Part shown: positions 1 through 64,000 of the stretch, in pieces | How the letters are laid out: each line of letters begins with the position of its first letter | Numbering within the stretch: position 1 is the first letter of the stretch | Assembly (NCBI RefSeq): GCF_029227915.1 | Contig: NC_079882.1 | Coordinates: forward strand, 27,890,001-27,954,000 | Origin: Hydractinia symbiolongicarpus | Taxonomy: Eukaryota > Cnidaria > Hydrozoa > Anthoathecata > Hydractiniidae | Direction of reading: 5' to 3' | Length of the DNA stretch: 64,000 nucleotides | Notes under the pieces: generated by a model | What the model was told of the DNA's origin: nothing | Database searches by the model: none | What the model saw: only the letters and a program-made list of their open reading frames with translations | Made by a program: the position numbers and the translations under genes

Positions 1-725
1 ATTAGTTCCTGTAGTCTCTTTAATTTAATAACTCAAGTACCTTAGTCAAAATCAACACCCTTAGGTGATATGGCAACAAAGTGTTTTTAGGACTTAGAAG
101 GAGAATTGATGTCAATGACTTTATAACTGGGATTTTTAGGCCTCTATAACCCAGTACAGATGCATATAGTGCCCGCAAATGTAAAGTCATAAATTAGATG
201 TTGCTACGGTAACACATCATTATTTAATTATCGTATGTAGCTAGAACACATTTAAAAGTATGAATTTCTAAAAGCATAAATTCAAAACAATGATTAGAAT
301 CTACAGGTTAAAAAAGAGCTTAGGGAAAAAAACATTCGCTAAATTATTGTAAATATGTTTAACCAGCGTTTAATCAGATTTACTAGTTTGTGCATTTGTA
401 GCTTCAATTTATTTGTTCAAACGTCCAGTTACAAATTTTGTGCACGTCGTACATAATTTTCTTCCATCGTTATTTCGTGCATAAAAAATTAATGAAATTT
501 TAATTCTGAATAATTAATGAAGGTTTTCCAGAAAAATTTTAATTACGGATGCGTTATTTGAATGGCTAAACACTTAAAGTCAGTTATTTCATCAATGTCT
601 TCGCTACGGAATGCACGCTAGTTAATATTCATGTGTTACAAAATTGTTGTAGTAATCAGATTGCTTTACACTGATATGAGCAAAATTAATGTTATATAAA
701 GAAATATGTAATCAGAAATTAATTA
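1..725. other. No supported gene; 3' flank of gene A
   Basis: AT-rich sequence downstream of the gene A stop codon. I see no coding signature, RNA gene or repeat with a partner elsewhere in the window. It probably contains the 3' UTR and polyadenylation region of gene A, but no single site is convincing. Confidence 0.4.
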
Positions 726-3700
726 TTAGAACTTTAAATAATACATACAAGGACACTCTTCTATTGCTGAGCAGGATTTATTTTCTGGCGGAGAGCAAAA
801 AAAACCTATCCAATCTTCATGGGATATTTCACACGATACACTAGCAACATCAGTGCGAAGTCCACATCCGTTGTAAACACATGTATAAGTAATACCTTTC
901 ACAAAATTTGTTGATCGTCTTCCTAAAACATAAGCCTCAAATTACATCAAATTAAAATTGGAAAATTCAGCAATGTACCCCTACATATTATTCATTAACT
1001 AGTAGCATGATTGAACACTCATTTTGTAATGTGAAAGTGAGATATGTTTGCATTTTTTCGTGCTTAGAATATTACCTTTGTAAGATCTTCATTCACACCA
1101 TAGCAATAACAATTACAAATACTATTTTTTATAAAAAAAATGTATAAAATTGCATACCCAATACGTATCCATACATTGGATCTTCTTGTTTTGTAGATCC
1201 ATCGTAGAACATACCGACATAAGGATGTTCCTTCATTCCAAGGCCAAGTGCAAACTTTTTAGTTAAATGTTTACCAAGATAACCAACAACAACTTTCTCA
1301 CTTCCCCCTTTAGCTACAATGTAAAATAATATAATGTCCATGGTAACACAATGAGAACTGAATAATTATAACTGAAATTAAACATACTTCTCCGAAAGCC
1401 AATTTGATACTCCTCGTCACCAATAGCAGGAGCTACAAGAAAGAGCAACATGTGACTGTAACACAAATAGTTACCTAAAAGAATTTACCTATGACGTATT
1501 CAAAAACAGTACCTGAATTAGATAAAGTCAGCATATCATCTTTAGTAGCAAAGATGCGATCACCCATATTATTTTCATAGATGTGGTCTCTAAGATTGGC
1601 AGATGTCCCGGAACTTTTAAGAAATTCTACCCAGTTTATGTTGTCATTCATATTGCTGCTTCTCATTCCCACCAAAAAAGCATCATATTTTCTGGAATAA
1701 GCAAATGGTGATATGACATCTTGATTGTCAAAGTTAGTAAACAGGTTGTCTAAATTCAAACTGTTAGAATCTTTAAGTTTATTCCAGTAATCACCATCAT
1801 ATTTCCATTTATCCTGTAAGAACAAAAAGTACAGCACTAGAAAAGCTATGCGTTCTAAACAGGTTGACTGTGAGATTTGCCTATTGTGAAAAGCCTATTA
1901 AATGATACTTTGAAACCTTGAAAAATCATATCAGAAAATATCACACTAACACTACCAATCGAAAGGCTAATAAGGAAAAGTTATTGTTATATACAATACA
2001 AGTAATTTCGTAAAGCTTTTTAGCTTATTAAATAAAATGATATTCTTTCCTAAAAACAACAAAGAGTTGATTGTTATTAGTCTCAAAATGAACTGCCTCT
2101 CAAGCTATTTTCACTCTTAGTGTATATTTAAGTGTAACTTTTTGTTATAAAAATGCTCTGGTTTAACTTCCATTATTTTGTTTCGCGCGGTTATTTATGA
2201 AAGATGATGTTTATTAAGACGGTCGTTTTTAGGCTAAGGAAGAAACTAAGTTCTACGACGAATAAATAGGTGATGAGAAAGAGCAAATTAATTTGATAAA
2301 AAGGACTGCGGGAGCAAATCATAATACACACACGCAGAAGTTACTGAGGTTTGTTGTTTTTTTATTAAATTCTGTTTAGAAATGTACTTACGTTGGAAGG
2401 ACTGAGCTCAAGCAACACGTCATAAACACCTTTCGAAATTTGACCTGCAACGAAATTGTTTTGTGATTTATTGGTGTTTGTAGTAACTTTATATTGCGAA
2501 AAATTACTAAAGTTTCTGAAAGGTAATGCACACATTACGGACTGGTTGTGGATGATATTCCAACATTTTTCTCAGTTCAGATTTTAAGCTTTAGAAACTC
2601 GCACAGGACTGTCAATAAAAAATTAAAAAAGGAATATACTCCTTTTATGTAAACACTAAATGACCTGTAAGCAAAGTTAAAAAAAAAATCGATAGATGTT
2701 ACTCTACTGTTATGGTAACGCCAACCTGCATTTTCGACACTAAGGTCATTAAATGTAAACAAGGTAGCATTTAACATTTACCGTTTGTTTTAGTCTGTAC
2801 GTATATTGGATAACATCGAATTCTTTTGCAAGAATCTGTGTAATATGTCATATAAACCACATACATTGCGGTGGAATCCAATTCTTTTATACGAGTGCCA
2901 TGTTTAGCATAAGGAATGGTAAGAAAATTTGAATATGTCGGTTCATAATAGTTATCATATTCAATTTGAACATTGGAGTATGTTGAAAAATCGTGACCAC
3001 CAAATATTTTGTCATTCCATGCCACAATAATCTCTGTGTCACTCACTATTGATACGTGAACAGTTTTTGTTGCATCGTCGTTATAATCTAAACACCAGTT
3101 GTACAAGTCGTAACTTCAAAAAAGTTACTGTTATTTCATCAATGCTGCAAAAATTTTGATCATAATTCTATTTGAACACATGAAATCAGTTGTATAGAAA
3201 GGTTATCAGATTTACTCTTCATTTTTTAGCAAACATGACAGTGATATTAGATTTAACAAAATAGCTTCAACGCTTTTTCAGGTCTGCAGTAAGATTCAAA
3301 ATGAAAGAAAAATTTTAGTCTAAAAAACGATGCCCGTGAATTCTCAAAGAAGTGCCCACTGTTAATACTAGAAAAATTAATGAGAAAGAAGACGCTATAT
3401 ATGTTCTTTTCGTTTTCCTTCTTCACCCCGTTTTTTCATCATAAAAACTATTATGAAGACATCTCACCATAGATGCATTTATATTCCACTTTAGCGTATT
3501 TATGTACGCCACCGCATGGATCACCTCCAAACACATCAGACCGTGCTGTTACATCACAACTCTGCTTGCCATCGCATTCACTTACAACAGTTGCAAGTGA
3601 ATTTGCTGCCTTACAGCTGTCTGTGCTATAATTTTCAACGCAAAGATTTCCCTCTTTTCTTCCATATAATGCATCAATTATCTTTATCTTACCACCTTGT

Positions 3701-4366
3701 AAGCAATCTATTGTTTTTGTGTCTCCTTCACAAATTACTTCTAAAACATAATGCAATAACAAAGGAGGATGATCAACCTGAATAGATATGATAGGACAAT
3801 AAAAGGAGAATGTTGATTTTGATTTTAAGAAGTATTTTCTTTTACATGTCATTTTTGCGTTCATAACAGGATAAATAAAAGGTATTGTGCCTTTTGTTGA
3901 AGTTACTCTAACGCCAATTGCCTAATATGTTATATAGATATAGGTCTTTCTTTTTTTAATTAACTTCAATTGTAAATACCTATATTTAGTATGCATAAGG
4001 AAAATAAAACTCTTCAGCTTGGAACATTCAGACTTATGATTCGGCAAACATCGCCTAAATAAGTTAGTATAATAGGAAGTGGTGGAATTGAATTGAAAGT
4101 AGGGGTTAACAAAAAAAATGTGGAAAAAGAAAACTTGGGCGAAAGACAGATCTAGAGCTCTGCAAACAATTCTGTAATTTATTCTATTTTCTTAATGCAC
4201 GTAAGAATATTTGTTAAAAAAATTAATCCAAGCAATTTTAAAATACATAACATAATTTAATAAAAAGAATAACTTAATTAAAAAAAAATCGTGTGTTACC
4301 GAAGCAGTTGCATTCAACAGCCACACAGTTGCAAACCAAAAGAAAAAGCAATACGATAAACTTCAT
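726..4366 (-). CDS. Gene A: secreted SUEL-lectin / FN3-like protein, 473 aa, 8 exons
   Basis: Exons (minus strand): 4300-4366, 3468-3740, 2782-3087, 2392-2444, 1813-1489, 1432-1388, 1313-1158, 922-726. All have GT donors and AG acceptors, all seven junctions keep phase, and the lengths sum to 1422 nt (473 codons plus TAA). Residues 1-20 are a signal peptide (MKFIVLLFLLV...). Residues 23-113 are a SUEL/rhamnose-binding lectin domain with its conserved Cys, the DALYGR motif and the DPCGG...KYAKVEYKC end. Residues 114-215 resemble an FN3 fold (VHVSIVSDTEIIVAW). About 216-408 is a region I do not recognise. The last 65 residues hold eight Cys in a loosely TSP1-like spacing. No TM segment is seen, so the protein is probably secreted and carbohydrate-binding by family. 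The start module is paralogous to that of gene B at 41452. Exon 3 uses the acceptor at 3088; the longer open frame upstream is out of phase. Confidence 0.85.
3468..3740 (-). CDS. Gene A exon 2: SUEL galactose/rhamnose-binding lectin domain
   Basis: The exon encodes one complete SUEL lectin domain from VICEGDTKTIDC to VEYKCIY. It has the family landmarks: a Cys pair at the N-terminus, the IIDALYGR box, SLATVVSECDGKQSC, and FGGDPCGGVHKYAKVEYKC. Both splice sites are phase 1, so the domain is an insertable module. In this family the domain binds L-rhamnose or D-galactose, but sugar specificity cannot be read from the sequence. Confidence 0.9.
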
Positions 4367-4406
4367 CTAAATAAAAATAGTAGAGTGACTATCTAAAAAT
4401 TATTTT

Positions 4407-4415
4407 CCTTTTATA
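4407..4415 (-). promoter_or_regulatory. Possible TATA box of gene A
   Basis: TATAAAAGG reads on the minus strand 41-49 nt before the gene A start codon. If used, the 5' leader would be under 20 nt. However, a TTTAG acceptor-like sequence abuts the ATG, so the true 5' end may be an upstream or trans-spliced leader and this box could be chance. Confidence 0.3.
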
Positions 4416-4419
4416 GGTA

Positions 4420-5925
4420 AAAACAGTGACGCTGTAAACAAGTATGTTATCGTTAATGTAAAACATAAGCTTGTGTTACACTAAAAATTAAAAAAAAAAC
4501 AACTAAAAAAAAGTTATCTGACATACTGTTTTAACTTTTTCATATATTCATTATATATGGGTCCATTAAAAATACAAAATTAGCAACAATACAGCTGTGA
4601 TTATTATACTCATATATAATATTTCATTATATATTTATATGGAAACAGTCGTATTTATACTGAGATAACTAATTATCTGAGCCGGAATGTTCATCGGCGT
4701 TGACTAATTTTGCAGCCTGGACAACAGGTAGTAATACAATTTGATCTCTTGCCAAAAAAATTCAATCATTATATTAAAAGTGGGGTTAGCAAAAAAAAAT
4801 TGTAGGAAAAAAAATGTAAAAAAATGTGTTATAATGATATTAAGACGGTCGAATTGAAAGAATATCGACGATAAGGTATTTAGTATGGTAGATAGTTATA
4901 TTAGAAGATCCCAAGGTCGAGGTATGTATTGATTCGTTAAACGGATTCATTCATTATATACTGAAATAAACTTTTCATATCAGACGAAAAGTTTATTTCA
5001 GTATAAATGCAGCTAATCAAAAATGTAGCACATAATTTTTTTGTCTCACGTTTTTTTATCACTGCACCACAAATCACATCTAAAAATACTTATCTCAATA
5101 CTAACATTTTAAACATTTATTGAATTATAATTTTATTTTACGTAGGTCACATACATTATTCATACTTAGATAATATTATGTTGTTAAGCACGAAAAATAA
5201 ACACGCGAAAACTAACTTTCAATGCTGGGTATTGAATTTATCTGGCTGAAATAAGGAAATTGTCGAAAAAGAAGTATTATCCCTCACCTCAAAATCAAAT
5301 GTTTTTACAAGTTTTCTTCTTTATTTTTGCTTGTTTTGCTGTGGCAATTGTGGGACGCCGTATTGATTACTTTTGCCTGAAAAAATTCAAAGTATAATGT
5401 GATAGTTTGTGTTAAAAAAAATGCTATTGCAGTGTTTCTTTAAAGCATTTTTAAAAAAGAAAGCGTTCTGAAATTAAGTGATAAACAACTTTTTGGCCTT
5501 ATTTGCCTCTTTCAACTTTTCTTCTTATCTTAAAAAAAAATGATAACAAACTTCATTTTTTGAGCACATTAAGATTTTTGTTTCAATTGTGTCAACAATA
5601 ATCATTAGAATAGATTTAAAAGTTTACAATTTAATAAGGTTTTTACAAGCTCAACTAAAAATGAGAAATTCTCAAAAGTACAAAAACTACAAAAGTGTAA
5701 TAAGTATATAGGTAACTTAGGTAAAAAATGTACAATAGTGGATAAAATAGTTTCGTGGAAATATATATTGCTGCCGAAAATGTTACAATAGACACTTTGA
5801 TTAAATACAAATAATAATTTGTCAAAAATGAGCTGCTTAGATTAATAGATAAATAAAATAATAAATAAGATAAACCGCATGCTCAAGTGCTTGACTTGCT
5901 TGTTCAAACCCAGTTTTAACCAGGA
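4420..5925. other. Intergenic AT-rich region with one perfect inverted repeat
   Basis: No open frame or RNA gene is supported between gene A and the Penelope-like relic. The only structure is the 20-bp-arm inverted repeat at 4957-5005, listed separately. Confidence 0.4.
4957..5005. repeat. Perfect inverted repeat, 20-bp arms, 9-nt loop
   Basis: The left arm TATACTGAAATAAACTTTTC (4957-4976) is exactly complementary to 4986-5005, with loop ATATCAGAC. It could be the core of a short palindromic element or a transcribed hairpin. It does not lie next to any gene end I can identify. Confidence 0.85.
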
Positions 5926-5931
5926 ATTATG

Positions 5932-6690
5932 CTAACCTTTTTTAAGTTTGAGTTGCCAATCAGTATCAACATGATTTAAAATGGAAACGATTTTTATTAC
6001 AAACCATTTTACAAGAATGAGACATTTCAAGATGTTTAAAAATGTGCGAACGTTTATCAGAAACCAAATGTTCCTTAATTTGACTGAACCGGTGTCTAGT
6101 GGTTTCACCCACATTGCAAGCCTTACAGCTACCGCACACTTAATTTCTACATAATTCCAGACTTAAAGGATTTTAGAACTTAATCTTTACGAGACAAAAG
6201 ATCTTTAACTTTGTGTGATTTTATGTTAACTATACTTACATTTACTTCTTTTCAAAATTTGTCTAGAAGAAAATTTTCACTTTGAATAATAGTCGAATAC
6301 TTACCAACAAATGGCAACCTAAAATATCTTTTTTTATAGTATTTGATTATTTATCAGTTTGTGTTAACTTATCATTTAAAAAATCAGAAATATGTCAACC
6401 AACTAGTTTTTGAGGAGAAAAATTAATAATTAAGTATCAGAAGTAAGAAACGTGATGTCTTGATCAATGTATTTCCGATCGTTGTTTATTTAAAGCATTC
6501 TATCAATCAGAGTATGTATTAAATTAATTTTGTATATGGTTGGAAAAGAACCTAAACAGTTGGTGAGTAAACTAGCGTGCATAGGTTTTTGTAAAATAAA
6601 TGTGAAAGGTATTCGAAGTATGTTCAATAAGGATATCAAGAAATGAAATTTTATTATGAAAACTAGTCGATAAAGACCGTATAGAGCCTA
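5932..6690 (-). mobile_element. Penelope-like retroelement relic (RT 3' end plus GIY-YIG domain)
   Basis: Reading the minus strand and allowing frameshifts gives ISFLDILIEHTSNTFHI, then a degraded YKINLIHTLIDR segment near 6500-6660. This matches the C-terminal reverse-transcriptase part of Penelope-like elements (SFLDV...YRKPTFTG...YK..LI..LI.RA). Further on, near 6000-6140, come ACNVGETTRHRFSQIKEHL, SDKRSHIFKHLEMSH and, in a shifted frame, DTDWQLKLKK, matching the GIY-YIG endonuclease (VGET...R..EHL...SHI..HL). Stops and frameshifts show it is dead. A LINE carrying GIY-YIG would be the alternative. Confidence 0.7.
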
Positions 6691-6907
6691 AAATGCTGAT
6701 CAAGAAAATGTATATGACTATGTGCTTTTCACGAACGCTTAACAAGATAAAGGTTTGAAAATTCTGCTTACATCAGCCAATTCCCCTCAAAGTACAAAAC
6801 ATTATTTTTTAGAACATTTTATACTCGTTGCATTTATCATATATATCTTAATTTACTGATTAAGAAAATGTATAAGATCATGTACTTTTGACAAGCAGTT
6901 ACAGATA

Positions 6908-7085
6908 TACTAAAGTTTAGAGATGTTGTGATGACGTCATCAATCCGGCTATCCGAAACGGATTCGGAGACGTAGGTTTTGGTAACTTATCCAATTTGGT
7001 CTCAGGTTGTTTTTAGTTACCCATAAGTGAAAAATAAATGACGTCACCACCTTGTTTCTATGATTTTTGGCCTCAAAATATCACT
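6908..7085 (-). repeat. Dispersed repeat family R1, copy 1
   Basis: The reverse complement of this stretch aligns with 21300-21455 and partly with 20930-21035. Shared blocks include GAGGCCAAAAA/TAA, AAGGTGGTGACGTCA, TTTTTCAC, GGGTAACTA and TCTCCGAATCCGTTTCGGA. No coding capacity is seen. It is probably a non-autonomous element or part of one, lying directly next to the 3' end of the YR retrotransposon. Confidence 0.75.
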
Positions 7086-7126
7086 GCATTGTAATGACTT
7101 CATTAATTTAAATGAAGTTATTTGCT

Positions 7127-7202
7127 AATTCGTACCTCAATCGAAAATAAGTTCATTTATTATTATTCTATATTTCTTTATATAGTAGAGTCAGTCTAGA
7201 AA
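7127..7202 (-). repeat. Split direct repeat B2 of the YR element
   Basis: Aligns over 76-79 nt with 7408-7486. Both copies begin AATTCGTA.CT, contain CGAAAATAA.TT.ATTTATTATTA and end TAGAGTCAGTCTAGAAA. It marks the distal 3' boundary of the element. About 107 nt separate it from repeat A2. Confidence 0.8.
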
Positions 7203-7309
7203 GGTACAGCGAGTGTCATAAAATATCTAACACAAAATATACCGTGTATATTTCTTTCCTCAATATATGTCCTACAAATATCCTTATAATCTAGGTGGGA
7301 GGGTCAATG

Positions 7310-7404
7310 CTATCGACTTGTGATGAGTCGTAAGACGATACACACGTCAAAAGACTAGGACACGTGATAAAGGCGCACCAAAGAAGCAAATAAATTCATT
7401 TATT
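7310..7404 (-). repeat. Split direct repeat A2 of the YR element
   Basis: Direct repeat of 11266-11350: both contain CTATCGACTTGTGATGAGT, GTAAGACG, AAAAGACTAGGACACGTGAT and CAAATAA.TTCAT. This copy carries a roughly 10-nt insertion (ATACACACGTC) relative to A1. Confidence 0.85.
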
Positions 7405-7407
7405 TTC

Positions 7408-7486
7408 CAATTCGTATCTGAAACGAAAATAACTTTATTTATTATTATCTATAGTTTTTTATCACTTAGTAGAGTCAGTCTAGAAA
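7408..7486 (-). repeat. Split direct repeat B1 of the YR element
   Basis: Internal partner of the repeat at 7127-7202, ending in the same TAGAGTCAGTCTAGAAA string. It abuts repeat A2, as expected for the B1-A2 junction of Ngaro/PAT elements. Confidence 0.8.
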
Positions 7487-7552
7487 TGACTTGTAGCGAT
7501 TGTAACAGAAGCAGCAGCTACATGGTATATCGCTACAATGCAAATAAAATAT

Positions 7553-8063
7553 TTACAGGTCTAGCCCTAATGAAACAAATAGCAAATTCTCAATACTGTC
7601 GTCAACATAACCGTTTTTTGCATTTACAGATTTCCATCTGCCATGATTTTGAAAGATGCGATCGATTACATGTCTTTTGGCTGCTACAGTAGCACCACTT
7701 TGCCGGAAGCTATGCATCCTAAACAGTTTCTCGTCTAACCCGATGTTTTTAATGTATTTCAGGATTGCAGATCTAGCTATTGGATATGAAATTGGTGTAT
7801 TTTTCTTTCTGATGCAATGTGTTGCAGAGGTTTTGCAAAAGTTCATTGGTCGGAAAAAGAAACTCTACATCGTCGCTGATGCAGGACATGTTGATGTACT
7901 TTCTTAGAATTTTAACAGGACATATGTCAGATGATCTTTTGGAAATAAACACACGGCATCCGTCACAATATTGATCGGTTTTCGATTTTTCAATGAAAAG
8001 CTTTGAAATTAACAGTTTAACAGTTTTAGATTCATAACCTCGTATATCTAAGACAGCCAGCAA
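7553..8063 (-). pseudogene. Catalytic domain of tyrosine recombinase of the YR retrotransposon
   Basis: Two overlapping frames make up the domain. The first (7773-8063) begins VLDIRGYESKTVKLLISK, leading into the beta-strand region and DICPVKILRKYI. The second (7553-7846) carries RMHSFRQSGATVAAK, the H-x-x-R box, followed by FQNHGRWKS and GYVDD with the conserved second His and the Tyr nucleophile. A frameshift near 7800-7840 separates them. In an intact element this enzyme integrates the circular cDNA. Confidence 0.75.
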
Positions 8064-8267
8064 ATGCTAATATCATCATCGTGAAAATTCCAAGGTCTAA
8101 TAAAGTATTATTGTCGCCTTTCAGCGTTTTATAAATTTCGTGGATCTGATCCACAGTGACAGATTATTTCTTCTTTTTCGGATGGTGGCAGATTCGTTTA
8201 GCTGCATTCAAAATATATCCGCACAATATCGCAGGATCTGCGTAACTGGAAATATTGTGAAAATATC

Positions 8268-9185
8268 TTATTGCGTAATAGCTACTTTCGATAGCATTAA
8301 GAGATTCGCCTGACTGTATTGACTGACAAGGAACAAGACAACATGTTCGGGTTTAGATGGCAATGGAAGGACTTCCAAAAACTGGTCGCACCATTTTCTC
8401 TTATTGAAATAAGATTGGTATTTCTTTATTGTGTTCTCGGCAAGAGCATGTAGAGACGCGTCGTCCAACTTTTCAGCAAGAGACTTGAGTTGTGGATTTT
8501 CGACTGTATTTACAATACTGTAAGTGGAATGACCTAAATGTATACATATAAACCCATGATATTAAAGGCCTCTTACATCAGATGTTTTCAAAATTAGTTT
8601 TCAAAGCTAAAAACCAGAAAACCTAGTTTTAAAAATTGAGAACCTGTTCTCTAGAAAACCTAGTTTTCAACATTCAAAATGTTTAAAGCCCGTTCAATTA
8701 TATTTTAGTTATTGCGAAGTCAGCAAATGACTTTAAAAGCAACAATGCTTCCTTTACATCTAGAAGAGCCCAAAAAAGAATCTTTAAAATGTCCTTGTTT
8801 CAAGATTTCAGAAGTATTGCTCTCAAACCAATAGTCATAGATAAATTCCTTGTAACCATTTTCAATGTGCAGGAGAGGCCAAAATTGTGCGGAAGGCCAA
8901 TGCGGTAAAAGAAGAATCCGGTTTATCACTTTGATAAAAAGAGACACGGAGGGGGGGGGGGGGGGGTGGGGCAAAGAAATTATTTTCGAAACACCAGTCT
9001 TGAGAAAAAGCATCTACAGCCTCTGTACCAGGTACGAGATATTTTGAGTTAAAACGGTCAACCTTTTTGTAATCAAAGTTAGAGAACCTGTTGATGGTAA
9101 ATGGTCCCCATTTAGTGTTCAGAAATACGAAAAAATTTGGAGTTATTTTCCAATCATCAGGATAAACCAATTTAGAAAAATAGTC
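8268..9185 (-). pseudogene. RNase H C-terminal/connection segment and start of tyrosine recombinase
   Basis: The 8862-9170 frame reads KWGPFTINRFSNFDYKK, RFNSKYLVPGTEAVDAF and SQDWCFENN, the segment that follows RNase H in DIRS/Ngaro polyproteins (WGP..DRFA...PG...DAF...W..ENN..PP). A long C run then encodes prolines, after which frames shift. The 8268-8468 frame (ALAENTIKKYQSYFNKRKWCDQF, split here: LAENTIKKYQSYF then KWCDQF) matches the N-terminal SAM-like DNA-binding domain of a tyrosine recombinase. Confidence 0.7.
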
Positions 9186-9189
9186 CGTT

Positions 9190-10709
9190 TTTTACCTTAA
9201 GTTCCCTACGAACACATGTTACGTCGAACGAAATATTGAAGTACTTTATATAACTATAAATCTATAAAGTTTGTCAGTCTATCAGGTTTGCTACTTTCAT
9301 TTTTACTTACGTACATTGCTGCTTTGTTATCTGTTCTCCAAGAAATACAAGTGTTTCTAAAACGACTTCCAAACGCTTTTAAAGCAAATCTAATAGCTTC
9401 AAGCTCTCTCCACGTAGAGGTCTTTACACTCTCAAGTTGGTTAAAATTTTAAAACAAACCCATTTTGATTCTCCTAAAGGCTTCTAGGCCATTGTTACTT
9501 GCATGAGGATAAACAACAATCTTCGCTTTAATGGGATTATTGTATCTCTCCAAAACAAAATCACTTTATGCGCTTCGTGACAATTAAGAATGTTCAATCT
9601 ACTGTCCCATGATAACTGATCGTCGATTGCATTGTATAGAGAAGGCCTTTTTTAATCTGACTATGTTTGATAACAAAAATTTTGTTGAAACAACTTTTTC
9701 TGTTAAACGAGACAACGATCTTGCAGTAGTGTAAGGGCTTTTTAATAGGAATTCAGCTATTAAAATTATGGATAAGATACCTTCTGGATTAATTTTGTAA
9801 GTATTTTGTACTAAATTTATTGTCACCCTCAAGTCATACATTTTACCGGCTCCCATATTGATTTTTCTTCGTTAATGGCAAACCCAGATTTCTTCAAAAG
9901 TAAACAAACTATCTTAGCTGCTTTCTTAATTTTCTCATATGTATATTCAATTCCTGCACCGTCGTCTATATAAACTGATATGTTTATTGAATCTTTGTGC
10001 CAGACAGAAACTAGTGGCCTTAAGAGCTTAGTAAATCCATTTGGAGCCGAAGAAAGGCCAAAAGGTAAAATAGTAAAAACATAAAACGATTCTTTGTTAT
10101 TTCTTTTCCAGGAAAACCCCAGGTAAATTTGGTGTTCTGCGAATGTATCGACATGATGGTATCCTTCTCTTAAATCAAACTTGAATAAAAAGACCCAGGA
10201 CGAACAAACTGACGGAACTCGCGCCAATCATCAAACTTTACGTGTTCTTGACATTCGTTTACATGGCTAAGATCGAGAGTCAGACGCTTTTTTCCAGACG
10301 AGCTGATAGCGACAGATAAAGGATTAATAACTTCTGGTTTAAAAGGTACTTCGATTGCTGAACGGGCTATGAAAAGTTCGTCAATGGAATTTGATACGAA
10401 TTCATGATACGTCAAAGCAGACTGATTATTTTTGAAATGTTTTGATTCTGGTGTTTTTAACAAATGCAATTTGAATCCTTCTTAAAACATATTTACAATA
10501 AATTTATTAGTCCCTAACTGCTCCCAGAATAGCCAATGTTTTTTCAGTCTTCCCTTAACAATGTCTGAATCTAATTCAAGATTATTATAAGACCTTTCTT
10601 TGTCTCTTAAAAACCCTAAGTTAAAATCAAAATCAAGTAACTTATCTTTAATCATTCCTGTTGCTTGAGGGCCTTGTGCAACCTCTTTTCCAGTGTCCAC
10701 GGTCACCAC
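9190..10709 (-). pseudogene. RT-RNase H of the YR retrotransposon, frameshifted
   Basis: Segments in order: GRLKKHWLFWEQLG (10482-10709 frame), then HEFVSNSIDEL and RLTLDLSHVNE (10170-10469 frame). The RT core follows with FKFDLREGYHHV, LGFSWK, TILPFGLSSAP, FTKLLRPLVSVW and the catalytic YIDDG (9829-10227 frame). At 9300-9420 come STWRELEAIRFALKAF and TDNKAAMY, the RNase H core of DIRS-order elements. Frame changes between segments make the polyprotein non-functional. The RT catalytic aspartates (YIDD) are still present. Confidence 0.8.
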
Positions 10710-10868
10710 ACTGCAAGCAGATGTCTGTCGGTTTTGTTGTTGCTATAGGCATAGTGATTCTGAAGCTAGGCCCCCCTTGAAGATGAATTGATGTGTTGGT
10801 CTCTACGTGTTATTGTTGATGATGGCACAATCTTTCTCCGTTTTTGTTGTTTTGACAACGCTCTCTTC

Positions 10869-11249
10869 TCAGATGCTCTGATTTTTTTTCTCATCTGCAG
10901 AATCACTCGCTATACTATCTGATTCGTATTCCGCTACTGTGCCCCACCCAGCTGGTGACTTGTAAGCGATGCGTATGAGTTTGTTTCTTGCTTTGATCTC
11001 ATCAATAGCGGTTTCAATTCTCTTTGTAGATCTTTTTCTAGAACCATTTTGAACTAACTCCATAATTTCTTCAAGGTTTTCTCTCAATTCTTGGTTGAAT
11101 TTAAACTGCTTCTTATTCGCCTTATATTTAAATTCATGCTCTCTCTTTCTCTTCTTTGAGGTTTCTTCAGATACAATGTCTCTTTTCAAAGTAGAAAGTT
11201 TAGCATCAAAGTAAGCCTTAAGTTCTGAAACTGCCTCTCTAGTCGACAT
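10869..11249 (-). CDS. Gag-like protein of the YR retrotransposon
   Basis: A 126-residue open frame with a methionine 17 nt inside repeat A1. It is highly charged and predicted helical (SELKAYFDAKLSTLKRDI, KKRKREHEFKYKANKKQFKF), then acidic and Ser-rich at the end. The KANKKQFKFN motif resembles Gag ORFs of Ngaro/DIRS elements. A zinc knuckle of the same Gag lies just downstream in another frame: C-x2-C-x4-H-x4-C (CLQCGDRGHWKRGC) near 10680-10735. The two parts are now out of register, so Gag is broken. Confidence 0.7.
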   Translation of the reverse strand: MSTREAVSELKAYFDAKLSTLKRDIVSEETSKKRKREHEFKYKANKKQFKFNQELRENLEEIMELVQNGSRKRSTKRIETAIDEIKARNKLIRIAYKSPAGWGTVAEYESDSIASDSADEKKNQSI

Positions 11250-11265
11250 CCTACCTGTACCAATT

Positions 11266-11350
11266 CTATCGACTTGTGATGAGTTGTAAGACGTAAAAAG
11301 ACTAGGACACGTGATAAAGACGCGTCAAAGAACCAAATAAGTTCATATAT
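11266..11350 (-). repeat. Split direct repeat A1 (5' end) of the YR element
   Basis: Direct repeat partner of 7310-7404 and the element's 5' boundary on the minus strand. It lies immediately upstream of the Gag-like start codon at 11249. Confidence 0.85.
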
Positions 11351-11559
11351 TGACGTTAAATTAGTGTTAACGACGTAGCGACGTTAAATTTGTTGATTAA
11401 AGTGTGAGACATGCTTTTTTTAAGAAATCAATGGAAAAAACATCCACTTTGCCTATCACAGACACATTGACACGCTCAGACTATAAGATAATTGGTAATT
11501 TTTCAAATTTTGTGATAAATTTATATTTCTAAAGCAATACTAAAGGTATATACGAAATG

Positions 11560-12590
11560 CATTAAGTATACCGATGATACTTTTGTTTACGTAGCCGATA
11601 ACACGAACGATCGAGAAAATCCTGAATAATAAAGTAAAAAATCACACACACACACACTTACGTGTACGAAAACGATTTAGTATTGAATTTGAAACAGGGT
11701 AAAAATGAAATTATGTTGTTCGGAACTGCTATACGCCTTGCTACACAAACTCGAAATACATTAAATCCAAAAGAACCTGTACATCACACAACGTTGTATA
11801 CGTTCTTGGGTAACCATCTAGACTCGATATTCTCTGTGAACGACAACTTTTAGAAAGCTTACAAGAAGACAACTGAAAGATTGATTCTAATCAAGCGAAT
11901 AAGATTATTTCTTAGTGTAGAAGCCACCTACAAAATATACGAAAGGTTAATTATGTTTTACATTACGCTAATTATCCTTTACTTAACAAACACACAGAAA
12001 ATTGTCATCTTTGGACAACAATTGTTTGTGGTGATGTGAAGATAGGCAGACTAGAAAATCGAAGGAAGAAGAAAGCGTGTCTAGTAGTGACGAAATGTTT
12101 GGATGGCTAAATGCGTGACAACTTAGTAATAGCAATAAACTTAGATTGAAATTTGGTGAAAAATCGTTTAGGTATTCTGGTAGTCAACTTTATAATGACT
12201 TACCATTTAATCTGAGGAATAGTCACACTTTTTCTAGGTCGCAACTGAGCACACACTTCGCTAAATAGATTCTGTAGATCTATTTCTTAAAGCGTGTTTT
12301 GGGTTTAACTTACGCCTTTTTCCTGTCTTCACAACCTCTAGTCATACTACTTGTTTTTCATTTTCGGCAGTTTTTGTTTGTTTTCTTGCTTTTTCACTTT
12401 GTGTTTTTAAATTTATATTCCATTCCATGTTATTTTTAATATATATTTATATAATTAATTTTTATTATTTTTAATATCTCCTAGTATTTCTCAAATTTCA
12501 TTTTGTACAGGACACACATTGATAGCAGTAATTTATTTTAACTGAAATGCTGTTTAAATATTATGAAATAAATAAATAACCTTGATTGTA
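11560..12590 (+). mobile_element. Non-LTR retrotransposon (LINE) 3' end, decayed
   Basis: The plus strand near 11570-11610 reads YTDDTFVYVADN, the catalytic box of LINE reverse transcriptases (normally YADD). Next come NDLVLNLKQGKNEIMLFG and YTFLGNHLDSIFSVNDNF, the usual post-catalytic block (N...K...F....YLG..LD). Further on, with stops and frameshifts, are TTERLILIKRIRLFLS, SGSQLYNDLPFNLRN and STHFAK, matching the W..LP..IR......FK...K LINE C-terminus. The end is a short AATAAATAAATAA-type tail at 12566-12584. Only the 3' part is present, consistent with 5' truncation. Confidence 0.75.
11641..11656. repeat. CA microsatellite
   Basis: About seven CA units inside the LINE relic, probably contributing to its frameshift. 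Confidence 0.8.
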
Positions 12591-13011
12591 GACATATTTT
12601 CTCATGTTAATAATAAAGGTAAAAAGATCCGTTTTACTGGAAATATTGATGTTCCTGTCATTAAACTGTTCATTTTTAGAATATGGGATTTATAGATTCT
12701 CCCGGTTAGGAAAACTGTTTAATGACGTTATTCGGATCCGAAACGGTGCAATTTCTCTGGATCGATTTTTTTTTCAATTCTGGTCTGTATTTTATCCCTA
12801 GGACCCATATATCTCCTTAGCAACACCTTAGTTACCACCTTTTTTGAGTTGACAATGCGGCAAAATTCTTTTTTTCTCTTTCTTTTAGCTTGCACATCAA
12901 ATAAAATAAGTAACCATGCACAAATTGAATGTAACAATTAAACGAGTCAAATTAATCAAATTGCTAAAACCAATCGATAAATATTTTTAGTGAAAGATAA
13001 TGTATTGTAGC

Positions 13012-13045
13012 TATAAAATCGTGACATGTATGTCACGATTTTATA
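13012..13045. repeat. Perfect inverted repeat, 16-bp arms, 2-nt spacer
   Basis: TATAAAATCGTGACAT (13012-13027) is exactly complementary to 13030-13045. A near-palindrome of this kind could extrude a cruciform. No gene lies within 400 bases. Confidence 0.85.
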
Positions 13046-15183
13046 TCTTTTTTCAGATTATTGCTAATGGCGGAAATCTTTAAGCCGCACGGCTTCTTGT
13101 TTGTGTTTAAAAAATGGTTTCCTTTAAATATTTCTTTTCTTTTCTTTCTTTAAACGCCTTTTTAAAATAATTGAAGTGTTGCTTCAAAGAAACAATAATT
13201 GACAGTTTATGCTATATTATAAAATTATTTTAACATTCCCTTCATCACTGTTCTTTCTTTATCAGATCAACAACAGGATTTGTATCATAGAATTTCCAGA
13301 TTTGCTTTTATATCAATTTCAAAGATATCCAATTGAAGATTTGAATTTTCTGAAAACACCATACGCAAAATCTATAATTTTAATTTTTTCTTTTTTCCGT
13401 TGCACGTAATTAAAAAACGTGTGATTTTAAATGAAGGATAACTGGGATTTGTATTTTCAAAATTCAGTATATTCAAAAAGCGTTTAGCAATTCGGGATGA
13501 TGCAGGGATATAATTTTATTCCTAGAAACAATATATGTTCTGAATCACACTTTGTTTTCCCCAAAAAATCCTGCATATGAATATCTAAAATGTTGATTGT
13601 GATTCTAAAGTTTCCCATCATCTTGTCTAACACAACATCTTGTCTGAAAAAAAAATGTTTCCATTGTCAGAAGGTGTTGCATTCGAATTATCGTCACTGT
13701 AAAATTTAAGACGGGAAAAACAAAGATTTTAAAGGATGACCCATACATTTTTCTATCACTTAGTTAAAGCCTTATCAAACATTCTATTTCTCTGTTTTCC
13801 TTGTCCCCGTTTGCTAACAAGCAACAGCTAACGTCTTAACCGCGCCATATTTGTCACTTGGATGTCAAGTATATAACTTGAAATGCATATATTGACTGGC
13901 TTAAGACGTCTATTTAACTTTCTTTAACCACTCTTCAGAAACACACGTCTCCGTTCTTTTGTTTCACCCAGCGTTTCAATGTCTATACAATAGTGGGAAT
14001 GGGTTATTAATGATTGGAATATAAAACTTTTATAGACAGCTCATTGCTGATTTTAACAACATTTATTTTCTTCCTACATGTATCTCTCCAATCGAGTTGG
14101 GACTTCACCGAGTTAATCAACTTGGAATACAATCTCATTAATCACCCATTTTCGTAAGTTTCAGTTGTAAGAAGGAACAGATTTAAGAAAATTATAGTTC
14201 AGAATCTTAGGAGGAAAAGGAACTTGAGAAAACATCGCTTCTTACAAAAAAAAAGGTAAATAAAACATTTGCACCACATACTTTATTTGCCACTTTTGTT
14301 TTACATTTTCTTAACACCCTTTACGGTAGTTTAAAATAAGATTAAGCAGGAAAAAACATTATTTCTGAAGCAAAATCAATTAATAAGGAATTAAAGTAGG
14401 AAAACTATAATTCGCATTTGTTAAAAAGAAGAACTTTTACAAAATGTCTTTTTACTACGGTAATTGCAGTTTAGGAGACATAAGTCTACCAAACATTTTA
14501 TTGATCAACATGTGAACATTACACTTAGAACGTTAACGAAAATGTCCACTCAGTACAGCGCTTGTTTTTAAGCATTTTTTCTTCATTAGGCCATGTCAGA
14601 CATGGAATGCTAAATGTGAAAAACAATGCTTGGGTGTTGTGTTGTGAAGTTATGTTATCTTTATTATTTACCTGTGCCTTCATACCGAATATAACAAGTA
14701 TATAAAGAAATGTGGAATAAATGTATGTACTGTGTACATGTGTACCCTTAACATAAAAAGACATGTAAAAACTACTTGCTATATGAAATTTAGAAATTGA
14801 AATTAGAGAACAAAAAATTATTTTTGAAGTGAAAAAGATTGCAGAGAACCCGATTAATCATACATACAAGACAATTCCCGAATTTACTTCCTTCAAAGTG
14901 TTGTAGCGTCGTTAAAATACTCACCAAAAAAAGCTGAAATTTCTAACACTATGCTGAAACTAAATAACGGTTTATTTCATACTGTTATTCTTGATCTTTG
15001 ATTGAAAGTGAAGCTTGTAAATAAATACAGAATTAAGAAGCAATTGTCGGTGGCAGTAATGCTACCAAATCAGGACTTTCTCAGCTGAAAGGTGTTAAGT
15101 ATTTACATGCCTGCTACAGTGAATGATCAATTTTTTTTTTTTTTTTAATTATGTAGATTCAGAAATTTGAATGCATTCAATGC

Positions 15184-15220
15184 AAATGCTATCCAAGCTC
15201 GTTCAGCTTGGATAGCATTT
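15184..15220. repeat. Perfect inverted repeat, 16-bp arms, 5-nt loop
   Basis: AAATGCTATCCAAGCT (15184-15199) pairs exactly with 15205-15220. A second inverted repeat with 12-bp arms (TTTATATTCGAA / TTCGAATATAAA, about 15218-15249) follows and overlaps it, so the region can form two adjacent hairpins. Confidence 0.85.
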
Positions 15221-18200
15221 ATATTCGAAACGGACCATTCGAATATAAACAAAATGCAATGTAATAGAAGTCCAAAATAGAACGAAAAAATACGAAGTGC
15301 AATACGAACAATGAATCAAGATGAAAAAATAAACATCTCCATAACATAAAAATAAACCTTGCAGAGACTTACAGAGAGTAAAAGTACAAAAAAGAGCATT
15401 TCAGAGGACTAGGGTGTAAAGGAAAATAATGTTTCGACGTGGGTAGTAAACAATAAAAGCAAGAAGAAAATCCCATAAGCTTACGAGTCAGGCCAAGTAA
15501 ACTCAAAAAAAGAAAAAGAATGAAGAAGAGAGACATAAAAATCTTGATGAAGCTTTTTTTATGGTTTAGAAATGCACGCTGGAACAAAATCCCTGTCATC
15601 GGCATGATTATTTAAGAAAGAGCGATCTCATTGTCAAAAAGTCTCGATCTAGCTGATTATAAGTCTCCGATGACTCGCTAGAAAAATATAAGCAAAAGCA
15701 TAATGCAACTTTCACAGCTGTTTCGGGAGAAGAGCTCAGTGTTACCCCGAAAATGACAGCAAATGGGATTTAGCCGCAAGTGAGAGAGCGCAAACAAAAC
15801 AACTTAATGCTAAGGTAGACATTGCATTACATCATGTAAACAAATTTTTGAACGTCTCGTGTTTACTTGAGTTTGTACTGTTAGCTAGCTAATGTTAGCC
15901 TCCAAGTGCAGCTCCCCATCCCATGGCTAGCTCTAACCTATGACTTCTGTTGTTATTCCTCTTTTTTAATTATCTATAGCTAACTACTATAGTTTCCAAA
16001 TTTCTCTTCTTTAATGAGCAAGAATTACGTTGTAACAAGCTAGCTAGCTACCTACAAAATCTTTCAAAAAATTTAAATTTTGCAGGATATAGTAGGATGT
16101 ATTTTATGCCCATATAGTATAGATGAATTTCGTTGTTTACATTTTCAGTAGTAAGCTCTTTCGACTTTGGCATTTGCGTGGTAGAGAAAAGGATTGGGGT
16201 GCTAGGTGAAGGAAAGTAATTATCAGTTCATTTCTTCAAACGAAGGCATTCTTATGACTTTTAATAAATTCAAATAAACTCGACGCAGTTAAGGTGGGGT
16301 TCTGTAAAATACACGTTTTTCGGAGTTTTTTAAAACCTGAACTTTGAACCTCGAAAAAATGTTTAATAATGTATCTCAGGCCTTGGAAGTGATATTATAT
16401 CTGGTCTGCAAGCTTTCAACTCTTGAATTAAGGCCTGGTTCAGATTAATAAAACGTTTTTGAAGGAGTTATCCGTGCCACAGGTGGGTACACTTTAGTAC
16501 GGTTTTTTGAAGATCGCAAGCTTATATTAGAATATCCTGATACACCTAGCTCCTTTTTATGTCGACAACAAAGGTGGCTATTCGTTTCAAAAAAGTCTAG
16601 GGTTTTTTTTTGCTTATATAAAGAGATAATGATGAAAAACATGCATGTTTTTTTGTTATTTGGTACTAAAATGGTCCACGAATCTCTATATGCGCATGTA
16701 ACTTAAGGAGACTTGGCACCAAACGTTGCATTAATGAATGCCCTTTCCTAATATCACATAAATTTTATATGTTTAGTGTGAAATAAGCATGTGATAATTT
16801 GATAAAGACACCCAGTAGCTAGCTAGAAAAACAAACAGACAAAAACAGAAAATTTTGCTAAAATTATAATTTCCAGACCAGAACGCACATGTGTTTTTTG
16901 TCCAATCAAATCGCTGAACGTCATCGGACAAGGTAAATAATAATGGCGGTTTGGCGGCAATAATAATACGAGGAGGTATATAAAAATATAGTCAAACTTT
17001 TAAAAGCAAGGTATAGTATATATGAATATTTCTTAATACTAAAACTTGTATTATCAGCCAGGATTCTTTTGCATATATGCAGCAGTTACTTTGACGAGGT
17101 TAGCCAAAATCCTTGAAAAATTTATTTAAAAAGAGATTTAGTGTTTTTTCTGAGCAATATAGCTAGCTAGCTATATTTTAAATTTATTTTGTTGAAAAAG
17201 GAAACAAAAAATTTTTTCTGCTAAGCTATAAATTTGTGTTTGTCTGCAAAGCAAAATTGGTCAAAAAATAAGACAATACGAGAGTGATGATATTAAGTTC
17301 AGCACGTCGAATAAATAAACGCTAGAGGTCAACATTTACTCGCTTAGTTAAAAAGTATATAGTGCAGGTTCAGGAATTTTATTAAATATCAAGGTAAAAT
17401 TAATATACAACTGATATATATAGCTATATAGCTATATATCTTTATTTATTTTTAGCTAGTTAGTTACGATGTTGAAATAATAACCCTTTCCTTTAGCGTA
17501 TTTCGCTTGTACATATTTAATGAAGTTTCGACTGAAAATATGTGAGCAAGTTTCGTAACATTTGCTTCTGAAAATCCGTTTTTATTGTAAGAAATTGTTA
17601 TTAAAACCTTATTTATCAAGCGCAGCTAATTATAAATGATTGCGTAAAATATTTACATGTTAATTTATCATAAGGCCGTTGTTCAGACAAAATTGTAAAG
17701 AGTCAATTGTAAAGTTTAGCCTAAGAAACAGCATTTTAATAAAAGACTCATGTTTGAAACAAACATATTTTTTGTGAAAACAACTTTAATCAGTATATAT
17801 ATTGTATTTAACTTGCGTTGTAATGTTCACAAAAACTGGTTAAGAACCTCTGAAACAATATTACATTGTGAATATTTTCTTACAGCATGCTATAAAAATA
17901 AACTAATTTCATTTTTGCAACAATATTTCGGCTATCGGAGACGTCTCTGACCCTTTAATTATAGCTAATTTTTTTAGTAAATGTTTAGTTCAATTGCAGA
18001 CAATCTTAGGAAAACCATTCCACATAGTTCTTAATATTTTTCTTCATATCTAAAAAATCATGTTACTAATTCTCTGTTCCAACTCCTACTGATCAACTAG
18101 AAGTTCTTGATTGCCTTTCTCTCATCAAATTTGTACTTCGAAAAAGTTGTTATACCAAGCGATTTCTTGGAAAAATTAGTTCCCATTAGGTGCCATTAAG

Positions 18201-18273
18201 GTATATACATATTCAGCTTTTTTAATTGCATTACAGTAATACAGTAATTTATGCTATTAAAATTTGTAAAAAG

Positions 18274-18339
18274 GTCTTGATCGTCTAATGTAAGACACCT
18301 ACATTGTAGGAAATCCAGGTTCAAGTCCTGGTCAAGACA
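18274..18339 (+). tRNA. Short tRNA-like sequence, probable pseudogene
   Basis: A perfect 7-bp acceptor stem (GTCTTGA / TCAAGAC), a 4-bp D-stem (GTCT/AGAC) with a short loop, and a perfect T-stem with canonical T-loop (CCAGG TTCAAGT CCTGG, a good B box). The anticodon arm is abnormal: stem CCTAC/GTAGG encloses only 3 nt, about 4 nt too few, so no anticodon can be read. Total length is about 66 nt. It is either a tRNA pseudogene or a tRNA-derived element head; a processed pseudogene would normally not keep such clean stems. Confidence 0.5.
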
Positions 18340-20200
18340 GTTTACCTTAGTTATGGTGTAATAATTTTATTCTTAATGTGTGAGTGCATTCAACTTTTCT
18401 CCCAATTCTTGCCATGCAACAACGTGAAAAATGCCACTGCACTTATATCAACAACCATAATAACAACAAATGAAAATTAGCACTAAAACAGTTCGGAGAG
18501 TTTAATTTTATACTGGCTAATCAAAGTATATATTACGTAGGTGGAAAATGCCCTTCTTGATTGTATAAAGTTGAAATCTCAACGATGTCCTTCAGAAAAA
18601 GATTATTTTGCTGCCTTATGACAAAAAAACGTGCCACCAATCAATCAAATCCTGACATATTTTTTGTATTGGCAGAAATAATTTGCTGTAATAATTTAGT
18701 TTCTATTATAAAAAATACCACAAATAGTACATTTATTTTTAGATTTTCAATGAATTAATATATACAGTGGAGTTGTCGAATTAAAGGAGTTTTGTTGTAA
18801 GGGTTTCATTCTAAAGGAACCGAAGTAAACAGAAGAAATTTAATAAGGCTTTGATCATGGGCATTATGAATATTTCGCATTTTCTGAAAAAATAATTAGT
18901 CTCACGGCATGAAAATTTAGTATATATGTTATTTCCACTAGTATAGTAACTTTTCTTTTCAAAATATTATTTCACTTTTATTCATAGTCAAAGCCTTCAC
19001 AATTCATAACAGTTTATTTCCATTTTTCAATTCTTAATAAGAGCCTTGTAACAAAAAAAAGATTTATTTAAACAATGATTAGCCGAAACTGTACACTTGT
19101 GTATTCACTATATTCGATTCATACTGTATCTCAATGAAATTCGTCTGGCTTGAGCTAGCCATACAAAAAGTTTTACCTAGCTACATTCAATTTCAAATTG
19201 AATTTGTTACTCAAGCTACATAAGTAGCTAGCCAAAAGACTTTTAAAGGTTAAATCACTGTCACTTTTGCCATTTTTTGCATAAAAGGCGTTTAGGTTTT
19301 ACCCTTCTTTAGCTATGGCTAGCTATTAGGCTCCCCAACTTATATAAAGATTAGCTCTCTAGCTAACCAGCTATACAAATTTACGTGGATGTGGCTCAAG
19401 TTCTAAACAATACTCAAATATAAATACTAATGATACATATACTTGGCTGAAAACTAACCTTGTTGACTTTAATTTCTTAACTTATATAACTCGTTCTTTT
19501 TTATCATCCACACAAAACCCTAACATACTTCAAAACAAATTCATGACCAATACCGGGTGATCACACTTCCTTAAATTAAATTATTTAAAACGCCCTAGAA
19601 AAAACCGCGTCTGTTAAACCGTATATAATGGTTTATTACGTCATTAAGTTTGCTTATTTATTTTTAACAAATATTGCCGAATAATGACGGAAAAGCCGTG
19701 AAAGCTTTCTTAATTACGTCGAGAATCAGAAGGCATCAACCTACACTCGATAATCAGCCATCAACCTACAATCTAAAACTCCAACGATGTCCCCGTTAGA
19801 AGAAATCCATAGTAAAAGACCTTTCTTCACCAAATCCTAGCATCTTTTTTCCTGCCATGCAAAAGCCAGAACCAAGGAGCTTACCACTAGAAAGAAAACA
19901 AATTACGTCACGATGACGTCATTCATCTATAATTTTTTTCACATTACCTGTGCACTTTACAAGGGGGACCACTGCAATATGACAAGTGGAACGAATTTTA
20001 TAGAACTTAAAGTGTGTGTGTCTTAAGTTATTTATTATTGTTTTGTTTCTGATTTTCTAATCTAATGGGTGATGATTGTATGAACTGAAATGACGGTTTT
20101 TTCTAAATTTTGATGTGCTTCATAATCTTTTTGTGAAAGATTGATGGGTAATGGAAATATACGACATGCTTAATGCAATTATTTTTGTTGATTTAGATGT
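18340..20200. other. No supported gene
   Basis: AT-rich with short open frames that do not resemble any family. TAGCTAGCT-like strings are frequent. Nothing here has a repeat partner that I could align in the window. Confidence 0.4.
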
Positions 20201-21460
20201 GTTTCTCAAAAACCAATCTGTTTTACATTTTGTGTAAACTTTTGTTTACGAACCGTATACAATGTTTCCAAAATAATGATCTTTTTTAATTCAAGTTTAT
20301 TCTTTGCTTATTGATTTTTTGACATTTAGGTTCAGAATTGTTGGTAAAGGGTAGTACGGATCATCATTCTAAAAAAAGAAAAAAAATTGGGTTCTTAACT
20401 GGTTGATTTTTACATTTTGTGTAAATTTTTTGTATATGCATTGCTTACGTCAGCAAAACATCTAAAGCAACTTATTTTTTTAATGGCCTTTTGCCTAAGT
20501 GGACTTTTCCACGGGCCTTATCGACTAGTCTGTATAATAATACGCCAGTTCTGTGTCTCTGTAACAGGCAAAGTGGATATGTTCATATTTTTGCATAAGC
20601 TTTTAAGGGAAAGACAATATTTATAATGTGTAAACAACTTACTTCTGTTGATTTGTGCTAACTCTTTGCAGGCTAACTTTTTGACATAACACTATAACAC
20701 TACCTTAACGTCAATATATAACACTACCTTAACGTCAATCTCTTATAATAATACAGAGACTGTGTCTGTTTGTAACAGGCAAAGTGGATATCGTCATTTT
20801 CCTTTGATGTCGCCGAAAAACTTATGTCTAATATGTTAAATTTTCTGACGTACGGCGCGACGTCAATAACACTACTTTAACGTCAATGTCCTATATTAAA
20901 TTAATGAAGCCATTACAGTTCAACTAAAGCTTAGAGGCCAAATAACTTGGAAAAGAGGTAGTGACGTCAATGATTTTTCACCGCGTAGGTAACTAGGGAG
21001 CACCTAGGTACAATTTGGGTAATTTTCTAAAACCTCAGCAAAATTTTTAAACCCTTTTATGTCCTTTGTCGTTCGTAGAAAAGATATGATCCTATATATT
21101 ATTTTGATCAGCGTTTCAACCTCTACACGTTACAGGCAACGAATAAACTAAATTTCGCCAATTTTTTTTGGATTTGCAATGCTGACGTCAGCAAACCAAC
21201 TTTTTCAATGTCCTATTGCCTAAGTGGATTTTTCCACGGGTCTTTATTGACTAGTATCTTATATTAAATTAACGAAGCCGTTACAGTGCACTTAAAAATT
21301 TGAGGCCAAATAACTCGGAAACGAGGTGGTGACCTCAATGATTTTTCACGGCGTGGGTAACTAGGGACCACGTGGGACGAATTTGAGTAAGTTTCCTGAA
21401 CCTGAGTCTCCGAATCCGTTTCGGAATGGACGGGTTGAAGACGTAATCACAACACCTACA
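20200..21460 (+). repeat. Composite repeat block, includes copies 2 and 3 of family R1
   Basis: Several units recur. GCTTACGTCAGCAAAACA...GGCCTTTTGCCTAAGTGGACTTTTCCACGGG at 20440-20520 (shown in parts) recurs at 21180-21245. GTAACAGGCAAAGTGGATAT occurs at 20563 and near 20773. TCCTATATTAAATTAATGAAGCC at 20888 recurs at 21248. GAGGCCAAATAACT.GGAAA followed by GACGTCAATGATTTTTCAC occurs at 20936 and 21301. ATAACACTACCTTAACGTCA is repeated at 20690-20740 and, with one change, at 20867. The block is a nested or tandemly duplicated non-coding element, not a gene. Confidence 0.7.
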
Positions 21461-21479
21461 AACCCACCAGAAAGACGTT

Positions 21480-22050
21480 TTTGGGTCACTTTATTTTCTA
21501 TAAAAGAGTGAATTATAAATACTTATTTGTGTACTTCATCTTTACATTGTAATAAGGTGGTAGCTATTGTACTATATAAAATACCAGTGTAAAATGTAAA
21601 ATATAAAACAAACAACTAGCTAGCTAAACACTAGAAAGGAATGTCATCCAGAAGTTTAATAAGCTCGTTAGATTAAAAATAAGTGCCCTTTTATTTTCTT
21701 TATCGAAGATTATAGTTACGCCAGATAACAACTAATTAGTTTTATAAATATTGAACGTAAACAAACTTTGTGTAGTTCACTTCGCTAAACATCTGAAGAT
21801 TGGTCTTACACTAAACTCATTTGTACGCTAACATGTATATCCTGGCTTTGTACTTTACGGAATGTAAACTAATATTGTCACGGACTTATCCTTTTCTTGA
21901 AATCAGTGGTCTATAGTTATATAATTGTGCAGTAATTAAAACGTAAAATATCGTGTTGACGTTATTTTTACATAGTTAAGCAGTCAATACTACTATCTGT
22001 TCAGTTAAAACTGTTTTATATACAATTATTGTTTCTTTTATTTTCAGTTC
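21480..22050. other. 3' flank of gene B; no separate gene seen
   Basis: AT-rich sequence downstream of the last recognised gene B exon. It may hold the gene B 3' UTR or a further small exon, because the last exon contains an internal GTAAGG that could be a donor. No clear signal fixes this. Confidence 0.35.
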
Positions 22051-22054
22051 AGCA

Positions 22055-22753
22055 TTAGTTCTGCCTGAAAAATGGAAAGATTCGCCCAAGCGAACCAAAA
22101 ACCAGAACCTGAAATCTCCTTACTTTAACGAAAAATGGTTCCTTGGGCTTATTTTTGAGCTCTTCCTTGTATTCCAGAATCTTTTCCAGCGGCAAACCAA
22201 GCTCACTTGGTTTTACATACTTTAAATTGACGCCAAGCTTTTTTGACAATTCTGCTCGCATCTTCAACAATTCTTTGCCATGTTTGTAGTTCAATTTTTT
22301 AATCAAATCATCCACACGCTCAATCATGTCGCGAAATTCTTGTATTGTGTCCTGAGCCAAGAATTTTAACTCTTTATGAAGCTGTTCTTTTAACTCTAAA
22401 GACAAAAAATTAACCAGCTTTTATTTCAAAATATTTTAGAAACATGGAATATCCTGACAGTTTGTGATCTCAAAAAGTATTACCTAGAGTTGTGCAAATT
22501 TTTCTTCTTCGATTTCTTATTCGTCTTCTTCTAAATACTTCATAAATGAGACCAAAGACAATAAACGCCAGGAAAAGTACCGATAAAATTTTTGTAATGT
22601 ATTGATACATTTTTGCTCGCCAGCTGATAATATCGATTATTGGTGTGTTACCGGTAGGCTTTAATGTCTTGACTACACTGTATTTCTTAAAGAGAGAGTA
22701 TAAATTACACCATATTGAATGTAGAATTGCTGTTGAAAAAAACCCAAGGAGTA
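22055..22753 (-). CDS. Channel exons: M4 and cytoplasmic coiled-coil tail
   Basis: Exon 22753-22484 encodes a hydrophobic stretch (LLGFFSTAILHSIWCNLYSL), a linker, then M4 (ILSVLFLAFIVFGLIYEVF) followed by a very basic RRRRIRNRRRK stop-transfer. Exon 22395-22055 encodes LKEQLHKELKFLAQDTIQEF and more heptad-like Lys/Glu/Leu sequence, a probable cytoplasmic coiled coil. These two exons join in phase 1. The join from 22808 to 22753 is one base out of phase; an assembly error, a mutation or an unseen donor could explain it. Confidence 0.65.
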
Positions 22754-25700
22754 CTACATAAAAAAATCATTTTGTTATTCAAATGATAAGACTGAAGAAG
22801 ATGATACCTTAAACAGTTCTTCAATAGCTGCGTGGGAAATATAGGCGTTATCTGTTGCAAATTTTCTTCCACACACTTTTAGTTTTTCCATCTCACCAAA
22901 TGCAGCCACACCAAAATCAGTTGGTACATTGAAAGCTTTTTTAACAGACAAGCCATAGGCAGAGATATTATGCTTAAGTGTTTCAGCGACATACCTATCC
23001 ACCAAGGCGTACTTTACAGATTGCTGATGCAAGGGTGACAACACTTCTTCATAAGATCGGTACAGTTTATCTATAACGGTACTGACGTTTCTTACAGGTA
23101 GCATGTATGCTGAGTTCAGTATGCATATTCTTAACATCGTAAAAGTATTTCTGGAACGATTTAGAGGCCAAAACGCATTTTTTTTGCATAGAAATTCGTA
23201 GAAGTACTCAATTCCCTTTTAATTTATAAAATTTACTTTTTTAACAGTCAGTATTTTTCGCATTAAGAGTTAACAGTACAAAGGTGGTTTTAAGTAAAAA
23301 AACTAGTTATTGTTACATATACTGACTGATAACTAATTTTAAAATTTTCAGGTTGTTCAATGTCAAATGCGAATATTTAGTCAAAATTTTTTCTCTTCGT
23401 GTTTTCAACAGTTGACAGGAAATTTACGATTTCTGCTCCAAACAATCTATGTTACTGCAAATTATCTTTTGAAACTTTACAGTTCTAGGTTACTTCAAAA
23501 TTAAAATAGGAAATAAAACAATCAATCGACAACTATATTAATTTGAATGCCATGTCAGTTATGAAGTAGCTAAGATACATTTGATTATACTAACTCTAGC
23601 TATATGTAAGTATATTGTATGTTATACAGCATTTAAACTTATTTTTAGAAGCAGGGGGTGTTTTTCTACGCAACCAACAAATGTCTTACGAACTATGAAA
23701 CTTAATCTGAGTCAATTTCTAGATAACCTTGAAGCAAGAAATTAATTTTCGCGACATGTGAAGCAGTGATCTTGGATTTAACAACTTTTATTGTCATTAA
23801 ACTTTGTGTTACCATAGAAACAAGGGGCATGGTTGTAAGCTATATCGCGTTTATGTACTAGCTTTGTTATATATTATAAAAAAATAAACCAACGTTTGTC
23901 GAAGTCTTTAGCATTTTTCTTCCCATAGGCATATTCTGATGTTCCATACAATGCCAATATCTAAGAGGTAAAAAAATCGATGTTCTGATAGAAAGCGCTT
24001 GTTTGAACACACCATAGAAATGAAATATTCTGAAAAAATATATCATTAGTTGCATTTATTATCAACATTTTCTTTACCTTATCTTCAGGCAAGTTTTGGG
24101 AGAAAGAAAAGATTACTGATACTGACAAAACGGATGAAAGACTACCAGCCACAATTCCAGTTAGCACCAAACCAAGTAGTGTCCAAATAACAATGTACAT
24201 GCGTCCTCTTTTAGTCTGCGGTACCTTATCACCATATCTATCAGAAAAATGTACGGTTGATGTAGAGTTTACATTTGAGGAAAGTACCCTTTTTTGTAAA
24301 TTTGATGGTAGTCACGATTATATTAGAAAAAAGACCTACCCAACCGTGGTACTTGTCATTACAGCTAAATATAATCCTTCAAATAATCCGCGAATAGATA
24401 TTCCGCGTCCTTTGTGTTCGACTTTTGTTGGCTCCTAATAAAAAAAAATATTTTCTAATCTCTTTCCAATTCTTTTGCAAATGATAAAACAATATGTTAC
24501 AGATTAAGTTAAATTAGAAGTTAAAGTCGAAAAATATCTATTTAAAAAATATAAAATTATGCCAGAGTACGAACTTACACAAATCCAAAATAGAACGCCA
24601 AACAAGGCATTCAACAGAAAGAACAGCCCACACAACGGCAATGTTTCTAGAAGGCCACGAAATAGCTTTAATTCCACTTTAGTAGCAGCTTCTACTGCAT
24701 CATCCGGAACTTCAAGCAGTACAAAACCAGGCGTAGTGACTATCGCTATATGCGAGTAACCGTATGTGTGTTTTCCAGTGTCCATTCTTGGCATTTGCAA
24801 TCCAGTGCCATTTACAGTAAAATTCTTGATATCACTGAAGGATTCCAAATCAACGGAGTTGTAAGAGATGTAAACACTTTGATTGAATGAAGTGCAATTG
24901 TAAGCACATGTCAACAGCATTTGTTCAGTTAAGTCTATTAAAATACCTTCTGGACGCAAATTGTGTCCATTTGGATAATCGACGTAAGGTGGGTATACCA
25001 TGTAATTAAGAATCAACTTTGCTTGTGGAACGCGACAGGTGTCTACAAAGTAACAGTTACTAGAGGTTTCTAAACAGTCACGCATTATACCAATAAGTTT
25101 GACAGAATCCTCTTCTTTCTCATCAGGCATTTTACAGCTTTACAACCCGGTATATGTAAAATTGTTTGACCAAGGTAATATGTTATATGAAAGAAAAAAA
25201 CAACTAATGTAAAACCTAAGATTTATATTATTTTTCTTCTTTTTCTTATTTTCTTTGCAAAAGAAGTAAAAACCTTTGTGGAAACTTTTACTCTATTAAG
25301 CATAACCTTAAATCAAAATGTCATTTTAATGGCCATTTGTCATATAAAATACGATATAAGTGATAGACACAGACTACGGAATTTGATTACGAAATCGCTA
25401 TTACGCTAAGAATTGCACAAGTCTATAAACTAGCTCATTAATCGATTAAATTAACTCTGCTTTCCAGATACAGAAGTTTAAATTAAGAAATGCATGGAAT
25501 CAAATACGCAAATAATTTTGAACAAAAACTTACGCATTATTACATAATCACTTGTTATACCAACTCCAGCATTTGTTCTTGCAGCTATGCGAACTCTGTA
25601 CGAACTATATACATCCAAATCTGATAATACGTGTGATGTGGTATAGCCCACCTCTGTAAAATTATCGGTAATTGGTCCATTAACTCCTATTTCTCCTGTG

Positions 25701-28700
25701 GATAATTTTGAGAAGAAAATAGTGTAACCTGCTTTAAAACCCAGCCATTGATCATCTTCCAAGTGATTCCATTGTATTAAACTTGAATGTGGATAGTGAT
25801 AACTGGTTGCCGTTAAGTTCAGTGGGTACGCCTTTGGAACTAAAGTTGAAAATCATTTTGATCTTTAGAATTTGAGTAAAAGTGCGTAAATTTAATCTTA
25901 ATTTTAATGTGTATGTTATGGAGATGATTATGCATAATTCCTGAATTTGACAGACAATCCCCGTTTCAAATATCCCAAACAAAAGTGCGTGTGGCTTTAA
26001 CTAAGAATACCGTGCGATTTTTCATTTTGGCTAATAAAAACCATCGATAAAAAATAGTGATAAGTAATGACACTTCTAAAAAAAATGTATCAACAAGTGA
26101 AAAATTTTTCACATCTGTTATATTTTGACTTGTAACCTTGTGCATAGATATCTTCTACCATTATACTTGTTAATAAAAAAATTAACCTACTGGTGGCCTT
26201 GTGGTAGAGCGTCCGCCTCCAATGCGAAAGGTCTTGGGTTCAAATCCCGACGAGTCACGCCAGAGACTATAAAAGTGTGGATCGATCCTTTCTGCTTAAT
26301 GTTCAGCATGAGAATAGAATTAATATCTTAGGCGGTTGTCTAGTTGAGCAGTTGTTGTGCTCGCACGCTTTTCGTAGCTCAAACAGGAGCTTTAAATGTT
26401 CTAGGACCCCCTTCGCAGGACCCTCATTGATAACAATTTCTATAGGTACTGAGAGGCTATCCTGGGTAAATAATAGTAATAATAATCATTTCTCAATTTT
26501 GGTTTAAGGTTGCGACATGTCTACTATTGCCCCTTTTTTAATCGGATCTAATTCTTAGATCTTAATCTTAACTTCAACCTAAATCCCCCTTCGGCAAACC
26601 TATTCTTATTACCTTCTGTCAATTTGTTCCCACGTTAGGTCTTTGTCCCAGGAACTATCACATCTCTACACTCTACACGATCACATTCAATAAACATAAA
26701 GAAAGATAAAACTCTGTTCAGGATGGAAGAATATCAACTTACAAGTTTCCGATGTTGTGCAATTAATTTTAGTTGTTGGTTCACCTTCCCCTGCATTTGT
26801 GAAAGCTGTTATCCATACAGTGTATGTTGTACTTGGTTTCAAGAAGAACAACTCCATATTTCGTTTATATGGTTCGTCAATTTCAGTCACTACCTTGTTC
26901 CGAAGTTGGTAATAAATCTTATATATCGTTCGAATACCTTCTAGAAAAGCCGGAGGAGAGTGTTTCCATTGCAGTAGAAGTGAACTGTGACTCACTGCTT
27001 TGCACGTAAAATTGTATGCAGACATTGATGGTGCTATAAAGATAAGGTTTGTGTGTATGTTAATAATGTCAGGCTTGGTTAGAGCATGGCGGTAGAAATA
27101 AAAAGCAGGAGATTCAAATCTTTTGTTTCTGTTGAAATGATCTGTGATGCAATCATTTGTAAATTAATCAATTTCGTCTTTTTAAATTCTGGCACGACTC
27201 CGTTTAAGCAAACTTCATTCGTCAAGAAAACAATCGATGTGTTAATGAGTTATACATTACATAATTAATTAGACAAACAATTAAACAAATTTCCAATTTA
27301 AAATGGCTGATATGCCTGTTGTGTGTCAACAAAAAAATACTGGAAATTGGTTTAACGAAAAGATTAATAACTTTTGGATCTGCTGATGAAATTACATCAT
27401 TTAAAAAGAAAAAGGACTATTAACTCTTCTATTTTTTGCACCAGTGACTCGATCTTTATCATGCTAAATTTTAGTACAAATTTGAGCATGTTTTGCTTTA
27501 TACAGAAGGTTAAAAAACTGGTTAAAAAAACTGATTTCTTAAATATCAAAGATAAATAAAAGTTGTTATGACAACTGAATCCTTCTCTGAGATATAAAAC
27601 AACACGACAGCTCCAAAAATACTCGTGTTTTTTTCCTAAAAAGCATGTTTTTTGCACAAGGTAACAAACGGCCCCTGGAGGATTACGCAATAATACTTTT
27701 TTCTAAACATCCAGTGAAATGCACCAAAGGGATACCGAATCAAAAGAAAATTTTTAATAAAATTTAAATGCGCAGTAAGATGAGCTCCTTCTCTATTTCT
27801 ACCTCCATGGTTAGAGTTAAAACATTAGTAAAGGCTTACTTCCTTGTGGTGTAACAATTTGTATAGGGAAGCTAAATAACCCAGCAAATTTAGTGTTAAC
27901 AGAAACACTGATATTATACACCGTGTCTCCTCTTAAACCAGTTATGTTGAAACTTGTACTATTAGCTCCATGGACCGTTATGTTGTGCCTGCAATATATA
28001 AAGGTTTTTAATCAAAAATTTGATCTTTTTTGACGATGCAATGAATATAATTATGTTAATAAAAAAAAAGTAAATGTAGGAGCCAATCTACTTACATTGA
28101 AAAATCCAATCCATCGCAATACTGGTCTTCACAACAAACCAAACAGGACGTATCTCTCCGCCTTCTAGATGGCGTTGAACCCAATCCAATTGTTAAATCC
28201 TCTGCTTCGTATATTGCTTGCAATCTGATGGTATATGTTCTTATAATACCTGGTACGTTCTCTGCTAATGGCAAATCCCAGAATACCTCAATTTTATTGG
28301 ATTTGTGTGGAATGGCGCGGATGTTAGGTGGTGGCATGACAGCAACTAAAACAATATAAAATACTTTTGACATGATTCAATTGTTGTTTTTAAAAACAAG
28401 GCATGAACAGTGTGTATAAATTGTATAAATTTACTAAACATTTCACCTACCTTCCTCTTCTGTTGTTACTACGATTTGTGTAAAATCGGATACTCCTTCA
28501 CTGTTGAAACAAGCAATTGAGATTGTGTATTGAGTGAAATAAGCAAGATCAGTTGCTTTGTAACTAAACTGTTTTCCTGTAAAACTAAACAAAAAGCAAT
28601 ACAGAATCATGTGAGTATATGATTATACTGTCACTAATTAAGCAAAAATACATCAGTCATTTTAATGCGTTGCGTTGCTAAAAAATTACACGCGTTAATT

Positions 28701-31700
28701 TAAACGAAGAATTATAAAACATGACGGTCTAGCAGAACATTTCTGTGACTGTACTAAGCATGAGGCAGATGTAACTGATTCTTCCATGTGTAAATTCCTC
28801 ACAACAGTCGCTAAAAACGTCCAAAGACAAAATTAAATTGTGAATTCAAATGTCAATAACCGTACATTTTAAAGGGAAATTTAATCCAAAAATTATGTTT
28901 TGATTTTTGATAAAACATGAGTTAAACCTTAGGTCAATGTTCTAAAAAGGTATTTAAAAATGCAAGATTACTTTACTTTTCCTCTAATCTATCTTTGAAG
29001 ATTGTTTTGGGTACTTATTTTATTTCTATTGAGTTAAAAAGATATTATATAAGGGATTCAATTCTTTTTTTATCTGTTGCGTGGTCCTTTTTCTCTCCCT
29101 CTCTCCCTGTAACGCTTTTTTTTTAGTTTAATTTACACTTTTAACATGACCCAATCATTTTATTTTTTTGTGTGTGTTTTCCTATGCATCCAAATTGTTT
29201 TTTGTTTTTTTTTTCAACTATTGTTTTTATATATCAATCTAAATATATTGATTTAACAGTCCCATAAATGAATGTGTCAATGTAACTAATCACTCTCCAA
29301 ATGACCTTCAATTGCAGCTAGTGCGATGTCTGTATCAAGAGTCAGTGTGACATCATATTTTTTGGCTTTCTGCCTCGAACACAAAGCAAGCTGGATTGCA
29401 GGAAAACAAAGTTAAGTCGTGTTCTAATCCAGCGTTTGATGATACTGCTGATTTGCTTTCTCTTTTCTGCCAGAAGATCAGCTGTACTTGACAGACTGCT
29501 ACACTTGCTACTCATATTTCAAAAGCATGACAAAGCGAGAAGCGTGAAGGTATCATGGTCGACTTGGTTTATTCTCCTGTTGTAGCATCTTTTTTCTCAT
29601 TCTTGTTCTCTTTGTGTACTACTGAGATACTCTGGGGTAAGTGAAATTTTTCTAATGGGTTGAAAACCTTTGTATCACAAAACGCTGCCGCTTTGTCTAG
29701 AAACGCTTTGCTGATATGTCGCCGCGTTGATCGTTGGAGACGGTATTAGTTGAATCGTTTAACGTTTCTACAGAAACCTTTAATTGAAATGTAAGTATGA
29801 ACATCATCTAAAGTTTTTGAATTAAAGTTTCTGAATTAATGTTGCGGTCTCGTTGTGTCTTTAAATAATGAAACTACCCTTCGCATGAGATAGTGACTGT
29901 TGAAGGTTGTTGCTATGCCGACAAGGACAAAAAACTGGTAACTCTTAAATCGAAATGTTGCATCGAATTTAAAAGCTACCATTGGCTGCTGCAATAAGTT
30001 CTAACGACCGTGCTGATATTGTTAGGATACCAAACTTTTTGACACAGTGATACTCTTGTCTTCCCATGACACCGTTAAAAACTATTTTACGTTGAGGAAA
30101 ACACTTCGATCAGTTTTCTAAATTAAAGAGCGGTGGTCAAGTTGCACAAAAAAGTGTCTATTTTTATGTGGTGCATCAAGTGAACCACGTCGCAGTATTG
30201 CTGATCGCTTCGATGTTACCGAGACAACAATGCTCGGAATTTTTCATCAAGACTCAAAGGCTATCATGCATTGTTTGGTCCCAATTAATATTTTTTGGTC
30301 TTGTGGAGACTCAATTAATGAAGTAGCTAATGCTTTTTTGAAACACATGGGGAGGTGTAATCAGAGCGATAAATAATACTACACACATATAAATATCAGG
30401 CTAATCGCTTTGAAAGAAAAATTATGTTAACAGAAAAGGGTTCACGTTTGGCCGATAACCGTAAACATTTTGAAGTTCCTTGTAGTTCCTGAAGGCAACT
30501 TTTTTTCCAACTTTACTGTCATGTCGACTGTATTCCTGTAAATTCTTGCGAAATTTTTATAGTTTAAATTTAAGAATTTTCTTTTGAGTTCGTGTGTTAT
30601 TATCTGCCATACTTCCTTTGCTTTATACTTTAAATTTCTAAATTTCATACTTAAATTTTGTTTTCACTTTTGTTTTTCTTTCATTTTTTTCTCTCCCATT
30701 TAATATACATGTCACTTACAATTATTTTTTTTTGGTGGCGACAGCGACTGACGTATGACGCTTGCATCTATCGTAGGTAGTTCTGCTTCACCATTTCCCC
30801 TTTATATATTCTGTCAAGATAAATCATATTCGCCGTAATCTAGGTCTCTATTGACACAATGAGAGTGAAATGACATCGCTTTCACTGTTGATCAAAATCT
30901 TGTTTAAATTTGAAACTATTCTGTTTGTTTATGTTTTCCACATAATTAAGTTTCGTCTCCTGAGGTTTTATAGCGCGCCAAAGAAATAGGTTTTGGACAA
31001 AAAAAGCTTTATTATTATATATATTTAATTATTTATTCAAGGTAGCCGCTTCAGTTCCCATTGATATTGCTATCAACAAAGGTACTGCAAAGGTGGTTCT
31101 AGTGCATTTAAAGCTCTCATTAGAACTACAAAAGTTGTGCAAGCACAGCAATCGCTCTACACACATCAATCCTTCTCATGCTAAATGCTAAGCAGAAAGG
31201 ATAGATTCATACTTTTATAGTCTCTGACATGACTCGACTGGGGTTTGAACTCAAGACTTCCCGCACTGGAAGCAAATACTCTAATCCAGATTCGATTCTA
31301 ATTACCAAAAAAATAGTAAATGGAGCACTTAAAGCATTCAGACTTAATGTTGTGTTTGAATGAAATAGCCCCCAATTGTGTGTGATAAAATGTTGCCAAT
31401 TGGTTTGTCTAGTTAGTTAGACTGCTGCACAAAACTTTGCGAGTATGGTATTGTGTTTGAAGATGTCTAGTGTTGTCTCAATCTACGATACCAAAAACAT
31501 CATCGAACAGCCCGTTTTTAACTATTTCCTTGTCCGTACGTACGCCAGATGTGTATTCTGAACGTGAACTCGATAGCACCGTCAAACGTAATCAACAAAA
31601 ATTTTGATATGTTGAGGTAATCAACCGAGCTTGTTTCGAAATAGTTAAAAATATTAAGCATTAAGTAAACACACAGAGAGGTAACGCATTGTGATGATAA

Positions 31701-34700
31701 AGGATTTTTTTGGAAAATTTTAACAAGTAAGAGCGAGTATAGAGACCGTTTACAAGTTAGTTAATTAATAATTTATGAGAAAAAAATATATTTTCACTTA
31801 AGGGCAATTTCGAATAAAAAGCCCTTCCAGGCTTAAAGATTTAGGATTCGTAGCTTGCGTTCGTCCACTTATTTTACAACATTTTTACAACGTCAAATGA
31901 TACTGAACAAAAAGTTACATGATGGATTGCTAGAGAAAGATGGAAAATAAATACATCTCCTGGAGAACATCTTCCTCTAAAAAGCTGCTTGTTACTTCGG
32001 CTTAGCTTGTGAGTGGAAATAAAGAAGCTATCTGGATATCACTCATGTGACGATTTTACTTAGAAAAAGCTTATCAGATCAGAACATTACCTGACAGAAA
32101 TGCCCGTAGTTTTCTCGCTGAAAACGCCATCATGAAAACAAACTTCATATTTACGTCAGTATATTCTGCTTTTATGACAATGGGGTAACACATGAGGAGA
32201 TTAAGGGAAGTAGCAATACAAACTAACGTCCCGTATAAATGAAAGAGCTTTTTACCGTAAATGTAACGTTATTTAATACTTTTATTACTTTTAAATAATT
32301 TTGTGTGAACTATAATGTGTCAAAAATTGAGATATATTTTGGGTACAACCCCCGGGATTATTCTTCAACGCAAAGCAAACTGGCCTGATCCTGATTGGTG
32401 GTCCTTTCCGTGACAAAAAATACTCGAACCTGATTGGTTGCATTATACTTCATTACAAGACGCTGCCCCGACAACGGAAACGGCATCGATGGCGCTTTGA
32501 TCAAATTGCCGGACGAAGAAAAAAAGAAAAAGGAGAAAAATCGGCCGGTTTCAATAAAAATTCGGATACGATCCGAAATCTTAATTAAGGACACGAACAG
32601 GGAGAGAGAGGATTGCATATGCCATAAGCGTAGCTAGTTTGGAATTTATGTCCCCCTATCCTACCTCTACCCCAAGATTTAAGGGCTAAAAAATCATAGG
32701 TATAATAGAGTGCCGCTCCAATGCCATTCAGTTTGGTTTTATAAATAAATAAAAGTATATCTTACGTAAAATTTATAGGATTTAAAACTGGGCATGATGT
32801 TTCGAAGAAATAATAAATATAACAGCTAAATATTATTATATTTGTTTCTGAATCTGTACACAACACATTCCGCCATAAAAAAATGACAATCCTTCAATGC
32901 AAAACAGAAGCTGGTTTACAAATTAAGCAAAACATTTAGGAACAAAGACTTTTTCATGATTTTATGGACTAAGTTGAATTAAGTATCAAGATATAATGTT
33001 TAAGTTAACTCCCCTTTAATTAAGAATGTTGTGTATCTTATCTTGTCAATATATTGAAAATGTCAATAAGTATATTCTCGTCTTGTTTCTGATCGCTATG
33101 ATAATATTGTTCGTTTAAACTTTTGCGCAAAGCCATATTTTAGATTCCTTCGGGCTAATTTACTTTGTTATGCTGACTGGCGAGAAAGTAAATTTTTCAT
33201 TTCTCTGTGTTATTATATCAAGACATATTATGTAAGATATATTATGACTGTCAGATAAAAACGTTGTGCTTTATTTTCGATTTGTCTTCAAATATCGATG
33301 CAGGAAATTTACAATTGGTGAATTCACGTGGATATTTTTATGAGCTAATACAAAAAGCCGTATCTTGTGTGGTCGAAAACGTTGCGCGCAACTTAGTTCA
33401 GTACCCTCCAAGATTAATTCAGTAGTGTCAAGGATGCACAAATAAGCTACGCGTGAAATTACCATATCATTTAACAGCTTTACTAGTCGTAAATCAAATA
33501 AAACGCATATTAAAATTAGGTATCTCAAAAGTATAATGCAGTATTATAAAATATGGGCAATTGCATGGAATTCCAATTACACTTACTTAGCTCGCATAAT
33601 ATCCTTGGTAGTTTTTTCTTGCGGTTCTTTTAATGATTGAATGACCAATTTAAAATCCCCAATGACTCCGGCCCATGCCTCTTCTGAAATATCCTCCCAA
33701 GATAGATATATAGAAGTTGAACTAGTGTTGTATCCACTAAGATTAGCTGGTGGAAGCAATGGTACTACGAATAAAAAAAAGTAAGTAAGAACTATTCAAA
33801 AGTATGTTGCAAGGAATATAAAGCACAAGGTGATCTAAGGTTAGCTTTTCTTATTTTAAACTGATGTATGAAACCATAAAATATTTAGAGAATTGTTACA
33901 ATACTTTAAGGCACGTACTGCCTGCTCCTGTCCGAACAGTTACAGGAGAACTGGCTGGACCCAGTCCTATCTTTGTATAAGCTGCAACTGTGACATTATA
34001 AAGAGTGTATGTGTCCAGTCCACCAAATATAGCAGTCAATTCCGAGTTAGCAGAAATATTTTGTCTTTCCATTTCAACGGATTCCATTGACATACAAATT
34101 ACCAGATATTGCGTAATAACACCTTTGCGTTCTTCACTAGCAACTTCGGACCAGTTAACTTTGATACTGCGCGAATCGTTAAAGTCGCCACTAAGAGCTT
34201 GTGGTGGACCGATGGGTACTATAGAAAATATGAAAACAAAGTATATTATTCTTTATTTTTGGAATTTTTGTTTATCTCTCAACACATATCGCCATCACTT
34301 TTTCAGAATTCTTAAAATTTTCCCTGCTATTGGAACCCTTCGAAGGTGGACTGAGGATCAAAATGTCAGTAAAATTAGCAAAAAATAGCATAGCATTCGC
34401 ACAGAAATCGTATCATTCACATTTAAAAGAATTAATAGAAACACAAACAAATCTCTTTTTTAAAAATATTTTTAACACTTAACTCTTAGTGTGTAAAAGT
34501 TTATTTTTGGTAAGTTGATTTCCATATTTCGATCGAAATTTTTACTTATAAGTTATAGTAATGAAATGAATGGGTGCTCTCAAGGAATTGTTTGTGGAGT
34601 ATTTGGAATTGTGATACTTTAGCTATACTTTAGCTTACCAATTAAAAGTAGTGTTGTAGTTAAGCAAATTTAACAAATTAATCAAATTTAAGACCGCGTG

Positions 34701-37700
34701 GGGGTGTAGGGATGGTTCACAGTTTAGGTTGACTCTGATAACGACTGAAAATATCCATTTTGTAGTGTCCAGACTGTCTGAAAATTTTTTTCTCGCATAA
34801 TTTTTAATATGGGAAAAATCGTGACATAAAGAGCGATAAAAATTGTTAGTCTCCAATTTGGAGAATTAGAATCATTAGTTAATGCTCAACATGTTATATC
34901 AATCAAAGCTAAGTTTGAGATCAAGTCATTCTCTTTGTGACTTTTTGCGTTGTTGAAACTAAATAGAAGCCCTGGTTATTAGTTCTTTGATAAGCCGGGG
35001 TCTACTTTATTTCATTTCGTTATATCTTAGTATGCTATTTGTTTTTTATTTATAATTGAGAAAGAACAGCTATGGTTAAGATTTTTTTTGAAAAATAACT
35101 GTTGTTATTCAAAACAAAACAAAAAAGAAATTAAGAAGCCTAAAATTTAAATAGCTACGCCTTTTTAATTATGAACCCCAGTCCACTTTGTGATCCGTTC
35201 CATTGTTGAATGCAACAAAGTTCTAGCGATGACGGCGTGTTTGGTGGAAGATCTAATGTAATGGTGGCCATTTTTAAGGAGGTTTGCAGGTCGTTTTTGA
35301 ATCTTTTTGTTTTCTTAAAAAAATCTTTTTTGTGTGTTTTTTATATGTTTGCGTGTTAAGATAAAAATACTGTCACGAATTCTAGCCATGTAAAAATCTT
35401 AAGCAAACCAATTTTAAGATTTTGACTACAAACGTAGATTTTGCTCTAGCTGGCTAGATAACTCTCCTAACTTATTGCTATTCTTTTGAAGGCTTTTATG
35501 TTTGGTTTGTCTAGCTACAGTAGCTGTTTATTTGCATTTGGCTAAAAAGTGAAAGTAGCCAAATGCAGTTTGGCTACATAAAAAATCTTGATAACTCTTA
35601 TGGTAAATGCAGTAAGGTCGCTACACCTTTTATTCTACAAAACATATTTATTGAGTGATAGATATAGCTGATCGGGGTAAAAACGGGCTCTTTCCTGTGT
35701 TTTATTTAAACCGAAGTTGCAATAAAGTTTTATTGGAAAAAGCTATTATGCCTATACGGATAGACAACATGGTTTACCTGTACCGAGCGCCTAACCTGGT
35801 GTCACAATTATTTCTTGAACTTTCATGGGGACTTTTCCTTCAAAATAAACAATGTTGCATGATTGTATTTGCTTTAACAGGGTAAAAAGAGGTTGTAAAC
35901 TTAGCAATAATTTTTAAATTTTGCATAACGTTTCAACAAAAAAAATTTTTTTGATTATTTTTGCTGCACAGGGTAACAGCGGGATGTTTTCTTTGAGTTT
36001 ATTTAAATTGATACATATAGGATATTTTTTGATCAAGGGTATTACGGTTATACACACATGTAACATGATATACCTGTACTAAGCGCTCAAACGAAGCAAC
36101 ATTTATTTTTGAACTTTCACCGAAAACATTTTCCCAAAAATAAAAACGTTTGGCAGCCTGGTTTTTCGATGACAGGTGAAAAACCGGAACCAGTGTTTAT
36201 TTTAGTTTAAGTTGCCAGAAAGTTATTTTTTGAAAAATATATATTACACCTGAAACACCGTAATGTTGTGTGCGCTCTACTCGATTTACGACATGCTGCA
36301 TAGCTGTACTAAAGCGCTTTACCTGAATGTGTGGCACAGTTTACGGTTCTTAATAATCGCTCTACTGCGTTTTCAACGCTGGTTAACAAATTTACTTGTG
36401 GCTTAACCGGGAGATTTATTGCCGAATCCTTCGCTTTTTCCTTAATAATATGTTTGCGCGCGAGAAAAACGTCGTGGATTTATTCACGGGCTACCATCTC
36501 TTCAATAATAGCCGTATTTTGTCTATCCGAAGGGAAACGTCGGGTTTGTGGGCAAACGAAATAGCGTTAATTTAAAGACGGCCAACCCCTTGGAATATTC
36601 CACAGACTAACGACTAGTCTACAATAAAGTTGATCACTCTTAATAAATTGCTGACACAGCCAAACTCTTTATTGAATAAAATAGAGTGTGAATGTGTGCG
36701 ACTTCAGTCCTACTATCCCAATCCCCCGTCCCCTAAAAGACTACCTGTGGCACTGTACTTGTTTTGTTGAAGAACTATAATGTCGGTCAGAAAAGTATGT
36801 GTGTTTGGAAATAGAGATACTTAATAAAGATACTTACTTAAATTTCCAAAGAGGTTATACTAAAGGAAACAAGCAGTTCTTATTCAAAAAACTCTTACCA
36901 TCTTCTCCAGTTTTCACAACAATTGGATCACTATGTGGACCGATACCGACAACAGTTGCTGCGCCCACAGCAATCTCATAATCAGTGTAGCTTTTTAAAT
37001 TATCAATATCAACTTTAAAGATACTGCTGTTGACGGACATCTCAGTATAATTGTTTTCCCCAATTAATTTGTAATAAATATAGTATTTGAATGGGTAACC
37101 ACGCCAGTTATCGACTTCCGTAATCTTTTTCCAACTTACTCTGACGGAATATGTACCAGTATCAGTGGCAGTTACATTTTTTGTGTATTTTCGGGGTACT
37201 AGAAAAAAAATAATTACATTTTTTCTATAAAAGCTATAAAATGAGATACTTAATAGAGATACTTAATAGAGATACTTACTTAAATTTCCAAAGACATTAT
37301 ACTAAAGGAAACAAGTAGTTCTTATTCAATAAACTCTTACCATCTTCTCCAGTTTTCACAACAATTGAATCACTATGTGGACCGATACCGACAACAGTTG
37401 CTGCGGCCACAGAAATCTCATAATCAGTGTAGCTTTTTAAATTATCAATATCAACTTTAAAGATACTGCTGTTGACGGACATCTCGGTATAATTGTTTTC
37501 CCCAATTAATTTGTAATAAACATAGTATTTGAATGGGTAACCACGCCAGTTATCGACTTCCGTAATCTCTTTCCAACTTACTCTGACGGAATATGTACCA
37601 GTATCAGTGGCAGTTACATTTTTTGTGTATTTTCGGGGTACTAGAGAAAAATAATTACATTTTTTCTATAAAAACTATAAAATGAGGCTGAACAAGAAAG

Positions 37701-40700
37701 CAATCTGTTATGGCTAATTTTCTTTCTTTTTTTTCTATTAAATAATTTTTTTTTGCATATACTTGTGAAAACTATTAATTCCAATGTAAGTTAAAAGACA
37801 GGTTTTACCGCTGTAGATAACACTCTTGAATTAAGGATGAACCCCGAAATTTTAGTTATAACTCTTACTATATTCCCCAGACTTTCCAGATATCTCATCG
37901 TAATCCGTGCAATAATATGTTCCATTTTTAGCTCCCAATTGAAATGTGTAGTCAGTGAAATAATTTAGATTGCAGATTTCATGCTCAGTCACCACTCCAG
38001 TAGTAACATTTCTATAATCTTTATTACTATCATTTGAGTTATAGTAGTGTATCTCATAGCCTTGAAGGTATTTAATAACCATGGTGTTGGGAATGTGCGT
38101 CCATTTTACATTGATGCATGTTGAGTTAGTTGCATTTGCAGACAAGAGTGTCGGTTTACTGGAAGGAACTAAACGTACAAACAATATTTATGTAGAAAAA
38201 ATTCCTGATCAGTTATTTGTGTTATGAACTATTTTTATCCTTATTGTTAATATTCCAAATATTTTTACAGGATATCCACTTAAGTGCTGTAAAAACTATT
38301 GTCCATATGGGTCCTGTGTTCTAAATGCTAAACATGCCGCACTGTGAACCGAACGGGCCTTGTATTTACAAAGAGAACTCCAACCACAAGGCAACGCGCC
38401 GCACGAAACTTGTAAACTTGTTAAGAGAATTTTGTTCCTCGGATATGTTTTTTTGCTTTTGTCATCACTGGTGTGAAAGACGTATCTGTATTCTTGGGTG
38501 GTTTGGGCGGTTTTCTTTAAAAGCTGTTAGGTAAGTGAGAACGGATTAACTTCGTGTGTCAGATTAATATTTAAAAGCTTTATTTAACTAAAAACGGGTA
38601 AAATTATGGAAATTTGGAATGCCATGTTTTTTTTTCATTTTTACTTCAGGCAGGACTTAAGCTATAATTTCGAACGAAAAAGTATAACATATATTTTTTT
38701 TCATTTATTTAAACGGATGAAAAGCACCTGCCATTTTAACATCAGTAAAAAAGAAGAGAAAACGAACAAACTGCGTAAAACTTGACTTACGACTTAGAAG
38801 CTTATCACACATTGTTAAGCATTGTTGATTCATTTTACAATAGCTCTTTTCATAAAACATTGAAATATAAATTAAGATTATCGGCATTTTTTTTATGTTT
38901 AAAAAATACCAGTTGTCACGAGAAAAAAATGAAATGAAAAAGTTTTTCATTCCTCACCGCGAAAAAAAATAAAGTGATAGACTAAGAATTTCTCGATGAA
39001 TTTTATCGCGATATGTGTCCGTTTAGAGTTACCGCAAATCGATGGACACCAAGGTTTAGGCAGCTAAAATATCTGCATAGGTTTAAAGAACGAAAGAAAA
39101 TATACGGCATAATAAATGAGGTATGTGCAATGAGTAGTTTATCATTAGCACGAAAAGTATTTTTTGAAGAATAAAACGGTCTTTGAAATATACGTAATTC
39201 AAGAGAAGTCGTTCAAAAATTCTACAGTATATCGAAATACAACGCATGTTAAGTGGAGGAACGTTTACTCTCTTAATTAAACACTTCTTTGATAATTTAG
39301 ATAAATTAAGAATTAACAATTACCGAACCGAATTAGATGTATTACTTTGTTCGCCGGTTTAACTTTTGAGTTGGATGATTTTTTAAAAGCTACAAAATTA
39401 GTTTAGCTTCGGGGAATTTTTATCACTATTCTTAGTTATTAAAAAAATGAATTTTTGGTCCATTTAGTAAAAATTTAAATTTAGGAATTTCCCGCCAAAT
39501 ATGAGATGTTTTTGTAATAATTTGCACTCCGAATATTAAGAACTGCTTTCTGTATTAAATATTGCATTCTGCAAAGAACATACTGCAAATCACGTTCTAG
39601 ATATTTTTCGTGCAAATTATGTATACCTTACTCCTTTTAGCCAATCACTTTCAAAAAGATTTTTCTGTTAAAGATAAACAGCTTTATCTCGCCTGCTATT
39701 AACTTTTCGGTCGCTTTATTAAGCGTAAGTTTAATAAAACAGCTCCAGGAACATACTCTTAAAATCGACTTTATAAATTAAGAAATCCAGTGACTTATTT
39801 GGTACATAAAAGTAGCTCTTTAAGCCAGGCGGAAAGATTTACCGTTACAGAAATAAAAACAAATCCAATAAAAATCTCCATGTTCTTTTAATCAATGCCC
39901 ACAGTTGTTAGAAGAAATGTATGAAGAGGGAGAAAAGAATGCTATTATTCGTGACCATATAATTTGGTTTAAAGACATCTTACCATAGCTGCAATTGTAT
40001 ACCACTTCAGCATATTTATAAATGCCTTCGCATGGATCACCAAAATCATCATTCGATGCTTTTATACTACAACTCTGCTTGTTATTGCAATTATCTAATT
40101 TTTTCAATATTCGTAATGATGTACAATGCTGATCTTTGCCACGTCCAGGGCAAACATTTTTACTTCTTCTACCATAAAAGGCATCAATTATCTTTATTAC
40201 TCCACCTGGTGAGCAATTTATGGTCGTGCTGTGTTTTTCACAAATGACCTCTAAAACGTAACAACATCACAATATGGTCAATTAGCGTGTGAAGAAGAAA
40301 AAATTGCGATAAAAAAAGGATTTTGTTTTGATTACCGTGTTTCGTCCAATTAACGCTAGGACTTCTATTTGCGCTGCCCTATAATAAGCACCCTCCCCGT
40401 TCAAGAAAAACGGTTTTAAAAGCGCTGCTCACTAATCCCTGACACCTTATAATCAACGAAGTACCTGGAAATGCTACAAAAATAGTGATAAGAAGAACAA
40501 AAAGATGGTTTTACAAAACGCAATATGTTCTTTAGCTTTTAGATATTTTTTCAATTTTCAAAATTTTTTCAAGAAAATAGTAACTTCACAATTTCCTTAA
40601 ACTTATGCTTTTATGTAAGTTCAAAGAAAGTAAAAAGTTCTTTTCGTTTCTTTAGTTTATTATCCAAGGTTTCAGCGATATTGACACTTTATGGTGTATT

Positions 40701-41452
40701 ATTATGTCGTGTCATAATCTTAAGAGGAGAAAGAGAGAACAAATCATAACAAATTCGTTGGGTTTTTTTGTTTTTTTTATTAGCACCGACCTAGAGGTGC
40801 CCTCAATTAGTGTCGCACGATTTGTAACAATGTTTTAAATTAGCGCTGGGGGCGCTAAAAACGACATTAATACAAGCAGAATTGGGTGCAGAACTTTTTT
40901 AACCTGTGTACTAATAAAAGTATATGGTGATTCTCTATTTGATGATCTTCTAACCTCGCAAGCGACATAGAAAAATAAAATTTTGCTCTATGTTTCCTGT
41001 CAAAATAAATCAATAAATTATCGTGATTTTTTTGAGTAGCGACAACTTTTTAATATTGCTGCTTAGGTAACAAAAAAGCGGGAGGGGGGGGGGGGGGGAG
41101 GGAGGAGGGGCTAATTAATAGGAAAGTGCAACAGCTTAGTACGTTCTTATGAGTACATATCCTTCTAATGTAACTTCCACTGTTTTTTATTGATTTGCAT
41201 TGTTTGACAGTGTTGAAAACTTTTGTTAGCAATCAGATTAACACAAGATTTAAGCCTGCTTAATAAATAAGAAAAACAATTTTTTAAGGGTGTAGGTTGT
41301 CTGTCTTACCAAGTTGCAAAGATCAGTGCTGCTGAAGTAATACTAATCGGAATCACAACAAGATAATGGTTCTGATAAATCTTACCTGTACAATTGCATT
41401 CAACAGCCGCACACATGCAGGTCAAAAGAAGAAGAAACAGGGTAAACTTCAT
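22055..41452 (-). CDS. Gene B: SUEL lectin + 8 FN3 + glutamate-receptor-like K+ channel
   Basis: Proposed exons: 41452-41386 (signal peptide), 40250-39984 (lectin), 38168-37869, 37640-37341, 37198-36899, 34218-33919 (FN3-1 to FN3-4, each exactly 300 nt), 33764-33587 + 28584-28451 (FN3-5), 28345-28096 + 27988-27840 (FN3-6), 27033-26743 (FN3-7), 25839-25534 (FN3-8), 25069-24579 (S1, M1), 24434-24340 and 24237-24078 (pore, M3), 23960-23894, 23109-22808 (S2), 22753-22484 (M4), 22395-22055 (tail). Phases match at every junction up to 22808. The next join, at 22808/22753, is off by one. Protein about 1.5 kaa: ectodomain, then an iGluR-like core with filter TTVGYGD. The likely role is a surface-anchored, ligand-gated K+-selective channel. 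Least certain: FN3-8 to S1 (acceptor at 25070) and donor 23894. If the FN3-8 join is wrong, the channel is a separate gene starting near 25130. Confidence 0.65.
22808..23109 (-). CDS. Channel exon: main part of S2
   Basis: YMLPVRNVSTVIDKLYRSYE, SVKYALVDRYVAETLKHNIS, FNVPTDFGVAAFGEMEKLKV, NAYISHAAIEELFK. The order A-D-(Y) followed by F-G-V-A resembles the second lobe of periplasmic-binding-protein/iGluR ligand domains. It ends AAG|GTATCA. The start is chosen at acceptor CTCAG (23110-23111). Confidence 0.7.
23894..23960 (-). CDS. Channel exon: start of S2
   Basis: After acceptor CTCTTAG the frame reads ILALYGTSEYAYGKKNAKDF DK, like the G-[TS] start of S2 after M3 in iGluRs. The proposed donor C|GTTGGT is weak but gives a phase match to the next exon. 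Without it the frame ends shortly in a TAA, which would make a short isoform lacking most of S2 and M4. Confidence 0.6.
24078..24434 (-). CDS. Channel exons: K+-selective pore loop and M3
   Basis: Exon 24434-24340 reads RGLFEGLYLAVMTSTTVG and ends GG|GTAGGT. Exon 24237-24078 continues YGDKVPQTKRGRMYIVIW TLLG, LVLTGIVAGSLSSVLSVS, ending NLPEDK. The joined filter is TTVGYGD, the K+-channel signature, placed after M1 and before M3 as in the inverted pore of ionotropic glutamate receptors. Known precedents for a K+ filter in this family are cyanobacterial GluR0 and the bdelloid rotifer AvGluR1. The intron (24238-24339) splits the filter between Gly and Tyr. Confidence 0.88.
24579..25130 (-). CDS. 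Channel exon: S1 ligand-binding half and first TM (M1)
   Basis: Open frame with S1-like features: VPQAKLILNYMVYPPYVDYP, RPEGILIDLTEQMLLTCAYN, YGYSHIAIVTTPGFVLLEVP. This parallels the start of iGluR S1 (T..E.PYV...G...DL...). A long hydrophobic M1 follows (LLETLPLCGLFFLLNALFGV LFWIC, in two parts). It ends TGT|GTAAGT in phase 0. The start is unsettled. Acceptor TGTTTAG at 25070-25076 joins FN3-8 in phase. Alternatively Met at 25130 opens a separate gene, or a small exon is missing. No canonical S1 Arg-x-x motif for the amino-acid carboxylate stands out, so the ligand is unknown. Confidence 0.75.
25534..25839 (-). CDS. Gene B FN3 domain 8
   Basis: FPKAYPLNLTATSYHYPHSS, LIQWNHL, FKAGYTIFFS, LSDLDVYSSYRVRIAARTNA, GVGITSDYVIM. 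The exon ends ATGC|GTAAGT (phase 1), which joins in frame to the ligand-binding exon at 25069 (C|AA). Confidence 0.85.
26191..26485 (+). mobile_element. tRNA-derived SINE, copy 1
   Basis: The tRNA-like head has a D-arm (TTGTGGTAGAGC, A box), an anticodon-like loop CTCCAAT and a B box (GGTTCAAATCC). An unrelated body follows: GAGACTATAAAAGTGTG, CCTTTCTGCTTAATG, AGCATGAGAA and so on, ending in GTAATAATAATC. It aligns through its length with 31287-31010 on the other strand. It lies in the intron between FN3-8 and FN3-7, antisense to gene B. The anticodon stem has a mismatch, so it is not a functional tRNA. Confidence 0.8.
26743..27033 (-). CDS. Gene B FN3 domain 7
   Basis: TPSMSAYNFTCKAVSHSSLL, LQWKHSPPAFLEGIRTIYKI, LKPSTTYTVWITAFTNAGEG, EPTTKINCTTSE. 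It is a standard FN3 fold in a single phase 1-1 exon. Confidence 0.87.
27840..28345 (-). CDS. Gene B FN3 domain 6 (two exons) with RRRR site
   Basis: Exon 28345-28096 reads VAVMPPPNIRAIPHKSNKIE, VFWDLPL, VPGIIRTYTIRLQ, then a loop STPSRRRRDTS and a Cys pair (CLVCCEDQYC). Exon 27988-27840 supplies the rest (TVHGANSTSFNITGLRGDTV, YNISVSVNTKFAG). The domain is about 133 residues long against about 100 usual, the excess being the basic/Cys loop. RRRR|D fits a furin-type cleavage site. Confidence 0.8.
28451..28584 (-). CDS. Gene B FN3 domain 5, second half
   Basis: FTGKQFSYKATDLAYFTQYT, ISIACFNSEGVSDFTQIVVT, ending TEEEG. Using acceptor GTTTAG at 28585-28586, the AA left over from the previous exon completes an Asn codon and the domain reads through without a gap. 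Confidence 0.8.
28590..30160. other. Part of the FN3-5 intron of gene B
   Basis: AT-rich intronic sequence, possibly including more of the Harbinger-like element (29300-30100 is less AT-rich), but no domain can be named. No RNA gene is seen. Confidence 0.4.
30164..30376 (+). pseudogene. PIF/Harbinger-like transposase fragment
   Basis: An open segment ASSEPRRSIADRFDVTETTM, LGIFHQDSKAIMHCL, SINEVANAFLKHMG resembles the helix-turn-helix region of Harbinger transposases (S.RSIADRFGVS.ST....V..V..AI.....I.WP...E....F....G.P...GAID). No catalytic DDE region is seen and flanking sequence has stops. It sits in the 5-kb FN3-5 intron of gene B. Confidence 0.45.
31010..31287 (-). mobile_element. tRNA-derived SINE, copy 2
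   Basis: On the minus strand: TTCCAGTGCGGGAAGTCTTG, AGTTCAAACCCC (B box), then GAGACTATAAAAGTATG, CCTTTCTGCTTAGC, GCATGAGAAG, GCTTTAAATG, GAACCAC, and a tail TATATAATAATAAAG. It has the same head and body as copy 1 but is clearly diverged and lacks the first part of the tRNA head. It lies in the intron that splits FN3-5. Confidence 0.8.
31290..33580. other. Remainder of the FN3-5 intron; no supported gene
   Basis: No exon, domain or partnered repeat recognised. Short frames at 32358-32637 overlap on both strands and look like chance. Confidence 0.4.
33587..33764 (-). CDS. Gene B FN3 domain 5, first half
   Basis: IPLLPPANLSGYNTSSTSIY, LSWEDISEEAWAGVIGDFKL, ending KDIMRA in phase 2 (AA|GTAAGT). 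The second half of this domain sits 5 kb downstream at 28451-28584; the intron between them holds a Harbinger-like scrap and a SINE. Confidence 0.82.
33919..34218 (-). CDS. Gene B FN3 domain 4
   Basis: 300-nt phase 1-1 exon: VPIGPPQALSGDFNDSRSIK, VNWSEV, LDTYTLYNVTVAAYTKIGLG, PASSPVTVRTGAG. It is a textbook FN3 fold with WSEV and the Tyr-corner region. It splices at A|GTACGT to FN3-5. Confidence 0.87.
34225..36820. other. Intron between FN3-4 and FN3-3 of gene B, with degenerate tandem repeat
   Basis: About 2.7 kb without exons. The right half (about 35650-36400) holds three diverged copies of one unit marked by ACATGGTTTACCTGTACCGA, ACATGATATACCTGTACTAA and ACATGCTGCATAGCTGTACT, each followed by GCGC, at about 35768, 36064 and 36291. 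Confidence 0.5.
36829..37685 (-). repeat. 442-bp tandem duplication carrying an FN3 exon
   Basis: 36829-37245 and 37271-37685 are near-identical, including intron flanks on both sides (for example CTTACTTAAATTTCCAAAG and TAATTACATTTTTTCTATAA). Exon borders are offset by exactly 442 nt. Differences are few, among them the P/S and G/A changes in the C-terminal third of the domain. Confidence 0.9.
36899..38168 (-). CDS. Gene B FN3 domains 1-3 (three 300-nt exons)
   Basis: Exons 37869-38168, 37341-37640 and 36899-37198 each encode one FN3 domain (VPSSKPTLLSANATNSTCIN...; PRKYTKNVTATDTGTYSVRV...). The conserved Trp (VKW/VSW) and the LxxYTxYxxxVxAAT strand are visible. FN3-2 and FN3-3 are almost identical, the product of a recent 442-bp tandem duplication. 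All three exons are phase 1-1 and so can be duplicated without breaking the frame. Many N-x-S/T sequons point to an extracellular location. Confidence 0.88.
38180..39980. other. Intron between FN3-1 and the lectin exon of gene B
   Basis: 1.8 kb with no supported exon or repeat. The phase-1 donor at 39983 joins the phase-1 acceptor at 38169 directly. Confidence 0.5.
39984..40250 (-). CDS. Gene B exon 2: SUEL lectin domain
   Basis: One full SUEL-type lectin domain: EVICEKHSTTINC at the start, then VIKIIDAFYGRR, LKKLDNCNNKQSC and FGDPCEGIYKYAEVVYNC. It is about as long as the gene A lectin and clearly paralogous. It splices in phase 1 to FN3-1 (TAT G|TT CCT), giving a continuous YVPSSKP linker. 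Confidence 0.88.
41386..41452 (-). CDS. Gene B exon 1: signal peptide
   Basis: MKFTLFLLLLTCMCAAVECNC, a typical cleavable signal peptide ending in a phase-1 GT donor (ACAG|GTAAG). It parallels gene A exon 1 in length (67 nt), phase and sequence (MKF...CxxAVECNC). A TTTTTTAG acceptor-like string directly precedes the ATG. Confidence 0.85.
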
Positions 41453-42353
41453 CTAAAAAATTAAAAAGAAAATGACGAGAGTTAAAACAAACAAAAATGT
41501 AAGTTTTTATTTTGCATAAAATGCGTTAAATAATATCATTAATACATAAACAGACAACGCATAACTTATAATAAATATTACCTTAACTTTTTCTAAGCCA
41601 CTACAAACTGACTTGCTTACTTTTCTTTCGTTTAACTAGTTTGAAGTTCAGCACGATCATATATACAATATTTATCTTGCATAAATAAAATTACGTCTTT
41701 ACGTTTTTTCGCAAATACATAATTTATAATCACATCAATAAATAGAAAAGTTGTTGGTTCGACTGCTATTTTCGTTTACAACATGTAGCTAATATTTAAT
41801 GAATATTTTGTTGCTATGTTAGCCTGAGCATGCGTATGTAAAAATAATTTCTTCTTTCTTTTTTAAAATTAGATGGTAGGTATTTTACGTTATCTGACGT
41901 TGCCGGACTCTCACAAAGACCTAATACTGCACAGGACGGAAGGAATATAAAGATCTCTTTTTATAACCAATTCGTTAAGGAAACTACTTTTCAGCAAAAT
42001 TTTTTCTCAGGTTAACAACTAGAACCCTAGATATAGAGGACAAAGTTTACACTAAAAAAAAATTGGAAGAGAAACGGGAACATTTATCTTGTAAGAAGTT
42101 GAATTTTTTCGTTGCTTTTCCAAAGAGAATTGTTTTTTACTTCTTAAGATCTATGTGTTCACTTCAGATTCACCATTTTGAATTAATAATGTATTCGAAA
42201 GTGCGAAAACGCGTCACGCGGTTGCGTCTTGTTATTGCCTTCCCAGATTTTAAACGTCAACGAAAGTGTGTTTAGTCATAGAGAGCTGTGTATTTATATA
42301 CAATAAATCATGGATATCCAATATATGTATCGCATTTTTCTTTCATTTTCAGA

Positions 42354-42394
42354 TAAATTCGGATACCCAATATAGTATTGGGTATCCGAATTTA
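42354..42394. repeat. Perfect inverted repeat, 19-bp arms, 3-nt loop
   Basis: TAAATTCGGATACCCAATA (42354-42372) is exactly complementary to 42376-42394. A partial relative (TGGATATCCAATATA) lies about 45 bases upstream, suggesting duplication of the arm. Confidence 0.88.
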
Positions 42395-42680
42395 GCAAGA
42401 TGATTTAAGTTGTTGATTTTTTCTCAGTGATCTTTTCCATCGCCACTAGCTCGACTTTCGCGTAAGTCACTAAAGTCGAAAACCAATAGCCTTTCCGTTG
42501 CCTCTTTAAAACATGTCGTTTGTTTGCACTAATACGTACGGCGGCCGAATATGACCATTGGCTTAGCTAGGCTCTAAACCGCCGACAACCAACGGTTGTC
42601 CGGCGGGTATCCTTACAATTCCCCATGAACTGTCTGTGATGCTGGTGCTGAGACCATTTGCATGGAATACTTTCAACAGC

Positions 42681-42782
42681 CAAAAAGAAGTAGCAATGTA
42701 CGTTGCAAAGAATGAAGGAAAATTGCCAGCTCAAAAAGAAGTAGCAATGTACGTTGCAAAGAATGAAGGAAAATTGCCAGCT
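42681..42782 (+). repeat. 51-bp tandem duplication, two copies
   Basis: The unit starting CAAAAAGAAGTAGCAATGTA occurs at 42681 and again at 42732 without difference; a third start (CAAAAGAG) follows. In one frame it would encode a 17-residue repeat (QKEVAMYVAKNEGKLPA), but the open frame has no recognisable context, so I treat it as a repeat, not a gene. Confidence 0.85.
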
Positions 42783-43257
42783 CAAAAGAGTTTTAAAATA
42801 ATGAAAAACAAACCTGCATTTAAAAATTATTTTAGTAAAAAATTTTCTCGGTTTTCGTGAGATTTTTTTTTGACTTTTATAGCGATAATTCTTGCATGTT
42901 ATAGACACAAGTATTTAGGCACCCTTGTCTTCAGGGCCTATTGACCCCTTAGCTGTTATTACAGAGCTGTCAATAATGTATTTCCTGCGCTACTAAATTA
43001 ATCAATAAGGCAAAAAAATCCCTAGGAATAAGATCAGAGGCTCTTTAAATTCAAAAATCGTAGTAGTAGATATGATTGTATAAGTATTTTCTTGTATTGG
43101 TACAGCGAGTCAGCTATTTTCTTTTTTGTTTTTAATTGTTATTAAGGCCTAATATACTATTAAGTTAAAAAACGCAATCTCTTGGAAGCAATTACTAAAA
43201 ATTTAAAATCAATGTGGCTATTACAAAAGCTATCCCTAATAATGGAAGATATTTCAC

Positions 43258-43323
43258 CATTCTTGTCCCCAGAGCTTCTAGAGATAAACCTAAGATAATC
43301 TCCAAGCTCTGGGGACAAGAATG
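43258..43323. repeat. Perfect inverted repeat, 20-bp arms, 26-nt loop
   Basis: CATTCTTGTCCCCAGAGCTT (43258-43277) pairs exactly with 43304-43323. The loop is AT-rich. It is GC-richer than its surroundings. A miRNA-type hairpin or a short palindromic element are both possible. Confidence 0.88.
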
Positions 43324-44194
43324 AAATTCTCTACTTTATTAATTCTTGTATTTTGTGTCTTTAAAGTGACTGCGCGTAACTTCATTCAGAGTCTCTGCAA
43401 AGTAAATATTTTGTTCACGAGCGAACATGTGTAATTATCCACGAGTTGTTAACGATTATTTCTTTTCTATCAATGACTAGGAGCTTCTGTAAGTATTTAA
43501 AAGACGATGAACAGATTAATAACCGTCCTTCCGACACGCTTGGTGGTAATGTGAACTCAACAAAATTAGCAGTAATAACGAGGCTTAGTTTAGAACTACT
43601 GTCACAGGGGAATTAAATATGTTGGAAAAAAGCCCTGGTAACAAGTTTGGTTGGAAAAAATGACATGTCTACACTGTAAGCATAAGAGACAGCGAAATCT
43701 CTAATATTAATACTAATATTTGTTATGTCAGTCAGGCCGATTTTTTTTTACGAATACAGGTGATGACTGAGACATCAAATATGATATTTTTTTAATGGAT
43801 AATAATGGACTTCTACTATATTAAATATCTGTGTGTAACTCTTACAAAAACGATTGAATTTTTTATAATTGTTCTACCGCTTTTAAGGCAGTAGAAATTT
43901 AATGGGCTCCTTTTTTGTCGCAGTCTTTACTACTGAGAGTAGTGAACCAGGAAAGTATAACATATATTAACTTACGTACTGTTACACTAGGTAGCTGTAC
44001 GTAAATTAATATCCTGTTAAACATTCTCATTTTGCATTATTATTTTATGTTTAATTGATTTCGCCAGTACCGAGCTACAACGGCCGTTTGTTATCTTTTA
44101 AGTAAAATTTTTAATTTTAACCCTATTTGGTCCGGGGAAGGATTCCGCTTTATCTGTACCTTGCATTAAATTTAAGGCCAAATAACTTGAAAAC

Positions 44195-44203
44195 GGATGA
44201 AAT
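44195..44203 (+). repeat. 9-bp target-site duplication, left copy
   Basis: GGATGAAAT directly before the left TIR, matched exactly by the sequence following the right TIR. It marks the insertion site of the 3.3-kb element. Confidence 0.85.
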
Positions 44204-44281
44204 CAAACTCGTCCCCAGTGCCTTTTGTCTATTTTTTTTTTACTGAACGGCGAGACGAAAAGACACTGGAATCGTAGGCCG
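44204..44281 (+). repeat. Left terminal inverted repeat
   Basis: Matches the reverse complement of 47415-47494 except for poly-T length and one A/C difference. It contains its own inner inverted repeat: CCAGTGCCTTTTGTCT near the outside and GAGACGAAAAGACACTGG near the inside, separated by a T run, so each terminus can fold as a hairpin. Confidence 0.9.
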
Positions 44282-44354
44282 ATAATGGCCAACATATGGC
44301 CAAATTATGCGAAAAGATAATATAATGTATGCGTGACGTTCTGCATCGTCATAT

Positions 44355-44395
44355 TATAAAGATGGTGCATTCAAGCGGGCTTCTTGTGTTCAGTC
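44355..44395 (+). promoter_or_regulatory. Possible core promoter of the helicase gene
   Basis: TATAAA at 44355-44360 and an initiator-like TCAGTC at 44390-44395, about 35 bases apart, precede the ATG at 44426. Spacing is slightly long for a textbook promoter. It lies just inside the left TIR, as expected if the element carries its own promoter. Confidence 0.35.
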
Positions 44396-44425
44396 AGATT
44401 CAAGTTCAAGTAAAGTTAAGCGAAA

Positions 44426-46160
44426 ATGAGTAGTACACGCGTTTTTGAAGTTTTAAATAGAATCCAGGTTGCACTTGGTAGGAATTCATTTCCTGATATG
44501 AACTTTAAACCAAAGCAAATAAAAGGAAGAGACGTTTTAGCTGTTCTCCCAACTGGATATGGGAAATCGATCATTTTTCAGTTGTTGCCAGATTTTCTTC
44601 CAAATGAAGAGAAAGGAAGTATGATAATTGTTATCACTTCCTTAAATTCGATTATAGATGACCAAATGAAATTTTTAAAAAAAGTTGGAATGGAATGTTT
44701 TTACTTGAAAAGTCCATTTGACATTGAAGAAGCAAGAACAAATTTGTTCTCTGATTCCTATCCTGACAACGAAGTTGATAGTACTGCACTACCAGATCTT
44801 TCAATAAAAAAAATTTAAAATCTTGTTTTGTCACCCTGAAGCAATTCTAAGTGATGTGGGGAGAAACTTACTAAAGTCAAACACACTCCAGAAAGAAGTA
44901 AAAGCCATTGTTGTAGATGAAGCACATTGTATAGACACTTGGTAAGTTTTTTCTAATATGAAACTGTTGTTGAAATCTGTAGCTATGCTGAAACTCTTTC
45001 ATTTTTTATTTAGCTGATACTTCATATGTAGCTATTTAAAAATTCGGGTTCAACTCCCGAGAAGGGTTATTATATCTTCATAAAAAAAATAATGTAACTA
45101 TATATATACATATATATATATATACTATGTCTATAAAAATTCTAGCAAATATAACCAACGTAGATATATAATAAATAGAAACTGTGCCAGTTATATAGTT
45201 TATATTGTTAAATTTCAGGGATGATAGCTTCAGAAAAGAATTTCTTAATCTTGGAGCCATTAGATCCTTTTTTCTGGACATTCCTGTGCTTGCCCTAACA
45301 GCAACTTCTACAGTTAAAACAACAAGCAGAATAAAAAGTGTTCTTGGAATGAGGGATTGTGTTTTTTTGACTATCAATCCAAACCGCTCAAATGTATTCC
45401 TGGTTAAAAAAAAAGATACCACAATTCATATGGAATCGAAGGTATCAAAAAGATTTTGTTACCGATTGGAGAAGATTTAAAAAAACAAGCGAAAGCATAT
45501 CCACAGACTATCATATACTGTAAATTAAAGTATTGTGGCTATGGGTACAAAATTTTTGAAAGTATAATCGGCTCTTTGCAATATGTAGGAGGCGAATGTA
45601 AACCATCCAAAAGTTTGTTTGTGCAATTTCATGCAACCCAAAATAAGCACATGAAGCATGAAATTATTTCAGAAATTTCAAAAATCGACAGTAACATCAG
45701 AGTCATTTTTGCAACTTCTGCCCTTGGTATGGCTGAATATTGCAAAAATGACAGTAGCTGCTTGAGATCTTTGTTGTTGCAGCATTTCAAACATAAAGCA
45801 CCACCACAACAAAAATGTTGTATTATATGTCATCCAGAAACCGACTATGGTAAACATGATCACGTCTTGGTCAGAGAAAAAGTACAACGTAAAATTAGTG
45901 AAGCTGATTTGCAAAAATTGTCACAAGAATTTAATAACCTGCTTGCAGATTTGGATGCAAATTTAACAGATGATCCGCCAAGAGAGTTTTTTGGTCTTAG
46001 TATGGATACTAAAGAAATTGCGGAGAAGTTTTCAATGATATTGGATAATGTCACTGAAATTGAAAATGAAGATAGCCTTTTGGGATTTGGTCTTTGGGAC
46101 GAAGATGTATCGAAAAAAGCATATGAGCTGATACAAATTTACACTACAGAATTACCTTGA
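44426..46160 (+). pseudogene. RecQ-like SF2 DNA helicase carried by the TIR element, broken
   Basis: Motifs in order: FKPKQIKGRDVLAVLPTGYG KS (Q-like motif and Walker A, about residues 27-48), IIVITSLNSIIDDQM (motif Ia), KILFCHPEAILSDVGRNLLK (Ib-like), VDEAHCIDTW (DEAH box with the RecQ-type Cys), then after an intron (44942-45219) DDSFRKEFLNLG and VLALTATSTVKTTSRI (motif III). The C-terminal half reads YPQTIIYCKLK and RVIFATSALGM (motifs IV-V), then EYCKNDSSCLRSLLLQHF and CCIICHPE (RecQ zinc region). Lesions: a frameshift in an A run at about 44810, another at about 45415, and loss of motif VI (no Q-x-x-GRxGR) between ATSALGM and EYCKND. The protein cannot be an active helicase. Confidence 0.8.
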
Positions 46161-46515
46161 GTATGAAAACAGTATATGTAATTGTTACTTTTTCTTGGGA
46201 CACCAAATTTCTATTTATGTATAAAGAATACCTTATTTGTACTTTTTAACCATGCATCAAGAATTGAGCTTTTTACATAAAAAATTGTTTCACAAAAAGA
46301 TTAAAAAAAGCATTTCCTAGTCAACACTTTGATTTCAAGAAAATGCAAATAATTAGTACAAGTACAAGTAGCAATTAGTACATCTGTCTGAAAACGTTTT
46401 GTACTTTAAAGCATATATATACATTGAAAGAATTAATTTTTGTGACGATGCAGGTGTGAAATCCTCAAAAAAATAATCCTAGTAAAAATATACCCTATTT
46501 AAATATAATGTTCAG

Positions 46516-46870
46516 TTATATACCAGACATATTTTTTTGGTGAAGTTTTATCCAATTGTTATAGTCATTTATATTGAGATATTTCATTGGTGACCTTTGT
46601 ATATCTGGGAAACAAGCGTGAAATCGTCCAGCTGAATATTCAAAGGGATTGAGTTGAATTAACTCTGTAATCATTCCAAGTTCATCATTGAACGCACTTG
46701 GAGTTGTATGCTGTGTACTAGCTGGCAATCCATCTGCCACATTGCTTCCACCAAAAATACGTATGTATCTCCCACAGTTACTTTCTCCACAGAGTCTACA
46801 GAATCTTTGCTGCCCATCCTCAGTGTTACCATGAAAATATACTTTCTTTGGAGTAGTATTTTCTTTTCCT
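46516..46870 (-). CDS. Cys-rich ORF of the TIR element, unknown function
   Basis: After acceptor CACTTCCAG the frame reads KENTTPKKVYFHGNTEDGQQ, RFCRLCGESNCGRYIRIFGG, then a less conserved 75-residue tail ending HQKNMSGI. RFCRLCGE...C resembles the first Cys pair of a zinc finger seen at the start of many transposon-encoded proteins. A possible first exon near 47055-47096 (MPSSVAINTMSCKK, donor GTATGT) is in phase only with an internal acceptor near 46850, so the gene model is unsettled. It converges with the helicase gene, 355 bases between the 3' ends. Confidence 0.5.
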
Positions 46871-47414
46871 GGAAGTGACAAAAAAGTGCACATTTTAAAA
46901 CTATATCCATGTAGCCTATCTATTACCAAAATAATACAAAAAAGATATTAGAGGGAATGCACATATGCTCATTACAATACATAAGGTAAACACGAAATAG
47001 ATAAACAAAAAGAAGGTACCAAAAGACAGAAAAACGTTGATGTATTTTTACATACCTTCTTGCATGACATAGTATTGATAGCTACACTCGAAGGCATTAC
47101 TGATATTTTTACCACCAAAATTATAAGAGAAATGAATTGACTTACCATAGATTACGTGAGACTTTCATTTTCCAAATGTATTCTTTAGGGTAAATTGCAG
47201 GGTAAATTGCAAATGAATTACAGAAGCCAACAATGTTTTTAACAAATTTAGTGACCAAAAACAACTGAAAATAAAAACAACAAAAAAAACATTTCTATCA
47301 CTTCTTATACACCATTTTCTTTCATCGTCGAAATGTGCTTGCATGGTTACGGCATAATTCTTAGAAATGCGTATAATTACGGTAATTATACCCAACCAAT
47401 CAAGTGCAGAATTC

Positions 47415-47494
47415 CGGCCTACGATTCCAGTGTCTTTTCGTCTCGCCGTTCAGTAAAAAAAAAAAAGAGACAAAAGGCACTGGGGACGAGTTTG
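47415..47494 (-). repeat. Right terminal inverted repeat
   Basis: Inverted partner of 44204-44281. The end reads CGAGTTTG on the plus strand. Confidence 0.9.
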
Positions 47495-47503
47495 GGATGA
47501 AAT
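47495..47503 (+). repeat. 9-bp target-site duplication, right copy
   Basis: GGATGAAAT directly after the right TIR, identical to 44195-44203. Confidence 0.85.
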
Positions 47504-47509
47504 AACTGA

Positions 47510-48530
47510 CGTCAACTTCTGATCATCGGCAATTTCATAAAAATTCATGTTTGACAATTACGTTTGAGATGAAAAAGGGCCCTTGAACATGTTGCGACAA
47601 ATCCCATTAATCAAAACTCAAAGCAAAAGAACGAGAGCAAATTATGACAAGAATAATTAATTTTGTGAACAATTATTAAATGTTTATACCTATTTGTAGG
47701 TACAGACAGTTAATTAAACGTAGGGCTAGAAAGAATTCTTTTGCAGTTCTTTAAACAGCTAAGAAACAACGAGCTGCGTGGACTCATTAAAAAAGATGAT
47801 ACTCTTCCAAAACGAGTTTTGATACAAGATAAACAATTTTTATTAAATGTTTTAATCAACGCTTGCATAAAACCTGTAGCAATTTTTAATCTTAGTGAAC
47901 TGAGTCTTTGCATTTGATGATAGATCCTGCGAAATTATGGTGCGCGCTCTTCCTTTACGTTGCACCTAAGGCTTCTCTAATATATTGGTACAATGCAGGA
48001 ATACGGGCTTCTATTTTGCTCCTCGCGCTACTTTCTGTTTTCCGTACGGTCCTCCTAAACCTCTTTACGTTTAACAACGTTCGCAAGGACGTACTTTTTG
48101 TTGTTTCTTCTATCATTATTTCCATACTACTTTACTTATACTTGTTTTTGGTGTCACGTACGCGTTTCATTTTTCCATGGAGGTATAAATGAAGAGGAGA
48201 TACATCTTCCTTAGAGCTATTGAAATCATGCGTGATTGAAAAAAAGGTGCCGCATTCAAACAACTCAACTGTAAATTTTGGTTGGCCAATGCGGGTCAAT
48301 TGTCAATCAATTCAATTCATACATAGAGTTGCAAAGTGTTGTGCAGATATTCTTTGTTTGAAAAGAAGGAATTTTGTACATTATATCGCTAAATCTTAGA
48401 AATAACATTCTTTTAAAGTTCAAAGTCGGGTCCCTCCGCCAAATGTTTTAACGTTCGAAATGACTGAACTCAGTAATGTTTGTAGATTGAAAAATTCCTG
48501 TTGGTACACAATGTGCGACGTGACCGTTGA
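47510..48530. other. No supported gene between TIR element and tandem array
   Basis: Short open frames at 47710-47913 (-) and 47908-48192 (+) have no recognised domain. GACGTCAACTT just after the right TSD continues the dispersed repeat R1 into which the element inserted. Confidence 0.4.
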
Positions 48531-48539
48531 AACACAAAC

Positions 48540-49260
48540 TGATTTTTGGTCAGACATCAAGTGAAAGCAGCTTAATCAACGAAAATTGAAAATTTGCAGT
48601 ATTTGCGCTTCCACGCTCTGTGAGGCACTGGCCACCGAAGGGCTTTTGAAAACGCGGTAATGTATGTTGCAATTTTAATTTTCGTGCAGTATTCAATGTG
48701 CACTTTTTAGCTCTAAAAATTAAAAAATTTTGTTTTCAAAAATTGTTTTTATTTTGATTAGACACCGAACAAAAGCAGTTTAATAAAAGGAAGCTGAAAA
48801 ATAGCTGTTTCCAGCATTTTTGTACGGCACCGGTTGCCGGCGATTTTCTCAAATCTTTATAATATAACTTACGAGTAAGATCACTTCCCGTGCCATTTTC
48901 GCCATCCAGTTTTTAGCGCTGAAAAGCGTGAAACGGTTAGTTTTCAGTTGATTATATGTTGAATGTAAGCAGTTGAATCGTCGAAAACCTACAATTAGCT
49001 ATGTTTACACTCTCCGCGCTCGGTACGGCACCGGCCATAATTTTTTATAAGACACCAAACGAAGGCAGTTTAATAGAGGGAATTTGAAAATTAGCCGTTT
49101 CCGGCATTTCCGCCCAGTACATCACTGGTTCCTGCGCCATTCTTGCCGTGTAGTTTTCAGTGCAGAAAATTTTGAAACATGTATTTTCTAAAAATGCTAT
49201 AATTTTGATCGGACGGCGAAAGAAAGCAGTTAAATCGACGCAAATTCAAATTTGCCTTTT
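48540..49260. repeat. Degenerate tandem array, about 150-220-bp units
   Basis: A recurring block of the form GACACCGAACNAAAGCAGTT followed by TAAT..A.G.AAATTGAAAA.T.GC and TT(T)CCGGCATTT is found near 48549, 48768, 48958, 49054 and 49206. Copies also share GTACGGCACCGG. It has diverged and has no open frame. Confidence 0.65.
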
Positions 49261-51150
49261 CGGAAAGTACCTGCGGATTAATCTATCTTTCGTGGCTTTT
49301 ATAAGTTATAAGTTATTTGTATATTTGGGTATTTAAAAAATTCTTGTATAAGTTTAATTTTGTAGTACATACGTGCATTTATCAAAATACAAAACGACCA
49401 TAAAAGTTTATAACGATGCGATAACGATGTCACAAATTAAGGTTGTCGTGTTTTGCGTAACAGTGCATTTTGTTTATGGCAATAAAAATGAATTTATTTA
49501 CGATTATGTATATTATACCCTTGATAATTTGCATAACAAATTATCACGTGGTTAGTAAATTAAAGGCGTTCAATCAAGTTTTCAAGTCACACGTCGATAG
49601 AAATCTTGTGACCCTCCCACCCACTCTATAATTATGTGAACGTTAATTGATAGTATATTATCATTGTCATCACGTTACTTGTACAACCTTGTCACAACAC
49701 TTTCTATACTGACTATTACTTGAAATAAAAGCAAAAAAAAAAGGTAATTTCGTTTGAATACGTGAATTAGAAAATAATTGTAAAATATACCCGATTTAAA
49801 GTAAAAGTAAAAAAGTAATAACTTTTGCCACTCAATGAACAAGTTTTAGAATTAATTTTTAAGCCAATTTTACTGCTGGATGACGTCAAACCATTGTCTG
49901 TTAGGGCGCTTAAAACCCCACCCCCCACCCCCCTAAACCCCTACCTGTGTTTAATGCCCTTAAGCGCGATGCTATCTTCGATCACTTAAGAAATATCCTA
50001 AATCCGCCGCTGCTTGAATGTAATAAAATTCCTTTTACAAAAAAACAGGAATTTAAAAAATGAAGGCGTGTTGGCGATGAAAAAAGCTTGTTTGATACAC
50101 AATCTACTTCTAAACAATTAACTTAAGGGTATAATATATGATGAAGTTTGAAGTGTAATGTAGGATGAAGTTTGTTAGGATGAGATGCCGTCAAATTTGA
50201 TAGACATACAGACCAGAAACATTCAACAACAAATCAAACCTGTGATATGGTGGCTTCGTTGGCATCTTTACTTCTTTTATTTTTACTTACAAATTTGTTT
50301 AGTAAGTTCAGTAGTATAAAATATCTTAATTTAAACATTTTTCAACATTTTTGCTTTTTTAAACTTCCAACTTTTTTGTTTAATTCCTTTCTCTGTATTG
50401 ACCGTGACCATCACCAGAAAAGGAAATACATTCCATTTTTTTTTTAATTTCGCTACCCGTTTGCCAAATCTGTAAAAAAAATAATTGCAAATAATTCAGC
50501 ATTTACAAAGATGTAAACATTTTTACCAGCCTGTTTTAAAATTTTTTGGTTTTGTTGTCGTTCTGCAAAGTTTCAGATGGAAATTTACCGTTTTTTTGAA
50601 AAAAAACATCACTTTTTTAAAAAGTTCTTCACAATCAACACTGTCATCATGAACTTTATTTAGCAGTCGTGCCGCAGCTCAGTTCGCCTCTCCCTTAACG
50701 GAAAGACCTCTACTAAAAATAATAACTTAAGGTTTATGAATGGCGTTACTTTTCAAAAAAATCAACTTCAAGTGAAACATGTTTATTTTGTCTTGATGTA
50801 TGGAAAAATGTGCTTTGTTAATAAAATAAAGTTACGAAGCTAACATTTATAATACAGTAAAATGCAATACAAAACATTACGATAGGATAATAACTACAAC
50901 ACAAATACATATACAGATACCTCCCACTAATCAAGTCACATGAAGTCAAGCTCCGGTTCAGTTTTATTCTGAAAGATACTTGCATCAATTTTTGTAGTTT
51001 GCTTTTGCAGCTTTTTGGGGTTAGAATGTTAAAGTGAAACCTAAACACTTCACCAGAAATATTCTGCATAGTGGAAAACAGAAAGATAACAACAAATAAA
51101 TTATGTAACAATTATTAACTACTTTTTCCAGCTTTATTCGAGTTATTGCA
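49260..51150. other. 3' flank of gene C; no supported gene
   Basis: AT-rich and homopolymer-rich. Contains a C-run (CCCCACCCCCCACCCCC-like at 49915-49933) and no recognised coding or RNA feature. Confidence 0.4.
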
Positions 51151-51159
51151 AATAAAATT

Positions 51160-53644
51160 TCATGCATTGATATTGTCTTTGGCAGAAAGATTCTCCACAA
51201 ACGAATTGACCACTTCATAAGGGAAGATATATTGGTGCTATAACAACAATAAGAAAAAGGTAAGTGAAATAAGTATTGAGTAAATTAAGAGTAAATTATT
51301 AGTTAAAATACTTTTAAATGTTCATTAGACCATTGAAATTTAAGCAATTTGTTTTGAAATGTCTGAAAATGCGTTTAAGATAACTCAAGGAAAGCATGCT
51401 AAATTATATCTTGAAATTATTTAACCCTAACCGAATTTTATCATTTTTTTATTCATCCAATTCTAACTGAACAGTTCCAGCCAACTAAAGGGTTATCAAT
51501 TATACATAGCATTATAAATATGTTTATCAAGAATCAACCACATTATCGCACCTACTAATATCTTCTATGGAAAGTCATACCTCATTTAAAATAAATTCTG
51601 GCCGGCTTTGCCGCATACATCTTACGATGTTAAACACGTCAACACCGTTGTCTAATTTCATTTGTTCTAATGCATTCATGCAAGCGATGAACGTTCCACT
51701 TCGATAAGCACCATCACTATAAAAATAAGTAATGTGATCAAAGTAAGAACGCCTAATATCCACCACTGTGCAGCAGTCATTCTATCAACGCTAAATAAAT
51801 TTCACAAAGATCACCTCCAATCAAAAATCGGTTGATGAAATTACATTTACCACCTCTAAGACATCTACGATTTAAAAAAAGTCTTACAGCAGAGTGGCCC
51901 TCCGCATTCGTAAATTATTTATTTAATATAAAAAGGGAAATTTTTGTCAAGCACGCGAATTTTTCTGAAATAGCAAACTCCCCGCTTCTAATTATATTAA
52001 ACAGGAATTCTTATAATACGATTTCACCTCTGCAAGCGAAGTAAGGGAAAGTACGCATGGAGTCCATTTCTTCTGCATAGAGTGTACTCAGGATGTAAAA
52101 TATTTCGGTTCTTTGATGGTGTGGATTCTCAATTATCCTACATCTAATCTGAAGTAAAGTTAAATGAACATTCCTTAACCCTATTCGGGGTTTTCCGAAC
52201 TTATTTCGATTTATCAAGAGTCATCAAAATTTGAGCTGGATACAAAGGCTATTGCATTAGTATTGAATTACTAGACATGCTACTGCAGGGGTACCGAATT
52301 ATTGGATCTATAAACTGATACACCACTAGAAAAAACGTTTTACTTGTATCTGACTCTAGCACAAAATCTTACACGGTAAATACCATGTCTGCAGTGTCAT
52401 CACATAACCCTGCATTGTATTGACAGTTTTAGGTAATAAAAAATTACTTTGAAAAGTTTGGTAGGAAAATGAAAATATCATCAACGAAAATGCCAGATAA
52501 CCTCCTGCCTAAGTGATTAGGGCTAATTTACGAATTTTACTTGCTATTTTCGATAACGCTTTGAAAAATCTTTCCTTCTAGTTTTTTAGACCATGTGAGA
52601 CTTATTAATAAGCTTGACCAAGTAGGTTTGAGTGGTTATTATCTGGGTACTTCAAGAAAGTTTGTGTTACGTCATCGAGGGACCTTTCTGAATTTGTTGG
52701 TATAATAAAACAAAAGAAAACAAATATTATTATTAAATATTTATGATTAATATTTTTATCACTCGATTCTTAATTAAAGGAAAAGCAGCCACTTTTACCT
52801 GCACGTTACAACAATTCTTCCATAATCCAACCTCTCCTGAGACTTTTCAAGTTCCTCAACAACTAATTTTACGTCTCCAACTTTTGGAAGATTTTTTGGG
52901 GACCAATTCGTGAGCTGCAAAATGTTGACAATATGTGTTTTCTAAACAGTTCAAATAATAAGAGAAGTAAATATCCCATCACTCAAAATTAGATTGAGAT
53001 GAGAGGTTTCGCAAATTAAGCCATGATATGTGTAGCGTAGAAGCAAATTCAATGTATATGCCTCTACCAATTTTTGAGTCAAGTTTTTTTACCACATCCA
53101 TCTTTTTTCTTTGATATACTTTTTCGTAGAAGAATATGAGGCTATAAATTTTAGGAATTATAGCGCATTTTCATTTCATGTAAGACAGAACAATTAATAA
53201 TTTATTGTAGTACTATCAGGCGAAAGTTCCATAATCATACAAGTTTGCATTTTTCTGAGAGAAAAGCTTTTGTCATATCAATGCAAAATTTTACTCAAAG
53301 AACCAAAAACCATACTTTTTGTACCAATACTTGAATCGATCGGCAAACCAAGACCCCGTACGCCATTTCAGAAATCAATTTAACCATAGTTTCTTTCGAA
53401 TTATTTCTAGGAATTGACCAGAAAACGGGATAATCCATACTTCCTACATCTTCTTCTTCGTTAAAAGTATACAACATCACAATCGTTGTCACATTCTCCT
53501 GCACAACCATATTCCAAAAATCCAAAACTGTTTCTTCCAATGGAGCTTGTGTTGTAATATATGCATTTCTCCTTTGATAACTATCAACATACACAGCATT
53601 AATGTAATCTGCTGGTTGTGATAACACAACACGACTGTTATCAC
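51160..53644 (-). CDS. Gene C exons encoding PTP D2
   Basis: 53644-53316: GDNSRVVLSQPADYINAVYV, DSYQRRNAYITTQAPLEETV, LDFWNMVVQENVTTIVML. 52914-52799: LTNWSPKNLP, VKLVVEELEKSQ, IVVTC. 51716-51581: SDGAYRSGTFIACMNALEQM, VDVFNIVRCMRQSRPEFILN E. 51237-51160: HQYIFPYEVVNSFVENLSAK, end. The P-loop spliced across 52799/51716 is TCSDGAYRSG: Cys and Arg of Cx5R are present, the preceding His is Thr, and the WPD loop is WSP (no general-acid Asp). This is D2-like and probably weak or inactive. Confidence 0.85.
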
Positions 53645-56600
53645 CTAAAACAATGTCGTATTTCAGTAGGTAGACTATTAACCTAACGGATACCTTTCTC
53701 AACAAGTTAAATTACTAACAAGCCATCTATTTGCCACAACACTTAATCCCTAAACTTTGAGGTACCGTAATGAAAGGGAATTACAGTTCATATCCCGCAG
53801 TGCTGGAGATCACCAACACTGAAGTAGCGGATGACAAAATACGAGCTCAAAAATGAATCTAAGGGTTAGTGAAGAGTTTACAAATAGTTATTTTACCGCT
53901 AAAATAAAAATATTAAAGTATTTCGTTAATGAAGAGTAATTGCAGCACATGGCAAAAAAGTGGCGAACTTATCTCTTTTGATCTCTCTTGTTCTTGGTCT
54001 ATCGTGACGATTAAAAGAAAAGATATTAAGTTTATGCTTTAATTTAAAGATTTAACACGTTTACAGAGTTCGTAACTCCTCAGTAAAGCGAAATATTTAG
54101 ACAGAACAAGATTTGGGATTTCCAATGCTTTATATGCGCCACAGAAAATCACAAAATAATGAAAGGAACGCCCAAAAAAATGCTGTTAACACTTGTGCCA
54201 GGAAGGATACTCCAGGTTTTACATCGCACTCATTTTTAGAATACTCACACATAATCAGGATTTATTATTTTGGTATAAGTTAGGGTAATTACTTAAATGA
54301 ATTTTGATAAACCCAGGGTCGTAACCAGCGTCAGTCGGGCACTGCAATCGACTGACCTACTTTTTTCATCCTAACACGTCGTTTCTTCTACCACCTCTGC
54401 CGACACACTACGGGTGCACGGGTTGTGCACTTGCACAAATCTCTACCCTGAGTCACACCACACTGGTTTCGCGCTTCGCACGTCGTTTTCGCAGGATTTA
54501 ACAGCATGTACTTTGTTTTGCAGACTGGAAGTGTTGAATCTCTACTTTGTTTCGCAGATAGCCTATTTCGCAGAAAATTATGCTTATGTACGGTCATGTG
54601 TTTTCAATTTATGGTAGTTTTAGACGCATCCTATTGTCTAGTAAATTTCGCAGATAGGTTAAAAATTCGCTCCATATATGGCTATGAAAAATACGCAAGA
54701 AAGTCAAAAATGTAAGCATGACCAGCGATTCTGTGAAGGTGAAGCAAGCATGATGTTGTTGTCAAACGAGGGATCGTATTTAGCTTCAACTTGTGACTTG
54801 TATAGAGATTTACTAAAATTCTCTTTACTCGAACCATCCAATTTTTGTATCTGTATGTCAGATTTAACATTCGTTTTCTTGTGTAGAAAGCACTTTCAAG
54901 TTTTCATTTCTCTCTATGGGCAGCAGATCTTGTAGCTACAGAATGATGCTATTCTAATAAGCCCTTAACAGTTTATTTAAGAGAAACATTTCAATTCCTT
55001 ATACTCATTGTGGTCAGCTACGATTCAAGACGGTTTTAAATCAGAATATTTTTCCTCATCCGCCTTCAAATAAAAACTTTCAGCCTATATCTAGTTCTAT
55101 TTCATTTTGCAATATATATTCTAGGTAATTTAATGAACCTAATCATTTTGTACTTTTAGTTTCTTTATGTTTGAGTAAAACTACGTTAAAGCGTCCTGCT
55201 CAATATTTTTAAACTAGGTTTTCATACGTCATGAAGACAAAGCAAAATAAAAAAAGAAGATTTATGTGTATCATCTCCCAATTGTTCATCTTCCATTAGC
55301 GCAAATGTTTTTTAATAAACGTGATACTTCAAGCACTAATGATGAGACTTTGTAATAAGCAATCCCTTAACTTAGAAACTTTTTTGTCAAAGAAATTTCC
55401 AAATCGAAACCTATTAAACCTGAAAACGTTTTATCTGTAGTACCTTACTAGATTCCTTCCCTTCAGGTTCTATTGACGGGATTGGAAAATGTTATGTAGG
55501 CACTCACTACAACAAGCTCCACAACTCAGTGATCACGATAAGTCTTCCAATTGTAACTTGCAAGAGGATGTCTTAAAGTTTATTCATTGTAGTGACGGAC
55601 TCTGTCTCTTTCAAAGGCCCTTTTAAGAACCTTAAATGAACTATCTCTTAAAACATATACGGAATTGTTAAGGTCAATGTTGTAAGTATGCTGGCAATGT
55701 ATCTGTTAAAATTAATAGTTTTCATGCTAACGTTTAAAAGCAAAACAGATTAACTTTATAAATATCCTTGTTCTTCTCGTCCCCTAAATTTAGTTGTCTG
55801 TAATTCATGCTCCTTACATTATTTCTGAAACATGATGAATCAAATCAAACTTAAAATATTTTTCAAATTTTCTAAAAGTAGGTTAAAACTTTTACGCAAG
55901 AATATTTCTGACTTAACAAATAACTATTCCATATTTGATTTTTGTAATGCAAGGTGGGTGGAACGTATTTTTGGCATAGGAGGTTTTCAATGCTTTGTTT
56001 GAAGGCATTTTGTCCATAGATTCATTTTATTATACTTTGAAAGAAACATTATTTTAGTGCTGAATATAAAGAAAGAAGAATGAAGATTTTAATTTTTGCA
56101 ATAATAACTTTCAATCTATAAAAAACATTATGATGGTGTTATGCTGTCTTATTGTTGGCTTGATTACAACCTTGATGATGAAGATTTTAATGTATTTTAT
56201 TAAGCTCTCAGAAAGTGTATATTAGACGTGATGGTAAAATTTGACAGGTCTGCAGTATTATCTTAATATTAGAAAAAAAAACGTTCTGAAACAAATTTTT
56301 TAGACAATTTATACTGTGAGAAAATTTTTTTGCAAGTCTAGTCATGACGAAATATTGTAAATGATATGATTAGCTCTATATGTATATATTTACCTTTTTG
56401 TAGTAAATTATTATATAAGAGAGGACATGCCAAACACCATCATAAAACAACACTTTCGGTACATCATAAATAGGGTTCCCATTGCTTAATATAACCATTT
56501 TAAATAACAAAGTAATATTGTAAATTTATGTTGGATGGATTTGATGAAAAAAAGAAAACCCGCCAATTGAAACATAATGGCTACAAAATGTTCGCAACCT

Positions 56601-59600
56601 ATCCTTCTATATACACACTAAAATGAACTTCATATGAAAAAATATACGCATATCATAATCTGAATAAACTTCAAAATCTAAATAGATGCATTATGCAAAC
56701 ATACCAGCTAGTATTCCCTGGAAACGATTCTTCGATGAATTACATGGAATTGAGGCAGCGTTAAAAGTGATTGCAGTTGACCTTTGTAGCTCAACTTGTT
56801 CCGCAAATTCTCTTTCAAACAAATATCTTCCTTTGTTGTCTTTGTGCAGTTTCAGATTCCTGTATTCTTTTTGAAAATTTTCAACTGTCACATACTTTTT
56901 ACCGTACGTGATGACTTCCCAAATGACTTTGTGTATGATACAATACTGATTAAAACCGACGTTTAATAAAGGGGTCTTACTGACAATCATGGCGAATAAA
57001 TTGTAAATATCAACTGTTCCTTTTTCTTTAATGAGTGCCATCATTTCAATAATAGTAATCAGAATGATATCAAACCTGTACCCGGAATTATCGATGAAGG
57101 AAATGTGTGTTATTTTCGCGTTTTGGATCATCTCACTAAGGGCCCTGCATGTGTTCATCAAGTATTCTGTTGATGCAACATACTCCTCCAATGGCAATAC
57201 TTCAAACTCATAAAGCCATAATTTATGTTCGTGCTTTCCATAGTTAATTTCTACTTCTTGAATGGTATGATCTTTCAGTACCTTCATTTGACACAAGCGT
57301 ACATCGTACTCCCCATGCTTCACTACCTCTCCTATCTGACAGTTAAGTAGCTTTTGTGATCGCAAAACACCATAACATCTTACAACAACGACAATTTCAA
57401 GCTTCTGAAGAAATATTTTTTTCCAAACATTACTGCTGTCATTTATGTCCATTTCTTGAAATATGCTGTAACCAACCAGATGTTCATTGCTGGATGGGAT
57501 TTCAACGATCTTATCAACAGCATTATCATAGTGTGGGGAAGAGCAGTCAAATTTTGGTATAAGGGAATTTATTTCTTTTTTAAGCTGTTCGTAGTTACAG
57601 CCTAACTCATGCATAAAAAAATTAGAAAATTCTGAGGTACTCATTTTTTCTCGCTGAACTTTTCTCATAGGAATTTGTTCATAAGCATTACTGACATTTC
57701 CCATTTCTAAAAAAAAAATCATAATGTAATGCAGGCATTTAAACACAATCTTACGTGTTATCGTGAGAACACTTTTTTATACCTTCATAAGTATCTGCAC
57801 ATACGTTCTTGTCTGTTAGATCCTCGTAGTTGCTAACATCCATAGTTTTTTTATAATTAACCTCTGTTATCTCTCTTCTTGGAGGTGATTCCTTTCTACA
57901 TATAGAACTAAACAAATTTTAAAAATAAATTATCGAAATTTTTGGTTAAATGTTATACAATGGAGTAGTGGTGCATTGTGCGCAATACAAAAACTTGTCT
58001 GTTACATTATATCAAAACTATGAGTTTTTACGTGTTGCGTTCCATCGATAAAAACGCATCCTTTAATTCATCCAAGAGTGAGAACTTGGTAAAAAATTTG
58101 GTTTTGATGAATTTTATGTTATTTCTATAACATGGAATGAGGTTTGATTCAGATGGTAAGTAAATAATAAAATATTTATGTTGTATTGAATTTGTATTAT
58201 TTTTACACCTTAACTGTCGGGGTTTTAAATTTCTAAATAAGGTTAGCAGTTACCTTTTATATATTATCACAGCAATTATAATAAATACAATGATCGAAGC
58301 CACACATATTCCAACAATCAATGCTAACTTGGAAGAAGATGAAGATGATGTAGAAGTACTTTTATCTGTAATGTAAAATTATAACATTGTTCTTCAGGTT
58401 TTAATTTAGAAATTAATAAAAACGTTTGATAAACTTTCTTTCGTATGGATGTCTCAGTGATGTGAAAATTGAAAGGATAAAAACTATGGTACCTTCAATT
58501 TCCTTTTGCAACAGAACATCGAATGCATTTGACCATGAAGTTGAATACAGTTGATCCTAATAAAGTATAATTATTATTGTGAAAGGCATATTCGGCATAT
58601 TTAGCACCATTTTAGAAAAGCTGTATCTTAAAATCTAACTTTTGGACACTTTAGAACGGATGTACTGAAAGTAAACTGGAGTTCCTACAAGATCATGTGG
58701 TTTCGCTGCACAACCCAGTAAATACAAAGACGTCTTAAGGACGGCTTTTCTCGTCTCTAACTCGTCCGGACGTCTTTTGACTAAAAAAAAGTCTTAAAGA
58801 CGTCTTTATTTGGTCTCTGTAAGACCAGTAAAATCTTGTTCGAAAGAAACGTCTTAAAGACGTCTTTATTTGTGCTCTGTAAGACAGGTAAAATCTCGTT
58901 CAAAAGAAATGTCTTAGAGACGTCTTTATTTGGTCTCTGTAACACCAGTAAAATCTCGTTCAAAAGAAACGTCTCAGAGACGTCTTTATTTGGCCACTGT
59001 GAAACTTATAAGATCTCGTTCGAAATGTTTGTCTCAAAGACGTCTTTATTTGGTCTCTGTAAGACAAGTAAAATCTCGTTCGAAATGAATCATCATTTCT
59101 TTTCGTTTTAAAGATAATTTCACTACAAACAAACAACTGCGTTAATTGTTTGCCCATTCGCAATAATTGGCGTACAAATAAACGCTTTTGATATTTCAGA
59201 ATTTTTTATACAGAGGTAGCCAAAAATTCGAATTAAATTTGTCTAAAAAAGGATACATTTTACAATGAAAACAGCGTTCGAAAGACCGCATAGAATAAAC
59301 TTGTGAAGAACATCGTTTCATTTCAACAAATGTTGCATTTGACGTTTACTTTTAAAGTTAAAGGAATAATGTGCTCCATAAAACAACAAGTAAATAGCAA
59401 AAATTGTATTCTCTTTGCATTTCGGTAGATGTCAGCATTTCTTGTTGTCATGAATTTTTAACCCCAACTGGCCACATTTTATGCTTTTGACGGAAAAAAA
59501 CATTGCCAAAATAAGCCATAATGCTAGTTTTTTAAATTTGATATGTACCTGCACTTGAAGTCTTTGAAATACAACGTAGGTTTCACCCGGAGTTAAAGGT

Positions 59601-62600
59601 CCATTTCTATACACCACTACCGATCTTCTTTTGCGAACAGAGTCGGATGGCATTATGTAGGTTACGTTATCACCTGTATGATTTTGTAAACGCTTATTAT
59701 CTTATAGCTATGCATTTTAATCATAAATTTAACAAGAGACTGCGTAAAGGTTATGTTAAATAGCAGGGTTAGGTAAAGAAAACATTTTTTTTAAAAAAAA
59801 AAAGAATTTGAGCGTTTTAGAAAAAGCAAGATCTTTGTTTACTTTGTCAACATTACCTAAGTTAAACTCATCAACATTGAGTAGTTGTGCTTTGGTAAAT
59901 ACACCAGCTATGTAAGGTTTATTGTAATAAGCAGTTTCGTATGTCTTCAATTCCTCTTGCTTGTATAACGTTGGTTCTTTCTTCTCCCAGCTCGTCTTGT
60001 TCACTTTCATAATTATAACATAATGATACCTAAACAATTAACAAGTGTATTCTATAAATTATTAGAGAAAAAATAGTAGTTGTAAAAAAACCGCATTTCA
60101 GAATACTAACTGTAATAACTTCAGTTCTGCTGGGTTTAATGCATTACTATTTTTTTTCACCGTTATTAAACTTTACTGCAGTGGGGAAATTTCCCTTCTG
60201 TCTGTTAAGCTTTGCTATAAAGTATGGTTATACATCCAAGGCCTACATAATCATTACTTGATATATCTTCGACATGAAAGTGTTACCAGATATGACTATG
60301 GGGGTCCATATCATCACCGCAGTTGATATTCTTATCAAAATGTTTATAATGTGTGTTTTGATATAACATTTTGACAATCATTTAACAGTTCAGGGGGAGG
60401 GATGTTGTTTATATCTGTAGCTTTTTTTCCTTTAGAGAGGACACATCTTTCTTTTCAAAAATCTTGAGACAAAATTTGTTAGTAGGATGCGTATTTTGAC
60501 TCAATGTAGAGTCGATGAGAGCAAAGGCTAAATGCCTGATGGTGTTAAAAGACGTAATGAATTTTTTACGATAGAATTTAACTTATCTGAATCTCTCCTG
60601 AAATATTAGTAATAATTTAGCATGTTTTTTAAGGTGTCCCAGGATTTACGTGAATCAAGATCCAACTTTTCCTGGTGTTTTTGCATTTGTGCAGTGAGTG
60701 CTTATGATTTGTTAGTAATAATGAATTATTACAACAGCAACCTGTATCACATCTCGTGAACGTCAAAATTAATATCAAATTAAAGTTTTTTCAAAAAAAA
60801 AATATATGTAACCCGGTGAGCTATATTACATTAAATTCCGGAAATTGCCAAATATATGGCTAAAGAAAAGTATCGCAAAATTTCAAATACAAAGTTATTG
60901 AATGTGTCTTGGTAACTTTCCGCACTGCAACACTACACTGTTATCTCTATTTACACTCACTAGTCTCTTTAAAATAAAACTAAGAACAATGTTGACGTTA
61001 TGGAAAAATTCTCGCTAAAACGTTATGCTGCCTAAAGACACAGTACAAAGAGTATCAATTTTTACTTCAAATTTGAAGGTCCCTTCGCCAATGTAACAGA
61101 TGGAGTAGTACCATTTAAAATTTTTGGTATAAATACTGCCAGCGATTGCCGCTCTAAATATAAACAATAAACGCATCATAATCCTTTTTGAAACTATGAA
61201 TTTTTTTCTTCGACTCTAAGTGATTAAAAATACATTCAAGTAGATAACTTTACCTATTGTGATTTCTTCAGATAGAATTGAAAGATAATTTTTGTTGTTA
61301 AAACCGTACTTTGCAATATCCTAATTGAAATACACAAGTTATTATATGTGCCTTTAACTGAAAAATGGCTAATGTGATAAAAAAAACCTACGTTTCCATA
61401 TATAACGGCTCGAGCATACAAATAATATATTCCAATAGTTGATATTCTTGCATTTAAACCATTAATATGTTCTTTACCTCCCACAAAAGTATATTTGATA
61501 CCGTCTGTTGTCAAATCATCAGCTTTAATTGTAGCAGCAAGAAAATAATCTAGATTCTTCGATTCAGATTCTGTTTGATTTGTTAGCTGGTTTGGTATGT
61601 TAATCTTCTGAGTTGTTGATATCACAATTTCATAATAGCTACAAACAAAATTTATTTTGGAATCGAGACAAAATAAAAATCTCAAACAATTCGATTAGCA
61701 GGCCTTGTTGTTTGGTGTGTCAAAAAGTTATTGGTGAAAATAATCAGATTTGATTTTCAGAGGCTATAAACGCGGAGCATCATTTTTTCCAGATTTTTAC
61801 ATGATCAAGGTTTTTTTATTAAAATCTATATTTTAAGTAAGGCAATGGACTCACCTGATTGGTCCATTTTTATCTGACGAAGGAGTCAATGTGACAATCG
61901 TTACGTTGCTTCTTTGATCAAAACGAAAGCTTTTTTTAAACCCTGGTGCCGGTGGATCTAGTGAAAAGAATGATTCTAATTAGCCTGATAAAGCAGATGA
62001 TTTTTTTTAAATCAAATTAACTTTATCATTCTTTTTCACGAGTTACTTTCCACAAGCTGGAGAGGCATATAGGTTTCATGAGGTTAGCGCTAAATGAACC
62101 TAAAAGAAGTTATAACTCCATAATTAAATAAATTTCTTGTGAACTGAAAATATTTTCCCGCAACTCTGCAATAGATTGGCTACGAATTAAATTTTATCTT
62201 TCAATATAGACCTTGTTTAAGTACACGGTTAAAATAAGTGTAATGAAATAAAGTGATTTCATTCGCCGGGTTTTAAAATTACAGGAAATGTGATCATTTC
62301 ATTGTAAATTAATGTTATTTTTGTCCGTTTTGTTTAATCCGTTGCGTTAGCGTCTATTAATGAATTTAACAACAAACTATTTTTTAATTAGTACAACAGA
62401 ATTGTTTTAAGTGGATACTTTCATCGGGTTAAATATTTAGTCTGATTTAATGGCATTATTTTATCACAATATATTTTATTATTATTTTATCTCATCAAAT
62501 CTATTGCTGGTTAACATATTCTTTCATTCGACTTATGCCCTAGTTTTACTTCATCTGCTATTTCTTGTTGGCATGTTAAAAACGTATGTTTACCTTTTGG

Positions 62601-63418
62601 CTGAATGTAAATGTTGTAGGGTGGTGCAGCTTTTGTGGCTCCTTGAATATCTGCCGTGATATTAATCTGAACACGAGACGCTGTAAAGTTTATGTTTGAA
62701 AAATTATAACTTAATCTTTCTGTAGTGGCGTAGATAGGTGCAAAAAAAAATTTGTGTTTGTGTGTGTAATCCTTTGATGGTTCAACTGTAATCTGAATAA
62801 AAGAAAGCACTGCCTTGAAAAAATAAGAATTAACGAATTTCACTCCTTCAGTATATCCTACTTCATCAGGAAAAGAATTTGTTTAGGGAAATAAAACATT
62901 TTTAAAAAGTACAAGGTAGCAAAATGTAAAATTGTCACAAAAACTTGTTACAAGAATGTTGAGAGGTCTCAAATGTGTAAACTTGAAATACATACGGAAC
63001 TTTGTAAGGGCACGCAAACAATACCGCGATTTAATATATCAAGTGCATGTCAAAAGTTGTTATTAAGACGAGTACATACACGATATTTGCTGACTGGAAG
63101 AGGATGCGAATGTGGCGCTTTCCAAGTCAATGTGATTGTTGAATTTGATGAGATTCCGTTTATCGCATGCGGTTTTTCCAGAACTGAGAAAGTTGAAAAA
63201 AAAATGGTCTTGCAATAACTTTTAGCTTTATGTATAACAAAAAAGTTATCATGCAGTTAATTTTGCATACCAAATTGACATCCTTTTAACCGAAATCTCA
63301 AGCAGCATGTGCCCTTGTTACATGATGTTGGGATAATACGTAAAAACTTTGTAACGATGTAGGGATTTAACCAGTTCACCGATAATGGAGATATCCGTGC
63401 AGGGACACCAATTAGATT
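51160..63418 (-). CDS. Gene C: receptor-type protein tyrosine phosphatase with degenerate PTP domains (5' end outside window)
   Basis: Exons recognised: 63418-63271 (F5/8C end), 63183-63080 and 62792-62594 (FN3), 61957-61855, 61638-61392, 61320-61254, 61153-about 61075, 60030-59857, 59673-59549, 58556-58493 (membrane-proximal region), 58365-58254 (TM), 57895-57783 (juxtamembrane), 57706-56705 (linker, D1, start of D2), 53644-53316, 52914-52799, 51716-51581, 51237-51160 (D2, TGA stop). Nearly every junction keeps phase; the exception is the stretch 61075-60030, where an exon may be missing, and possibly 53316-52914. The family dephosphorylates phosphotyrosine at the membrane. Here D1 lacks the P-loop and D2 lacks WPD, so a pseudophosphatase or scaffold role is likely. 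Confidence 0.8.
53650..56700. other. 3-kb intron of gene C before D2
   Basis: Separates the D1/D2-start exon (donor at 56704) from the next D2 exon (acceptor at 53645). I found no further exon or recognisable element. Open frames near 54388-54935 on both strands have no domain. Confidence 0.5.
56705..57706 (-). CDS. Gene C exon: juxtamembrane linker, degenerate PTP D1 and start of D2
   Basis: A single 1002-nt exon. After the linker (MGNVSNAYEQIPMRKVQ) comes a diverged PTP fold: LEIVVVVRCYGVLRSQKLLN, KHGEYDVRL, LWLYEFEVLPLEEYVA. Where active PTPs have HCSAGVGRTG this reads SFIDNSGYRF, so the catalytic Cys and P-loop Arg are gone. The following helix is conserved (GTVDIYNLFAMI...QYCIIHKVIWE). 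The last 40 residues (FEREFAEQVELQRSTAITFN, AASIPCNSSKNRF) begin D2 with KNRF for the usual KNRY. Whole-domain exons are unusual in RPTP genes and may reflect intron loss. Confidence 0.82.
58254..58365 (-). CDS. Gene C transmembrane exon
   Basis: A Ser-rich stalk (DKSTSTSSSSSSK) is followed by about 25 hydrophobic residues (LALIVGICVASIIVFIIIAV, IIY) and the stop-transfer KR. The exon joins 58493 in phase 1 and 57895 in phase 2. Confidence 0.88.
58791..59086 (+). repeat. 60-bp minisatellite, about 5 copies
   Basis: Five head-to-tail units of the form GTCTTAAAGACGTCTTTATT, TGGTCTCTGTAAGACCAGTA, AAATCTCGTTCAAAAGAAAC. Units start at 58791, 58851, 58911, 58971 and 59031, with a few substitutions each. 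The period divides by three, so it stays open in one frame, but it lies in a gene C intron and has no gene context. GTCTTAAAGACGTC is itself a near-palindrome. Confidence 0.9.
59549..61957 (-). CDS. Gene C membrane-proximal RPTP region
   Basis: 61957-61855 (DPPAPGFKKSF, VTIVTLTPSSDKNGPI), 61638-61392 (SYYEIVISTTQ, DYFLAATIKADDLTTDGIKY, ISTIGIYYLYARAVIYGN), 61320-61254 and 61153-about 61075 form one unit. 60030-59857 (RYHYVIIMKVNKTSWEKKE, YYNKPYIAGVFTKAQL) and 59673-59549 (GDNVTYIMPSDSVRKRRSVV, YRNGPLTPGETYVVFQRLQV) form a second. The series Y..V...PYIA...GD...Y.N.PL.PG..Y is typical of the juxtamembrane extracellular part of type IIa/III RPTPs. RKRR at 59612-59632 may be a protease cleavage site. 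Confidence 0.75.
60040..61070. other. Gene C intron region, possibly hiding an exon
   Basis: The exon starting at 61153 (RQSLAVFIPKILNGTTPSVT) has no clear donor. The exon at 60030 needs a two-base overhang from its predecessor, so one small exon is probably unrecognised here. Confidence 0.45.
62594..63183 (-). CDS. Gene C FN3 domain (two exons)
   Basis: Exon 63183-63080: VLEKPHAINGISSNSTITLT, WKAPHSHPLPVSKYR. Exon 62792-62594: ITVEPSKDYTHKHKFFFAPI, FTASRVQINITADIQGATKA, APPYNIYIQPK. Together they form one FN3 domain with the conserved Trp and the final strand, joined in phase 0. Confidence 0.78.
63271..63418 (-). CDS. Gene C exon: C-terminal part of F5/8C (discoidin) domain
   Basis: NLIGVPARISPLSVNWLNPY, IVTKFLRIIPTSCNKGTCCL, RFRLKGCQF. 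The pattern N.I..R...P....A.F.RI.P......C.R.EL.GC is the end of an F5/8 type C domain. The exon ends TTTG|GTATGC in phase 1, joining the FN3 exon at 63183 (G|TT). The first part of the domain lies further 5', probably beyond the right edge. Confidence 0.75.
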
Positions 63419-63424
63419 CTAAAA

Positions 63425-64000
63425 GTATAAATCGTAACAAATGGTAAACTACACGTATGTCATACTACCATTCTTTGTTCGAAGAAAATTTTTTTCTGAT
63501 CTTTTTCTGTAATACAGAGGGGCATAAAATATTTGCAGCAAATACAAATTGGGATACGTCTTCCATATTCTCGTACAATTGTTAGTAACCCTTCTGACTA
63601 TTATTTATACAACTAGAATCTTCGCGAAATTAATACCACCTGTTAACGAACACTTGTGTTACTTTGTTCCAAGGTGCTATAATACACCCTCTTAAATTAA
63701 ATTAGATAAACTCTAAGGAAATACCAATTTTGAAATCATGAAGAAGTCATATTTTATTGATTTATGATTTTTTTTATTTAATGTTACACTTTTAACCTTC
63801 TTTTTTATTGCTAAGTTTATTATTCCCCTTGCAACCTTTGTAAATCCGTAGTAAATGATTTCTATTATCGTGTAATTTTTCGAAACGGTATTCTTAAATA
63901 TGATGCTTTACTGGATTCTCCAGTCATACCGATTTAACTTGAAAAGTGTTGGCAGGATAGCATTTAATTATCGAACAATAAGTGATAAATTATTTCCACA
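63425..64000. other. Right edge; gene C upstream intron
   Basis: AT-rich, no exon recognised. The rest of the F5/8C domain and the gene C signal peptide should lie to the right, outside the window. Confidence 0.45.

Follow-up and report, generated by a model that had tools for sequence, protein, structure and literature searches.

The window analysed here is a 64,000-nucleotide stretch of Hydractinia symbiolongicarpus contig C8. We find on its minus strand a predicted gene running from an ATG at 41452 to a stop at 22055, whose 19 exons, joined at GT/AG sites, form one open frame of about 1,480 residues encoding a signal peptide, a SUEL lectin domain, eight FN3 domains, an S1-M1-pore(TTVGYGD)-M3-S2-M4 channel core, and a C-terminal helix. 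A sequence-only reading had proposed these end points and this order, and our model reproduces both. Because its splice sites were picked for phase and absence of stops, the exon model alone is weak evidence, and the paralogues serve as an independent test. The gene's own protein was absent from both homologue searches within the length ranges covered.

Exon 1 (41386-41452) holds the start codon and signal peptide (MKFTLFLLLLTCMCAAVEC) and has a homologous exon in the tandem paralogue A2 (4366-4300). Exon 2 (39984-40250, phase 1-1) encodes the SUEL (D-galactoside/L-rhamnose-binding) lectin domain (PF02140, 1.2e-18; 67.6 bits against a cut-off of 31.4), in which, as in that of A2, we find the YGR and DPC motifs of SUEL lectins. 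The putative join from this exon to FN3-1, across a 1.8-kb intron, is suggested by order, phase, and recurrence in A2. Pfam recognizes eight FN3 stretches in the translated pieces (fn3, 5e-72), and this match, like those to SUEL_Lectin and Ion_trans_2, is much stronger than chance would give. FN3-1 (37869-38168) and FN3-2 (37341-37640), both phase 1-1, FN3-4 (33919-34218), and FN3-7 (26743-27033) are placed by the exon model and Pfam, and FN3-3 (36899-37198) is a near-copy of FN3-2 (6 of 300 nucleotides differ). The phase-1 exon chain described earlier is open in frame throughout, but FN3-5 and FN3-6 both contain an internal phase-2 intron, which divides FN3-5 into 33587-33764 and, beyond a 5-kb intron with acceptor GTTTAG/TTTTACAGG, 28451-28584, and FN3-6 into 28096-28345 and 27840-27988. 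The first half of FN3-6 carries a furin-type site (RRRR-D), with RxRR present in 6/6 paralogues. The membrane-proximal FN3-8 (25534-25839) ends in a phase 1 donor (ATAATGC/GTAAGT). Upstream of S1, the 947-residue ectodomain gives no Pfam match to a LIVBP-like domain at E values up to 10, in agreement with the earlier proposal that an adhesion ectodomain replaces the usual amino-terminal domain.

Channel exon 1 (24579-25042) encodes the S1 lobe and M1. The acceptor originally assigned to it, at 25069/25070, is in frame, as is 25042, but the exon more likely begins at 25042, which has the higher pyrimidine fraction (0.65 vs. 0.50) and yields H-TCRVPQ, comparable to ETCHVPQ in paralogues. An intron interrupts the filter, leaving the pore helix and first half (..TSTTVG) in exon 2 (24434-24340) and the second half (YGD..) with M3 in exon 3 (24237-24078). 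Exon 4 (23894-23960) starts S2 and ends in a weak donor (AAAC/GTTGGT); the corresponding junction is present in the NCBI protein of A2 (FDTHTPYQSYEE). Exon 5 (22808-23070) encodes the S2 lobe with its conserved acid (ALVDRYVAE); the frame holds down to 22808 as first read, while the exon start is corrected to 23070. The M4 exon (22484-22685) and a last exon (22055-22395) with the cytoplasmic helix, an LNYKHGKEL motif, and the stop complete the gene.

Alignments confirm the proposed K+ filter on a core with S1-M1-P-M3-S2(-M4) order, the three hydrophobic segments of the channel part lying in the right order. Profile searches were divided: Ion_trans_2 matches the window core well above its cut-off (1.4e-12; 47.7 vs. 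22.5 bits), but Lig_chan (PF00060) stays below its curated cut-off of 30.8 bits in the window core (13.4) and in locus D (22.7). Half of the 12 related chimeras scanned with Lig_chan (P0003, P0004, P0006, and P0008-P0016) pass that cut-off (P0006, P0008, P0009, P0010, P0011, and P0015). When the window core was searched by sequence against the PDB, the matches were K+ channels and related pores (best 60 of 259), a result insufficient alone to show an iGluR; that relation is shown by the wider family comparison and the fold search. The structure prediction is of middling confidence (pLDDT 66, pTM 0.41), with S1 low in model confidence and strongly divergent; in its alignment two bacterial rows sit partly out of place, and over the whole chain Foldseek fits it to other structures loosely (TM by query 0.20-0.29, rmsd 16-21). 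The helix order of the model agrees with that of the alignments, and the predicted ligand core forms two lobes, interrupted by the pore, in a fold resembling the GluR0 core. The core is thus iGluR-like in order and, at middling confidence, in predicted fold.

In five C8 paralogues the FN3 and channel parts follow each other in the same order as in the window gene. One of them, A2, enters the window on the minus strand with its signal-peptide exon (4300-4366), its SUEL exon (3468-3740), and matches to the N terminus of LOC130654183 within 750-3073 (~3073-2789, 1858-1604, 1245-1132, and 941-750, which are blast spans and not exon limits); its FN3 and channel exons lie outside, at C8:27889188-27875725. 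The exon script left the last exon of A1, two FN3 exons in B, and a single FN3 exon in C unplaced; blast matches, some partial, are found at these positions. Blast of the two SUEL domains against the paralogue regions (E up to 0.05) detects SUEL in only two of the six paralogues, the window gene and A2, and the C and D proteins in NCBI, each starting with its own signal peptide, show none. The N-terminal block of P0003-P0005 was not found in the window gene; parts of it have blast matches in the other five paralogues. Ka/Ks among paralogues is 0.04-0.31, and for FN3-1 5/15 pairs, all involving A1, are saturated and B vs. C gives 1.28 on few changes; both halves, ectodomain and channel, are under constraint.

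These paralogues bear on whether two adjacent genes occupy the locus, one for an adhesion protein (secreted or of FN3 type) and one for a GluR0-like channel transcribed from a separate promoter near 25130-25200. The NCBI model of A2 (P0001, 513 aa) is channel only, beginning within S1, the window gene has an in-frame ATG at 25130, and stand-alone GluR0-like frames are present in the Hydractinia genome. However, the FN3-8/channel intron is just 76-115 nt in 4/6 paralogues, two C8 paralogues are single proteins in the NCBI annotation, an intron-free 6.3-kb contig contains one FN3-channel frame of 2,036 residues, and the FN3-S1 junction is similar across FN3 types, including those of Oculina, Rhopilema, and Actinia. 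Moreover, the stretch that follows ATG 25130 (MPDEKEED..) does not look like a signal peptide, and the S1 of a separate channel would therefore have none. Given the kept order, the short introns, the single proteins, the intron-free frame, and the junction recurring in cnidarians, we judge two separate genes, and the separate channel promoter that the sequence-only reading had named as the counter-case, very unlikely for this family.

The window gene is not a lone oddity. Our homologue search finds cores of the same kind in Clytia, Rhopilema, Actinia, Oculina, and further sources, with heads of FN3 or EGF together with TNF/C1q, discoidin, MAM, TSP1, or laminin-G modules. Uncharacterised relatives LOC130654183 and LOC130654910 (Hydractinia), LOC135682248 and "PTPRQ-like" (Rhopilema), LOC116307805 (Actinia), and LOC144629929 (Oculina) combine the core with an adhesion ectodomain as the window gene does, but SUEL is not among their Pfam matches or listings. 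The FN3-channel build recurs in other cnidarians; SUEL was found, among the regions and proteins searched, just in the window gene and A2. The predicted window gene is one member of a wider cnidarian family, spanning corals, anemones, and jellyfish, with many ectodomains. In trees, the K+-filter cores separate (100/100, and 100/99 without the pore loop) from a set of 12 ordinary iGluR-like frames of Hydractinia, these 12 having been selected for long frames from 40 loci that represent 41/51 Lig_chan matches; lgn_TSP and Oculina_FN3lec form long branches. The FN3-type chimeras may or may not all form one clade (p-AU 0.178). A first GYG/GFG pattern marked a filter in 10 of the 40 loci, and L039 and L057 are also filter-bearing on reading (ATVGYGD and STVGYGD). 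The short, filter-bearing L044 was excluded from the alignment and tree, row L038 is without S1, and row A1 stops after M4.

We favor, with a probability of about 0.6, a real single-chain receptor-channel: a probably cut adhesion ectodomain on an iGluR-fold clamshell with a K+-filter pore. The ectodomain (SUEL and FN3 x8) would probably be cleaved by a furin-type protease in FN3-6, with the two chains staying together, and would sit on the S1/S2 clamshell, followed by the M1-P-M3 pore with its K+ filter, M4, and the C-terminal helix. Four subunits would assemble into an inverted-K+-channel tetramer, as in GluR0. The trigger may be a glycan or a matrix or cell-surface partner bound by the ectodomain, or a small ligand bound by the clamshell; which part gates the channel is the point of which we are least sure. 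Opening of the putatively K+-selective pore, its K+ conduction predicted from the filter sequence, would produce an outward current and hyperpolarise and quiet the cell, making the protein an inhibitory contact or chemical sensor.

The ligand-binding residues allow for a different division of labor. In the core alignment, 0/17 chimeras have R in the S1 column in which both bacterial references have R (gap in 10/17), while the S2 acid column holds D in the window gene and D in 15, E in 1, and N in 1 of the 17. We take the S1 arginine to contact the ligand alpha-carboxyl and the S2 acid the ligand amino group. With the arginine missing, the clamshell may therefore bind nothing classical, and, because the acid stays, its small ligand may be an amine or another non-amino-acid, with the ectodomain a scaffold that places the channel at contacts, much as amino-terminal domains position synaptic iGluRs. 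The GluR0-like predicted fold and the variation of ectodomain modules among relatives around a kept core fit such a scaffold. The divergence and low model confidence of S1 speak against it, as do the absence of any predicted ligand and the 11 stand-alone relatives, which have D in only 5 and N in 6 in the acid column and an aligned R in 3 in the arginine column; we regard it as rather unlikely. Lower still we place a non-conducting pore, relic or structural, in an adhesion receptor, or a constitutive leak. Delta receptors are iGluR family members acting mainly as adhesion scaffolds, and we know of no electrophysiology for the K+-filter, adhesion-headed family. Against a silent pore, the filter is TTVGYGD in 16/17 chimeras and TTLGYGD in 1/17, pore exon 2 is identical between the window gene and A2 (31/31 residues), and the core is under purifying selection.

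Our preferred receptor-channel has partial counterparts among known systems. Animal iGluRs, which are non-selective cation channels, share the S1-M1-P-M3-S2-M4 order and fold of the window core, whereas the window protein has a K+ filter, has lost the ligand arginine, and carries an adhesion head. LAR-type receptor tyrosine phosphatases have ectodomains rich in FN3, like the window protein, which has a channel where they have the phosphatase. Their furin-type site, giving two paired chains (PMC8711739), extends this likeness, which is one of build only. Animal iGluR classes include AKDF, epsilon, NMDA, and lambda (PMC6307864). In the available portion of a review, the K+-filter iGluRs named are GluR0, from bacteria, and AvGluR1, from the rotifer Adineta vaga (PMC12332018). 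GluR0 is described there as having just two transmembrane domains, hence no M4, and is without a large head; the window protein has both and, unlike GluR0, is missing the canonical ligand arginine. AvGluR1 resembles the window protein in combining animal iGluR architecture with a K+ filter but is described in that portion as of eukaryotic iGluR build, with a lectin/FN3 head unmentioned. We found no description of K+-filter iGluRs with adhesion heads, or of such a family, in the literature searched (most preprints and many subscription papers lie outside it).

We tentatively suggest that these cnidarian "adhesion iGluRs" may be an old, unrecorded K+-filter class, a GluR0 lineage apart from ordinary animal iGluRs, whose heads were repeatedly rebuilt from adhesion and lectin modules and which, furin-cut, would turn glycan, matrix, or neighbor contact into an inhibitory K+ current; the PF28033-type and FN3 build would then be older than the split between corals and anemones and jellyfish and hydroids. 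Whether the animal K+ filter is a retained ancestral trait becomes testable, and the cnidarian chimeras offer material for studying the gating of clamshell channels by large ectodomains. With a K+ filter and adhesion heads in the same cnidarian proteins, contact sensing and electrical silencing may share one polypeptide.

A single minus-strand gene running from an ATG at 41452 to a stop at 22055 had been proposed in the sequence-only reading, with a SUEL lectin and eight FN3 domains leading into a channel core, and this is upheld by an exon model that holds one frame across nineteen exons and by Pfam matches on its translation (SUEL_Lectin, 1.2e-18; fn3 in eight stretches, 5e-72). Because exon models were picked for lack of stops, the stop-free frame itself is not counted as evidence. 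The proposed iGluR-like K+ channel core is matched by Ion_trans_2 (1.4e-12), but Lig_chan reaches only 13.4 bits, below its cut-off. SUEL, FN3-1 to FN3-4, FN3-7, and FN3-8 each occupy a single exon, and FN3-5 and FN3-6 are each divided between exons. The exons of FN3-2 and FN3-3 (36899-37640) differ at 6 of 300 nt, and a single copy was found in the tandem paralogue A2. The channel acceptor proposed earlier, 25069, is likely, but 25042 has the better pyrimidine tract and yields H-TCRVPQ where the paralogues have E-TCHVPQ. A KH..E-like motif marks the C-terminal helix encoded at 22055-22395, and a helix of this kind recurs at the C termini of several chimeras (adhesion heads joined to such cores).

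Elsewhere in the window, a protein tyrosine phosphatase exon lies upstream of the channel gene (53298-57776, minus strand), with Y_phosphatase at 53298-53711 (minus strand; 4.4e-25) and a weak, below-cut-off match at 56694-57776 (minus strand). RecQ-like helicase exons occupy 44420-46157 on the plus strand (DEAD, 4.9e-7; RecQ zinc-binding, 2.1e-5). Retroelement remains at 7556-10227 (minus strand), which match reverse transcriptase (1e-12) and, weakly, a tyrosine recombinase (0.0045, below cut-off), are perhaps DIRS-like.

We searched the 480.9-Mb assembly (76 contigs) and found five further copies of the first channel exon, every one on C8, the contig on which the window lies (C8:27890001-27954000). 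In a protein search of the genome, with 84 of 118 candidates scored, these six loci (the window gene, A2, A1, B, C, and D) score far above all others, the best match beyond them having 30% identity (1.1e-13). At all six, FN3 domains come first and the channel follows, with order and orientation shared, and the intron between FN3-8 and the channel measures 491 or 464 nt in the window gene, about 3.5 kb in A2, 76 nt in A1, 115 nt in both B and C, and 81 nt in D. The NCBI annotation gives loci C and D as single proteins with FN3 and channel (P0003, 2,027 residues; P0005, 1,733 residues). A further protein, P0004, has 2,036 residues on a 6,303-nt contig with the source tag "lgn", which we take to denote Logan assemblies of public reads; since gene D spans 18.2 kb, this contig must be intron-free, and at 87% identity to the D model over 1,277 columns it is therefore another allele, copy, or species. 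Counted against a single FN3-channel chain are the NCBI A2 protein (P0001), which comprises only the channel from the first Met in S1 onward, and the failure of two database homologue searches, over the protein lengths they covered, to find the window gene's own protein.

Among 15 paralogue pairs, FN3-4 to FN3-8 have Ka/Ks values of 0.10-0.25, and the channel has values of 0.04-0.31 (0.25 and 0.31, respectively, between the window gene and A2), with Ks near or above 1 in many distant pairs. FN3-1 evolves faster; 5 of its 15 pairs are saturated, A1 being in each, and its Ka/Ks of 1.28 between B and C rests on very few changes.

Searches with the core of P0006, each scoring about 8,000 candidates, retrieved chimeras from Clytia, Rhopilema (two), Actinia, Oculina (two), one EukProt set, and further contigs, and FN3 before the core is present in Rhopilema, Actinia, and Oculina. 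Five heads are of EGF type (P0006, P0008, P0009, P0010, and P0011); of these, P0006 also carries TNF, which passes its cut-off, and P0009 carries C1q. FN3 is combined with laminin-G in P0012 (Oculina), with TLDc, MAM, and discoidin in P0013 (Actinia), with discoidin and TSP1 in P0014 (Rhopilema), and with TSP1 in P0016. In P0015, FN3 lies upstream of the core and is joined by C-type lectins and discoidin downstream of it; annotation may here have merged two genes. PF28033 is listed for P0003-P0005, P0012, P0013, and P0014. The junction from the last FN3 to S1 reads TC(H/R)VPQ..NYMVYPPY in Hydractinia and TCRC..NWW..PPY in P0012 and P0014. P0013 and P0016 have variant forms of the latter, and P0015 has a weaker variant.

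A tree of 42 rows places its 28 K+-filter cores, 23 of them from named cnidarians, in a single group (100/99). This group falls to the bacterial side of a branch (100/100; 100/99 without the pore loop) that separates 12 ordinary Hydractinia iGluR-like frames. Within the tree, the six Hydractinia chimeras group with P0004, EGF-type chimeras form a second group, and stand-alone frames a third. As the trees are in fact unrooted, they do not distinguish a retained from a regained K+ filter. Eleven stand-alone, single-frame GluR0-like genes (L036, L038, L039, L041, L047, L051, L053, L054, L055, L057, and L060), with TVGYGD or TVGFGD filters, lie on C4, C6, C7, C11, C12, and C13 of the Hydractinia genome; 10 span 419-516 residues from the first Met and L038 spans 341, and we found no description of them in the literature searched. 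An MTTVGYGD exon (L044, C4:17488970-17489251) is close to P0006, and from it the EGF type may be present in Hydractinia too.

K+-filter glutamate receptors named in the available part of one source are GluR0 and AvGluR1 (PMC12332018). The portions available of two classifications of animal iGluRs hold no group of K+-filter, adhesion-headed type (PMC12226733, PMC6307864), and the literature searched yielded no paper on such a cnidarian family. A furin-type RxRR falls within FN3-6 in all six paralogues, and similar basic runs occur in P0013 and P0014. This predicted site recalls the furin-type site in the ectodomain of LAR phosphatases, whose chains, according to the accessible part of the source, remain paired after the cut (PMC8711739). 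In a partial text, iGluR terms are reported for a type B neuron cluster of Hydractinia (PMC12464821). The product of the window gene is most likely a putative inhibitory K+ channel whose gating would depend on its head or on a non-classical ligand.
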